Shown: piece by piece, positions 1 to 50,000 of the stretch
Layout: each line of letters starts with the position of its first letter
How positions within the stretch are numbered: the first letter of the stretch is position 1
DNA from: Wenzhouxiangella sp. XN201
Lineage (GTDB): Bacteria; Pseudomonadota; Gammaproteobacteria; Xanthomonadales; Wenzhouxiangellaceae
Direction of reading: 5' to 3'
DNA length: 50,000 nucleotides
Assembly (NCBI RefSeq): GCF_011008905.1
Contig: NZ_JAAIVI010000021.1
Span: 46,163-96,162 of the forward strand
Translations under genes and position numbers: made by a program
The notes under the pieces: generated by a model
The model's input: the letters and a program-made list of their open reading frames with translations, nothing else
Databases searched by the model: none
What the model was told of the DNA's origin: nothing

Positions 1-107
1 GTCTTCTAAGAGCGTTTTTGGTGACTTTTGTCGCGACTGACAAAAGTTACTCGCCCAAAGAGCTTGCGAAGCAAGCCGGGCGAAACCGCCTTTGAAGTGT
101 CGAGGCC
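1..107. repeat. 107-bp dispersed repeat, left copy
   Basis: Bases 1-107 match the reverse complement of 42176-42282 with only about four differences, so the two copies form a long inverted pair about 42 kb apart. The element contains its own small hairpins (for example gcttgcgaagcaagc near 62-76) and a short dyad around cttttgtcgcgactgacaaaag. It could extend left beyond the window. It reads as a non-coding intergenic element of a kind common in Lysobacterales. The short reading frames it creates in both copies share a C-terminal peptide because the DNA is repeated, so they are not good evidence for a gene. Confidence 0.85.
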
Positions 108-250
108 CGCCAAACCGGCGGTAGCAACACCCCGCCCAACGGCAGCGAAACAAACAAACCACTCGCCATCAGCCTGCGCAGCAGGCAAACCGAACCGCCT
201 TTGCCGTGTCGAGGCCACCACCGCGCCCAGCGGCAACAACCAACCCAGTG
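108..250. repeat. degenerate second unit of the edge repeat
   Basis: Bases about 162-217 repeat the second half of the element at 1-107 in degenerate form. The shared core is 'aaccgccttt' followed by 'gtgtcgaggcc', preceded by a tag resembling the 42.66-kb copy (catcagcctgcg, then agcaggc). The stretch lies directly downstream of the plsB stop, so it would be transcribed as the plsB 3' end. I see no gene in it. Confidence 0.6.
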
Positions 251-2767
251 CTACTCCCCCTTACTGACCTCCCCAGTCAATTCCAATAACTCGGGTGTCA
301 CCTGAATAATCGCATGCCGAATCTCCTTGCCCAACACGAGCTTGGCATCGCGCGCGAAGCTCTCGAGATTCGGTCCGAATACCAGACAATTGTCTTCGTT
401 GCGCGACAGGAAGTCACTTTCGAACATCGACTCGATGAACTGCTTGAACAGGGTGCGATCGTAGAATTCCGGCGCCTCGAACTCGTGCAGCAGGGAGATG
501 CGCTGGGCCGACAGGATGCAGAGTTGTTCGAGTTGCCGGCGGTTGAGCTTGCCCGATCCGTTCTTGACCAGCACGGCCATGGTGATGAAGTAGCGTTCGA
601 AGGTCTGCAGCAAGGAACCGCCGAGCAGGCGCAGGTAGTAGCTTTCGTCGCTGCCGCCCGGGGCACGCAGCAGGTACTCGCCCGAACTTCGAAGCAATTG
701 CAGTTCGATCAGGGCTTCGACGCAACGCTCGACCACGCCATCGAGTTCTTCGTTCGACCAGGGCAGGAACAATTCCTTCTGGATGAAAGGGTAGACCGTC
801 CGGCTCAGTGACAGGAGGCGTGCGCGGCGCACGCGCCGGGTATTGAGGAAACTACAGGCGATCCAGGCGCTGATGGCGAGCAGGTGCGCGGTATTGTTGC
901 GGAAATAGGTCAGCAGCACCGCCCGGGTGGCATCGGTCCGGATGATGTTGCCCAGTCGATGCTCGTGGCGCTCGATGATGCCCAGTTCCAGGCCGTACTC
1001 GATCACCTGACCGGCCGTCATGCGGGTGACGGTGACGCGGTCGGAGTAACCGGTCAGGGTGACCAGTTCCTTGAGCATCTCGATGGTCTTTTCCAGGTCG
1101 TCCTCGTCGAGGGCGTGCTTGCGGCTGGCCAGCAGGGCGGTGGCCAGCAGATTGACCGGATTGACGTCGGCGCTGCGGTTGATGTTGACCATGATGCGTT
1201 CGGCCAGGTCATCGACCGTCTTGGCCAGCCAGCGCGGCTTGGCGCCGTTCTGCAGCGCTTCCTCGCGCCAGTCGGGGTTGTGGGAATCGAGCACATCGTC
1301 GAGTTGGATGGGCTCGCCGAAGCTGACCGTTACTTCGCCGTAGTTTTTGCGCAGGATATTGATGACGTTGCGCAGGTCGGCCAGGGATTCCGGTTTTTTC
1401 TGCCGGCCGGAAAGCTCCGAGATGTAGGAACTGCCTTCGGCCAGCCGCTCGTAGCCGATGTAGACCGGTTGGAACAGTACCGGCCGCGTCGGGTTGCGCA
1501 GAAATGCGCGCACCGTGATCGAGAGCATGCCGGCGCGCGGCGGCAGCAGGCGACCGGTGCGCGAGCGCGTGCCCTCGATGAAATATTCCATCGCCACCCC
1601 GCGGTCGAGGATGAGGGTCACGTACTGGTTGAAGACGGCCGCGTAGAGCGGCTGCGAGCGAAAGGAGCGGCGCAGAAAGAAGGCCCCGCCGCGGCGCAGC
1701 AGTGGCCCGATCAGGGGCATGTTCAGGTTCACGCCAGCGGCGATGTGCGGCGGCACGAAGCCGCGGTGGTAGAGCAGGTAGGACAGCAGCATGTAGTCGA
1801 TGTGGCTGCGATGACACGGCACGTAGACGATCTCGTGGCCGGTCTGTGCCTCGCGAAACGGACCGAAATGATGGACGACGACGCCGCGGTAAATGCGGCT
1901 CCAGAACCAGGTCAGCAGGATGTCGGCAATGCGAATGAAGGCGTAGGAATAGTCCGCCGCGATTTCGCGGGCGTACTTGCGGGCAATCAGTTCGGCTTTT
2001 TCCGGGCTGATGTCGTCACGACGGGCCTTGGTGGCGATGGCCTGCTCGACGGACTCCGACCGGATGATCCGATCGACCAGCGTGCGCCGGTGCGACCGGT
2101 CCGGCCCGATGGCGGTCGTGCGCACGCGCTTGAAATGCACACGCAAGACCCGGCTGATCCGCCCCAGCGCCTGCGAGCTGTCCTCGGTCTCGGCCAATAC
2201 CTCGCCGACGTCTACCGGCTTGCCGAACTGCACCATGGTGGCCCGGCCGTTGATCAGGGTCGAGAAGAGGCGTCGAATGCGCCCGGCTGCGCCCCAGTTT
2301 TCGGAAAACAGGATCTTGAAGATGCTTTCCTCAGAGTCCGGCGCGCGTCCAATCAGGACAGTGACCGGCACGATCTGAACCCGGGCGAGGTCCTCGGCGT
2401 CGGCGCGCTCGAGCAGTTGGCGCAACATCTCGGGATGACGCCGGCGTTGGGGACGCCGAATCAAGAAGCCGCCATACCGGCGCGAAGCGCTGTAGGAGCG
2501 TGGCAGGAGGCCGTCGCCGACACGAAATGCTTCGCTCGGTCGCGGCCAGCCGAGGCGGATGCAGGCCTGCTCGGCGATCAGCAGGGAAGACAGGGCGTAG
2601 GTATCGAGGACGTAGAAGGTGGGCCGATCCTCATCGATTTCGAGTTCGGACACGTTTTCGGGCAGGATCGTGGATCGCACCCACCAATGCAGCACGCGCC
2701 TGAGCAGCTTCAGCCACAAGCCGTAAAGGCGGGCGGGCACGCTGATTGAAGTGCTGGATCCTTGCAT
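251..2767 (-). CDS. plsB: Glycerol-3-phosphate 1-O-acyltransferase PlsB
   Basis: PlsB is the membrane-bound enzyme that acylates sn-glycerol-3-phosphate at position 1, the first step of phospholipid synthesis. The translation (838 residues from the chosen start) has the family's acyltransferase blocks in order: HX4D (H319, D324, in CHRSHIDY), GAFFLRR, the FIEGTRSRTGR block, and PVYIGYE. The long C-terminal region typical of PlsB follows. The HX4D position agrees with E. coli PlsB (about residue 306), which supports the ATG at 2767. A longer in-frame start at 2836 would sit on the terminator behind pyrF and is less likely. The gene follows pyrF in the same direction but is separated from it by that terminator. 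Function is close to certain; the start is less so. Confidence 0.95.
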   Translation of the reverse strand: MQGSSTSISVPARLYGLWLKLLRRVLHWWVRSTILPENVSELEIDEDRPTFYVLDTYALSSLLIAEQACIRLGWPRPSEAFRVGDGLLPRSYSASRRYGGFLIRRPQRRRHPEMLRQLLERADAEDLARVQIVPVTVLIGRAPDSEESIFKILFSENWGAAGRIRRLFSTLINGRATMVQFGKPVDVGEVLAETEDSSQALGRISRVLRVHFKRVRTTAIGPDRSHRRTLVDRIIRSESVEQAIATKARRDDISPEKAELIARKYAREIAADYSYAFIRIADILLTWFWSRIYRGVVVHHFGPFREAQTGHEIVYVPCHRSHIDYMLLSYLLYHRGFVPPHIAAGVNLNMPLIGPLLRRGGAFFLRRSFRSQPLYAAVFNQYVTLILDRGVAMEYFIEGTRSRTGRLLPPRAGMLSITVRAFLRNPTRPVLFQPVYIGYERLAEGSSYISELSGRQKKPESLADLRNVINILRKNYGEVTVSFGEPIQLDDVLDSHNPDWREEALQNGAKPRWLAKTVDDLAERIMVNINRSADVNPVNLLATALLASRKHALDEDDLEKTIEMLKELVTLTGYSDRVTVTRMTAGQVIEYGLELGIIERHEHRLGNIIRTDATRAVLLTYFRNNTAHLLAISAWIACSFLNTRRVRRARLLSLSRTVYPFIQKELFLPWSNEELDGVVERCVEALIELQLLRSSGEYLLRAPGGSDESYYLRLLGGSLLQTFERYFITMAVLVKNGSGKLNRRQLEQLCILSAQRISLLHEFEAPEFYDRTLFKQFIESMFESDFLSRNEDNCLVFGPNLESFARDAKLVLGKEIRHAIIQVTPELLELTGEVSKGE

Positions 2768-2835
2768 GGCGGGGATTCGATTTGGGGCGGCAAGTTTACC
2801 ACCGGGCCGGGCGGCAGGCGTTGCCAGCGCCAGCA

Positions 2836-2872
2836 AGAAAAAGCCGGGCCATCCGCTAAGGGAGTGCCCGGC
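2836..2872 (-). terminator. Intrinsic terminator behind pyrF
   Basis: Read on the minus strand, GCCGGGC and GCCCGGC (2866-2872 and 2843-2849) form a 7-bp stem around a 16-base loop, followed at once by TTTTTCTT. It lies between pyrF and plsB and would end the long upstream housekeeping transcript. plsB would then need its own promoter. Confidence 0.65.
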
Positions 2873-2998
2873 AACCGGACGAACCGGAAAGGTCTATCTT
2901 TATTGTTGATCGCAGGGACGCGAAAGAATCACTCCCCTCAAGACAAATCATAGCCTAACGATAGACAATTAATCAAGTCTCTAACTAAAAGAATATAA
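2873..2998. other. AT-rich gap between pyrF and its terminator
   Basis: This short gap is much richer in A and T than the rest of the window, especially 2940-3010, where the pyrF 3' end (NYFN) is also AT-rich. I see no gene or clear site in it apart from the terminator to its left. Confidence 0.4.
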
Positions 2999-3709
2999 TT
3001 AATTGAAATAATTAGATATTTCCTGTTGAATGCCCGCGGCAGCGGCGGCCGGATCGGCGGCATCGCGGATCGGGCGGCCGACCACGATGTAGTCCGCCCC
3101 CGCTTCGAAGGCTTTCGACGCAGTCAGCGTCCGTTTCTGTTCGTCGATATTGTCGACCGGTCGAATGCCCGGGCAGACCACAACCAGGCTGTGGTCGACG
3201 CTTTCGCGCAGGGCCGGCACTTCCAGCCCGGACGAGATCACGCCGGTGCAGCCCAGCGCCAGCGCGCGGCGGGCGCGCGAGAGCACCAGCGACTCGACGT
3301 CGCAGTCGAATCCGAGATCATCGAGATCGCCGCGGTCCAGGCTGGTCAGGGCGGTCACGGCCAGGATGCCCATGCGGCCGCGGTTGGCGACGGCCTCGGC
3401 GAGCATCCCGTCGTTGCCGTGGACGGTCAGGAAGTCGACTTCGCGCCGCGCCAGCTGCGCGGTGGCACGGCCCACGGTGGGCGGAATGTCGAACAGCTTG
3501 AGGTCGGCGAACACGCGCTTGCCGAGCTGCTTGAGTTCATCGGCCAGCGTGAAGTAGTGTCCGCTGAGAAAGAATTCCAGCCCCAGCTTGTAGAAGTGCA
3601 CGTGATTGCCGAGCGTATTGACCAGCTCGCGGGCCTGGTCAAGGTCGGGCACGTCGAGGGCGAAAATCAGGCGTTCGGCGTCGGGAATCTCTTGTCGATT
3701 AGCAGTCAT
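2999..3709 (-). CDS. pyrF: Orotidine 5'-phosphate decarboxylase
   Basis: PyrF decarboxylates OMP to UMP, the last step of pyrimidine synthesis. The 236-residue protein has the normal length of bacterial class I enzymes. Visible hallmarks are LIFALDVPD at the N-terminus, the catalytic block VFADLKLFDIPPTV (the D-x-K-x-x-D array), LTVHGNDGM, the VCPGIRP loop and the phosphate-binding IVVGRPI block. The start ATG overlaps the end of the upstream hydrolase gene by 11 bases, so translation is probably coupled. pyrE lies in the same strand run about 8 kb upstream. Confidence 0.97.
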   Translation of the reverse strand: MTANRQEIPDAERLIFALDVPDLDQARELVNTLGNHVHFYKLGLEFFLSGHYFTLADELKQLGKRVFADLKLFDIPPTVGRATAQLARREVDFLTVHGNDGMLAEAVANRGRMGILAVTALTSLDRGDLDDLGFDCDVESLVLSRARRALALGCTGVISSGLEVPALRESVDHSLVVVCPGIRPVDNIDEQKRTLTASKAFEAGADYIVVGRPIRDAADPAAAAAGIQQEISNYFN

Positions 3710-4535
3710 GTCGGCGGAAATGCTCCAGCAGGGTCGGGGCGATGCGATCGGGATGCACCATGTGCAGATGATGGCCGCCCGGGCAGGCCAGGCTGGCGCG
3801 ACTGTGGCGCAGAGCGGCCAGGCGCCGTTTGAGCAGGCGCCGGTCGAGCAGGCCGGTGGGCGGATCGGAATGGATGTTGAACACCGGCGCCTCGATGCCG
3901 GCCAGCAGGTCGATGACCTGCGGTTCGGTATAGCGGTGGGCGCTCGGCCAGGTCAGCCGCAGATCGTGGCGCCACTGCCAGCCGCCGTCGACCTCGATCA
4001 GGCCGCGGCGCCCCAGCAGTTCGGCCGACTCGACCGTGAGGTCGCTGCCGCGCATGCGTGCGCTGATGGCGGCCTTGCGTTCGGCGTGCACGCGCCGTGG
4101 ACGCAACTTCGAGCCTTCCACCGCGCGGCGCCAGGCCGCGGCGCTGCGATCAGCCGGCGCCGATATCGGACCCAGGCCCTCGATCAGGGCGAGTGAGGCA
4201 ATGCGCTCGGGCGCGGCCGCGGCCACCAGGGTGGATACCGCACCGCCGAGGGAGTGACCGAGCAGGTGGGCACGTGCCCAGCCCAGGTCGTCGAGCACCG
4301 CCAGCACGTCGAAGACGTAATCGTCGAAATGATAGGGCACACCATCCGGTCGATGCGCCGACAGGCCGTGGCCGGGAAAGTCGACGGCCACCAGGTCGAG
4401 GCCGTCGAGGTGTCCGGACAGCGGCAGAAAGGAGTGGGCATTGTCGAGCCAGCCGTGCAGGGCCAGGACCCGCAGGTCGCCGTCGCGTCGCGTCAGCGCC
4501 GCCACCCGTCCCCGGCACAGTTCGAGCGCGTCCAT
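3699..4535 (-). CDS. Alpha/beta-hydrolase fold protein
   Basis: This 278-residue protein is a soluble alpha/beta hydrolase of the serine-hydrolase-like (SERHL/MEST-like) type. The oxyanion block LALHGWLDN comes early, the nucleophile elbow is GHSLGGAVS, and the terminal catalytic histidine is probably in PGGHHLHMVHPD. A cap region with many arginines (about residues 130-190) follows the elbow. The substrate cannot be told from sequence. The start ATG shares one base with the uvrD stop (ATGA) and the 3' end overlaps pyrF by 11 bases, so it is translated as part of the uvrD-pyrF run. A start at 4577 inside uvrD is possible but would add 14 residues unlike the family. Confidence 0.85.
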   Translation of the reverse strand: MDALELCRGRVAALTRRDGDLRVLALHGWLDNAHSFLPLSGHLDGLDLVAVDFPGHGLSAHRPDGVPYHFDDYVFDVLAVLDDLGWARAHLLGHSLGGAVSTLVAAAAPERIASLALIEGLGPISAPADRSAAAWRRAVEGSKLRPRRVHAERKAAISARMRGSDLTVESAELLGRRGLIEVDGGWQWRHDLRLTWPSAHRYTEPQVIDLLAGIEAPVFNIHSDPPTGLLDRRLLKRRLAALRHSRASLACPGGHHLHMVHPDRIAPTLLEHFRRHDC

Positions 4536-6703
4536 CAGTCCAGCCGCTCCAGGTTGGCATAGGACAGCACCAGCCATTTCGGGCCGGCCTGCTCGAAGTT
4601 GATCTGCACGCGCGCGTTGTCACCGCTGCCCTCGACGTTGACCACGGTGCCGATGCCGAAGCGTTCGTGGCTGACGGTGCTTCCGAGATCGAAGCCCAAT
4701 CCCGCGCCGGCGTCGCCAGAGCGCGGGCCGAATCCGCCGCCGGTGGCATGCTGGATGCGCGGGCGCACCATCTCGGTCAGCTCCTCGGGCAGTTCGGACA
4801 GGAAGCGCGACGGATAAGTGGTGCCGGTGCGACCGTAGAGCTGGCGGGACTCGGCATAGGTCAGATACAGGCGCTGCATTGCCCGGGTCATGCCGACGTA
4901 GCACAGGCGCCGTTCCTCGGACAGCCGGCCGGGCTCCTCGGTCGATTTCTGATGCGGGAACAGGCCTTCTTCCATGCCGGCCATGAACACCAGTGGAAAC
5001 TCCAGGCCCTTGGCCGAATGCAGGGTCATCAGCTGCACGCAGTCCTGCCATTTCTCGCCCTGGTGCTCGCCGGCCTCGAGCGCGGCCTGGGCCAGGAAAG
5101 ACGCCAGCGGGCTCAAGCCCGCCTGCTCGTCTTCGAGCGGCTGGGCGAAGGTCTCGGCAGCGCGGATCAGTTCGGTCAGGTTTTCCTCGCGGGTCTCGGC
5201 CCGGTCGGGCGCCTCGCGCTTGCGATACCAGGTGGCCAGGTCGGCGGTCTCGACCACCGCGGCCATCATCTCGCCCAGGCCGGCTTCGCGGGTGCGCTCA
5301 TCGAGCCGGTCGATCAGGTCCAGGAACTGGCCGACGGCGTTGCCGGCCCGGGCGCTGAGCGCGCCGGCAGTGACCATCTGGCGGGCGGCGGCAAACAGCG
5401 ACTGGCCGTCGGACCGGGCCTGCTCTCGGATGCCGGCGACGGTCCGCTCGCCGATGCCCCGGGCCGGCACGTTGACCACGCGCTCGAAGGCCGGGTCGTC
5501 GTCGCCGTTGTGCACCAGCCGCAGATAGCTCATGGCGTCCTTGATTTCGGCGCGCTCGAAGAAGCGCTGGCCGCCATAGACGCGGTAGGGAATGCCCTCG
5601 GCCAACAGCTGATGTTCGAACAGGCGCGACTGGGCATTGGAGCGATACAACACGGCCGCTTCCGTGGCTGCGCCGCCGGCTTCGAGCCAGTCGCGAATGC
5701 GTGCGACGACGAACTCGGCTTCCTCCTCGGCGCTGAAGGCGGAAAACACCCGGATCGGCTCGCCCTGTTGTCCCTCGGTCCACAGGTTCTTGCCCATGCG
5801 CTCGTCGTTGTGGGAAATGACCCGGTTGGCCGCTTCGAGGATGGTGGCCGTCGAGCGGTAGTTCTGCTCCAGGCGAATCATGGCGGGGTCGAAATCACGC
5901 GCGAAATCCGACACGTTCTCGACCCGGGCGCCGCGCCAGCCGTAGATCGACTGATCGTCGTCGCCGACCACGAACAAGCGCGCGCGCTGGCCGGCGATCA
6001 GCCGCACCAGCGCGTACTGCAGCTTGTTGGTGTCCTGGAACTCGTCGATCAGGACGTGCCCGAAGCGGTCCTGGTACTGCTTCCGGCGCGCGTCGTTGTC
6101 GCGCAGCAGCTCGAGCGTTCGCAGCAGCAGTTCGGCAAAGTCCACCAGGCCGGAGCGCCGGCAGTAGTCCTCGTAGTTGCGGTAGATGTCCACCTGCGTG
6201 AGCGCGTGCGGATTGTCGAAGGCCTCGATGTTTTCGGGGCGGCGGCCCTCGTCCTTGTGGTAGTTGATCAGGCCCTGCATCTGGCGGGCCGGATACTCGC
6301 CCTCGTCGAGTTCCATGTCGCGGATCACCCGCCGGATCAAGCGGTACTGGTCCTCGCTGTCGAGAATCTGGAAGGTCTCGGGCAGCCCGGCTTCCTTCGA
6401 ATGCATTCTCAGAATGCGGTGGCAGATGCCGTGGAAGGTACCGATCCACAGCCCGTCGGGCCGCAGCCCCAGCAACTGGCCGACCCGGGAGCGCATCTCG
6501 CCGGCGGCCTTGTTGGTAAAGGTCACCGCCAGCAGGCTCATCGGGCTCAAGTGGTGAACCTGGATCAGCCAGGCGATGCGATGCACCAGAACGCGCGTCT
6601 TGCCCGACCCGGCGCCGGCGAGTACCAGCACGTGCCCGTCCTCGGCGGTCACCGCCTCGCGCTGGGCATCGTTGAGCTCGTCGAGTAGGTGGCTGACGTC
6701 CAT
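4535..6703 (-). CDS. uvrD: DNA helicase II (UvrD)
   Basis: UvrD is the 3'-to-5' superfamily 1A helicase of nucleotide excision and mismatch repair. The 722-residue length nearly equals E. coli UvrD (720). Motif Q (LNDAQREAV) is followed by the Walker A motif AGAGSGKT (29-36), TFTNKAAGEMR, motif II with DEFQDTN, the QSIYGWRGA block (motif III), LEQNYRST (motif IV), LMTLHSAKGLEF (motif V) and VGMTRAM (motif VI). The C-terminus carries the UvrD tail, with a VSHERFGIGTVVNVEG segment resembling the RNA-polymerase-binding Tudor-like domain. Together these favour UvrD over Rep or PcrA. It is first in the uvrD-hydrolase-pyrF run and is separated from purD by a 96-base repeat-bearing gap. Confidence 0.96.
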   Translation of the reverse strand: MDVSHLLDELNDAQREAVTAEDGHVLVLAGAGSGKTRVLVHRIAWLIQVHHLSPMSLLAVTFTNKAAGEMRSRVGQLLGLRPDGLWIGTFHGICHRILRMHSKEAGLPETFQILDSEDQYRLIRRVIRDMELDEGEYPARQMQGLINYHKDEGRRPENIEAFDNPHALTQVDIYRNYEDYCRRSGLVDFAELLLRTLELLRDNDARRKQYQDRFGHVLIDEFQDTNKLQYALVRLIAGQRARLFVVGDDDQSIYGWRGARVENVSDFARDFDPAMIRLEQNYRSTATILEAANRVISHNDERMGKNLWTEGQQGEPIRVFSAFSAEEEAEFVVARIRDWLEAGGAATEAAVLYRSNAQSRLFEHQLLAEGIPYRVYGGQRFFERAEIKDAMSYLRLVHNGDDDPAFERVVNVPARGIGERTVAGIREQARSDGQSLFAAARQMVTAGALSARAGNAVGQFLDLIDRLDERTREAGLGEMMAAVVETADLATWYRKREAPDRAETREENLTELIRAAETFAQPLEDEQAGLSPLASFLAQAALEAGEHQGEKWQDCVQLMTLHSAKGLEFPLVFMAGMEEGLFPHQKSTEEPGRLSEERRLCYVGMTRAMQRLYLTYAESRQLYGRTGTTYPSRFLSELPEELTEMVRPRIQHATGGGFGPRSGDAGAGLGFDLGSTVSHERFGIGTVVNVEGSGDNARVQINFEQAGPKWLVLSYANLERLD

Positions 6704-6713
6704 GGCGGCTTAA

Positions 6714-6768
6714 CGGGACTCGGGACTCGGGACTCGGGACTCGGTGAAAGGCCGGGACCCGAGTCCCG
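6714..6768. repeat. Tandem 7-bp repeat with inverted arm
   Basis: Four and a half copies of the 7-mer cgggact occur in a row (about 6714-6743). After about 10 bases comes the inverse, gacccgagtcccg (about 6756-6768), so the whole can fold into a hairpin. It fills the gap between purD and uvrD. No promoter is obvious. It is probably an intergenic repeat of the host genome. Confidence 0.75.
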
Positions 6769-6799
6769 ATCCAAACAACTTCAACAAAGCCCCCATCGA

Positions 6800-8080
6800 T
6801 CAGGATCGCCCAATGGCTCGAAAGCCAATATCCGACCGATAGAACGCATCCTCGAAACCGATCTGAGCAATCCACTGGTAGGCACGGGCCTGGGCCTTCT
6901 TCGGCGTTTCGCCGAGGGCGCACAGGGCGAGGACGCGACCGCCACTTGTGACCACCTGGCCGTGTTCGTCCAGGCTCGTGCCGGCGTGGAAGACCTTTAC
7001 GTCCTCGGGAAAGGCCGACTCCAGGCCGGTGATCGGGTGACCCTTGTCGTAGCGGCCCGGGTAGCCGCCGGCGGCCATTACCACCGCCAGGGCCGTGCGC
7101 TCGTCCCACTCCGGGCTGAGGTCATCGAGCGTGCCCTCGAGGGCGTGTTCGATGATCTCGACCAGGTCGGATTTGAGCCGCAGCATGATGGGCTGCGTTT
7201 CCGGGTCGCCGAAGCGGACGTTGAATTCGAGCACCTTGGGTCCGGTCGCGGTCAGTATCACGCCGGCATAGAGAAACCCGGTGAAAGGTAAATCGTCGTC
7301 GGCCAGGCCCGAGAGCGTGGGTTCGATGATGTCCCCGATGATCTTGCGGTAGACGGTCTCGTCGACCACGGGAGCGGGAGAGTAAGCCCCCATGCCGCCG
7401 GTATTGGGGCCGCGGTCGCCGTCGTCGCGACGCTTGTGGTCCTGGCTGGAGGCCATCGAAAGGTACTGGGTGCCGCTGGCAACGACGATGAAGCTGGCTT
7501 CCTCGCCGATCAGGAACTCTTCTATGACGACCCGCCGCCCGGCCTGGCCGAATGCTTCGCCAGAGAGCATGTCCTCGAGCGTGGCGCGGGCATCGGCTTC
7601 TTCCTCGCAGATGACGACACCCTTGCCGGCGGCCAGGCCATCGGCCTTGAGTACCACCGGCAGGCCGATGCCGTGGATCATCTCCATGCCCTCCTCGACA
7701 TTGTCGACCACGCCGAACGCTGCCGTGGGAATGTCGTGACGCGACATGAACTCCTTGGCGAAGGCCTTGGACGACTCCAGTCGCGCGGCGTCGGCGCTCG
7801 GGCCGAAGCACTTGAGGCCGGCGGCTTCGAAACGATCGACGATGCCGGCCGCCAGAGGCGCCTCGGGGCCGACCACGGTCAGCCCGACCGACTCGGATCG
7901 GGCCAGCTCGATCAACCCGTCGATATCTTCGGCGCCGACCCCGGCATTGCGCATGCCCGGCTCGCGGGCGGTTCCGGCGTTGCCCGGAGCGACAATGACT
8001 TCGCTGACCTTCTCCGATTGCGCCAGCTTCCAGGCCAGCGCATGCTCACGACCACCGCCGCCGACGACGAGGAGTTTCAT
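6800..8080 (-). CDS. purD: Phosphoribosylamine--glycine ligase
   Basis: PurD (GAR synthetase) joins 5-phosphoribosylamine and glycine using ATP in purine synthesis. The 426-residue protein begins with the signature MKLLVVGGGGREHALAWKL. It continues with VVGPEAPLAAGIVD, KADGLAAGKGVV (the ATP-grasp glycine loop), EEFLIGEEAS, the GPNTGGMGAYSP block and the metal/ATP-binding LEFNVRFGDPETQ. Length and motifs are normal. It is downstream of purH, in the usual purHD order, but a 262-base repeat-containing gap separates them. Confidence 0.97.
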   Translation of the reverse strand: MKLLVVGGGGREHALAWKLAQSEKVSEVIVAPGNAGTAREPGMRNAGVGAEDIDGLIELARSESVGLTVVGPEAPLAAGIVDRFEAAGLKCFGPSADAARLESSKAFAKEFMSRHDIPTAAFGVVDNVEEGMEMIHGIGLPVVLKADGLAAGKGVVICEEEADARATLEDMLSGEAFGQAGRRVVIEEFLIGEEASFIVVASGTQYLSMASSQDHKRRDDGDRGPNTGGMGAYSPAPVVDETVYRKIIGDIIEPTLSGLADDDLPFTGFLYAGVILTATGPKVLEFNVRFGDPETQPIMLRLKSDLVEIIEHALEGTLDDLSPEWDERTALAVVMAAGGYPGRYDKGHPITGLESAFPEDVKVFHAGTSLDEHGQVVTSGGRVLALCALGETPKKAQARAYQWIAQIGFEDAFYRSDIGFRAIGRS

Positions 8081-8150
8081 GGGGTGCTATCCGGATTCTG
8101 AGTACCGGCTCATTGTAGCCCGGCTTCGGTCCATTTTCGGGGTGGTAAGG

Positions 8151-8315
8151 GTTCACGCCAAGGCGCGAAGGCGCCAAGTTCGCCGAGGGTACTTATGATT
8201 TTTGATTCCGCGCCGGGTGTGCAGCCGAGCATGCGTCGGCTGCCGCCAAAGACTTTGGTGAATTCAATCGCTTTTTTCTTGGCGCCCTTAGCGCCTTTGT
8301 GCCTTGGCGTGAGGC
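8151..8315. repeat. 'cttggcg' inverted-repeat element, copy 1
   Basis: The left arm (about 8151-8188, beginning gttcacgccaaggcgcgaag) is nearly the reverse complement of the right arm (about 8273-8315, ending gccttggcgtgaggcc). About 85 bases that include a gcagccgagcatgcgtcggctgc hairpin lie between them. A second copy with the same arms and a shorter middle lies at 44210-44312. The element sits between purH and purD. It has no transposase and looks like a non-autonomous palindromic repeat. Confidence 0.8.
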
Positions 8316-8342
8316 CACCGTGCACCAGAGCCAATTAAAGCC

Positions 8343-9884
8343 CTAGTGCCGGAAGTGCCTCCGCCCGGTCAGCACCATCGCAATGCCGTGCTTGTCGCAG
8401 GCTTCAATCACTTCACCGTCACGCTTCGACCCACCCGGCTGGATCACTGCGCGGATGCCGTGCTCGGCCGCTGCCTCGATGCTGTCGGCGAAGGGGAAGA
8501 AGGCATCGGAGGCCATCACTGCGCCGTCCAGGGATAGCCCGGCGGCCTCGGCCTTGAGTGCGGCAAAGCGGGCCGAGTCGACGCGGCTCATCTGGCCGGC
8601 GCCGATGCCAACGGTGGCGCGGTCTTTCGCGTAGACGATGGCGTTGGAGCGCACCATGCGAACGGCTGCCCAGGCAAAGCGCAGGTCGTCGAGCTCGGCC
8701 TCGGTGGGTGGCCGTTCGGTGACGACTTCCAGATCGGGCAAGCTATGCCAGTCATCGGCCTGCTGCACCAGCCAGCCGCCGTCGATGGCGCGAAGCTCGA
8801 GCGGCTGCGGTGCGGCGCTGCCGGGCGTGAGGACGCGCACATTGGGTTTTCTGGCCAGACGCTTGCTGGCCTCTTGGCTGACTGCCGGCGCGATCAACAC
8901 TTCCATGAACTGCTGCGTCAGGCGCTCGGCGAGTTCTTCGTCGACTTCGCGATTGACCGCGATGATGCCGCCGAAGGCCGAGGTCGGATCGCAGGCCAGG
9001 GCCTTGTCGTAGGCCTCGGCCACGGAGCTGCCCTGGGCCGCGCCGCAGGGATTGGTGTGTTTGACGATGACGCAGGCCGGTGTATCACCCAGGCTGCTCA
9101 CACCCGACCAGGCGGCATCGGCGTCGAGCAGATTGTTATAGCTCAACGGCTTGCCCTGCAGCGGTCGGCAGTTGGCCAGCCCCGTCGGGTTCGCGCCGCG
9201 GACACGATACACACCGGCGGCCTGGTGTGGATTTTCGCCATAGCGCAGCGGCTGGACGGCGTCGAGGGCGAGGTTGAGCCTGGGCGGCAGATCGCTTTCG
9301 GCATCTTGCGCCGACAGCCACTGGCTGATCTGACCGTCATAGGCGCAGGTGTGGGCAAAAGCCTGCGAGGCCAGTTCGCGGCGCTGGCGCTCGTCGGGCA
9401 GTGCGGGCAGGGATTCGATCAGCGCTGGATAGTCATCCGGGTTGCAGAGCACGCACACGTCGCGATGATTCTTGGCCGCGGCGCGCAGCATGGCCGGCCC
9501 GCCGATGTCGATGTTCTCGATCGCCTCGTCGAATGTGCAGTCGGGACGTGCCACCGTCTCGGCAAAGGGATAGAGATTGACCACGACCACATCGATGCGC
9601 TCGATGCCGTGTTCATCCATGGTCTCGGTATCGGACTCGCGCCGTCCGAGAATGCCGCCGTGGATCCTGGGATGCAGGGTCTTGACCCGCCCGCCCATGA
9701 TCTCCGGAAAGCCGGTCAGGGTCGACACCGCGGTGACGGCCAGTCCTGCGTCCTCGAGCGCGCGCGCCGTGCCGCCGGTCGAGAGCAGGCCGAAGCCGGC
9801 TTGTGCCAGGGCTTGGCCAAGGGGCACCAGGCCGGATTTATCGGACACGCTCAACAGCGCCCAGCGGTGGCTCGCTTGACTCAT
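8343..9884 (-). CDS. purH: Bifunctional AICAR transformylase/IMP cyclohydrolase
   Basis: PurH carries out the last two steps of IMP synthesis: formyl transfer from 10-formyl-THF to AICAR, then ring closure. The 513-residue length is that of a full two-domain enzyme. The N-terminal cyclohydrolase domain (about 1-195) shows [34 protein letters not shown] and [16 protein letters not shown]. The transformylase domain has [12 protein letters not shown], the KHTNPCGAA block with the catalytic Lys-His pair, SAFGGI and the terminal [13 protein letters not shown]. It begins 7 bases after the fis stop, so fis and purH are co-transcribed. Confidence 0.97.
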
Positions 9885-9891
9885 GGTCGCC

Positions 9892-10143
9892 TTACTCCAG
9901 GCCGTAGCGCCGGATGCGGTTGCGCAGGGTGGTGCGGGTGATGCCGAGCATGTCGGCCGCGCGCGACTGGTTGCCGCCGGTGTGCTTGAGTACGGTTTCG
10001 ATCAGGGGGCGTTCGGCCTCGGCCATGATCAGCTCGTGCAGGTTGTCCGGCGGAGTCTCGCCCATGTCCGCCAGGTACTTGCGAACAACGCAGCAGACAA
10101 ATTCGTACAGGCGCAGGTTCTCGTCTGCGGGCTTGTCGGACAA
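9892..10143 (-). CDS. fis: DNA-binding protein Fis (TTG start)
   Basis: This is a small nucleoid protein that bends DNA and acts in rRNA promoter activation and recombination. The 83-residue translation ends in the Fis helix-turn-helix (GGNQSRAADMLGITRTTLRNR, then IRRYGLE, about 56-83), and LIMAEAERPLIETVL is the dimer helix. The only suitable start is TTG at 10143, with GAGGA about 9 bases upstream and the N-terminus reading MSDKPADEN. The position, downstream of a DUF3426 gene and upstream of purH, matches the Xanthomonas arrangement rather than the enteric dusB-fis operon. A 69-base AT-rich gap upstream may hold an extra promoter. Confidence 0.93.
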   Translation of the reverse strand: MSDKPADENLRLYEFVCCVVRKYLADMGETPPDNLHELIMAEAERPLIETVLKHTGGNQSRAADMLGITRTTLRNRIRRYGLE

Positions 10144-10212
10144 CTTATGAGTTCCTCAATACTGCTTGGATGCCGGCTTCGCGCCGAGCAAACAAAGATA
10201 ACACACTCTTAA

Positions 10213-10980
10213 CTAATGAAAGCGCATCTGAAAGCCCGCCGGATCGCTGGTGCCGATCACGAATTCCAGCACCAGCGGCATGATCCGGCCGGCGGCGAGG
10301 CCGCGCTCGAGCGCTTCGCGGTCCTGGATGTACTCCTCGGGCGTCACTCGCCGTACCCCCAGCACCTGCTGGCTGGCGTCGTAGAAGCGAAACTCGATTA
10401 CCGGGAAGGGAATGGCGGTTTCGGCCTGGTTGCGCAGACTGGTGCTGACGATCACCGCGTCGTCCAGGCTGGGGTGGGGATGCATGTCGCGCGAGACGAT
10501 CTGGACGGTCTGGTTGGGATCGAGTGCGGCATCGGGCTGGACCGAGGAGCCAAGCCAGCGGGCAATCGGCGAGCCGGGAGTCTGCCACAGCGCCCAGAGC
10601 TGGATCAGCAGCAAAACCAGCAGGACCGCACTGAGCGCCGGCCAGAAATGGCGCCGCACGATCGAGTCCCCGCCCGGCGGCGTCGGCTCGGTGAACAGAT
10701 CGTCGGTCTCGATTTCGTCCGGCACCGGTTCGAACGCCACCGGCAGTTCGGCCTGCCTCAGTTCCACATGCTCGAGCAGCGGCGGCATGCCTTCGCCGCG
10801 CAAGGCTTCATCGGATTGATCGGGGCGGTGTTCGAACAACTCCGACAGGCTGTTGAAGGTCTTGCCGCAGCTGCCACAACGCACGACACCGGCCGCTTCG
10901 GCCAGCAGCCGGGCCCGCAGTTCGTAGACGGCCTGGCATCCGGGGCAGCGAGTGAACATGCCGGCTTGCTCAGCCGTCAT
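10213..10980 (-). CDS. Zinc-ribbon membrane protein, DUF3426
   Basis: This 255-residue protein of unknown function belongs to the MJ0042-type zinc-ribbon/DUF3426 family. The N-terminus holds two CXXC pairs (C12-PG-C15 and C35-GS-C38) in a small zinc ribbon. An acidic linker follows, then one transmembrane helix (about 113-135, ALSAVLLVLLLIQLWAL) and a C-terminal domain (about 145-255) with the DUF3426 features VSRDMHPHPSLDDAVIVST and FYDASQQVLGVRRV. The topology is probably ribbon in the cytoplasm and C-terminal domain in the periplasm. It overlaps the upstream DUF4124 gene by 11 bases and precedes fis, a pairing often seen in this order. Confidence 0.88.
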   Translation of the reverse strand: MTAEQAGMFTRCPGCQAVYELRARLLAEAAGVVRCGSCGKTFNSLSELFEHRPDQSDEALRGEGMPPLLEHVELRQAELPVAFEPVPDEIETDDLFTEPTPPGGDSIVRRHFWPALSAVLLVLLLIQLWALWQTPGSPIARWLGSSVQPDAALDPNQTVQIVSRDMHPHPSLDDAVIVSTSLRNQAETAIPFPVIEFRFYDASQQVLGVRRVTPEEYIQDREALERGLAAGRIMPLVLEFVIGTSDPAGFQMRFH

Positions 10981-11602
10981 TTTCGGAGCCGGTCAGCTCC
11001 CGGTAGCGTTCGAGGTCGGCCATGAATTGCTCCCGGGTTTCGGCCTCGCGCTGCTTGAGCCGCTCCAGTTCACCGCGTAGCCGACGCAGTTCCGCGCGGG
11101 TCTCGTCGACGGCCTCGGACAGGTCGGCGGGCACGGCTGTCCCCTTGCGGCTGTAGGGGGCAGCGCGCGCCACAAGGGTCTCGAATCGTCTGTCCATCAG
11201 CCCGAGCGCCGTGCGCGTGGAGGTGCGTTGGCTTTCGATTCCGGCCAGTTGCATCTCCATGCCGTCCATCAGGTTCTGCTCGCTGCTGAAGGTGGCAGTC
11301 AGCAGGCGGTCGCGGCTGGCCTGGCTGCGGCGCTCGGCCTCGCGTTCGGCCTCTTCAGCGCGCTGGCGCCGACGCTCGGCGATTTCCTCGGGACTGAGCG
11401 CCGGTTCGACCCGTTCGCGCACGGTGCCGTCCGGCCCCAGGCGCACGTAACCGTAGTCCTTGAATTCCGGCGGCACCATCTGGCCGTAGTGGACTTCGCC
11501 GTCGTCGTCCACCCAGCGATAGTAGGCCTGGGCCAGCGCGGAGGTGCTCGCCAGCAGCAGAGATAGTGAAATGATCAGGATGCGCAGCATGGAAGGAATC
11601 AT
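10970..11602 (-). CDS. Secreted coiled-coil protein with DUF4124 domain
   Basis: This 210-residue exported protein has a signal peptide (MIPSMLRILIISLSLLL then ASTSALA, cleaved before QAYYRW). A short DUF4124 domain follows (YRWVDDDGEVHYGQMVPP, the 'W.D..G..hy.d.pP' pattern). The rest (about 80-205) is a charged coiled coil rich in E, R and L. I chose the ATG at 11602 because it overlaps the pyrE stop as ATGA; ATG 11590 is an alternative that also keeps the signal peptide. The role is unknown, perhaps in the cell envelope. Confidence 0.8.
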   Translation of the reverse strand: MIPSMLRILIISLSLLLASTSALAQAYYRWVDDDGEVHYGQMVPPEFKDYGYVRLGPDGTVRERVEPALSPEEIAERRRQRAEEAEREAERRSQASRDRLLTATFSSEQNLMDGMEMQLAGIESQRTSTRTALGLMDRRFETLVARAAPYSRKGTAVPADLSEAVDETRAELRRLRGELERLKQREAETREQFMADLERYRELTGSENDG

Positions 11603-12243
11603 ACGCCGTGGCGTTGCCGGTAGCCTATCATGGCATCCAGGCGATCGGGTGCGTGGTCGTGCGTACGCAGCCACTCGATCAGGTCACGCAGGCCGGCAAT
11701 GGCGACGACCTGCAGGCCCTGGGCGGAAACGGCCTGGACGGCCGAACGCTCGTCACCGGCACCTTTTTCCTCCCGATCAAGCGCGATAACGACTCCGACA
11801 GCCTGGGCGCCGGCTGCCATGATCAGCTCAAGCGATTCTGCCACCGAGGTGCCCGCGCTGATCACGTCATCGACAATCAGTACGCGGCCTTCAAGTGGCG
11901 CACCGACCAGCTGCCCGCCCTCGCCGTGATCCTTGGCTTCCTTGCGGTTGTAAGTGAAGGGCACATCGATGTCGTGGTCCCTCGCCAGGCTCATGGCCAC
12001 CGCCGTGGCCAGCGGAATTCCCTTGTAGGCTGGCCCGAAGAGCATGTCGAACTCGAGCCCGGAATCGACGATGGCATCGGCATAGCAACGTGCCAGGGTG
12101 TCGATTGCGCGGCCGGTACTGAACTCGCCGGCGTTGAAGAAATAGGGGCTGATGCGCCCCGATTTGAGCGTGAACTCGCCAAAGCGCAGCGCCTCGCGAT
12201 CGAGTGCCAACTGCAGGAAACGGTCTGTCCAGGGTTTGAGCAT
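11599..12243 (-). CDS. pyrE: Orotate phosphoribosyltransferase
   Basis: PyrE joins orotate to PRPP to form OMP. The 214-residue protein has the family's KSGRISPYFFNAG start region, LFGPAYKGIPLA, YNRKEAKDHGEGG and the PRPP-binding motif VLIVDDVISAGTSV. Length is normal. It is the first gene of the minus-strand run. The 126-base gap to xthA on the other strand must contain the two divergent promoters, though I could not assign clear boxes. Confidence 0.97.
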   Translation of the reverse strand: MLKPWTDRFLQLALDREALRFGEFTLKSGRISPYFFNAGEFSTGRAIDTLARCYADAIVDSGLEFDMLFGPAYKGIPLATAVAMSLARDHDIDVPFTYNRKEAKDHGEGGQLVGAPLEGRVLIVDDVISAGTSVAESLELIMAAGAQAVGVVIALDREEKGAGDERSAVQAVSAQGLQVVAIAGLRDLIEWLRTHDHAPDRLDAMIGYRQRHGV

Positions 12244-12369
12244 GGCGTCATTCTAGGCGATGGTCCGGTTGGCGTCATGCGCACCTGCATTCTTTTGCCC
12301 CGCGGTCGGCAGGCAGTGGCCGGGCTTGCTTGGGCTACCATACGACGCTGGCTTCCAGAAAACTCCGGC

Positions 12370-13137
12370 ATGAGAATTATCAGCCTCAACGCCAACGGCA
12401 TTCGCGCGGCCCATCGCAAGGGTTTCTTCGATTGGTTGAAGAAGCAGGATGCCGATTTTGTCTGCATCCAGGAGACCAAGGCCCAGCACTGGCAACTGGC
12501 CGACCGCGACTTCTTTCCAATCGGCTATCACTGCTACTACCACGATGCCGAGAAGAAGGGCTACTCGGGGGTGGCGCTGTATTCGAAGCACCAGCCGGTG
12601 CGGGTGGTCTACGGTCTGGGCTGGGAGGATTTCGACCGGGAGGGCCGCTGGCTGCAGGCCGATTTCGAGGACCTGAGCGTGGTCTCGCTCTACCTGCCCT
12701 CCGGCACTTCGAAGGACGAGCGTCAGCAGTTCAAGTACCGCTGCATGGAACGTCTCCATCCACATCTTGAAGAGCTGGCCGGCCACGACCGCGATTACGT
12801 CATCTGCGGCGACTGGAACATCGCCCACAAGGAAATCGATCTCAAGAACTGGAAGGCCAATCAGAAGAACTCCGGCTTCCTGCCCGAGGAGCGGGCCTGG
12901 CTTGACGAGGTGTTCGGACCGGTCGGGATGGTCGATGCCTTTCGCCGGGTCGACCCCAACCCGGATCGCTACACCTGGTGGTCCCAACGCGGACGGGCGC
13001 GCGAGAAGAACGTGGGCTGGCGCATCGACTACCAGGTCACCACCTCAGGCCTGGCCGAACGTGCACGCTCGGCCGAGATCTACACCGATGAGAACTTTTC
13101 CGATCACGCCCCGCTGATTCTCGATTATGACGACTGA
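12370..13137 (+). CDS. xthA: Exodeoxyribonuclease III
   Basis: ExoIII acts in base excision repair as an AP endonuclease and 3' exonuclease/phosphatase. The 255-residue protein starts MRIISLNANGIRAA. It has the metal-binding IQETKAQ (E), the YSGVALYSK block, VSLYLPSGT, CGDWNIAHKEIDLKN (D and N of the active site), WWSQRGRAREKNVGWRIDY and the terminal SDHAPLIL (D-H pair). It is monocistronic in start but overlaps the downstream permease by 11 bases. A long frame starting at 11608 is an antisense artefact over pyrE; the real start is the ATG at 12370. Confidence 0.95.
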   Translation: MRIISLNANGIRAAHRKGFFDWLKKQDADFVCIQETKAQHWQLADRDFFPIGYHCYYHDAEKKGYSGVALYSKHQPVRVVYGLGWEDFDREGRWLQADFEDLSVVSLYLPSGTSKDERQQFKYRCMERLHPHLEELAGHDRDYVICGDWNIAHKEIDLKNWKANQKNSGFLPEERAWLDEVFGPVGMVDAFRRVDPNPDRYTWWSQRGRAREKNVGWRIDYQVTTSGLAERARSAEIYTDENFSDHAPLILDYDD

Positions 13138-14470
13138 GTCGGCCACCGGCTGGCGGCATGCCTGGGCGGTCTATACCCGGCCGACGGTGCTGCGCATGTT
13201 GCTGCTGGGGTTTTCCGCCGGCATACCGTACATGCTGGTGTTTTCCACCCTGACCGCCTGGCTGCGCGACGAAGGGGTATCGCGCACGGCCATCGGCTTC
13301 TTCGCCTGGATCGGCATCACCTACTCGATCAAGGTCTTCTGGTCGCCGGTCGTCGACCGTGTGCGCCTGCCGCTTCTGACCCGGGCCTTCGGCCAGCGTC
13401 GCGGCTGGATGCTGCTGGCCCAGATCGGCATCATGGCCGGCCTGGCCGGGATGGCGCTGACCGATCCGACCATGCAACTGACCCAGGTCGCTTTGCTGGC
13501 CGTGCTGGTGGCCTTTTCGGCGGCCACCCAGGACATCACCATCGACGCCTTCCGGATCGAATCCGACAGCAACGAGTTCCAGGCCGCCCTGGCCGGGACC
13601 TATGTGCTCGGTTACAGGATGGCCCTGCTCGCCACCGGTGCCGGTGCGCTCTACATCGCCGACTTTGCCACCTGGACGCTCGCCTACCTGTGCATGAGCG
13701 CGCTGGTGCTCGTGGGCGTGTTCGCGGTGCTGATTTCCCCCGAGCCTACCTCGCTGGAGCGGCTCGACATCGAGCAGGATCCACTTGTGATCGGCTACCG
13801 CGAACGATCGCGTCTCAGGGGCCGGTTCCAGGACGTCGGCGCCTGGCTGACCGGCGCGGTGGTTGCACCGCTGGTGGATTTCTTCCGCCGCAACGGCTGG
13901 ATGGCGCTGGCCGTGCTGGCCCTGATCGGCTTGTTCAAGGTCTCCGACATCTCGATGGCGGCGATGGCCAACCCGCTTTACCTGGACCTGGGCTTCAGCT
14001 TAAGCGAGATCGCCACGGTCACCAACGTGTTCGGCATCGCCATGACCATCACCGGTGGACTGCTCGGCGGGGTGCTGGTGGCGCGCTACGGTCTGATGCC
14101 GATGCTGCTGGCCTCGGCCATCATCGTGGCGGTGACCAACCTGCTGTTCGCCTGGCTGGCGACCATCGGCGCCGAACTCTGGGCGCTGTTCATGACCATC
14201 GGCGCCGACAACCTGGCCAACGGCCTGTCGGCTACGGTCTTCATCGCCTGGCTGTCGGCGCTGGTCAGTCGCCGCTACACGGCAACGCAATACGCCCTGT
14301 TCAGCTCCTTCATGACCCTGCCGGGCAAGCTGCTGGGCGGCCCGTCGGGCTGGATCGTCGACAACGCCGGCTACGTGTTTTTCTTCCTCTACGCCTCGGC
14401 GCTGGGTATTCCGGCCATTCTGCTGATCCTGTGGTTGATGAGCCGTCGTTACGACGCGACCACGTCCTGA
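13127..14470 (+). CDS. ampG: AmpG-type MFS permease
   Basis: AmpG carries GlcNAc-anhydroMurNAc (muropeptides) into the cytoplasm for cell-wall recycling. The 447-residue protein has about 12 hydrophobic segments and the family start LLLGFSAGIPYMLVFSTLTAWL. FVWSPVVDR-like (KVFWSPVVDRVRLP), RRGWMLL, SAATQDITIDAFRIE and the late LPGKLLGGPSGWIVD block are also present. DITIDAFRIE and GWIVD are typical of AmpG rather than sugar transporters. A cytosolic partner of recycling, anmK, lies 20 kb downstream. The gene overlaps xthA by 11 bases and ends before an intrinsic terminator. Confidence 0.85.
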   Translation: MTTESATGWRHAWAVYTRPTVLRMLLLGFSAGIPYMLVFSTLTAWLRDEGVSRTAIGFFAWIGITYSIKVFWSPVVDRVRLPLLTRAFGQRRGWMLLAQIGIMAGLAGMALTDPTMQLTQVALLAVLVAFSAATQDITIDAFRIESDSNEFQAALAGTYVLGYRMALLATGAGALYIADFATWTLAYLCMSALVLVGVFAVLISPEPTSLERLDIEQDPLVIGYRERSRLRGRFQDVGAWLTGAVVAPLVDFFRRNGWMALAVLALIGLFKVSDISMAAMANPLYLDLGFSLSEIATVTNVFGIAMTITGGLLGGVLVARYGLMPMLLASAIIVAVTNLLFAWLATIGAELWALFMTIGADNLANGLSATVFIAWLSALVSRRYTATQYALFSSFMTLPGKLLGGPSGWIVDNAGYVFFFLYASALGIPAILLILWLMSRRYDATTS

Positions 14471-14491
14471 ACGATCGGGTCATGGCTGCCG

Positions 14492-14516
14492 GCGGGATGG
14501 ATTTCCCGCTATTTTT
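14492..14516 (+). terminator. Intrinsic terminator after ampG
   Basis: GCGGGA (14492-14497) pairs with TCCCGC (14504-14509) across a TGGATT loop and is followed by TATTTTT. It separates the xthA-ampG transcript from the zwf promoter that starts 11 bases later. Confidence 0.75.
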
Positions 14517-14526
14517 GGTGCCATGG

Positions 14527-14555
14527 GTGACAGCGCTGTCGTAAAGCGCTACGCT
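14527..14555 (+). promoter_or_regulatory. zwf promoter with LacI-type operator
   Basis: A -35-like GTGACA (14527-14532) and a -10-like TACGCT (14550-14555) are 17 bases apart. The perfect 12-bp palindrome GACAGCGCTGTC (14529-14540) starts inside the -35 box, and a second AGCGCT lies at about 14545-14550. The geometry is the same as at the LacI gene and the TonB receptor, where operator and promoter overlap identically. A purine-rich aaagga lies upstream of the zwf ATG at 14579. Binding by the LacI-type protein encoded at 21895 is inferred. Confidence 0.75.
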
Positions 14556-14578
14556 AGTGCGCGTCAAAGGAACACGCT

Positions 14579-16039
14579 ATGTCGATTCAAGCCGCCTCCA
14601 ACCTGGTCATTTTCGGCGCTACCGGCGACCTCGCCCAGCGCATGCTGCTGCCGTCGTTGTTCGGTCTCGAGCGCGACGGATTGCTGCCGGAAGATCTTCG
14701 GATCCTCGGTTGTGCCCGCACCGAGATGTCGCGCGAGGCGTTTGCCGAACTTTGCCGCGAGGGCATCGCTGAGCGCGCAACGGCGGACGATCAGCCTTCT
14801 GTTGATCGATTGCTCGAACGGCTGGACTATCACTCTGTCGACCTGTCGTTGGAAGATTCGGTCGAGACATTGACCGGGCATATTCGGCGGCGGCGTGCCG
14901 ATGGAGACATTCTGTTTCACCTGTCCACGGCGCCAAGCTGGTACGCCACGATTTGCGCGGCCCTGGCGCAGGCCGGGCTCAATGACCCGGGCGCCCGGGT
15001 CATGCTGGAAAAACCCATCGGCCACGATCTCGAAAGCTCCATTTCCATCAACGAGGGTGTCGGCGAGGTTTTCGACGAATCGCAGATCTATCGCGTCGAC
15101 CATTATCTGGGCAAGGATGGCGTTCAGAACCTGCTGGCCTTGCGGTTCAGTAATGCCCTGTTCGAGCCCATCTGGAACGCCCAGCACATCGAACAGGTGC
15201 AGATCACGGTGGCCGAAACTGTCGGCGTGGAGGATCGTGCCGGCTATTACGACAACTATGGCGCCATGCGCGACATGGTGCAGAATCACATGCTGCAACT
15301 GCTTTGCCTGACCGCCATGGAGCCGCCGTCGCACTTCGAGCCGACCGCGGTACGTAACGAAAAGTTGAAGGTGCTCAATTCGCTTCGCCCCATGACCGGA
15401 GAAGCGCTGGACAAGAACACAGTCGCCGGCCAGTACACGGCTGGGGCGATCGATGGTCAGGCGGTTCCCGGCTACCTCGAAGAACTGGGCAAGGACAGTC
15501 GAACCGAGACTTATGTTGCCCTGCGTGCTCACATCGACAATTGGCGCTGGTCGGGGGTGCCGTTCTATCTGCGTACGGGCAAGCGCATGCCCCACCGCCT
15601 GACCGAGATCTACATCCGCTTCCGGCCCGTGCCCCACTCGATCTACGGCACCGCGGGCGGCGCCATGCAGCCGAACGCGCTGATCATCCGGCTACAGCCC
15701 GAAGAGCATATCGCCCTGTGTCTGATGAACAAGAAGCCGGGACTGGACCGTGACGGCGTCCAACTCAGCCAGGTTGCGCTCGACCTGGATCGCCACAACG
15801 CTTTCGACCAGGAACACCGGCGCCTCGCCTACGAACGCCTTTATCTCGACGCCATCGAGGGCAACAGCACGCTTTTCGTGCGACGCGACGAAGTGGAAAC
15901 GGCCTGGGGATGGGTCGACTCGATCTACGAGGGCTGGCAAAAACGGGAGGCTGCGCCAAAGGCTTATCCGGCCGGCACCTGGGGGCCGTCGAGCGCCGTG
16001 GCCCTGACCGAACGACACGGCCACAGCTGGCGGGAGTAG
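14579..16039 (+). CDS. zwf: Glucose-6-phosphate 1-dehydrogenase
   Basis: Zwf oxidises glucose-6-phosphate to 6-phosphogluconolactone with reduction of NAD(P)+, the entry to the Entner-Doudoroff route. The 486-residue protein has the Rossmann motif VIFGATGDLAQRMLLPSL and the catalytic signature RVDHYLGKDGVQNLLALRF (motif RIDHYLGKE, with a D in place of the last E). EPIWN, the REAYDDYGAMRDMVQNH-like block (GYYDNYGAMRDMVQNHMLQ) and FYLRTGKRMP follow. It is the first gene of zwf-pgl-edd-glk-eda and follows a LacI-type operator. The 3-base gap to pgl shows tight coupling. Confidence 0.96.
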   Translation: MSIQAASNLVIFGATGDLAQRMLLPSLFGLERDGLLPEDLRILGCARTEMSREAFAELCREGIAERATADDQPSVDRLLERLDYHSVDLSLEDSVETLTGHIRRRRADGDILFHLSTAPSWYATICAALAQAGLNDPGARVMLEKPIGHDLESSISINEGVGEVFDESQIYRVDHYLGKDGVQNLLALRFSNALFEPIWNAQHIEQVQITVAETVGVEDRAGYYDNYGAMRDMVQNHMLQLLCLTAMEPPSHFEPTAVRNEKLKVLNSLRPMTGEALDKNTVAGQYTAGAIDGQAVPGYLEELGKDSRTETYVALRAHIDNWRWSGVPFYLRTGKRMPHRLTEIYIRFRPVPHSIYGTAGGAMQPNALIIRLQPEEHIALCLMNKKPGLDRDGVQLSQVALDLDRHNAFDQEHRRLAYERLYLDAIEGNSTLFVRRDEVETAWGWVDSIYEGWQKREAAPKAYPAGTWGPSSAVALTERHGHSWRE

Positions 16040-16042
16040 GGC

Positions 16043-16738
16043 GTGGCCGATTTCATCGAACATCCCGATTTCGACACGCTGTGCAATGTGCTGGCGCCGA
16101 GGCTCGCCCAGGCGCTTCGTAACGCTGTGGCAGAACGCAGCGCCGCATCCATGGCGCTGGCCGGCGGGTCGACGCCGTTTCCGCTCTATCGCCGCCTCGC
16201 CAGCGAAGCATTGGACTGGCCGCGCGTGACGCTGTTGCCCGGCGATGAGCGCTGGGTTGCCGCTGACCATGATGCCTGCAACCTGCGCGCGATCCGGGCG
16301 GCCTTCGACGACGTCGACCCTCGTTTCGGCAAGCTCGTGCCCGATACGCCGGGCCCCGAACCGTCGCTGGAAACCGCAAGACGCACGCTGGCCGAAACGC
16401 CCGCACCATTCGACGCCTGCGTGCTGGGTATGGGTGCCGACGGACATTTCGCCTCGTTGTTTCCCGCCGCGCCGGAACTCGATGTCGGTCTCGATCCCGC
16501 CGGCAGCGAAGCCCTGGTGATCGTCACACCCGACCCGATGCCCGAAGACGCGCCGTTCGAGCGCGTCTCGCTGACCCTTTCGGCGATTGCGGCCAGTCGT
16601 TACCTGGTACTGGTCCTGCGCGGTCGGCGCAAGCGCGAGGTGCTGGAATCCGCGCGCGGCGCCGACCCGCGCGACTGTCCCGTCGCCGCGCTTCTGGCGC
16701 ATAACGGCCCGCCGCTGGAAATACACTGGAGTCCATGA
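16043..16738 (+). CDS. pgl: 6-phosphogluconolactonase (GTG start)
   Basis: Pgl hydrolyses 6-phosphogluconolactone to 6-phosphogluconate. The 231-residue protein is of the SOL/DevB type. [16 protein letters not shown] (sugar-phosphate binding) is followed by [35 protein letters not shown], the [19 protein letters not shown] block and, near the end, [17 protein letters not shown]. It starts with GTG 3 bases after the zwf stop and overlaps edd by 4 bases (ATGA), so it is part of the same operon. Confidence 0.95.
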
Positions 16739-18555
16739 GCATGCATCCGACCATCGAGTCCGTCACCGAGCGAATTCGAAAGCGCTCCGAGGCGAGTCGC
16801 TCGAGTTATCTCGAGCGTATTGACGGTGCCGTTGGCTCCGGTCCAGCGCGCTCGCGCGTCAGCTGTAGCAACGTCGCGCACGCCTTCGCCGCTTCCGGCG
16901 AGGACAAGCCCGTTCTCAAGGCCATGCAGGCGCCCAACATTGGAATCGTCACGGCCTACAACGACATGCTTTCCGCCCACCAGCCGCTGGAAAAATTCCC
17001 CGCGCTGATCAAGTTCGCTGCCCAGAGCCGCGGCTGCAGCGCGCAGGTCGCCGGTGGCGTACCCGCGATGTGTGACGGGGTCACGCAGGGTCAGCCGGGG
17101 ATGGAGCTGTCGCTGTTCTCGCGCGACGTGATTGCCCAAGCCACGGCCGTGGCGCTGTCGCACAACACCTTCGATGCAGCCCTGCTGCTGGGCGTTTGCG
17201 ACAAGATCGTGCCGGGCTTGCTGATTGGTGCGCTGGCCTTCGGGCACGTCCCGACCATCCTGGTGCCGGGCGGCCCGATGCCCTCGGGCTTGCCCAACAA
17301 GGAAAAGGCCCGGGTACGCAAGGCCCACGCCGAGGGCAAGGCTTCGCGGGAGGACCTGCTCGAAGCCGAATCACAGTCTTATCATTCACCCGGCACCTGC
17401 ACCTTCTACGGTACGGCCAATTCCAACCAGATGATGATGGAAGTCATGGGTCTTCATCTGCCCGGTAGTGCCTTCGTCAATCCCAATACGACCCTGCGCG
17501 AGCGGCTGACCCTGGCCGCGGGCGAGCGCGCTTGCGAAATCACCGCGCAGGGGGATGCCTTTACACCGCTGGGGCGTACGGTCGACGAGAAGGCCATCGT
17601 CAACGCCATGGTGGGCCTGTCAGCCACCGGCGGTTCGACCAACCACGCCATTCACCTGGTCGCGATAGCGCGTGCAGCCGGCATTGCCATCGACTGGACC
17701 GACCTGGATGAGATCTCCAGGGCCACCCCGCTCCTGACCCGGATCTATCCCAACGGCGAGGCCGACGTGAACCATTTCCACGAGGCGGGCGGCATGGCCT
17801 TCGTGATCCGTGAACTGCTGGATGCCGGCCTGTTGCACCCGGATATCAGGACCATCCATGGCGGCGACCTTTATGCGCAGGCGCAGGACCCGTTCCTCGA
17901 CGGTGAGCGACTCGACTGGAAGCCGGCAGTGGAGCAATCCGGGGACAACGCCATTCTGCGTGGCGCCGAGCGGCCATTTGCCCCGGAAGGCGGAATTCGC
18001 CTGCTGCAGGGCAACCTGGGTCGCGCCATCGTCAAGATATCGGCTGTCGAGCCCGAGCACCGGCGCATCCAGGCACCGGCCCGGGTATTCGACTCGCAGG
18101 ACGAGTTACTCCGGGCGTTTCGCGACGGCGTCCTCGACGGTGACTTCGTGGCCGTCATCCGCGGCCAGGGCCCGCATGGCAACGGCATGCCCGAATTGCA
18201 CAAGCTCACCCCCACGCTGCAGGTTCTCCAGGACCGCGGCCAGCGCGTCGCACTGCTCACCGACGGGCGGATGTCCGGCGCCTCCGGCAGCGTGCTGGCG
18301 GCCATTCACGTGGTCCCGGAAGCGGCCCGGGACGGACTCATCGGTCGGCTCGAAGCGGGCGACGAGGTGATCATCGACGCCGAGATGGGGCGCCTGGACT
18401 GCGCCGTCGATGCCGAGACATTGCGCCGCCGCGAACCGCGTCCCCTCGATCTTGCGGCCAACCGGGCCGGGATCGGGCGTGAACTGTTCGGCGCCATGCG
18501 GGCGCAGGTCAGCGACGCCGAGTCCGGCGCAAGCATCCTGTTTGTGTCCGAATGA
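16735..18555 (+). CDS. edd: Phosphogluconate dehydratase
   Basis: Edd dehydrates 6-phosphogluconate to 2-keto-3-deoxy-6-phosphogluconate. It belongs to the IlvD/Edd family with an iron-sulfur cluster. The 606-residue length is normal for Edd. Visible blocks are [37 protein letters not shown] (cluster cysteine), [14 protein letters not shown] (cluster cysteine), [20 protein letters not shown] and [12 protein letters not shown]. The start overlaps the pgl stop and the stop overlaps glk, each by 4 bases (ATGA). Confidence 0.97.
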
Positions 18556-19568
18556 GCATGCATGCCACTGAACTGGTGCTGGTCGCCGACATCGGCGGCA
18601 CCAATGCACGCTTCGCACTCGCCGACCTGGATCACGGCAAGCGTCCGAAACTGCACGACGAGCAGAAGTTCTCCGCCGACCAATTCGCCAGCCTTCAGCA
18701 CGCGGCACGCCACTATCTTGCGAGCGTAAACGGGCGTGCACGCATTTCCCGCGCCGCCATTGCCGTGGCCTGCCCCGTGACGGGCGACGAGATTCGCCTG
18801 ACCAATCGGGCCTGGTCGTTCAGCCGTCGCGAGCTCAAGCAGGAGCTCGGGCTCGAGGAGCTGCTGGTGATCAACGACTTCGGTGCGGCCGCCCGATCGA
18901 TTCCGGCTCTGCGTGACGACGAGAAGCTGATTCTCCACCATGGCGCGCATTCCGGACCCCTTGCGCCGATCAGCGTGATCGGGCCCGGCACTGGCATGGG
19001 GGTGGCCCTGATCACGCAATTCGAGATCGACAATTGGCATGTGATCGAAACCGAGGGCGGCCATGTCAGTTACGCGCCGCAGGGCAGCGAAGAGCAGATG
19101 ATTCACGACTGGCTCGCCGCACGCCACGGCCGGGTCTCGGTAGAGCGCGTACTGTCGGGAGGCGGTCTCGGTCGCATTCACGCAGCGCTTTCGGGTCGTG
19201 AGCCCTCAAAGGCCCAGACACCGAACGATTCCCTGCTTTCGCCGGCCGACATCGTGACCCAGGCCCTGGAGGGCGAGGATGTCGTATCGCGCCGCGCGCT
19301 GGCTCGTTTCTGCGCTGTGCTCGGCAGTTTTGCCGGGGATTGCGCCCTTATCCACGGGGCGCGAACCGTGGCCATTGCCGGCGGCATCGCTCCGCGTTTC
19401 GGCTCTTTCCTGAATTCCAGCGCTTTCATCGAGCGCTTCCTGGACAAGGGTCGATTTGCCGCCTGGCTCGAAGTCGTTCGCGTGGTGCTGGTCACGCATC
19501 CCGAGCCGGGCCTGCTGGGCGCCGCGCTAGCGCTACGCGACGTCAAGCGGCCGGTACCCGCGACATGA
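18552..19568 (+). CDS. glk: Glucokinase
   Basis: Glk phosphorylates cytosolic glucose to glucose-6-phosphate with ATP. The 338-residue protein belongs to the proteobacterial glucokinase family. The phosphate-binding [16 protein letters not shown] comes first, then [31 protein letters not shown] (catalytic D), [24 protein letters not shown] and the late [12 protein letters not shown]. It overlaps both edd and eda by 4 bases. Its place in the operon shows that free glucose is the expected substrate of the pathway here. Confidence 0.95.
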
Positions 19569-20215
19569 TTTCCACGCCCGACATGCGCACCCTCGATCAA
19601 CTGATGGGTGCTGCCCCGGTGATTCCCGTGCTGACTGTCGCCGATGCCGGCCAGGTCGTGCCCCTGGCGAGCACGCTGGTCGACGCCGGTCTGACGGTGC
19701 TGGAGATCACGCTTCGGACCGAACAGGCGTTGACCGCCATCCGGCGCATTTCCGAGGAGGTGCCGCAGGCGCAGGTCGGTGCCGGCACGGTCCTTACGCC
19801 CGACGATCTGGATCGCGTGGCCGATGCAGGTGCGCGATTCGCGATCTCCCCCGGTGCGACTGCCGGCCTGTACGAACGGGCCAGACGTCTCGGCTTGCCG
19901 TTTCTTCCCGGCGTCGCCACGGCTGGAGAAATCATGGCTGGCAGGGAAGCCGGCTGGACGCGCTTCAAGTTCTTTCCGGCCGCCGCCATCGGCGGCGTCT
20001 CCATGCTTAGAAGTCTGTACGGCCCCTTCCCCGACGTGGCCTTTTGCCCCACCGGCGGTATTGGCCCGAAGAACTTCCGTGAGTATCTCGCCCTGCCCAA
20101 TGTGCGCTGCGTGGGCGGGTCCTGGATGGTTCCGATGGACGCCGTCACGGGGGGCGATTGGCCGCGCATCGAGGCGCTGGCCCGCGAGTGCGTCAACCGT
20201 GTGAGGCTGGACTGA
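19565..20215 (+). CDS. eda: KDPG aldolase (2-dehydro-3-deoxyphosphogluconate aldolase)
   Basis: Eda cleaves KDPG to pyruvate and glyceraldehyde-3-phosphate, completing the Entner-Doudoroff route. The 216-residue class I aldolase has PVIPVLTVAD, VLEITLRTEQAL (catalytic Glu), VGAGTVLTPDD, FAISPGAT, FLPGVATAGEIM, RFKFFPAAAIGG (Schiff-base Lys) and FCPTGGIG. The ATG at 19565 overlaps the glk stop (ATGA). A longer in-frame start at 19340 would lie wholly inside glk and is rejected. No terminator separates it from the permease that follows 37 bases later. Confidence 0.96.
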   Translation: MISTPDMRTLDQLMGAAPVIPVLTVADAGQVVPLASTLVDAGLTVLEITLRTEQALTAIRRISEEVPQAQVGAGTVLTPDDLDRVADAGARFAISPGATAGLYERARRLGLPFLPGVATAGEIMAGREAGWTRFKFFPAAAIGGVSMLRSLYGPFPDVAFCPTGGIGPKNFREYLALPNVRCVGGSWMVPMDAVTGGDWPRIEALARECVNRVRLD

Positions 20216-20252
20216 CTCAGTTTGAATAACAAATCTGACTAACGGGATAGAT

Positions 20253-21686
20253 ATGAAAAACGCAGACGAAGCAGTAATTGAGGGTGCCGGCAATATAGGG
20301 CGGGTTCTTTTTCTGTCGATTGTGGCCGCGATCGGGGGCTTCTTGTTCGGTTTTGACAGTGGCGTGATCAACGGTACGGTTGACGCGCTACAGCTCGCCT
20401 TTGACTCCGACGCCGTTGGCACAGGTTTCAACGTGGCTTCGATGCTGTTGGGGTGTGCCGCCGGAGCCTTCTTTGCCGGGAATCTTGCCGACAAGATTGG
20501 CCGCAAGCCGGTCCTGATCATGACCGCAGTCGCATTCATCATAAGCGCCTGGGGTTCGGGTATCGCGGCCGATTCCCTCCAGTTTGTTCTTGCCCGGGTT
20601 CTCGGCGGATTCGCGGTCGGTGCCGCCAGTATCCTGGCTCCGGCCTATATCAGTGAAATTGCTCCGGCAAAAATCCGGGGGCGCCTGGCCACTCTGCAGC
20701 AGCTGATGATCGTGATCGGGCTTTTTGCTGCATTTCTGAGTAATTACTGGCTGGCAGGTATTTCAGGCAGCGCTGGTGCAGTGCTCTGGGGCGGCTTCCA
20801 GACCTATCAATGGATGTTCTGGGTGGAAATACTTCCGGCTTCCATCTTTCTGATTGCCCTGTTCTTCATTCCCGAGTCCCCTCGCTATCTTGTTGCAGCC
20901 GGCAAGTTGGACCAGGCCAAAGGGGTTCTCCGAAGTTTGTCGGACACGGTTGATGCACAGGCGAAAGTAAACGACATCAGGTCGACGCTCGTCGAAGGCA
21001 GCAAGCCCAGTCTGCGCGACATCGTCAGCAAGTACACGGGCAGAATCCATCCGATTGTCTGGGTGGGCGTCGGCCTGGCTGCCTTACAGCAGTTTACAGG
21101 CATCAACGTGGTGTTCTATTACGGTGCCACGCTCTGGCAGGCTGCGGGCTTTACGGAAGAGAACGCACTGCTGCAGAACGTGATCAGCGGCTCGGTCAAC
21201 GTGCTCTTCACTTTCGTGGCGATCGCTCTTGTTGACAAGGTCGGACGCAAGCCACTGCTCCTGGTGGGTGCGTTGGGTCAGGCAGTGATGCTCGGCGTGC
21301 TCGCAATTCTCTTCGGCACGGCAGGTGTCAACGCAAGCGGCGGCTTGATGCTGGAAGGAAACAACGGCCTTTATGCGCTGCTGGCGGCTAATGCCTATAT
21401 CGCGTTCTTCGCGTTCTCATGGGGTCCTGTCATGTGGGTCATGCTGGGCGAAATGTTCCCGAACCAGTTCCGCGGCGCTGCTCTCGCATTCTGTGGGCTG
21501 GTGCAGTGGGGTTCGAATTTCCTGATCACCATGACGTTCCCGATCATGCTCGCGAGCATCGGCCTCGGGTTCTCTTACGGAATCTATGCAACCTTCGGAC
21601 TGATCGCTTACGTCTTCGTCAGGCGTCTTGTGAAAGAAACCAAAGGGCGAACGCTCGAGGATATGTCCAGAGACGCGCAAGCTTGA
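20253..21686 (+). CDS. MFS sugar porter (probable glucose transporter)
   Basis: This inner-membrane proton-coupled sugar transporter of the sugar porter family (XylE/GLUT type) has 477 residues and about 12 hydrophobic segments. Family signatures are GFDSGVINGTVDALQ in the first helix, DKIGRKPVLI, AKIRGRLATLQQLMIVIG, PESPRYLVAAGK, QQFTGINVVFYYG, DKVGRKPLLLVG and the final KETKGRTLEDM. Its position behind glk and eda suggests glucose as substrate. It may ride on the zwf transcript, since no operator or terminator is seen in the 37-base gap. Codon use looks slightly less GC-biased than in the upstream operon. Confidence 0.9.
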   Translation: MKNADEAVIEGAGNIGRVLFLSIVAAIGGFLFGFDSGVINGTVDALQLAFDSDAVGTGFNVASMLLGCAAGAFFAGNLADKIGRKPVLIMTAVAFIISAWGSGIAADSLQFVLARVLGGFAVGAASILAPAYISEIAPAKIRGRLATLQQLMIVIGLFAAFLSNYWLAGISGSAGAVLWGGFQTYQWMFWVEILPASIFLIALFFIPESPRYLVAAGKLDQAKGVLRSLSDTVDAQAKVNDIRSTLVEGSKPSLRDIVSKYTGRIHPIVWVGVGLAALQQFTGINVVFYYGATLWQAAGFTEENALLQNVISGSVNVLFTFVAIALVDKVGRKPLLLVGALGQAVMLGVLAILFGTAGVNASGGLMLEGNNGLYALLAANAYIAFFAFSWGPVMWVMLGEMFPNQFRGAALAFCGLVQWGSNFLITMTFPIMLASIGLGFSYGIYATFGLIAYVFVRRLVKETKGRTLEDMSRDAQA

Positions 21687-21703
21687 GCATCGGAGGTTTG
21701 GCG

Positions 21704-21744
21704 TCGACCGGCCAGGAGACAGTCTGTATTGATGGGCCGGTCGA
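21704..21744. other. Inverted repeat after the sugar porter gene
   Basis: TCGACCGGCC (21704-21713) and GGCCGGTCGA (21735-21744) are perfect 10-bp arms around a 21-base loop. There is no T-tract, so this is not a classical intrinsic terminator. It may protect the upstream mRNA end or stop transcription with Rho. Confidence 0.55.
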
Positions 21745-21785
21745 TGACGATCTGCTCTTGCCCCGGAAGTAATCTGCAGTCTGAC

Positions 21786-21816
21786 AATTGTTAGCGCTGT
21801 CATTTTGCATTATGCT
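21786..21816 (+). promoter_or_regulatory. LacI-gene promoter with overlapping operator
   Basis: A -35 box TTGTTA (21788-21793) and a -10 box TATGCT (21811-21816) lie exactly 17 bases apart. The site TGTTAGCGCTGTCA, a near-palindrome, covers the -35 box and spacer. The 22 bases at 21786-21807 match those at 25607-25628 in front of the TonB receptor with one mismatch. The layout implies autoregulation of the LacI-type gene. Confidence 0.8.
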
Positions 21817-21894
21817 TGCAGCCGAATCAGAATCGCAATGCGAGGACCGGGCTTCGTCTGGGGGCCCCGGCGCGGCTCCGGAGGGACGAAACAC

Positions 21895-22956
21895 ATGGTG
21901 AATCGACGACAACGACCCAACTCCGGTCGAGTCACGATCAACGAAGTGGCCGAGCTATCGGGTGTATCCATCAAGACGGTCTCGCGTGTGCTCAACAACG
22001 AGCCCAATGTTCGTCCGGCCACGCGCGCCAAGGTGGAGAAAGCGGTCGAAGCACTCGATTATTCGCCCCACCCTTCCGCGAGAGGCCTGGCCGGCACCCG
22101 GTCGCGGATGATCGGCCTGATCTACGACAACCCCAGCCCCAACTATCTCTTCCAGGCCACCTCCGGCGCACTGCAGGCCAGTGAAGCCGCCGGCTACGGG
22201 GTTTCCTTGTTGGCTCCGGAGCAGGATGACCCGGATCTGGCCGGCAGCATTACCCGCTTTCTGTCGCAGTCGCGCGTTGACGGGTTGCTGCTGATCCCGC
22301 CCATCGGTGATGTGCCCGAAGTGATCGATGCGCTTGACCGCCTCGATCTTCCTTACGCGCGCGTTGCGCCATTGGACGGCCGTCCGGGTATTGGTGTGGC
22401 GATCGACGACCGGATGGCTGCGGCCATGGTGGTCGAGCACCTTACCGGCCTGGGACACGACCGGATCGGTTTCGTGACCGGGCCCGCGAATCACGGTGCG
22501 GCCTCGGCAAGACTGGAGGGTTATCGCATGGGCTTGGCGCGCGCCGAAATCGACTACGACCCGGAACTGGTGTTCGAAGGTCGATTCGATCTTGAGTCCG
22601 GCCGGCGGGCGGCCGCGTATTTTCTCGATATGACCCAGCGTCCGACCGCAATCTTCGCCAGTAACGACGAAATGGCCGCCGGACTTCTCCAGGTTGCCCT
22701 CGACCGGGGCTGCCGGGTGCCTGAACAACTTTCGGTGGCCGGTTACGACGATACGCCGATTTCCCGGGCGGTTTGGCCGGCTCTCACCACCGTGCGTCAA
22801 CCCATCCGCCCCATGGTCTACCGCGCGACAGAGCTCCTGCTCGACGCCATCGTTCGCCGCCAGTCGCCGCCGGGCCAATCCACGCGCGGCGTGGAGGTTT
22901 TCGAGGCGCCGCTGGTGGTCAGGGCGACAACAGCTCCGCCAGGCACCGGGGCCTGA
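21895..22956 (+). CDS. LacI-family transcriptional regulator
   Basis: This 353-residue regulator is probably the local sugar-responsive repressor. The N-terminal helix-turn-helix is VTINEVAELSGVSIKTVSRV, followed by the hinge helix region DYSPHPSARGLAG. The periplasmic-binding-protein-like effector domain (about 70-345) starts IGLIYDNPSPNY and includes FASNDEMAAGLLQVA and VAGYDDTPISRAVWPALTTVRQP. I chose ATG 21895 because GGAGGGACG precedes it and because the promoter's -10 box (21811-21816) rules out an earlier in-frame start at 21805. Effector identity is unknown; a glucose or cello-oligosaccharide product of the GH3 enzyme is a reasonable guess. The GH3 gene follows 45 bases later. Confidence 0.93.
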   Translation: MVNRRQRPNSGRVTINEVAELSGVSIKTVSRVLNNEPNVRPATRAKVEKAVEALDYSPHPSARGLAGTRSRMIGLIYDNPSPNYLFQATSGALQASEAAGYGVSLLAPEQDDPDLAGSITRFLSQSRVDGLLLIPPIGDVPEVIDALDRLDLPYARVAPLDGRPGIGVAIDDRMAAAMVVEHLTGLGHDRIGFVTGPANHGAASARLEGYRMGLARAEIDYDPELVFEGRFDLESGRRAAAYFLDMTQRPTAIFASNDEMAAGLLQVALDRGCRVPEQLSVAGYDDTPISRAVWPALTTVRQPIRPMVYRATELLLDAIVRRQSPPGQSTRGVEVFEAPLVVRATTAPPGTGA

Positions 22957-23001
22957 GCCGCTTCGCGCTTTCCGAATTACGAGACTTTTCAGGAGAACAG
23001 G

Positions 23002-25554
23002 ATGCCGTCAATTTCTGTACCGAGGATCGGCGTAGCCGCCGTCATGGTCGCGGTGGTGCTTGCCGCCGCTGCGGTTGTTGGATGCCGCGCGTCCGAGGAC
23101 GTGGACGCCCCTACCAAGGCTTCGTCTGCGCCCATGGAAAGCGAGCCGCAATCCAGTGCCGCTGCCGCGTCGCCCTGGCCGCACATCCAAGCCGAATCCG
23201 ATCCGGAGGTGGAGCGGTTTGTCGATGATCTGCTCTCCCGCATGTCGCTGGAGCGCAAGGTCGGTCAAATCATCCAGGCCGAGATCAAACACGTGACACC
23301 CGAGGAAGTGCGGGGCTATGCGCTGGGATCGGTCCTCAATGGCGGCGGCTCCTTCCCGGGGGGCGACGGGCGCGCAGCCGTATCCGACTGGGTCGATCTG
23401 TCCGAGCGGATGCATTCGGCGGCCCTGGAGGCCGGAAATGGAGATCCGGCCATTCCCCTGCTATGGGGCACCGACGCCGTTCATGGCCACAACAACGTTT
23501 TCGGTGCCACCGTATTCCCGCACAACGTGGCGCTTGGCGCCACACGTGATGCCGAGCTTGTTCGCGCCATCGGACGGGCCACAGCCGAGCAGGTCGCGGC
23601 GACCGGTATCGACTGGAATTTTGCGCCGACGCTCGCGGTATCTCGCGACCTCCGCTGGGGGCGCGCCTACGAATCCTTTTCCAGTGATCCGGCGATCGTC
23701 ACCGAGCTCGGCCGGGCCGCCATCGTCGGTTTGCAGGGCGAGCCAGGCGAGGCCTGGCTTGAACCCCCCAGGGTGTTGGCGACGGCCAAGCATTTCGTCG
23801 GCGACGGCGGCACCTTCGAGGGCGTGGATCAGGGCGACGTTCGCGTGCCCGAAGACGTATTGGCTGACATCCACGGGCGCCCGTACCCGGCCGCCATCGA
23901 GGCTGGCGTCCAGACGGTCATGGCGTCGTTTTCGTCCTGGCAAGGTCGGAAAATGCACGGCCACCGTTACCTCCTGACCGACGTGCTCAAGGGGCGGCTG
24001 GGATTCGATGGCTTCGTCATCGGTGACTGGAACGGCCACGGCCAGCTACCCGGATGCAGCGTCACCGATTGCCTCGAGGCACTCGAAGCCGGCGTGGATA
24101 TGTTCATGGTGCCTGAAGACTGGCGTGCCTTCCGCGATAGCTTGCTCGAGCACGCCCGAAACGGCCGGCTGCCGATGGAAAGACTGGATGATGCGGTGCG
24201 GCGGATCCTGCGCGTGAAAAAACGTGCCGGACTGTTCGATCAGCCCGTTCCGGCGGGCCGCGATCAGTTGCCCAACGTCGATGCACATACCGCCCTGGCC
24301 CGTCGAGCGGTTCGCCAATCACTGGTTCTGCTCAAGAATAACGGCGGCGTGTTGCCCCTCGATCCCGGGTCGAAGATTCTGGTGGTCGGAGACGGTGCCG
24401 ATGATATCGGCAAGCAGTCCGGCGGCTGGACCCTGGATTGGCAGGGGGTAAAAGACGCCAATGACCGTTTCCCCAAAGGGCGATCCATTTACGCCGGAAT
24501 TGCCGAACAGGTGGCAGCCGCCGGGGGCGAAGTCCGCCTGGGTGAATCCGCGCTTTCGGACTTCGAGCCCGACGCCGTGATTGCCGTTTACGGCGAAGAC
24601 CCCTACGCAGAAGGTCAGGGTGATGTCGATACGCTGGAGTTCCAGGCCGGGAGTCGCCAGGCCCTGGACCTGCTCGACCGGCTTGGGGGTCTCGAAAAGC
24701 CAATCGTGTCGGTCTTCCTGTCCGGGCGCCCGCTGTGGGTGCATCCGGAAATGAATCGCTCCGACGCCTTTGTCGCCGCCTGGCTTCCGGGTACCGAGGG
24801 TGCCGGCGTCGCCGATATGCTCCTGGCCGGTCCGGACGGTGCGGCCCAGCACGACTTCGCCGGGCGTCTACCCTTTGCCTGGCCGGCCGCGCCCACGCCC
24901 GCGGCAGACGGTGCCTTTCCCGAACTGTTCGGAGTCGGCTACGGTCTGGACTATGCCAGTTCCTCGGACCTGGGTCCTCTCGACGAAACCGCCATGGCCC
25001 CCCGGCGCGACGACCGTGTGCCCGAGTCGGGGGACTGGGTTCTTTTCGACGGCGCTGCGCAGCCGCCCTGGGAGCTCGTCATCGGGCCGGCCCTTGGTGA
25101 AAATGCACCGGCATCGACGGTTACGGCCGAACCGGCTGATCGCTACATTCAGGGCGATGCCAGGCGGGTCACCTGGTCCGGCGAGGCGACCGGGGCGGTC
25201 ACCCTGCAGTTGGCTGCACCGCTCGATTTGGGTGCTTTTGGCAAAGACAACGCTGTACTTCGCTTCGATTTAAGGCCGGAACAGACGCTTCCGGAGGACC
25301 TGGCTCTTCGCTTCGACTGCGGTCATGGCTGCGGCGGCGAGATCAGTCTGTCAGCCGCTCTCGAGGACACGCCAGTCGGTGTCTGGCGCACGCTCGACAT
25401 CGACCTGGCCTGCCTGGTCGAGGCCGGTGCGAATCTCTCGGCCCTGCAGGGCCTGGCGGTGATGGTAACCGCGCGGGAAGCGGTTATCAGCGTGGCCGAT
25501 ATCCGGCTCGTCCGCGATGCGGCCGACACTGCGGATCTGCGCTGTAGTTCCTGA
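23002..25554 (+). CDS. Lipoprotein glycoside hydrolase family 3 (exo-beta-glucosidase)
   Basis: This 850-residue GH3 enzyme releases terminal beta-linked glucose from beta-glucans or cello-oligosaccharides. A lipobox AVVGC puts the acylated cysteine at residue 28, with R at +2, so outer-membrane anchoring is likely. The GH3 N-terminal barrel includes LLWGTDAVHGHNN, FAPTLAVSRDLRWGRAYESF and ATAKHFVGDGG (substrate-binding Lys-His, 263-264). GFVIGDWNGHGQ holds the predicted nucleophile D342. The second domain begins RRAVRQSLVLLKNNGGVLPL. The last about 160 residues form a beta-rich domain like that of ExoP-type GH3 exo-glucosidases. A clear AGGAG precedes the ATG. Together with the TonB receptor and sugar porter it forms a plausible glucan-use path. 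Confidence 0.92.
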   Translation: MPSISVPRIGVAAVMVAVVLAAAAVVGCRASEDVDAPTKASSAPMESEPQSSAAAASPWPHIQAESDPEVERFVDDLLSRMSLERKVGQIIQAEIKHVTPEEVRGYALGSVLNGGGSFPGGDGRAAVSDWVDLSERMHSAALEAGNGDPAIPLLWGTDAVHGHNNVFGATVFPHNVALGATRDAELVRAIGRATAEQVAATGIDWNFAPTLAVSRDLRWGRAYESFSSDPAIVTELGRAAIVGLQGEPGEAWLEPPRVLATAKHFVGDGGTFEGVDQGDVRVPEDVLADIHGRPYPAAIEAGVQTVMASFSSWQGRKMHGHRYLLTDVLKGRLGFDGFVIGDWNGHGQLPGCSVTDCLEALEAGVDMFMVPEDWRAFRDSLLEHARNGRLPMERLDDAVRRILRVKKRAGLFDQPVPAGRDQLPNVDAHTALARRAVRQSLVLLKNNGGVLPLDPGSKILVVGDGADDIGKQSGGWTLDWQGVKDANDRFPKGRSIYAGIAEQVAAAGGEVRLGESALSDFEPDAVIAVYGEDPYAEGQGDVDTLEFQAGSRQALDLLDRLGGLEKPIVSVFLSGRPLWVHPEMNRSDAFVAAWLPGTEGAGVADMLLAGPDGAAQHDFAGRLPFAWPAAPTPAADGAFPELFGVGYGLDYASSSDLGPLDETAMAPRRDDRVPESGDWVLFDGAAQPPWELVIGPALGENAPASTVTAEPADRYIQGDARRVTWSGEATGAVTLQLAAPLDLGAFGKDNAVLRFDLRPEQTLPEDLALRFDCGHGCGGEISLSAALEDTPVGVWRTLDIDLACLVEAGANLSALQGLAVMVTAREAVISVADIRLVRDAADTADLRCSS

Positions 25555-25606
25555 TCGAGTTCCGCTTCGGGCGGCAAGAACGCCCGTCAAAAAACTGCAA
25601 AAAATG

Positions 25607-25637
25607 AATTGTCAGCGCTGTCATTTTGAGTTAAGGT
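25607..25637 (+). promoter_or_regulatory. TonB-receptor promoter with LacI-type operator
   Basis: A -35 box TTGTCA (25609-25614) and a -10 box TAAGGT (25632-25637) lie 17 bases apart. TGTCAGCGCTGTCA covers the -35 box and spacer, as in the LacI-gene promoter. The predicted transcript start near 25644 leaves a leader of about 130 bases before the receptor ATG. That leader holds hairpins GCCGG-AAA-CCGGC (25716-25728) and GCGGG-GTGA-CCCGC (25738-25751). Confidence 0.8.
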
Positions 25638-25773
25638 GTCCTCAACAAGCTGGTCGCCGTGTCACTCGGTGGCCCGATAGAGAATCTCTTCGAGGGACGA
25701 AGAATCTTCAAGAATGCCGGAAACCGGCTCGGACAACGCGGGGTGACCCGCAGAAGCACGGGGTAAGAGAACA

Positions 25774-28700
25774 ATGGGACGACTGAATCTACGCCGAACC
25801 GCACTGGCGACCAGTATTGCGTTTGCGCTGCATGCCGGCACCGCGTTTGCACAGGACGCTGAGCAGGAGCAAGGCGCGGACCAGCAGGCCGAAACCAACG
25901 AGGAAGAGGATCAGCGCCGGGAATCGGATGCATCTCGCGAGCTGGAGACGCTGACTGTAACTGGCTACAAGGCCAGCATCGTGCGCGCCATGGACCGCAA
26001 GCGGAACGCCATCGGCTTCGTCGACGCGGTGACCGCCGAAGACATGGGCAAATTCCCCGACCAGAACCTGGCTGAATCCCTGCAACGGATTCCCGGTGTT
26101 TCGATCGACCGCAGCAATAACGAGGGCTCCCGGATCACCGTTCGCGGCTTCGGCCCCGATTTCAACCTGGTTACGCTCAACGGTCGGTCCATGCCCACAG
26201 CCGGTGGACGTTCCTTCGACTTCGCCGACCTGTCGACGACGGGCATCAGCGCGGTTGAAATCTACAAGTCTCCTCGTGCCGAAGTGCCCACCGGCGGCAT
26301 CGGCTCGACGGTCAATATCCTGACGCCTCGACCGCTGGATCGCCCGGGTATGCAGGCCGTGCTCAGTGGCAAGGCGGTGCATGAGACTTCTTCGTCGGAC
26401 GCCGATGTTGGCGACCTCGACGAGTGGACGCCCGAACTTGCAGGTTTGTACTCGAATACCTTCGCCAACGACACGATCGGCATCCTGATCAGCGGTTCGT
26501 TCCAGCGGCGGGACAATCGGGAAGAGAACGCTTCGGTCGATAACTGGGGCCCGAATCTTCAGCTCAACGGCGGCAACATCAACGACAATAATCAGCGGGA
26601 AGACGGCACCTGGTGGCATCCGCAGAACGTGGGCTACGGCTGGGGAGACATCTCGCGCGAGCGCATCAATGGCCAGGCTGTCCTGCAGTTCCGCCCGTCG
26701 GATCGTCTGACCATGTCGCTCGACTATACCTACTCGGAAGTGGATTTCGAGAGAGATGCCAACAGCGTGGGCATCTGGTTCGAGTGCCCCAACATCGACG
26801 CGACGGTCAACGAGCGCGGCTCGGTCACCGAGGTCGCCCAGGCCTGTGGCGACTTTTCGACCAATATCTCCAAGGACCACACGATCAAGGAGAACAATTC
26901 CCTGGGATTCAATGCCGAGTGGGCCGTGACGGATGCGCTGGAGTTCACCTTTGACGCGCATTCCTCGTCCTCCCAGTTGCGCGGTGGCGGCATCAACGGC
27001 GAGCCGGGCAGCTCGCTCAACCTGATTATCGGCAACACTTCCTGCGATTGGTGCGGCTTCGATCCCAATGCCGGACCTTTCACGGCCACGATCAATGAGC
27101 AGCGCGCCTTCTTTACTGGCAGCGGAATTCCGCGCTTTGACGTCGACTTCCGCAGCACCGGTCCGGATGGCGGCCCGCAGGACGGCCTGCTGCGACAGGA
27201 CATCGGCTCGCTGTTCGGTCAGGCTTTCAATCTGGACCTCGAAAACGATATCGACCAGTACCAGTTGGGCGGCAGCTGGCTCAACAAGCAGGACGGGGCC
27301 CTGGCCCACATCGATTTCGGTTTTTCACGCACCGAGCAGGATTTCGATCAACGCAACGCCTACTCGGGCTTGCTGCCGGCCGGCTTCTGGCTGACTTCTG
27401 CACAGCACTGGCCGGACGATCAGTGGCAGGAAGGCAGTTTCGACGGCTTGCTTGATGCCTTCTCCAACGGTGGAAACTTCTCCTACGATCACTACTACAC
27501 CGCGCCGGTGGGCTACCTCATCGACATGTGGGAAACGATCGGCGCCGACAACTTCCCCTGCTGCTACTGGCCCGATGCCGCGTTCTGGGGGCCGGACTTC
27601 CAGGACCCTTCGGGTGATCGGGGTCGATTCTGGCCCGGGCCTCTGGGCAACTCGGGTGTTTCCAAAGTGGAAGAGACGGTCAACGCCTTCTATACCCAGG
27701 CCACCTTCGAGGATACGTTCAACGGCATGCCGTGGAATGCAGTTGTCGGTCTCCGTTATGAGGAAACCGAGACCGTCTCCTTCGGTCAGGAAGTGCCGGC
27801 GACGGCAATCGTGTGGGTCGGCGGCAACGAATTCAGCTATGAATTTGCGAACGAGCCTGAGTTGAGACGCGGCGAAGGCAGTAACGATTTCTGGCTGCCG
27901 AACGTTGCTTTCAATCTCGAGGTCGTGCCGGATGTCATTGCGCGATTCGCCTATTCACGCACCATTGCGCGACCACCAATTGGTGCGCTCGGTCCCAACC
28001 GGGAGTTCGTCGGCAATCCCACTGTCCGTAACCGCCGCGTGAATACCGGCAATCCGGACCTGCTGCCCTATGTATCCGACAACTTCGATCTGGGTGTCGA
28101 GTGGTACTACGCACCGGGCAGCTACCTGTCGTTTAACCACTTCCGCAAGCGGGTCGACAACTTCCTGGTTTCGACCACCGAGGAACGCACGTTCGAAGGC
28201 CTGCTTGACCCCTACATCGGGGCTCTGGCCGAACAGGCTCGCGCCGAACTGGTCGATGAGGGCATCAGCCCGACCGACCAGGAGGTCTTCCGCCGAATCA
28301 ATGAAATCCGTGGTGTGGATCCGACGACGCCGATCCGCGCGCAGGACGGCGATCCACTGGCCGTATTCAGCGTCACGACGACGAGCAACCAGGAAGTCGG
28401 CAACGTCTGGGGATACGAGATCGCGGTGCAGCATCTCTTCGGTGACAGCGGCTTTGGTGTCCAGGCCAACGCCACGATCGTCAACGGCGACGTGGAAGCG
28501 GACCGGGAAATCCTCAACCAGAGCTTTGCGCTACCGGGGCTGAGCGATACGGCCAATCTTATCGGGTTCTACGAGAACCAGACCTGGTCGGCTCGGGTGG
28601 CCTGGAACTGGCGCGACGAGTTCCTGAGCGGCTTCGATCAGTTCGGTGCCCCGGTCTATACCGAGGAATTTGCGCCGGTCGACGTCAACCTGACCTACAA

Positions 28701-28845
28701 GTTCAACGACAATCTGGACTTCTTCGTCGAAGCGCTCAATGTAACCGATGAGGTACAACGCGTTTACGTTCGGTACCCGGAGCAATTCCTGCGAGGCAAC
28801 CAGTACGGGACCCGTTTCAATCTCGGTGCTCGATACCAGTTCTGA
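25774..28845 (+). CDS. TonB-dependent receptor, Xanthomonas/Caulobacter type
   Basis: This 1023-residue outer-membrane transporter has a signal peptide (MGRLNLRRTALATSIAFAL, cleaved after AFA at about residue 26), an acidic linker, and a TonB box-like ETLTVTGYKAS. The plug domain holds FVDAVTAEDMGKFPDQNLAESL, GVSIDR, the TVRGFGPDFNLVTLNGR block and the VEIYKSPRAE/GGIGSTVNI blocks that mark the TonB-Xanth-Caul subfamily. A 22-strand barrel follows and ends FNLGARYQF with the terminal Phe needed for assembly. The subfamily usually imports oligosaccharides. It has its own promoter and operator and probably supplies the GH3/Entner-Doudoroff route. Halogenase, SapC and JmjC genes follow. Confidence 0.94.
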   Translation: MGRLNLRRTALATSIAFALHAGTAFAQDAEQEQGADQQAETNEEEDQRRESDASRELETLTVTGYKASIVRAMDRKRNAIGFVDAVTAEDMGKFPDQNLAESLQRIPGVSIDRSNNEGSRITVRGFGPDFNLVTLNGRSMPTAGGRSFDFADLSTTGISAVEIYKSPRAEVPTGGIGSTVNILTPRPLDRPGMQAVLSGKAVHETSSSDADVGDLDEWTPELAGLYSNTFANDTIGILISGSFQRRDNREENASVDNWGPNLQLNGGNINDNNQREDGTWWHPQNVGYGWGDISRERINGQAVLQFRPSDRLTMSLDYTYSEVDFERDANSVGIWFECPNIDATVNERGSVTEVAQACGDFSTNISKDHTIKENNSLGFNAEWAVTDALEFTFDAHSSSSQLRGGGINGEPGSSLNLIIGNTSCDWCGFDPNAGPFTATINEQRAFFTGSGIPRFDVDFRSTGPDGGPQDGLLRQDIGSLFGQAFNLDLENDIDQYQLGGSWLNKQDGALAHIDFGFSRTEQDFDQRNAYSGLLPAGFWLTSAQHWPDDQWQEGSFDGLLDAFSNGGNFSYDHYYTAPVGYLIDMWETIGADNFPCCYWPDAAFWGPDFQDPSGDRGRFWPGPLGNSGVSKVEETVNAFYTQATFEDTFNGMPWNAVVGLRYEETETVSFGQEVPATAIVWVGGNEFSYEFANEPELRRGEGSNDFWLPNVAFNLEVVPDVIARFAYSRTIARPPIGALGPNREFVGNPTVRNRRVNTGNPDLLPYVSDNFDLGVEWYYAPGSYLSFNHFRKRVDNFLVSTTEERTFEGLLDPYIGALAEQARAELVDEGISPTDQEVFRRINEIRGVDPTTPIRAQDGDPLAVFSVTTTSNQEVGNVWGYEIAVQHLFGDSGFGVQANATIVNGDVEADREILNQSFALPGLSDTANLIGFYENQTWSARVAWNWRDEFLSGFDQFGAPVYTEEFAPVDVNLTYKFNDNLDFFVEALNVTDEVQRVYVRYPEQFLRGNQYGTRFNLGARYQF

Positions 28846-28871
28846 TCTAACCAAGACTCTCTCATTTGACG

Positions 28872-28898
28872 CCGCTGCTTCGGCAGCGGTACTTTTTT
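28872..28898 (+). terminator. Intrinsic terminator between TonB receptor and halogenase genes
   Basis: CCGCTGC-TTCG-GCAGCGG (28872-28889) is a perfect 7-bp stem with a stable TTCG tetraloop, followed by TAC and six T residues (28893-28898). No new promoter is obvious before the halogenase gene 28 bases downstream. The structure therefore probably acts as a partial terminator that keeps the downstream genes at lower expression. Confidence 0.85.
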
Positions 28899-28925
28899 GA
28901 GATGAATCGAGGAGGCGATCGGAGA

Positions 28926-30473
28926 ATGCGAGACGTCGTAGTGGTCGGCGGCGGAACAGCAGGCTGGATCACGGCCGGCCTGATCGCTGCGAAGCACGCC
29001 ACTGGAACGGGTCGGGGCGTTCGCGTAACCCTGGTGGAGTCACCGCAAGTCGGTACCATCGGGGTGGGAGAAGGCACCTGGCCGACCATGCGCAGCACGC
29101 TGCGGCAGCTCGGCATTCGGGAATCGACTTTTCTGGCCGAGTGCACGGCAACGTTCAAGCAGGGTACGCGCTTTGTTGGCTGGGTAGACGGTTCTGGTAA
29201 CGATGCCTACTACCATCCGTTCACGGCTCCCGCCGGTTTTCCCCGCACCGACCTGGCTTCTGCCTGGTGGCACCAGCGCGGGCGCCTGTCCTTCGCCGAC
29301 GCCGTCAGTTCCCAGGGCATGGTGTGTGATCGTAGGCTCGCGCCCAAGCAGGCTCAGACGCCGGAATATGCCGGTGTGCTCAACTACGCCTATCATCTCG
29401 ATGCAGGCCGGTTCGCAGCCCTGTTGACCCGGCATTGCACGCAAAAGCTGGGCGTACGTCACATTCAGGATCATGTCCAGGGGCTGGTCAGCACATCCGA
29501 CGGCGACATCGCTGCGCTGGAGACGGTGGATCAAGGCCGCATCGAAGGCGACCTTTTCGTCGATTGCACGGGCATGCGCGCCATGCTTCTCGGAGATCAT
29601 TACGGCGTGCCACTGATCGATCAGTCCGACGTCCTGTTCAACGACACGGCCCTGGCCATCCAGGTGCCGTACGCCGACGAATCCGGGCCGATCGAGTCGC
29701 AAACCATTTCTACGGCCCGCTCGGCCGGCTGGATCTGGGATATCGGCCTGACCCGGCGCCGCGGCGTTGGCTATGTCTACTCCAGCCGCCACAGCAATGA
29801 TGAAGATGCACAAGCCGTCCTTGCCCGCTATCTGGCCGACACCGATGTGCCGGGCGATCCGGAAGCGGCGCCGAGAAAGATTTCTTTCACGCCGGGTTAC
29901 CGTGAACATTTCTGGCACCGCAACTGCGTTGCGGTCGGCATGGCCTCGGGCTTTATCGAGCCGCTCGAAGCCAGCGCCCTGGTCATGGTGGAGTTGTCGG
30001 CCCGCATGATCGCCGAGGAGCTGCCGGCCAACAGGCAGCTGATGGACATCGTCGCGCGGCGATTCAACGAGAAATTCCGCTATCGATGGGCGCGCATCAT
30101 CGATTTCCTCAAGTTGCACTATGTATTGAGCCGAAGAGACGACAGCGACTACTGGCGCGACAACCGTTCGGCCGGGACGATTCCCGACCACCTCGGTGAA
30201 TTGCTCGAACTGTGGCGCTATCGTCCGCCCGGTCCGTCCGATTTTCCGCATTTCGACGAGATATTTTCGGCCGCGAGCTACCAGTACGTGCTGTTCGGGA
30301 TGGGATTCGAGCCCGCGGACTACTCCGGCTCGCTCGATGCCCTTAGCGAGCAGGAAACTCAACGCTTGTTCGACGATAATCTTCGGTCTGCCAACCAGCA
30401 CCTCGAGAAGCTGCCCTCAAACCGGGCGCTTTTGAACCAGATTGCCGAATTCGGCCTGCCGGCGGCGAGCTGA
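28926..30473 (+). CDS. Flavin-dependent tryptophan-halogenase-like protein 1
   Basis: This 515-residue FAD protein belongs to the tryptophan halogenase family (Trp_halogenase). The FAD motif GGGTAG is at 8-13 and IGVGEGTWP at about 45-53. A Lys in TFKQG (K78) matches the catalytic lysine of PrnA, and the SGFIEPLEAS block puts a Glu at 345 where PrnA has its active-site Glu. The usual WxWxIP motif is altered to WIWDIG (269-274). Members beside TonB receptors in Xanthomonas and Brevundimonas include enzymes shown to brominate indoles, but true substrates are unknown. The ATG at 28926 follows GGAG and begins the Rossmann strand directly; ATG 28902 is possible. No flavin reductase gene is near. 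Confidence 0.87.
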   Translation: MRDVVVVGGGTAGWITAGLIAAKHATGTGRGVRVTLVESPQVGTIGVGEGTWPTMRSTLRQLGIRESTFLAECTATFKQGTRFVGWVDGSGNDAYYHPFTAPAGFPRTDLASAWWHQRGRLSFADAVSSQGMVCDRRLAPKQAQTPEYAGVLNYAYHLDAGRFAALLTRHCTQKLGVRHIQDHVQGLVSTSDGDIAALETVDQGRIEGDLFVDCTGMRAMLLGDHYGVPLIDQSDVLFNDTALAIQVPYADESGPIESQTISTARSAGWIWDIGLTRRRGVGYVYSSRHSNDEDAQAVLARYLADTDVPGDPEAAPRKISFTPGYREHFWHRNCVAVGMASGFIEPLEASALVMVELSARMIAEELPANRQLMDIVARRFNEKFRYRWARIIDFLKLHYVLSRRDDSDYWRDNRSAGTIPDHLGELLELWRYRPPGPSDFPHFDEIFSAASYQYVLFGMGFEPADYSGSLDALSEQETQRLFDDNLRSANQHLEKLPSNRALLNQIAEFGLPAAS

Positions 30474-30510
30474 CGAACTCAGGCGCCGCCGTGCGCGCTC
30501 GGAGACAGAT

Positions 30511-31248
30511 ATGGCCCGACACGAACTGCTGGACAACGTTTCCCACCGTGAATTGCGGATTCACCGCGTGTTCCGCCCCGGACATGGTTACGATGCCGGT
30601 GTGGCGCGCGTCTTTCCGGCCGAGTTCGAGGCGCTGCAGAACGAGTATCCACTGTTTTTCATGAAGAATCGCGATACCGGGCATTTCGAACCGATTGCGC
30701 TTCTGGGGTTTTCCGACGAGGAAAATCTCTACCTCGACAACGGACGCTGGGACGCCTACTACCTGCCCCTGACGATCGAGCGCCAGCCCTTGCTGATCGG
30801 ATTCCAGCAGCAGGACATCGACGGCATACCCACCGAGGTTCCCGTGGTACACATCGATCTCGACCATCCGAGCATCAGCGAAACCGAGGGTGAGCTGCTG
30901 TTCTTGCCGCACGGCGGAGAAAGCGAATGGCTCGAGCGCATGACCTCGGTCTTGATGGAGATCCACGAAGGCCACCAGGCCATTCCCGCATTCTCCCAGA
31001 CACTGGTGGGACTGGAGTTGATCGAGTCGGTGTCGCTGGATTTGCAGTTTCGCGACGGGTCCAGCCAGAACCTCAAGGGCTTGTATGCCATCGACGAGTC
31101 GCGCCTGGCGCAGTTAGGCGGCACAGCGCTGGAAGCGCTTCACAAGAAGGGTTATCTCCGGCTCATTTACATGATGCTGGCTTCCATGCCCAACCTGTCG
31201 ATACTCACCGAACGCAAGAACCGGCAAGTCATGGCTACGGCCTCGTGA
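30511..31248 (+). CDS. SapC family protein
   Basis: This 245-residue protein resembles the SapC family (Pfam SapC, named after an S-layer-linked gene), whose biochemical role is not established. Recognisable blocks are the VFPAEFEALQNEYPLFF region, GFSDEENLYLDNGRWDAYYLP (read as two parts: GFSDEENLYL and RWDAYYLP), and the C-terminal LKGLYAIDESRL and LGGTALEALHKKGYL. The YLRLIYMMLASMPNLSIL-type ending is also present. No signal peptide is seen, so it should be cytosolic. GGAGA precedes the ATG at 30511. It sits 37 bases after halogenase 1, and its stop overlaps the JmjC gene (TGATG), so the set is one operon. Confidence 0.83.
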   Translation: MARHELLDNVSHRELRIHRVFRPGHGYDAGVARVFPAEFEALQNEYPLFFMKNRDTGHFEPIALLGFSDEENLYLDNGRWDAYYLPLTIERQPLLIGFQQQDIDGIPTEVPVVHIDLDHPSISETEGELLFLPHGGESEWLERMTSVLMEIHEGHQAIPAFSQTLVGLELIESVSLDLQFRDGSSQNLKGLYAIDESRLAQLGGTALEALHKKGYLRLIYMMLASMPNLSILTERKNRQVMATAS

Positions 31249-32255
31249 TGCGCCCCGAGCGCACCATCGAAGAAACTGAACGTGCAGACGCCTCGACCGT
31301 GATCGAATCGGTCAACGGCCGTGCCGAGCCGTTGGTTTTGCGGGGTCTGTGCACCGACTGGCCGCTTGTTCAGGCCGCCGACTCGCCTGACGCAGTCGAA
31401 AGGCTGTTGCTTGACCACTACGAAGGCGCACCGGTAACGGCTTTCCTGGGCGAGTCCGGCAACGACGGGCGTCTCTTCTACAACGACGATATCTCGGCGC
31501 TGAATTTCAAGCCGACCAGAACCGGCCTCGATGCGGTCCTGTCGCATATTCGACAGGCCCGGGAGCAATCGCCTGCGCCCACGGTCTATATGGGCTCGAT
31601 GGCCATGGACCATTGCCTGCCCTCGCTCAAGCCCACTCACAGCCTGGCCACCCACGACCTGCCGACGACTGTAAGGATCTGGATAGGAAATCAGTCAAAG
31701 GTGGCCGCACACCACGACGTGCTCGACAACATCGCCTGCGTGTGCGTGGGAGAACGGCAGTTCACGCTCTTCCCGCCTGAACAACTGGCCAACCTCTATC
31801 TGGGGCCCATCGACATGACGCCGGCCGGGCAGCAGGTGAGCCTGGTCGATCCCGACAATCCCGATTTCGAGGCCTTCCCCCGTTATGCAGAGGCGCTCGA
31901 GGCCGGGCTGTGGGCCGAGTTGCAGCCGGGCGATGCCATCTACATTCCGAGCATGTGGTGGCACCAGGTTTACGCCCTGTCGTCCCTGAACATCCTGATC
32001 AATCACTGGTGGCGCGACGTTCCCTCTTATATGGGCGCGCCCGGAGACGTCTTGATCCACGGTCTGATGAACTTGCGGGGGCTGCCCAGACGCCAGCGCG
32101 AGGCCTGGCGGCACATGTTCGAGTACTACATCTTCGACCCGCCCGAGGACGCCCTGGCGCACATACCGGAATCCAGCCGTGGCGTGCTCGGCGACATGAA
32201 CGAAGAGCAAGCACGGCAGTGGCGCTCGATGCTGCGTAACAAGCTCAATCGCTAG
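31248..32255 (+). CDS. JmjC/cupin-like Fe(II) dioxygenase-type protein
   Basis: This 335-residue protein belongs to the cupin-like (Cupin_8/JmjC, FIH-type) family of 2-oxoglutarate/Fe(II) oxygenases. The metal triad is visible as HHDVLDN (an H-x-D motif, about residue 160) and IPSMWWHQVYAL (distal His, about 247). RIWIGNQSKVAAHHD, ERQFTLFPPEQLANLYLGP and WAELQPGDAIYIPSMWWHQ are strong family blocks. Relatives hydroxylate protein side chains or small molecules; the target here is unknown. It starts at ATG 31248, sharing bases with the SapC stop, so translation is coupled. A 37-base gap follows before halogenase 2. Confidence 0.85.
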   Translation: MRPERTIEETERADASTVIESVNGRAEPLVLRGLCTDWPLVQAADSPDAVERLLLDHYEGAPVTAFLGESGNDGRLFYNDDISALNFKPTRTGLDAVLSHIRQAREQSPAPTVYMGSMAMDHCLPSLKPTHSLATHDLPTTVRIWIGNQSKVAAHHDVLDNIACVCVGERQFTLFPPEQLANLYLGPIDMTPAGQQVSLVDPDNPDFEAFPRYAEALEAGLWAELQPGDAIYIPSMWWHQVYALSSLNILINHWWRDVPSYMGAPGDVLIHGLMNLRGLPRRQREAWRHMFEYYIFDPPEDALAHIPESSRGVLGDMNEEQARQWRSMLRNKLNR

Positions 32256-32292
32256 GGCCGCTGCACGGCCCCGCTCACCGGAGGATCAAGGC

Positions 32293-33801
32293 GTGGACAA
32301 ACTCGAGAAAGTCGTGATCGTAGGAGGCGGCACCGCGGGATGGATGGCTGCCGCGGCGCTGGCCAAGACTTTCGGCCCGACCATCAATGTCGAATTGATC
32401 GAATCCGATGCCATCGGCACCGTCGGGGTGGGAGAAGCGACGATTCCGCCGATCAGGAATTTCAATCTGCTGCTTGAACTCGATGAGGCTGATTTCCTGC
32501 GCGCGGTCAACGGCACCTTCAAGCTCGGCATTGAATTCGAAAACTGGGGAGAACTGGGCGATCGATACTTCCATCCCTTCGCCCCGCACGGTATCGACAC
32601 CTGGGCCGCTCAGTTTCATCACTACTGGCTGCGCGCCCGTCAGGCCGGTGAAAGCGCCGCGCTGGATGATTTCAGCATGGAAACCTGTATGGCGCGGGCC
32701 AACCGATTCGGCAACAAGTCCGGGCGGGCGGCCAATTACGCCTATCACTTCGACGCCACCGGCTATGCGCGGCTGCTGCGCGGGCTCGCCGAGAAGATGG
32801 GTGTCGTGCGAAGCGAAGGCAAAGTCATCGATGTCGAACAGCATTCCGAGTCTGGATTCATTGAATCGGTCAGGCTGGAATCCGGGCGTCGAATCACGGG
32901 CGAGCTGTTTATCGACTGCAGCGGCTTCCGTGCACTGCTCATCGAGCAAACGCTCGGCACCGGCTGGGAAGACTGGTCGCATTGGCTGCGCAGCGACCGG
33001 GCACTGGCCGTGCAGACCGAATCGACGCGTCCGCCGGTACCCTACACCCGCTCGACCGCACGCAGCTGCGGCTGGCAGTGGAAGATTCCGCTTCAGCATC
33101 GGGTCGGCAACGGCCTGGTCTATTGCAGCGACTTCATGGACGAGGATCGGGCCGCCCGCACCTTGATGGATAATCTCGAAGGCCGTCCGATTACGGATCC
33201 GCGCCCGATCCGATTCAAGACCGGCCGCCGTCGGCAGCAGTGGACCAAGAATTGCGTCTCACTCGGCCTGTCCAGCGGCTTTCTCGAGCCGCTTGAGTCG
33301 ACGAGCATTCATCTCATTCAGAACAGCATCATTCGACTGATCAAGATGTTCCCGCGGGCCGGAATCGAGCAGGCCAATATCGATCAGTTCAACCGTGAAG
33401 TGGAAAGCGAGATCGAATACATCCGGGATTTCATCATCCTGCACTACCACGTCAATCAGCGCACGGACTCGCCCTATTGGACCGAGTGCCGGGAGATGGA
33501 TATTCCGGATTCGCTGCGCCACAAGATCGACCTGTTTTCGCGATCGGGCGTGATCTTCAGAGAAAACAACGAACTTTTTTCCGAAGTGTCGTGGACGGCC
33601 GTGATGATCGGGCAGGGTCTGCTGCCCGCCAGCTATCATCCGGTAGTTGACCGCGTTGATGACGCGAACCTCGCGGCCATGATGGCCAGGGTCAAGGCAG
33701 ACATTGCGCACGTGGTCAGCGACGGGCCGAGCCACGATACCTATATCCAGCAGCTGCTCGATGCCAGGCGGAGCAATCAGCAGCCCGCCGCTTCGGCCTA
33801 G
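32293..33801 (+). CDS. Flavin-dependent tryptophan-halogenase-like protein 2 (GTG start)
   Basis: This 502-residue second halogenase-family protein of the operon keeps all the classical marks. The FAD motif GGGTAG is at 11-16, GVGEATIPP at about 45-53 and the catalytic Lys in TFKLGIEFENW at K77. The canonical WQWKIPL (261-267) and LSSGFLEPLESTSIH (active-site Glu at about 332) follow. It therefore looks closer to a working halogenase than the first copy, whose WxWxIP motif is altered. It starts at GTG 32293 with a ggagg-like sequence upstream. It converges with anmK, the two stop codons overlapping by 4 bases (33798-33801). Confidence 0.9.
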   Translation: MDKLEKVVIVGGGTAGWMAAAALAKTFGPTINVELIESDAIGTVGVGEATIPPIRNFNLLLELDEADFLRAVNGTFKLGIEFENWGELGDRYFHPFAPHGIDTWAAQFHHYWLRARQAGESAALDDFSMETCMARANRFGNKSGRAANYAYHFDATGYARLLRGLAEKMGVVRSEGKVIDVEQHSESGFIESVRLESGRRITGELFIDCSGFRALLIEQTLGTGWEDWSHWLRSDRALAVQTESTRPPVPYTRSTARSCGWQWKIPLQHRVGNGLVYCSDFMDEDRAARTLMDNLEGRPITDPRPIRFKTGRRRQQWTKNCVSLGLSSGFLEPLESTSIHLIQNSIIRLIKMFPRAGIEQANIDQFNREVESEIEYIRDFIILHYHVNQRTDSPYWTECREMDIPDSLRHKIDLFSRSGVIFRENNELFSEVSWTAVMIGQGLLPASYHPVVDRVDDANLAAMMARVKADIAHVVSDGPSHDTYIQQLLDARRSNQQPAASA

Positions 33802-34928
33802 GCTTCGTGGATAACGCCCAACAGGACGGATCTCTCTGCACCTGTCACCGATGCCGTCGCCAGTCGGCTGTTCGTCATCCGCTGCCGCGCCAGCCAGGCG
33901 AACAGTACGCCTTCGACGTGATCGGCGGGGAGCCCGAAGGTGTCGCTGTCGGTGATCGGGATGCCGCCGAGGTTGTCGCCAAGTCGCTCGATCAGATGGA
34001 AGTTGGCCGCGCCGCCGCCGCAGACGATGACTCGCTCCACGGGAGTGGGACTAGCCGCTTGCAGCGCTTCGGCCAGGCTTTTGACCGACAACTCGGCCAG
34101 GGTGGCCTGAATGTCGGCCGGCCGGGACTCGGCCCAGGAAGGCAGGCGCTCTTTCAGCCAGCCCGGGCTGAAGTATTCGATACCGGTGCTCTTGGGAGCG
34201 GGCCGGTGGAAGTAGGGATCGCTCATCAGAGCTTCCAGCCAGCCGGAGTCTGATTTGCCGGAGGCCGCCCATCGCCCGCCCGCGTCGAATCTCCCGGCGT
34301 CGTGGTGACTTCGAAACCACCAATCCAGGAAGCAGTTGGCCGGGCCCGTGTCGAACCCGATGACCGGTTTGTCCGGTGCGAGCAGTGTGACGTTGGCAAT
34401 GCCGCCCAGATTGATAACTGCCCGGCATTCGGTTTCGCTGCGAAAAAGCTGCTCGTGCAGCAGTGGCGCCAGCGGCGCGCCCTGGCCGCCGGCGGCCAGG
34501 TCGGCCCGGCGAAAGTCGGCCACCGTGGTGATGCCGGTTTGCGCCGCAATGCGATGGGGGTCGCCGATCTGCAGCGTGAAGGGTGGCCTGGCCTCGGCAT
34601 GGTGGACAACGGTCTGGCCGTGTGAGCCCAGGGCGGCCACGTCGGCCGACGCCAGCCCGGCGGCATCAATGGCGGCCAAAGCCGCTTCGGCGAAACGATC
34701 GCCCAGTGCGGCATCCAGCGCGCCGAGCTCGGCTACGGGAAAGCAATCGGGGTCGTGGCGCAGGGCATCGAGCGATCTGCGCAGGCGTTCATCGAAGGGA
34801 TGCGTCAGGGCGGCGAGCACAATCGGTCGCTCGGAAGCGAAATCCACGACGACGGCGTCGATGCCGTCCATGCTGGTTCCGGAGATCAGCCCGACATAGC
34901 GCTCGGCCGGGCGCGCCTTGCCGGGCAT
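33798..34928 (-). CDS. anmK: Anhydro-N-acetylmuramic acid kinase
   Basis: AnmK phosphorylates and opens 1,6-anhydroMurNAc to MurNAc-6-phosphate during cell-wall recycling. The 376-residue protein has GLISGTSMDGIDAVVVDF at the N-terminus, LGSHGQTVVHHA, GDPHRIAAQTGITTVADFR, VINLGGIANVTLL, GFDTGPANCFLDWW and VIVCGGGAANFHLIERL. It directly follows the M23 peptidase gene (stop and start one base apart), and an AmpG-like importer is encoded at 13.1 kb. This supports intact recycling. The tyrS / M23 peptidase / anmK arrangement is familiar from Xanthomonas and Pseudomonas. Confidence 0.96.
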   Translation of the reverse strand: MPGKARPAERYVGLISGTSMDGIDAVVVDFASERPIVLAALTHPFDERLRRSLDALRHDPDCFPVAELGALDAALGDRFAEAALAAIDAAGLASADVAALGSHGQTVVHHAEARPPFTLQIGDPHRIAAQTGITTVADFRRADLAAGGQGAPLAPLLHEQLFRSETECRAVINLGGIANVTLLAPDKPVIGFDTGPANCFLDWWFRSHHDAGRFDAGGRWAASGKSDSGWLEALMSDPYFHRPAPKSTGIEYFSPGWLKERLPSWAESRPADIQATLAELSVKSLAEALQAASPTPVERVIVCGGGAANFHLIERLGDNLGGIPITDSDTFGLPADHVEGVLFAWLARQRMTNSRLATASVTGAERSVLLGVIHEA

Positions 34929-36392
34929 TCAGCAGCTGTTGGAGAGCTGTTCGCAGTCCTTGTCGGACTGCGCCAGGAGGGTCACCGGCGGCGCCAGGTT
35001 GTCCAGTCGGGCGAGCAGGCCCTGGCCGAGCCGACCGAAGGCTTTCATGTGTTCGGCCGGCAGTGGGTCGGCTGGTGGCAGGTCGACCGTGCGCGGATTG
35101 CGATGCACGCCGTTGAGCAGGAACTCGTAGTGCAGGTGAGGGCCGGTCGCCAGGCCGGTCGAGCCGACGTGGCCGATGGATTGGCCCTGGCGCACGCGGT
35201 CACCGCGCTTGACCAGCTTCTTCGACAGGTGGAGGTAACGCGTGACGATGTTGTTGCCGTGCTTGATGAAGATGTAGTTGCCGTTGGGCCGGGAGTAGCC
35301 GGCCTCGATCACCGTGCCGTCGCCCGAGGCCCACACCGGGGTTCCGGTATTCGCGGCATAGTCTGTGCCGTTGTGCGGTCGCACTCGCCGGGTCACCGGA
35401 TGCAGCCGTCGCGGATTGAAGTTGGACGAGACCCGGGCGAAGTTCAGCGGCGTGCGCAAAAAGGCCTTGCGCATGGGGCGGCCGTCGGGGGCGAAGTAGT
35501 CGGGTCCGTTGCCCGCGTCGTAACGGACGGCCTCGAAGCTCTCGCCGCGATTGATGAAGCGGGCGGCCAGGATGTCGCCGTCGCGCAGGTGCTCGCCCTC
35601 GCGCCAGACTTCCTCGTAGATCAACGCGAAGCGGTCGCCGTCGCGGATGTCGAGCGCGAAATCGATGTCCCAGCCGAAAATGGTGGCCAGGCGCATGATC
35701 ATGCTGTCCGACAATCCGGCTTCGCGGGCGTCCGTGTAGAGCGAAGCGTCGATGGTTCCGGAGGCCTCGACGATGCGGCGTTCCAGATGGCGCGGTTCCG
35801 TGCGCGTGAGCAACCGGTCCTGGTCGCGTTCGACGTACAGCCAGGCATCTTCGTCAAGCTCGGTGCGCAGTGCGCGAAAGCCGTCCTCGGGATGAATGTC
35901 GAAGGCGAACTCGTCGCCCGGGCGAATTCGCGCCAGGTTGCGAGTTTGCTCGGTCGTCGTGACGATTTCGTGCAGCAGTCCGGCGTCCAGGCCCAGGTCT
36001 CGGAATACGCGTTCGAGCGTCTGGCCGGGTCGAATTTCGACGATCTGCCAGTCCTGGGTGGTCGGCTCAGGGTAATCCGCCGGAGCAGCCTCATGGGCTG
36101 GCGAAGACGTGTCCGTGGTCGGACCCTTGCGTGCCTCCTCGGCAAATTTCGGCAACTCGAGTGGCTGCACCCGCGCCGCCGGCGATCCTTCCGGGCCGGA
36201 CGGCACCAGGGAGAACACCAGGCCCAGTGCGACCAGTCCGGTCGCCGCCAGGCTGATATGCGGGCGCGACTTGAATGCCTGGGCGCAGTGGCGGGCCAGA
36301 AAGCGCCCCCCCTGGGCAAGCTCGATCCGGACGCTCGTCATCACGCGGTGCGCACGCGTGCGCCCGGAAGTGGCCATCGATTTTCTGGTCAT
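34929..36392 (-). CDS. M23 family murein endopeptidase (MepM/YebA-like)
   Basis: This membrane-anchored peptidoglycan endopeptidase lets the cell wall grow. An arginine-rich N-terminus is followed by one hydrophobic anchor (HISLAATGLVALGLVFSLV). A LysM-like/OapA region comes next (QIVEIRPGQTLERVFRDLGL and IRPGDEFAF), then a middle domain (RFALIYEEVWREGE) and a C-terminal M23 domain. The zinc ligands appear in VTRRVRPHNGTDYA (H-x3-D) and LATGPHLHYEFLLNG (H-x-H). The start is uncertain: ATG 36392 is used, while 36377 and 36341 also keep the anchor, and 36497 would run into the tyrS leader. It is divergent from tyrS and in line with anmK. Confidence 0.88.
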   Translation of the reverse strand: MTRKSMATSGRTRAHRVMTSVRIELAQGGRFLARHCAQAFKSRPHISLAATGLVALGLVFSLVPSGPEGSPAARVQPLELPKFAEEARKGPTTDTSSPAHEAAPADYPEPTTQDWQIVEIRPGQTLERVFRDLGLDAGLLHEIVTTTEQTRNLARIRPGDEFAFDIHPEDGFRALRTELDEDAWLYVERDQDRLLTRTEPRHLERRIVEASGTIDASLYTDAREAGLSDSMIMRLATIFGWDIDFALDIRDGDRFALIYEEVWREGEHLRDGDILAARFINRGESFEAVRYDAGNGPDYFAPDGRPMRKAFLRTPLNFARVSSNFNPRRLHPVTRRVRPHNGTDYAANTGTPVWASGDGTVIEAGYSRPNGNYIFIKHGNNIVTRYLHLSKKLVKRGDRVRQGQSIGHVGSTGLATGPHLHYEFLLNGVHRNPRTVDLPPADPLPAEHMKAFGRLGQGLLARLDNLAPPVTLLAQSDKDCEQLSNSC

Positions 36393-36488
36393 GCACGACG
36401 CAATTGGCTGGAAACCCGGTAACATTAACGACTTCCGGGCCGACAAGTCAATCTCGGCAGGCACCGCCGGCAAGCTCTGTTGGCATGA

Positions 36489-37700
36489 ATGACACACTCA
36501 GGGACCCCCGAAGTGACGGACATCAACGAACTGACGCGCGGCGCAGCCGAGGTCATTCAGCACGACGAACTCGAGAAGCGGCTGGCGAAAGGTCGTCCGC
36601 TGCGCCTCAAGGTAGGTTTTGACCCGACGGCACCCGACCTGCACCTGGGGCACACGGTCATTCTCAACGCCATGCGCCGCTTTCAGGACGCCGGTCATAT
36701 CGTGATTTTCCTGATCGGCGATTTCACCGGCATGATCGGCGATCCTTCCGGCAAGAACGTCACGCGCAAGCCCCTGACCGAGGCCGACGTGCGCGCCAAC
36801 GCGAAAACCTATGCCGAGCAGGTGTTCAAGATTCTCGACCGGGAACGCACCGAGCTGCGCTTCAATTCGGAATGGTTCAACGAAATGTCGGCCGCCGACA
36901 TGATCCGACTGGCATCGCGGCACACGGTGGCGCGCATGCTCGAACGTGACGATTTCGAAAAGCGCTATCGCGCCAACCAGGCGATCGCCATTCACGAGTT
37001 TCTCTACCCCCTGGTGCAGGGTCACGACTCGGTCGCGCTCAAGGCCGACATCGAAATGGGCGGTACCGACCAGAAGTTCAATCTGCTCGTCGGACGCCAG
37101 CTCCAGCAGCAGGCCGGCCAGGCGCCCCAGATCATCATTACCTGGCCGCTGCTGGAAGGCACCGACGGGGTGCAGAAAATGTCGAAGTCGCTCGACAACT
37201 ACGTCGGTATCAACGAGCCCGCCGACGAGATGTTCGGCAAGATCATGAGCATCTCCGATGAGCTGATGTGGCGGTGGTTCGAGTTGCTGAGTTTCCGGGC
37301 CACGGACGAGATCGAGGCCCTGCGCGAGGGCGTCGCCAACGGTGGCAACCCGCGCGATGCCAAGTTTGCCCTGGCAATGGAGGTTGTCGACCGCTTCCAT
37401 GGTGAAGGCGCCGGCGAAAAGGCACGTGATCAGTTCATCGCCCGATTCCGTGGCGGTCAGTTGCCCGAGGACATGCCTGAAATGACGCTGCCGGCTACTG
37501 AGGACGGCATCGGCATCGCCGCGGCCCTGACCGAGTGCGGGTTGACGGCCTCCAATTCCGAGGCCTTCCGCATGATCAAGCAGGGCGCGGTCAAGATCGA
37601 CGGAGAGAAAGTCTCCGATCGCGACCTGATGCTCCAGGCCGGCTTTGAAGGCGTGCTACAGGTTGGCAAGCGCCGTTTTGCGCGCCTGACCGTTCAATAG
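36489..37700 (+). CDS. tyrS: Tyrosyl-tRNA synthetase
   Basis: TyrS charges tRNA-Tyr. The 403-residue class I synthetase has [16 protein letters not shown] (HIGH motif as HLGH), [17 protein letters not shown], the [23 protein letters not shown] region (read as QGHDSVALK and [10 protein letters not shown]), and [14 protein letters not shown] (KMSKS). A C-terminal S4 domain holds [20 protein letters not shown]. The type with KMSKS and HLGH corresponds to the TyrS/TyrZ lineage common in Xanthomonadales. ATG 36489 is used; GTG 36513 is a possible alternative. It faces the lectin-like gene, with stops 6 bases apart. Confidence 0.96.
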
Positions 37701-37706
37701 CTCGCT

Positions 37707-38930
37707 TCAATTCTCGAAGCGATCGCTGAACACGACGGGACCGAGGTCGGACAGGCAGTAAAGGCGTGCGGAGACGTGGCAGCCGACCTGCGTAAAATGC
37801 GTGCGCCAGACACCCGCAGTGTAGTGCAGACCCCGGGTACCCGAGTCGGCGCTGCTGTCGCTCGACCAGTTCTGGCAAGCGGCCGCCGTTGTCGTCCCGT
37901 CCATCTGTGTGGCGGTCCAGACATTGCTGCCGTGGACCGCTTCGACGAGATAGTTGCCATTCTCGTCCACTGCCAGCCCTGTGAACCACGCATCTGCCGT
38001 CAGTTCGGACTTGCCGCTGGCCAGCGGTACGCCGTCGAGGCGCTTCCAGGGGCCGTCGTGTTCTATGCGGTCGATGGCATTGGTGGTGTCGTCCGACAAC
38101 CAGGCCTTGAAGCTGGATGCATGGGCCAGGCCGGCATCGGCTGCCAGCGTCTGACAGATGGCATCGCCGGCGGCCAGTCCGGTCGCACCGCCGGCCTCGG
38201 GCCACGAGCCGAGGTTGCCGTTGCCGCTTGCCGATGACAGGAACGCGATCCGCCCGCTCGACTCGATCGGCGGAAAGTCGGCACCTGTCGAACGTTCCAT
38301 GCATAACAAAGCAGCGGATGGGTACGAGCAGGATGCACCTGCACTGCTCGTCCAGCTGCCGCTGACCGCCCCGGCTGCACCGAGGCTCAGGCTGCCCGAG
38401 CTGTCGTCGGTCCAGTCGCCGCAGGAATCGCCGAGCAGCGTGCCGTCATAGCCGGTGGCCGTCAGCAGAAACTGGTTTGGACTGACCGGCTCACCCATCT
38501 CGTCGAACATCGGCGGCGTATAGACCACGTTGTGGGGACTCAGCAATGGCCCAATTTCGGGTGCGAACGGGTAACCGTCGGTGCGCACCCAGGGCCCGGT
38601 GCTGGTCGGCGGGCTGGGCTGACCGCAGTTGTCGGCCTTCTTCCCCGTCAGACCGTGCAAGCGGCAGTAAGCGTCATCATTGGAGTCGGAAATCCAGGCG
38701 ACGTAGCTTGCGGCATTGGCCAGGCTGCCGGCCGCGGCCCGGTTCTGGCAGATACGATCGGCGGCCGCCAGTCCGGTTTGTTCGTCGGCGTCGGGCCAGG
38801 AGCCGAGAATGACATTGCCGGTGACGGAAGTGGTGAAGACCACTTGCGGGTCACCCGGCACGTCGCCGGCGCTGGCGGGGACGGCGATCGATACGAAAAT
38901 GGCAGCGGCCACTTGGATCCAAAATTTCAT
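37707..38930 (-). CDS. Secreted protein with two lectin-like (DUF1554-type) repeats
   Basis: This 407-residue exported protein has a signal peptide, MKFWIQVAAAIFVSIAVPASA. Two homologous units of about 180 residues follow. Each begins with a 'VFTTS/FLSSASGNxxLGSWPxAxxxTGLAAxDxICQ' pattern, contains an 'AW(I/L)SD' core, and ends with a 'CQNW/CGDW ... C ... LLCM/LYCL' cysteine pattern. This resembles the C-type-lectin-like DUF1554 domain. The protein ends VVFSDRFEN, like the short C-terminal tags (FxDxFE) seen on many secreted proteins of this order. I chose ATG 38930, preceded by GAGGA, over the upstream GTG 38945. Function is unknown; extracellular binding is likely. Confidence 0.75.
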   Translation of the reverse strand: MKFWIQVAAAIFVSIAVPASAGDVPGDPQVVFTTSVTGNVILGSWPDADEQTGLAAADRICQNRAAAGSLANAASYVAWISDSNDDAYCRLHGLTGKKADNCGQPSPPTSTGPWVRTDGYPFAPEIGPLLSPHNVVYTPPMFDEMGEPVSPNQFLLTATGYDGTLLGDSCGDWTDDSSGSLSLGAAGAVSGSWTSSAGASCSYPSAALLCMERSTGADFPPIESSGRIAFLSSASGNGNLGSWPEAGGATGLAAGDAICQTLAADAGLAHASSFKAWLSDDTTNAIDRIEHDGPWKRLDGVPLASGKSELTADAWFTGLAVDENGNYLVEAVHGSNVWTATQMDGTTTAAACQNWSSDSSADSGTRGLHYTAGVWRTHFTQVGCHVSARLYCLSDLGPVVFSDRFEN

Positions 38931-39082
38931 TGCACGATTCCTCACGAGTGTGACGCTTTATCGGCCCGTAGGAACGGGAATACTGTTAGCAGTCGTAATC
39001 CGAGGGAATTCTGTGTCAGACCCGGAGGAAGGCGGAGGGCTGGCGGGACCCAAGGTGCGCATGCCTGCCAGAAGATTGGGAG

Positions 39083-39688
39083 CTACTGTCCGTAACGCGG
39101 CCCGGATTCCAGGAAGGCTCGTTCCTCGTTTGTGCTTTCGCGCTCCAGCACCTCATTGCGGTGCGGATAGCGCCCGAAACGTTCGATGATTTCAGCATGC
39201 TCGCGCGCGTGGCCGAGAAAGCTCCGCGCGATATCGGCATGGTCGGGAAAGGCCTCGACCAGCGCCTGGTAACGGGCGACCGATAGCCGCTGTACCAACG
39301 GATCCTCGGCGTGCTGCAGGGGCATATAGAAGAAGGCGCGTTCGGCCAGGCCGAGCTGCTCATCGACGCCCGCCTTGATGCCGGCCAGTGCCGTGGCCAG
39401 GGCCTGGCCGTCGTGGGCGAAGGCTTCGGCGCGTCTGCGATGGATGACGCGTGGGGCCTGATCGAGGGTCAGGATGAGTGCGAGGCGGCTGTCGGAATTG
39501 GCCAGCCATCGGGTCAGGTGGCCGCCGCTTGCAAGCGCCAGCGCATCGGCAAAGCGTTCGGCCACCGCGGCGTCGTCCGAGCTGGACGGCTGAAACCAGA
39601 ACGACATGCGCTCGGGAATGGCCGCGGCTTGAGTGCGGCTGTCGCCGAACCAGAAATCGAGCAGGGTGTGCGGGTCGGGAAGTGGCAT
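39083..39688 (-). CDS. DUF924 family protein
   Basis: This 201-residue soluble protein has clear DUF924 features: an early LLDFWFGDS, FWFQPSSSDD, LALILTLDQAPRVIHR (the 'LDQfpRn' motif), AFFYMPLQHAEDPLVQ, the HADIARSFLGHAREHAEIIERFGRYPHRNEVL block (here GRYPHRNEVLER) and a final EERAFLES. The family has an all-alpha TPR-like fold and no established biochemical role. It stands between the lectin-like gene and a small membrane protein gene, with no sign of operon coupling. Confidence 0.9.
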   Translation of the reverse strand: MPLPDPHTLLDFWFGDSRTQAAAIPERMSFWFQPSSSDDAAVAERFADALALASGGHLTRWLANSDSRLALILTLDQAPRVIHRRRAEAFAHDGQALATALAGIKAGVDEQLGLAERAFFYMPLQHAEDPLVQRLSVARYQALVEAFPDHADIARSFLGHAREHAEIIERFGRYPHRNEVLERESTNEERAFLESGPRYGQ

Positions 39689-39731
39689 GGAAGCAGGCGG
39701 CCGGCCCGGACTCGGACCGGCCGCAGAGGCG

Positions 39732-39911
39732 CTATCCCTTGGGTCCTAGCAGCAACCAGAGGATCAGCCCGAGTAGCGGCAGGAACAGAAGCAGAAGAAT
39801 CCAGAGAACCTTGGCGCCCGTTCCTGCAGAACTCTGAGCAGTCTTGACGATGGCCCAGATGATGATGATCAGCCAGATGAGGCTCAGCAGGCCAGTGACT
39901 TCAATACCCAT
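39732..39911 (-). CDS. 59-residue PLDc_N-type membrane protein
   Basis: This is a short gene of the phospholipase D N-terminal (PLDc_N) type. The 59 residues read MGIEVTGLLSLIWLIIIIW for the first helix, then a polar AIVKTAQSSAGTGAK loop. The second helix is VLWILLLLFLPLLGLILWLL, and the end is LGPKG. The two hydrophobic helices and the 'PLLG' block match the family, which in this form lacks the catalytic PLD domains. GAGG lies 7-8 bases before the ATG. Its role is unknown; such proteins often accompany stress or envelope genes. Confidence 0.78.
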   Translation of the reverse strand: MGIEVTGLLSLIWLIIIIWAIVKTAQSSAGTGAKVLWILLLLFLPLLGLILWLLLGPKG

Positions 39912-40048
39912 GGTGGGACCTCTTCACTTGTGTGGTGGAGGTCCAAGCATCGGCTTTTGCCCGAACGAGGTCAAGCGGCGATAATGTCGGAAAGCGCAGC
40001 CGAAAGAGAATCTCGGTAAAAAGTCGCGATGTCTTCCCAGGTTACTGA

Positions 40049-41104
40049 ATGCTCCGGAACAACGCCGACACCCCGACCGACGAGTCAGGCTCCCGATACA
40101 CCCTCAAGGCTACGTTACGCCGGCTGCGCAAAGATTTCCGGTTGACCATCATCAGTTTCTTCGGCCTGTGCACCATGCTGGGGATTCTGCCGTTCGCCGT
40201 GTTTCGATTCGCCCGGGGCGAATTCCTGACCGGCATTGGTGACTGCGTGCTGATCGCCATCATCGGTGGGCTGGTTGCCTATGCCTGGATCAGCGGGCGA
40301 ACCAGGTTGGTGGGCAACGTGGTCGCATTCGTCGTCATGATCGGATACGTGGTCCTGGTCACGTTCACCAATGTCAGCGTGTTCTGGGCCTTCCCGGTAC
40401 TCTCGGCCAGTTTTCTGCTGGCCGACCGCTATCTTGCGGTCGCAGTCAGTGGGTTGACGTTGGTCGGCATCGCCATGCAACCGGGACAGTTTTCGTCCGT
40501 GGTCGAGTTGTCGAGTTTCGTGGTGAACGGTGCGCTGGCGGCCGCGTTCGGGTTGATCTTCGCCACCCGAACGGAAATGCAGCGGCGGCAGCTGGCCGCG
40601 ATTGCCAGCAGCGATCATCTGACCGGCGCCGGCAACCGCCTGGCGCTGCGTACCTCGCTGGACCGCTGCGTCGAGCAGTTCCGCAGGCGTCGGGAGCCGG
40701 CCGGGCTGGCGCTGCTCGACCTCGATCACTTCAAGACCATCAACGACACCTACGGGCACGACGCTGGCGACCAGGTGCTGATCGCTGTGGTCCGACAGAT
40801 CCGGGCGTGCATGCGCGAGCAGGATCAGCTCTTCCGGATGGGCGGCGAGGAATTCGTGCTGCTCTTGCCGGCTACCGATGAACAGGGGATGCTGTCCGCA
40901 CTGGCGAAACTCCACGATTATCTTCGCGCGCACCTTCACGGACCCGGCGGGCCGGTCACCGTTTCCATCGGCGCGGCCGCGCTGACCGCGCCCGATCCGC
41001 AGTCGTGGCTGACACGCGCCGATCGCGCCTTGTACCGGGCCAAGAAAGCCGGCCGCAACCGCCTGGAAATGGACGGAACGGAAGTAGGAGGGGCTCCGGT
41101 GTGA
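40049..41104 (+). CDS. Diguanylate cyclase with N-terminal membrane domain
   Basis: This 351-residue enzyme makes cyclic di-GMP from two GTP. About six hydrophobic segments fill residues 30-172, with no recognised sensor domain. The GGDEF domain covers about 180-345: DHLTGAGNRLAL, LALLDLDHFKTINDTYGHDAGD, an intact GGEEF active site (265-269) and a TVSIGAA block. An intact I-site RxxD (R256-EQ-D259) lies five residues before GGEEF, so product inhibition is expected. It is divergent from the small membrane gene and 19 bases upstream of argF', but no functional link is evident. Confidence 0.93.
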   Translation: MLRNNADTPTDESGSRYTLKATLRRLRKDFRLTIISFFGLCTMLGILPFAVFRFARGEFLTGIGDCVLIAIIGGLVAYAWISGRTRLVGNVVAFVVMIGYVVLVTFTNVSVFWAFPVLSASFLLADRYLAVAVSGLTLVGIAMQPGQFSSVVELSSFVVNGALAAAFGLIFATRTEMQRRQLAAIASSDHLTGAGNRLALRTSLDRCVEQFRRRREPAGLALLDLDHFKTINDTYGHDAGDQVLIAVVRQIRACMREQDQLFRMGGEEFVLLLPATDEQGMLSALAKLHDYLRAHLHGPGGPVTVSIGAAALTAPDPQSWLTRADRALYRAKKAGRNRLEMDGTEVGGAPV

Positions 41105-41123
41105 TGCTAGGATGAATGCCTGA

Positions 41124-42134
41124 ATGCGACATTTCCTGACCACGACCGATTGGAGCCGATCCGAGCTCCAGCATATGCTCGACCGCGCTCGCCTCTGGCG
41201 CGACGGTGAGTCGGGCCGCCCCCTGGCTGGCCGCTCCGTGGCGCTGCTTTTCCTCAACCCCTCATTGCGCACCCGGGCTTCCTTCGAAGTGGGTGTCTAC
41301 GAACTCGGCGCGCATGCGGTCGTGCTGGAGCCCGGCAAGGGCGCCTGGGGCATCGAATTCGAGACCGGGGTGGTGATGGACGGCGATGCAGAGGAGCACA
41401 TCGCCGAGGTCGCCGGGGTGCTGTCGCGCTACTGCGATGCCATCGCCCTGCGTGCCTTTCCGCTGTTCAAGAACTGGGCCGAAGACCGTCAGGACAAGGT
41501 GATCCGATCGCTGGCTCGATACGCCAGCGTACCGGTGATCAATATGGAGACCATCGTCCATCCCTGCCAGGAACTGGCCCTGATGCGCACCGTCCAGGAC
41601 CATATCGGCTCACCCGACGGCAAGACCTTCGTGCTCACCTGGACCTGGCACCCGCGGCCGCTCAATACTGCCGTGGCCAACTCCGCCCTGCTGATCGCCA
41701 GCAAATTCGGCATGAACATCCGCATGCTGATCCCCGACGAGGCCTATCGCCTGGACGAGCAGTTCATGGACGCCGCCGAGCACCAGGCCGGCGAGTCGGG
41801 CGGCTCACTGGAAGTCACCACCGATATCAAGGCAGCCTATTCCGATGCCGACTTCGTCTACGCCAAGAGCTGGGGCGCACTGCCCTTCTACGGTCGGCCG
41901 GAAGAAGAAGCCAGGCTGCGCGAGCCCTTTCGACACTTCATCGTCGACGAAGACAAGATGGCGCTGACCGCCAACGCGCGTTTCAGCCATTGCCTGCCGT
42001 TGAGGCGCAACATCAAGGCTACCGATGGCGTGATGGACGCGGACTATTGCGTCGCGCTCGACGAAGCCGAGAATCGGTTGCACACGCAGAAGGCGATGAT
42101 GGCGGAGTTGATTGCGCCCAAGGGCGCTGGGTAG
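41124..42134 (+). CDS. argF': N-acetylornithine carbamoyltransferase
   Basis: AOTCase carbamoylates N-acetylornithine to N-acetylcitrulline, the step replacing ornithine carbamoylation in Xanthomonas-type arginine synthesis. The 336-residue protein has the carbamoyl-phosphate loop NPSLRTRASFEVG (46-58), the signature KGAWGIEFETGVVMDGD (Trp about 75, contributed to a neighbouring active site), AEEHIAEVAGVL (the Glu at the position known to decide between acetyl- and succinyl-ornithine), HPCQELALM, TWTWHPRPLNTAVANSALL and SHCLPLRRNIKATDGVMD (the Lys that is carboxylated in the Xanthomonas enzyme). These distinguish it from ordinary OTCase (ArgF). It starts the arginine cluster. Confidence 0.92.
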   Translation: MRHFLTTTDWSRSELQHMLDRARLWRDGESGRPLAGRSVALLFLNPSLRTRASFEVGVYELGAHAVVLEPGKGAWGIEFETGVVMDGDAEEHIAEVAGVLSRYCDAIALRAFPLFKNWAEDRQDKVIRSLARYASVPVINMETIVHPCQELALMRTVQDHIGSPDGKTFVLTWTWHPRPLNTAVANSALLIASKFGMNIRMLIPDEAYRLDEQFMDAAEHQAGESGGSLEVTTDIKAAYSDADFVYAKSWGALPFYGRPEEEARLREPFRHFIVDEDKMALTANARFSHCLPLRRNIKATDGVMDADYCVALDEAENRLHTQKAMMAELIAPKGAG

Positions 42135-42175
42135 TCTGGAGCCACTGGGCAGTGTGTAGCTACCGCCGGGTTTGC

Positions 42176-42282
42176 GGCCTCGACAAGTCAAAGGCGGTTT
42201 CGCCCGGCTTGCTTCGCAAGCACTTTGGGCGAGTAACTTTTGTCAGTCGCGACAAAAGTCACCAAAAACGCTCTTAGAAGAC
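42176..42282. repeat. 107-bp dispersed repeat, right copy (inverted)
   Basis: This copy is the reverse complement of 1-107 with about four differences. It follows the argF' stop by 41 bases and contains the same gcttgcttcgcaagc hairpin and cttttgtcagtcgcgacaaaag dyad. With the left copy it brackets about 42 kb. Confidence 0.85.
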
Positions 42283-42615
42283 GCGGTTGTTCCGCAGGAC
42301 CAGATGGCTTCAGGGCTTAACGGAGATACCGCTTTTGCCTTCGCGATGGCTCGGTCGTGAAACATGGCGTTTTCGCTAAATCCTTGGCGTAGCCCGCACC
42401 AAAACGGTACGACCTCGATCGGGGTCGACTTCGATAGAGGGTTGGGCAGACCTCAGAGGTGGAACGCCACTCGAAGTCGTAGTGCTAGATGCGGGCCGCG
42501 CCAGGCGTTACCGCACGCCAGCATGTTTCTCAGCCGGGCCCAAGCAAAGCCCCAGTCACAGTCCGTGAAGCCACTCCGAGGCGAGATTTTCGAGACGTAA
42601 CCGCCTGCTTTTAAG
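42283..42615. other. Non-coding stretch between repeats, 3' of argF'
   Basis: No convincing gene is present. The only open frame of note (42364-42600, plus strand) has no ribosome site or recognisable domain. The last part (about 42570-42615: gaggcgagattttcgagacg, then taaccgcctgcttttaagcgcg) resembles the upstream flank of the repeat that follows, so much of this stretch may belong to a longer composite repeat. Confidence 0.5.
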
Positions 42616-42770
42616 CGCGTTTTTTGGTTACTTTTTTCGCGCGGGAAAAAAGTTACCCGCCATCAGCCTGCGTAGCAGGCGGGCGGAACCGCCTTTGACT
42701 TGTCGAGGCCCGCTAACCCGTCGGTAGCAACGCAATACCCAGCGGCAGGGCGATTGCACCCGCGCACTTG
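42616..42770. repeat. Third, diverged copy of the dispersed repeat
   Basis: It begins with cgttttttggttactttttt, then cgcgcgggaaaaaagttac, which parallels the start of the left-edge copy. It shares catcagcctgcg, agcaggc, aaccgcctttgacttgtcg, aggcccgc and cggtagcaac with the 1-250 region, in direct orientation. Similarity is clearly lower than between the 107-bp copies. Confidence 0.65.
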
Positions 42771-42797
42771 TTTTGCCCCCCAACATATGGCAATTTG

Positions 42798-42811
42798 TGA
42801 ATCATGATTGA
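42798..42811. promoter_or_regulatory. Possible ArgR box upstream of argG
   Basis: TGAATCATGATTGA fits the ArgR half-site pair TGAAT-N4-ATTCA with one mismatch (ATTGA). It lies about 200 bases upstream of argG in the only unique AT-richer part of this gap. ArgR control is known for arginine genes in related bacteria, but a single 14-bp match is weak evidence. Confidence 0.25.
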
Positions 42812-42937
42812 AGCCATCGCACTTGCCACTACCGACAACCTGCGTCCAGGCCGCCTGCCGCGACGTCGTGTCCGACATTCGGGCCGGGGTGTGCACTAGT
42901 CGAATTCGAGCTTCAAGCTAGACGAGACTGCACCAGA

Positions 42938-42964
42938 AACCCGGCCCGAAAGCCGGGTTTTTTT
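42938..42964 (+). terminator. Intrinsic terminator or leader hairpin before argG
   Basis: AACCCGGC (42938-42945) and GCCGGGTT (42952-42959) form an 8-bp stem with a CCGAAA loop, followed by T residues to 42964. It lies 44 bases before the argG ATG. It could end argF' transcription, end a small leader RNA, or attenuate argG. argG must then be expressed from within the last 44 bases or by read-through; the sequence agtaaaaatgaacgggaag there supplies a ribosome site. Confidence 0.75.
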
Positions 42965-43007
42965 GTGCATGAGTGGATCAAGTAAAAATGAACGGGAAGA
43001 TTGAATC

Positions 43008-44201
43008 ATGAGCGAACGCGTCGTACTCGCCTTTTCCGGCGGACTGGATACCAGCTACTGTGTGCTGGCCTTGAAGGAGCAGGGCTTCGAGGTGCATACC
43101 GCCTTTGTCGACACCGGTGGCATCGGCCCGGACCAGAAGGCTTGGATCGCCGAGCGGGCAAGGGCGTTGGGGGCCGCCGAGCATCACGAGCTCGATGCCG
43201 GCCAGCCGCTGTGGGACCAGTTCGTGGTGCCGCTGCTGTGGTCGGGTGCGCGCATGCTCGAGCAGTATCCGATGCTGTGCTCGGATCGCTATGTCATCGT
43301 GCAGGAGTGCCTGAATCTGGCCGACGAGCTCGGCACCGCGCACTTCGCGCACGGCTGTACCGGCATGGGCAACGATCAGCTTCGTTTCGACCAGTCGGTA
43401 CGCTCGCTTGGCGACTACACGATTCATGCGCCCATCCGCGAACTCCAGCGCGAGACCCGCAACGTGCGGGCCCATGAGTTGAAGCTGATGGCTGACGCCG
43501 GCGTGGAAGTGCCGGAATCATCCAGCCGCTACTCGATCAACGAGAACCTGCTGGGCGTGACGCTTTCCGGCCAGGAGATCGACGAATTCGGGGTGCCGGG
43601 GGAGGATACGCATGTCTGGTGCCGGCCGCGAACCGAGTGGCCGGACGGGCCGATGGAGTTGACCCTTGGGTTCGAGAAGGGTCGTGCCGTGAGCCTCGAC
43701 GATCAGAAGATGGAAGGTCCGCAACTGCTGGCCGCACTCAACGAGAAGCTGGGCGCCTACGGCGTCGGCCGGCACATCTACACCGGCGACGTCTCGATCG
43801 GGCTCAAGGGCCGGATCGTATTCGAGTGCCCCGGCATCGACGGCCTGATGGTCGCTCAGCGCGCACTCAGGGAAGCGGTCAACACGAAACTGCAGAACCA
43901 GTTCCACCAGGCGATCGCCCAGCGCTGGGCCGAACTGGTCTACACCGGCTTTTTCTTCGAGCCGCACAAGGCCGATCTCGAGGCCTATCTGGCCTCGGCC
44001 AACGAATACGTGACCGGTGTGGTTCGCCTGGCCACCGACGGTGGGAATGTCCAGGCCGTGGCGGTGGGATCGCGCTACGTGCTGAAAGACCCGGATGCCG
44101 TCTACGCCCAGTCCGCCGGCTGGACACCCGAGGAGGCCGAGGGCTTCGTCAAACTCCTCGGCCAGTCGTCCACCCTGGCGGCCCGGGTCAGGGGAAATTA
44201 G
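43008..44201 (+). CDS. argG: Argininosuccinate synthase
   Basis: ArgG joins citrulline and aspartate, with ATP to AMP, to form argininosuccinate. The 397-residue protein starts with the PP-loop VVLAFSGGLDTSYCV. HFAHGCTGMGNDQLRFDQ, MADAGVEVPESSSRYSINENLLG and EDTHVWCRPRTEWPDGP follow. The EVPESSSRYSINENL form resembles the variant ArgG of Xanthomonas rather than the E. coli enzyme. In the acetylated route the citrulline comes from ArgE'. GGGAAG precedes the ATG. It is followed by an intergenic repeat, then argE'. Confidence 0.95.
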   Translation: MSERVVLAFSGGLDTSYCVLALKEQGFEVHTAFVDTGGIGPDQKAWIAERARALGAAEHHELDAGQPLWDQFVVPLLWSGARMLEQYPMLCSDRYVIVQECLNLADELGTAHFAHGCTGMGNDQLRFDQSVRSLGDYTIHAPIRELQRETRNVRAHELKLMADAGVEVPESSSRYSINENLLGVTLSGQEIDEFGVPGEDTHVWCRPRTEWPDGPMELTLGFEKGRAVSLDDQKMEGPQLLAALNEKLGAYGVGRHIYTGDVSIGLKGRIVFECPGIDGLMVAQRALREAVNTKLQNQFHQAIAQRWAELVYTGFFFEPHKADLEAYLASANEYVTGVVRLATDGGNVQAVAVGSRYVLKDPDAVYAQSAGWTPEEAEGFVKLLGQSSTLAARVRGN

Positions 44202-44209
44202 AAAATGCA

Positions 44210-44312
44210 GTTCACGCCAAGGCGCGAAGGCGCCAAGCTCGCCAAGAAAAGAATCCTCATGGGTCATTTATACCTTGGCGTCCTTTGCGTCTTGGCGCCT
44301 TGGCGTGAGGCC
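44210..44312. repeat. 'cttggcg' inverted-repeat element, copy 2
   Basis: The left arm begins gttcacgccaaggcgcgaag and the right arm ends gccttggcgtgaggcc, as in the copy at 8151-8315, but with a middle of only about 26 bases. Its right end comes within 10 bases of the argE' start, so the argE' ribosome site (a weak gacgagcg) lies next to the element. Confidence 0.8.
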
Positions 44313-44320
44313 GACGAGCG

Positions 44321-45409
44321 ATGACGATGCCCGAGCAAGAACGATTGCTGGAACACCTGAAGTTTCTCGTCGAGTGCGACAGCCAGAATCCGCCCCGGCA
44401 GATCACGCCCGAGGCGGGCATGTTCGTGCATGCGCGCGCTGTCTTGGAAGCGGCGGGATTTGACGTGGCCATGTCCGACTACGGCGACGGCCACGTCAAC
44501 CTGTTTGCCCGGCGCGGCGTGGCGACGGTGCTGTTCAACTGCCATCTCGACACGGTGCCGATCGGCGAAGGCTGGAACAAGCCGCCGCTGGAGCTGACGG
44601 TCGAAAATGGCCGGGCATTCGGGCGTGGCGCCTGTGACATCAAGGGTGCAGCTGCCGCGCTGCTGACGGTGGCCGAAACCAGCGACGCGCCCATGGCGAT
44701 CCTTTTCTCTTCCGACGAGGAAGGCGCCGGCGGCTGCTGTGTGCGCAACTTCCTGGCCGACGACTCGCCGGGTCGTTTCGAGCAGGTGATCGTGTGCGAG
44801 CCAACCGCTTGCGAGGCGATTCTCGCCCATCGCGGATTCCTCTCGGTCAAGGGACGGTTTACGGGTGTTGCCGGGCACTCTTCGGAAGGTCGGGCACTGG
44901 CCGACAGCGCAATCCATCGCATGGCGCGCTGGATCGATGCCGCGGTGGCGCATTGTGAATCCGAAAAGGCCGCCGGCCGGCCGACCTGCTTCAACGTCGG
45001 ACTCGCTTCCGGCGGCACCAAGTCGAACGTGATCGCGGGCGAGGCGAATCTGCATTACTCGGCCCGGCTGGGTCCGGGGCAGTCCAATGAAGCACTCCTG
45101 GCCGAGCTGTCCGGCCTGGGCGGAATCGATCAGTGTGCCAACTGGCACGTGCCCTTCTCCGGGCCGCCCCTGCCTGCCGCCGGCCAGGACGAGGTGCCGG
45201 TACGCGCTTTCTGCAAGCGCCATGACCTGACCATCGGCGAGCCGGTCGATTTCTGGACCGAAGCCTCGCTGTTCTCGGCTGCCGGCATGCCGGCCATGGT
45301 GCTCGGCCCCGGCGACATCGCCCAGGCGCACACCGCCGACGAGTGGGTCGCGCTCGATCAGCTCGAACGGGCACTCAATCTCTATCAACGGATCGTCGAC
45401 CATGCCTGA
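44321..45409 (+). CDS. argE': N-acetyl-L-citrulline deacetylase
   Basis: This M20-family zinc amidohydrolase of 362 residues deacetylates N-acetylcitrulline to citrulline. The specificity is inferred from its position between argF'(AOTCase)/argG and the fused argB(A), as in Xanthomonas campestris. Family motifs are FNCHLDTVP (H75 and D77), GRGACDIKGAAAALL (bridging D106), LFSSDEEGAGG (general base and ligand Glu, 133-134), VCEPTACEAILAHRG and GVAGHSSEG. Sequence alone would also permit acetylornithine deacetylase, but the neighbouring AOTCase makes N-acetylcitrulline the expected substrate. It overlaps the next gene by 8 bases. Confidence 0.88.
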   Translation: MTMPEQERLLEHLKFLVECDSQNPPRQITPEAGMFVHARAVLEAAGFDVAMSDYGDGHVNLFARRGVATVLFNCHLDTVPIGEGWNKPPLELTVENGRAFGRGACDIKGAAAALLTVAETSDAPMAILFSSDEEGAGGCCVRNFLADDSPGRFEQVIVCEPTACEAILAHRGFLSVKGRFTGVAGHSSEGRALADSAIHRMARWIDAAVAHCESEKAAGRPTCFNVGLASGGTKSNVIAGEANLHYSARLGPGQSNEALLAELSGLGGIDQCANWHVPFSGPPLPAAGQDEVPVRAFCKRHDLTIGEPVDFWTEASLFSAAGMPAMVLGPGDIAQAHTADEWVALDQLERALNLYQRIVDHA

Positions 45410-46712
45410 AGTCCGCCGCACCGTGATCGAACTGCTCGGCCAGCTCGGCTCCAGCCGGGAGGCCAGGCAGTATCTCAAGCAGTTCTCGCGCATCGAGGAA
45501 TCGCGCTTTGCCGTGGTCAAGGTCGGCGGCGCGGTCATGCGCGATCAGCTCGACGAGATGGCGGCCGCGCTGGCCTTCCTGCAGCGCTTGGGGCTGACGC
45601 CGATCGTGCTGCACGGCGCCGGGCCGCAACTCGATCAGGCGATGGAAGCCGCGGGCGTGCCGATCGAGAAGCGCGACGGCCTGCGCGTCACCACCGAGGA
45701 TGTCATGGCGGTGGCCCGGCCGGTGATCTATCGCGCCAACGCCGCGCTGGTCGACGCCCTGGAAGCACGCGGCGTGCGCGCACGCGGCATTTTGCACGGA
45801 GTGTTCGAAGCCAGGCTGGCCGATCGCGAACGCCTCGGCCTGGTCGGCGAGATCGAACGGGTCGAGCTCGAGCCGGTGCGGACGGCCATTGCCTCGGGCG
45901 CGCTGCCGGTGGTCGCCTGCCTGGGCGAATCACCCGGCGGGCAGGTGATGAACATCAATGCCGACATAGCCGCACGCGAACTGGTCTGGGCGGTGGAGCC
46001 GCACAAGGTCATCTTTCTGACCGGCACTGGCGGTCTGCTCGACCACAGCGGCCGGGTGATTTCGGCCATCAGCCTGCGCACCGATTACGACCACCTGCTC
46101 TCACAGGACTGGGTGCACTCGGGCATGCGCCTGAAACTGCAACAGATCCGGGAAATGCTCGAGCGCCTGTCGCCGGAGACCTCGGTGTCGATCACTTCGG
46201 CCGAAAACCTCACCCGCGAGTTGTTCACGCACACCGGCGCGGGCACGCTGATCCGCCGCGGCGAGGCGATCGACTGGTTCGAGACGCTCTCGTCCGAGCT
46301 TCGTGAGCAGCTCCAGATCCTGCTCGAGAGCAGCTTTGGCCGTGAACTGCGCGCGGATTGGCTGTCCGGGCGTGATGTCGTCGGGCTGCTCTGGGCGGAA
46401 AGCGGCCGGGCAGCCGCCCTGGTGACCACCGGCGTCGACGGGGTGCCCTATCTCGACAAGTTCGTGGTCACACCCGAGGCTCAGGGCGAAGGCCTGGGCG
46501 CGGCGCTATGGCAGGCCCTACGCCAGCGCTTCCCGCAGCTTTACTGGCGTGCGCGTGCCGGCAATCCGATTGCCGGCTGGTATTTCCAGCAGGCGCACAC
46601 CAGCCACCGCCTGGGCGAGTGGATTGTCTATAGCGTGGGCGTGGACGACTTCGGCCTGCTCGGGCGGCTGGTCGGCGATGCGCGGGCGCGGGATCCGGGC
46701 TGGCGAGAATAA
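45402..46712 (+). CDS. argB: Bifunctional N-acetylglutamate synthase/kinase
   Basis: This 436-residue fusion starts and commits arginine synthesis. The N-terminal amino acid kinase domain (about 1-285) has FAVVKVGGAVMRD, LQRLGLTPIVLHGAGPQ, VACLGESPGGQVMNINADIAA and VIFLTGTGGLLDHSG. A C-terminal GNAT/NAT domain (about 290-436) includes LVTTGVDGVPYLDKFVVTPEAQGEGLGAALWQ (read as YLDKFVVTPEAQGEGLG, the acetyl-CoA loop) and RARAGNPIAGWYF. This fused NAGS-K is known from Xanthomonas and resembles vertebrate NAGS. It supplies both the acetylation and the phosphorylation, so no separate argA is needed. It overlaps argE' by 8 bases; the SatD gene follows after a dyad-rich leader. Confidence 0.94.
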   Translation: MPEVRRTVIELLGQLGSSREARQYLKQFSRIEESRFAVVKVGGAVMRDQLDEMAAALAFLQRLGLTPIVLHGAGPQLDQAMEAAGVPIEKRDGLRVTTEDVMAVARPVIYRANAALVDALEARGVRARGILHGVFEARLADRERLGLVGEIERVELEPVRTAIASGALPVVACLGESPGGQVMNINADIAARELVWAVEPHKVIFLTGTGGLLDHSGRVISAISLRTDYDHLLSQDWVHSGMRLKLQQIREMLERLSPETSVSITSAENLTRELFTHTGAGTLIRRGEAIDWFETLSSELREQLQILLESSFGRELRADWLSGRDVVGLLWAESGRAAALVTTGVDGVPYLDKFVVTPEAQGEGLGAALWQALRQRFPQLYWRARAGNPIAGWYFQQAHTSHRLGEWIVYSVGVDDFGLLGRLVGDARARDPGWRE

Positions 46713-46769
46713 TTGCATTTATCTATGCAATTTGATAAAAATGCACTCAGGAATGCATTCTGATCAGAA
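46711..46769. promoter_or_regulatory. Dyad-rich leader of the SatD-family gene
   Basis: Three dyads crowd into 59 AT-rich bases: AATTGCAT-TTATCT-ATGCAATT (46711-46732), GAATGCATTC (46751-46760) and TTCTGATCAGAA (46758-46769). A promoter-like TTGCAT (46713-46718) and TAAAAA (46736-46741) with a 17-base spacer overlap the first dyad. The last dyad ends 3 bases before the ATG at 46773, where a ribosome site would be expected. The protein encoded has a helix-turn-helix, so autoregulation is likely. This is inferred, not shown. Confidence 0.6.
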
Positions 46770-46772
46770 CCC

Positions 46773-47447
46773 ATGACTGAATCCGTCGCTCTGATCGCCG
46801 ATGTGGCCGATTCGCGCCAGGTGGAAGATTTCCCCGGGCGCCGTGACCGGTTGCTGGCGGAGTTGTCCGCGCGTCATCGCCGTCGCGGCTGGAGCCAGTT
46901 TGACTATGCCGTCACGGCCTGGGACGAATTCCAGGGCCTGTTGACCCGGCCGCAGTGGTTGCCCGATGTTGTGTGGGACTTGTGGCGGGCCTTCCAGCCC
47001 CTGTCCTTGCGTGTCGGCGTGGGCTTCGGTGACATCGAGATCGCGCCTGACGCGGCCGACGGGAGGCCGCTGAACGAAGCCGTGACCGGCGCGGCCTTCT
47101 ATCGTGCCCGCGAGGCACTCGATCAGCTTGATGCCCCGACACACGGCATGAGCCGGGTGCGAATCCGGGTGGTCGCGGCCGACTCCGTGCCTGCGGCAAC
47201 CTGCAACGCAGTCCTGCGCCTGGCCGATGCCCTGGTCCAGGACATCACCGATCGGCAGTGGCAGGTGATCGACCGCTACGAGCAGGCGGGCAAGCAAACC
47301 GAAGTGGCCGCCGAGCTCGGAGTGTCGACCTCGACCGTGTCGCGTACACTGGCCAGCGCCCGCTACCGCGAGATCAGGGCCAGCCTGTGCGAGCTGGGGG
47401 AGATACTGGGCGAAACGGTGCGGGATACTGACAATGGCAAGCGCTGA
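46773..47447 (+). CDS. SatD-family protein: cyclase-like palm domain plus HTH
   Basis: This 224-residue protein of the SatD type is of unknown function. Residues 1-120 show a pattern like class III nucleotide cyclases. VALIADVADSR places an Asp at 10, AWDEFQGLL places an Asp at 51, and LRVGVGFGDIEIA and NEAVTGAAFYRAREAL follow. The two Asp residues are 41 apart, close to the spacing of the metal-binding pair in adenylyl cyclases. Residues 175-198 (EVAAELGVSTSTVSRTLAS) form a helix-turn-helix. Enzyme activity is not shown, and the usual GD before EF is WD here, which may weaken it. It is followed after 12 bases by a DUF3307 gene, a pair seen in many genomes. Confidence 0.72.
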   Translation: MTESVALIADVADSRQVEDFPGRRDRLLAELSARHRRRGWSQFDYAVTAWDEFQGLLTRPQWLPDVVWDLWRAFQPLSLRVGVGFGDIEIAPDAADGRPLNEAVTGAAFYRAREALDQLDAPTHGMSRVRIRVVAADSVPAATCNAVLRLADALVQDITDRQWQVIDRYEQAGKQTEVAAELGVSTSTVSRTLASARYREIRASLCELGEILGETVRDTDNGKR

Positions 47448-47459
47448 CGGGGCATCGTG

Positions 47460-48212
47460 ATGGAGATTCTTCTGGCACTGCTGCTGGCGCATCTGGTCGG
47501 CGATTTCCTCGTCCAGCGCAAGGCGGTGATCGAGGGCAAGCGAGCCGGTCGCCTGGCCGCGCTGCTCGAGCACGGTGCCTGGCACCTGGCTTGCCTGGTC
47601 GTCGCCTGGCTGCTGTTCGCCCCGGCGGGCACTGCCATCTGGCAGGTGATCCTGGCGTTTGCGGCGATCGTCGTGGTGCATCTGACCGTCGACTGGCTGA
47701 AGTACCGCTTCGGCAGCCAGCGCCCGTTGACCGCTTTCGTGTTCGACCAGGCCATCCACCTGCTGGTGCTGCTGCTGGCCGCCTGGTGGCTGGCCGGTCA
47801 GCCCGACTGGCAGGCCTCGATCAGTGACTTCTGGCAACTGTCTGGCGGCGCGGCCGGCTGGATGCTGGTCGCTTATCTGATCGTGGTCGTGGTCTGCGGC
47901 TGGTTCAATCGCCTGCTTCTGGCCTCGCTGCTGCCTCAAGGCGAGGATGCCGGCGAAGGCCTGGCCCGGGCCGGCCTGTATATCGGTTGGCTGGAGCGAT
48001 TCCTCATGTTCTCGGCATTCCTGGCACAAGCCTGGGCCGCCATCGGCCTGGTACTGGCGGCCAAGTCGGTCTTCCGTTTCGACAGCGTGCGCAAGCAGCG
48101 AGCGCATGCCGAATACTTTGTCATTGGTACCCTCCTGAGTACCAGTGAAGTCGTCGCCTTTGGTCTGATGTACCAGTGGCTGGCTTCAAGCTTTTTACTG
48201 GGAGCGCTGTGA
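47460..48212 (+). CDS. DUF3307 multi-pass membrane protein
   Basis: This 250-residue inner-membrane protein has six or seven hydrophobic segments and the DUF3307 hallmarks. HLVGDFLVQ (H11, D15, Q19) is followed by EHGAWH (H38, H42), VVVHLTVDWLKYRFG (H74, D78, K81), VFDQAIH (D96, Q97, H100), GLYIGWLER (172-180), AAKSVFRF (K202, R206) and EYFVIGTLLS (from 218). Such a set of conserved polar residues within a membrane suggests an embedded metal enzyme, but no reaction is known. The start may be GTG 47457 or ATG 47460. Its stop overlaps argC by one base (TGATG), so translation of argC is probably coupled to this unrelated gene. Confidence 0.82.
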   Translation: MEILLALLLAHLVGDFLVQRKAVIEGKRAGRLAALLEHGAWHLACLVVAWLLFAPAGTAIWQVILAFAAIVVVHLTVDWLKYRFGSQRPLTAFVFDQAIHLLVLLLAAWWLAGQPDWQASISDFWQLSGGAAGWMLVAYLIVVVVCGWFNRLLLASLLPQGEDAGEGLARAGLYIGWLERFLMFSAFLAQAWAAIGLVLAAKSVFRFDSVRKQRAHAEYFVIGTLLSTSEVVAFGLMYQWLASSFLLGAL

Positions 48213-49159
48213 TGCATCGACTGGCCCTGATCGGCGGACGTGGCTACACCGGATCGGAATTGCTGCGACTGTTGGCTGTTCACGACAGCATCGAGCTGGC
48301 GCTGGCCTCCAGCGACAGCCAGGCCGGCCAGGCGATCGCCGAAGTCGTTTCTGAATGGCCCCATGCCGGGCAGACCTTCGAGGCGCTCGAGCCGAAAGCC
48401 GTCGCCGGTGTCGATGCGGATGTCTGGGTGCTGGCCCTGCCCAACGGCAAGAGCAAGCCCTGGGTCGAGGCCATCGCGCAAGCGCATCCCGATGCCGTGA
48501 TGCTGGATCTGGGCGCCGACTGGCGCTTTGATGAACACTGGGTCTACGGCCTGACCGAGCTCAATCGCGAGGCGCTGCGCTCGGCCCGTCGCATCGCCAA
48601 TCCGGGCTGCTATGCCACCGGTTGCCTGTTCGGGCTGTGGCCGATTCGTCACGCCCTGGCTTCGCCGCCGGTGGCCTTTGGTGTGTCCGGCTACAGCGGT
48701 GCCGGCCGGACCCCATCGCCGCGCAACGATCCCGATCGGCTCAGGGACAACCTGATTCCCTACGCACTGACCGGACATGTGCACGAACAGGAAATCTCCT
48801 CTCACCTGCGTCGCCCGGTGCGCTTTCATCCGCACGTGGCGCCCTTCTTTCGCGGTATTTCGCTGACGATCTCGGTGATGCTGACCGAACCCCAGTCCGC
48901 CGGAGAACTGCAATCCTTGTATCGAACGCGCTACGAGGGGGAGGCATTGATCGAGGTCAGCGACGAGATTCCCGAGATTCGCCAGGTCGCCGGGACGCCG
49001 CGCCTGGCCCTCGGCGGCTTTGCCGTCGACGAGCGCGACACCATGCGCGCCAGTTTCGTCGTCGTGCTCGATAATCTGCTCAAGGGCGCGGCCAGCCAGG
49101 CCCTGCAGAACATCAACCTGGCCCTGGGCCTGGATGAGCGGGCGGGCATCGATGAGTGA
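48212..49159 (+). CDS. argC: N-acetyl-gamma-glutamyl-phosphate reductase
   Basis: ArgC reduces N-acetylglutamyl phosphate to the semialdehyde with NADPH. The 315-residue protein starts MHRLALIGGRGYTGSELLRLL (nucleotide-binding loop). It contains ALPNGKSKPW, DLGADWRF, the catalytic cysteine block RIANPGCYATGC, GVSGYSGAGRTPS and RPVRFHPHVAPFFRGI. The shorter length with the GCYATG block matches Xanthomonas-type ArgC. It starts at ATG 48212 within the DUF3307 stop; a start at 48176 would lie inside that gene and is less likely. Confidence 0.95.
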   Translation: MHRLALIGGRGYTGSELLRLLAVHDSIELALASSDSQAGQAIAEVVSEWPHAGQTFEALEPKAVAGVDADVWVLALPNGKSKPWVEAIAQAHPDAVMLDLGADWRFDEHWVYGLTELNREALRSARRIANPGCYATGCLFGLWPIRHALASPPVAFGVSGYSGAGRTPSPRNDPDRLRDNLIPYALTGHVHEQEISSHLRRPVRFHPHVAPFFRGISLTISVMLTEPQSAGELQSLYRTRYEGEALIEVSDEIPEIRQVAGTPRLALGGFAVDERDTMRASFVVVLDNLLKGAASQALQNINLALGLDERAGIDE

Positions 49160-49186
49160 GTGGATATGGAAAGAAGTGGAACTGGA

Positions 49187-49270
49187 ACCGCAGATGAACG
49201 CGGATTAACACAGATGACAAGAGAACAACCAAAGCAAATCTGCGTTTATCTGCGTACATCTGCGGTTTCA
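49187..49270. repeat. 'ctgcg' inverted repeat between argC and argH
   Basis: The left arm accgcagatgaacgcggatt (from about 49187) pairs with the right arm ending ctgcgtacatctgcggtttc (to about 49270), with further matches inside such as aacacagatgacaa against tctgcgtttatctgcg. It makes a long imperfect hairpin. Similar 'atctgcgttcatctgcggtt' repeats are widespread in many bacterial genomes (recollection). There is no coding capacity. Confidence 0.75.
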
Positions 49271-49307
49271 TTGTTCATTCGAACGGCCGCTACGCCTGGA
49301 GATCCCA

Positions 49308-50000
49308 TTGGCTGACTACATCTGGAAAAAGGACTCGGCCGGCGAAGTCGACGAGCGGGTCATGCGCTTCCTGGCTGGCGACGACGTGATCCTGGATCGC
49401 GAACTGCTGCCCTTCGATATCCGCGCCAGCCAGGCGCATGCCAGTGGGTTGGCGCGCATCGGCGTACTCAGCGACGCGCAGGCCGACTCGATGGTTGCCG
49501 CCCTGAACGAACTGCAGCAGGCATTCGACGCGGGCGAATTCGTGCTCGACCAACGCTACGAAGATGGTCATTCGGCCATCGAGGCCTGGCTGACCGAGCG
49601 CCTCGGAGACATCGGCGGCCGCATTCACGCCGGCCGCAGCCGCAACGACCAGGTGGCGGTGGCCATCCGGCTTTACCTGCGCGATCGCCTGGCCCGGTTG
49701 AGCACCGTGTGTCAGCAGATCGCGCACGTTGCGCTCGATCGTGCGAAATCCGAGGCGATGGTGCCGCTGCCCGGCCATACCCACCTGCAGCAGGCCATGC
49801 CCTCGTCGCTGGGGCTGTGGTGGGCCGGCCATGCCGAGGCCTTTATCGACAACGCCGACCTGGCCAGGCAAACCGCCGACTGGCTCGACGCCAGTCCACT
49901 GGGCACGGCCTCGGGCTTCGGCGTCAACCTGCCGCTCGACCGCGACGGAGTGGCCGAGGCGCTGGGTTTTTCGCGCCTCGTCGTCAATCCGCAGTACGCC
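49308..50000 (+). CDS. argH: Argininosuccinate lyase, N-terminal part (TTG start)
   Basis: ArgH splits argininosuccinate to arginine and fumarate, the last step of the pathway. Only the first 231 residues are in the window; the frame is open at the end. LADYIWKKDSAGEVDERVMRF is followed by DVILDRELLPFDIRASQAHASGLARIGVL, the EDGHSAIEAWLTERLGDIGGRIHAGRSRNDQVAVAIRLYLRDRL block (here HAGRSRNDQVA, the family signature) and GHTHLQQAMPSSLG. I chose TTG 49308 because GGAGA stands 5 bases upstream and no ATG or GTG fits. It would normally be about 430-460 residues in full. Confidence 0.93.
   Translation, partial: MADYIWKKDSAGEVDERVMRFLAGDDVILDRELLPFDIRASQAHASGLARIGVLSDAQADSMVAALNELQQAFDAGEFVLDQRYEDGHSAIEAWLTERLGDIGGRIHAGRSRNDQVAVAIRLYLRDRLARLSTVCQQIAHVALDRAKSEAMVPLPGHTHLQQAMPSSLGLWWAGHAEAFIDNADLARQTADWLDASPLGTASGFGVNLPLDRDGVAEALGFSRLVVNPQYA

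Follow-up and report, generated by a model that had tools for sequence, protein, structure and literature searches.

Why should the gene of a carbohydrate-type TonB receptor be followed at once by two genes of the tryptophan-halogenase family, a SapC gene and a JmjC gene? The question is raised by a stretch of 50,000 nucleotides from Wenzhouxiangella sp. XN201 (the window), in which an earlier note, made from the letters alone, had described these five genes as one tightly packed set. All five are present on the plus strand, match their family profiles and exceed the Pfam cut-offs (Table 1), and the layout is operon-like, with gaps of 80, 37, -1 and 37 bases from the receptor to HalB. Translation starts at ATG for HalA (28926), SapC (30511) and JmjC (31248) and at GTG for HalB (32293); the mechanical open reading frame of HalA begins at TTG 28866, and we took ATG 28926 as its start. 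The coupled start that the note had read between SapC and JmjC is also there, the SapC stop and the JmjC start having one base in common (TGATG). Upstream of the receptor lies a cluster for the use of glucose and beta-glucosides, and downstream of HalB, in the opposite direction, an AnmK-type kinase and an M23 peptidase. Many genomes repeat this gene order, which puts the set beyond chance.

Table 1 Features of the receptor locus and its upstream context (coordinates within the window)
Feature	Position	Strand	Evidence
TonB-dependent receptor, TonB-Xanth-Caul type, 1023 aa	25774..28845	+	TIGR01782, 604.5 bits (curated cut-off 310 bits); Plug and barrel domains
HalA, tryptophan-halogenase family	28926..30473	+	PF04820, 414.6 bits (whole frame); nearest solved relative 2pyx (PDB sequence search)
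SapC family protein, 245 aa	30511..31248	+	PF07277, 211.1 bits (curated cut-off 28.9 bits)
JmjC/Cupin_8 protein, 335 aa, FIH/JMJD5-like	31248..32255	+	Cupin_8, 216.2 bits
HalB, tryptophan-halogenase family	32293..33801	+	PF04820, 638.9 bits; nearest solved relatives 9luq, 6y1w, 6frl
GH3 glucosidase-type protein with Exop_C domain (context)	23002..25554	+	Pfam, NCBIfam
LacI-type regulator (context)	21805..22956	+	Pfam
Sugar porter, MFS (context)	20253..21686	+	Sugar_tr, TIGR00879
zwf, pgl, edd-type dehydratase, glk: glucose/Entner-Doudoroff genes (context)	14579..19568	+	NCBIfam, Pfam

Genome-wide, SapC is matched once and Cupin_8 twice (218 and 115 bits); two genes of the halogenase family are full-length, and weaker matches to it lie elsewhere. 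For the one flavin reductase family searched, PF01613, the absence that the note had stated for the window extends to the entire genome (the control was positive in 13 of 14 genomes). The proteins scanned, which represent part of the genes of the window, included no NRPS or PKS assembly-line components. A RiPP pathway was considered and rejected, as the gaps between the five genes hold no short precursor-peptide gene.

To see how far the set is conserved, we analyzed a sample of 151 genomes of the host's order, the Xanthomonadales. SapC was matched in 54 of them, Cupin_8 in 68 and PF04820 in at least 114; TIGR01782 was matched in all 151, and in at least 94 above its cut-off (lower bounds, as the candidates scored per genome were the top ten for PF04820 and the top five each for TIGR01782 and a profile of the cassette receptor). 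The distribution is patchy, with SapC in 4 of the 15 genomes of the same genus. In the stretches around the SapC matches, phmmer recovered SapC in 70 of 72 cases; a JmjC gene follows on the same strand in 36 of these 70 loci, and the remaining 34 carry a second, low-scoring SapC type (41–80 bits) without JmjC. The cassette-receptor profile retrieved at least 45 receptors of the subfamily from 34 of the 151 genomes. Downstream of these 45, on the same strand and within 5.5 kb, lies JmjC in 40 cases and SapC in 36, with JmjC unaccompanied by SapC in five. The five receptors without JmjC comprise two at contig ends (G052, G147), one that is a second receptor adjoining a full cassette (G126), one with only HalB beside it (G111:C4) and one that is divergent, in a genome without a SapC or Cupin_8 match (G063). 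Seen from the JmjC side, a subfamily receptor lies upstream of 40 of the 60 Cupin_8 matches entered, a number that excludes eight matches of 106–140 bits and all those below 80 bits; of the other 20, several stand with other receptors and halogenases and others alone.

A scan of contigs with the JmjC alignment extended this view to 571 relatives, the best 80 of which come, by their titles, from alpha-, beta- and gammaproteobacteria. Chosen for the likeness of their JmjC protein and so biased toward cassettes like this one, these 80 loci contain SapC in 76 cases, a subfamily receptor in 72, HalB in 69 and HalA in 61; 46 show the exact order receptor-HalA-SapC-JmjC-HalB and 10 the order receptor-SapC-JmjC-HalB. 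When both sets are combined, 106 receptors (not deduplicated; loci common to both sets through one assembly were removed for the tree and distance work only) are followed by HalA-SapC-JmjC-HalB (57), SapC-JmjC-HalB (29), SapC-JmjC (5), HalA-SapC-JmjC (4), JmjC alone (2) or rarer forms, some cassettes, including rarer forms, being cut by contig ends. A Sphingobium plasmid, as annotated, carries receptor, SapC, cupin, halogenase, GH16, LacI, MFS and GH3 in a row. Receptor, HalA, SapC, JmjC and HalB are therefore a conserved unit, from which single enzymes may be missing while the receptor stays. In the open literature, with subscription papers mostly outside the search, we found neither a description of the cassette nor a paper that mentions both halogenase and SapC.

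The receptors themselves form a clade of their own. In a FastTree analysis, 102 cassette-set receptors were separated by one branch with full local support from 26 other TIGR01782 receptors (the 30 best-scoring loci of the order minus four that proved to be cassette receptors), a split that is among those for which the program warned of long branches. The earlier note had proposed to check whether receptor and cassette are co-conserved, and both this clade and the 40 of 45 receptors with JmjC downstream say that they are. On the receptor tree, the presence of HalA requires nine changes and that of HalB seven, which indicates that the enzymes were gained or lost singly while the receptor was kept. 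Across the same 28 loci, receptor distances track those of SapC, JmjC and HalB (r 0.93–0.95) more closely than those of GH3 (r 0.67), a correlation due in part to close linkage.

What the enzymes may do can be read from their families. The flavin motifs (GxGxxG and GVGE-type) are kept in 68 relatives of HalA and 92 of HalB, and in the same relatives K78 and E348 of HalA and K77 and E335 of HalB (numbered from the printed sequence) are near-invariant; by the positions in PrnA, we take these to be the catalytic lysine and glutamate. HalB also contains WxWxIP, a motif of flavin-dependent halogenases, where HalA has WxWDIG instead. Both are members of the flavin-dependent halogenase family with intact catalytic motifs, and putative halogenases. 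In the JmjC protein, the iron triad HxD...H (H155, D157, H239) is invariant in 16 aligned relatives, and PDB sequence searches returned FIH and JMJD5 as the nearest solved relatives. These are protein hydroxylases, eukaryotic enzymes that act on cytosolic or nuclear proteins. The cassette protein is FIH/JMJD5-like and a putative protein side-chain hydroxylase, with arginine at what is presumably the position of the 2-oxoglutarate-binding lysine of FIH. For SapC, a PDB sequence search gave no significant solved relative; its predicted structure has a mean pLDDT of 96.3.

Of the solved relatives of HalB, 6frl is BrvH and 6y1w, as we take it, Xcc4156. Residues 5–514 of 6y1w are matched with 1025 bits by HalB from a cassette of Xanthomonas arboricola, so that Xcc4156 probably belongs to a cassette of this kind. 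Both enzymes have solved structures, brominate test substrates and have been studied as lone biocatalysts; their native substrates are reported as unknown (PMC7336383). The BrvH paper places a second halogenase gene next to that of BrvH and suggests an active site open to larger substrates; its main text makes no mention of TonB, SapC or cupin (PMC5945002). The locus also resembles carbohydrate TonB receptor loci such as the CUT loci and that of OmpBgl (described in PMC2996990), in which receptor, sugar porter, LacI regulator and glucosidase likewise occur; halogenase, SapC and cupin go unmentioned in the main texts of PMC2996990 and PMC1790865. The free-tryptophan halogenases PrnA, RebH and Thal belong to the same family and share the lysine and glutamate positions and the flavin motifs, but score below the BrvH/Xcc4156 group for HalB and below 2pyx for HalA. 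HalB further matches 79 phage records, mostly of cyanophages, with 29–34% identity among the cyanophage matches listed and about 50% for two faecal clones; SapC and JmjC match one phage record each, MT835646, an unverified faecal clone that is probably bacterial DNA.

The neighbourhood of the cassettes points to the cargo of the receptor. In a tally of 89 of the 144 listed neighbours at 37 loci, drawn up with no background set and after several large GH3-like proteins had been dropped by hand, GH16 leads with 10, followed by MFS and SKN1/KRE6 (7 each) and Exop_C and LacI (6 each). In the window it is GH3 that adjoins the receptor, GH16 being seen in related loci. Beta-glucan, a glycan free of aromatic rings, is therefore the probable cargo in most cases. 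Halogenases of the family are also found beside other receptors. On a Pseudoalteromonas plasmid, genes for alpha- and beta-galactosidase accompany a receptor, a halogenase and SapC, and in some stretches halogenase genes, some near JmjC and some not, adjoin other receptors that score 276–357 bits with the cassette-receptor profile. Among 40 non-cassette halogenase loci, hand-chosen from the PF04820 matches of the order and taken without a background set, 29 have a large signal-bearing neighbour; 30 of the 36 listed neighbours were scanned, of which 21 match the TonB barrel and nine OMP_b-brl_4, a different barrel model. The link between the halogenase family and TonB receptors thus probably goes beyond one ligand. 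Taken together with a cargo free of rings, this would make the receptor, not the ligand, the common factor.

If the receptor is modified, which residue might be the target? The earlier note had pointed to tryptophans, which it held to be abundant in the barrel. This does not carry over to the group: the window receptor contains 2.35% tryptophan, but the mean of the 102 cassette receptors (1.69%) is near the ordinary value of the 26 controls (1.49%). Of 145 columns conserved to at least 90% in 99 cassette receptors, 52 are found in under half of the 26 controls, W335, W539, W681, W946 and H396 among them. We do not put these columns forward as modification sites, since of 124 conserved columns only one, W777, differs in two or more of four receptors that lack JmjC as a neighbour, at least two of which have a cassette elsewhere in the genome. 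The conserved residues are kept in these receptors and the tryptophan content is near ordinary, so that tryptophans as the target find no support here. The best lead is Tyr/Phe at position 226 in relation to HalA, with tyrosine in 74% of receptors with HalA vs 11% without; this column was picked from many, and the median p was 0.25 in a tree control with eight independent pairs. Significance was likewise missing in three further column tests, and no target residue in the receptor emerged from these tests.

Taken together, single enzyme loss, a JmjC protein like FIH and a ring-free cargo favour the receptor as target, modified before export. We tentatively prefer the reading, which may quite possibly be right, that the enzymes modify a protein still in the cytosol, either the receptor ahead of its export or another protein that is just as constant. 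A beta-glucan-type TonB receptor would then come with its own cytosolic oxidative enzyme set, whose substrate would be the receptor precursor or a partner protein of equal constancy. The FIH-like JmjC protein would be responsible for hydroxylation of a side chain, HalA and HalB for halogenation or oxygenation of aromatic side chains by means of reduced flavin and O2, and SapC might serve as an adaptor, holding the precursor or bringing the enzymes together. The surface or the ligand site of the receptor would be changed as a result. The receptor N-terminus carries a signal-like segment by a crude rule, which favours signals in receptors in that several starts were tried for each receptor and one for every other protein. 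Co-conservation, the separate receptor clade, the gene order in the wider loci and the tracking of distances count for receptor modification, as do the lack of space for a precursor-peptide gene between the five genes and the larger substrates that the active site of BrvH may admit, as its authors suggest (PMC5945002). Against it count the missing target residue, the divergent receptor of G063, the patchiness, the lack of PF01613 in this genome and the independence of the conserved receptor residues from a neighbouring JmjC gene.

The enzymes could also act in the cytosol on an aromatic small molecule imported with the glycan or released from it, such as an aryl-glucoside aglycone or a phenolic decoration. 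The earlier note had offered as its alternative that the set processes an aromatic portion of what the receptor imports, and this is weakened here to an unlikely reading. In vitro, members of this halogenase family brominate indoles or comparable screening compounds (PMC5945002, PMC7336383); the GH3 glucosidase-type gene, the sugar porter and the LacI regulator adjoin the set, and one ligand class could be common to all receptors of the clade. However, the flank tallies indicate GH16/GH3 beta-glucan loci, a galactoside locus contains a related pair of halogenase and SapC, halogenases stand beside other receptor classes, and single enzymes are lost independently.

A different protein, be it SapC, a glycoside hydrolase or a TonB component, would be an improbable target, the receptor gene being merely co-regulated. 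The resemblance of JmjC to protein hydroxylases would suit this, as would the adjacency of SapC, a protein with no known role, to JmjC in 36 of the 70 SapC loci of the order; yet JmjC occurs without SapC at five of the 45 receptors (two in the tally of 106), and GH3 varies in presence from locus to locus, with distances that follow the set less closely. It is very unlikely that these proteins work as a sensor or redox switch for oxygen, halide or flavin that controls receptor production with no stable modification. LacI regulators in many of these loci and the role of FIH as an oxygen sensor in animals would fit such a switch, but the near-invariant catalytic positions of both halogenases do not, nor does the lack of a DNA-binding domain by Pfam in HalA, SapC, JmjC and HalB.

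In its most specific form, receptor modification before export would mean a dedicated bacterial system, with SapC as adaptor, for hydroxylating and halogenating a receptor of the outer membrane, and this would be what the orphan flavin halogenases linked to TonB do in nature; put this precisely, we consider it doubtful. The conserved receptor cassette makes the question of the native substrates of BrvH/Xcc4156/2pyx-type halogenases directly answerable by mass spectrometry. If the receptor is modified, many Gram-negative bacteria would have a new layer of control on the uptake of sugars, which might also extend to what else the receptor recognises.

The composition of the cassette varies around its receptor. 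Besides the SapC (PF07277) that precedes the JmjC gene, we found a second SapC type, scoring 41–80 bits, at 34 loci, none with a JmjC neighbour. JmjC can directly follow the receptor with SapC absent, and in five loci of this form the gap between receptor and JmjC measures 91–205 bases.

Positions of features at the surveyed loci and in the window
Feature	Location	Further occurrences
Second SapC type	L048:9296-10036	33 further loci
JmjC directly after receptor, SapC absent	L234:5849-9998 (G096)	G068:C30, G081:C8, G131, G047:C18
DUF6445 (PF20043)	L158:12419-13162	17 others
Interval between glk and sugar porter, without assigned gene	window 19568-20253	

HalB, one of the two tryptophan-halogenase family proteins, matches 79 phage records, for the most part cyanophages; a link between phage and receptor appears only as speculation in published work (PMC11337851). 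MT835646.1 (L284), a faecal clone labelled as bacteriophage, carries matches to SapC, JmjC and HalB in a row and is probably bacterial DNA. Separately, an in-frame stop splits HalB in one Xanthomonas arboricola genome (L066 and L193).

Both halogenases, HalA and HalB, should require reduced flavin; a search of the strain's own genome with the flavin reductase profile PF01613 alone returned no match.

At 18 of 172 loci the cassette is accompanied by DUF6445, an optional gene that either adjoins the set or belongs to it. With an HxD motif, a distal His and an Arg, the DUF6445 sequence suggests a second 2-oxoglutarate oxygenase.
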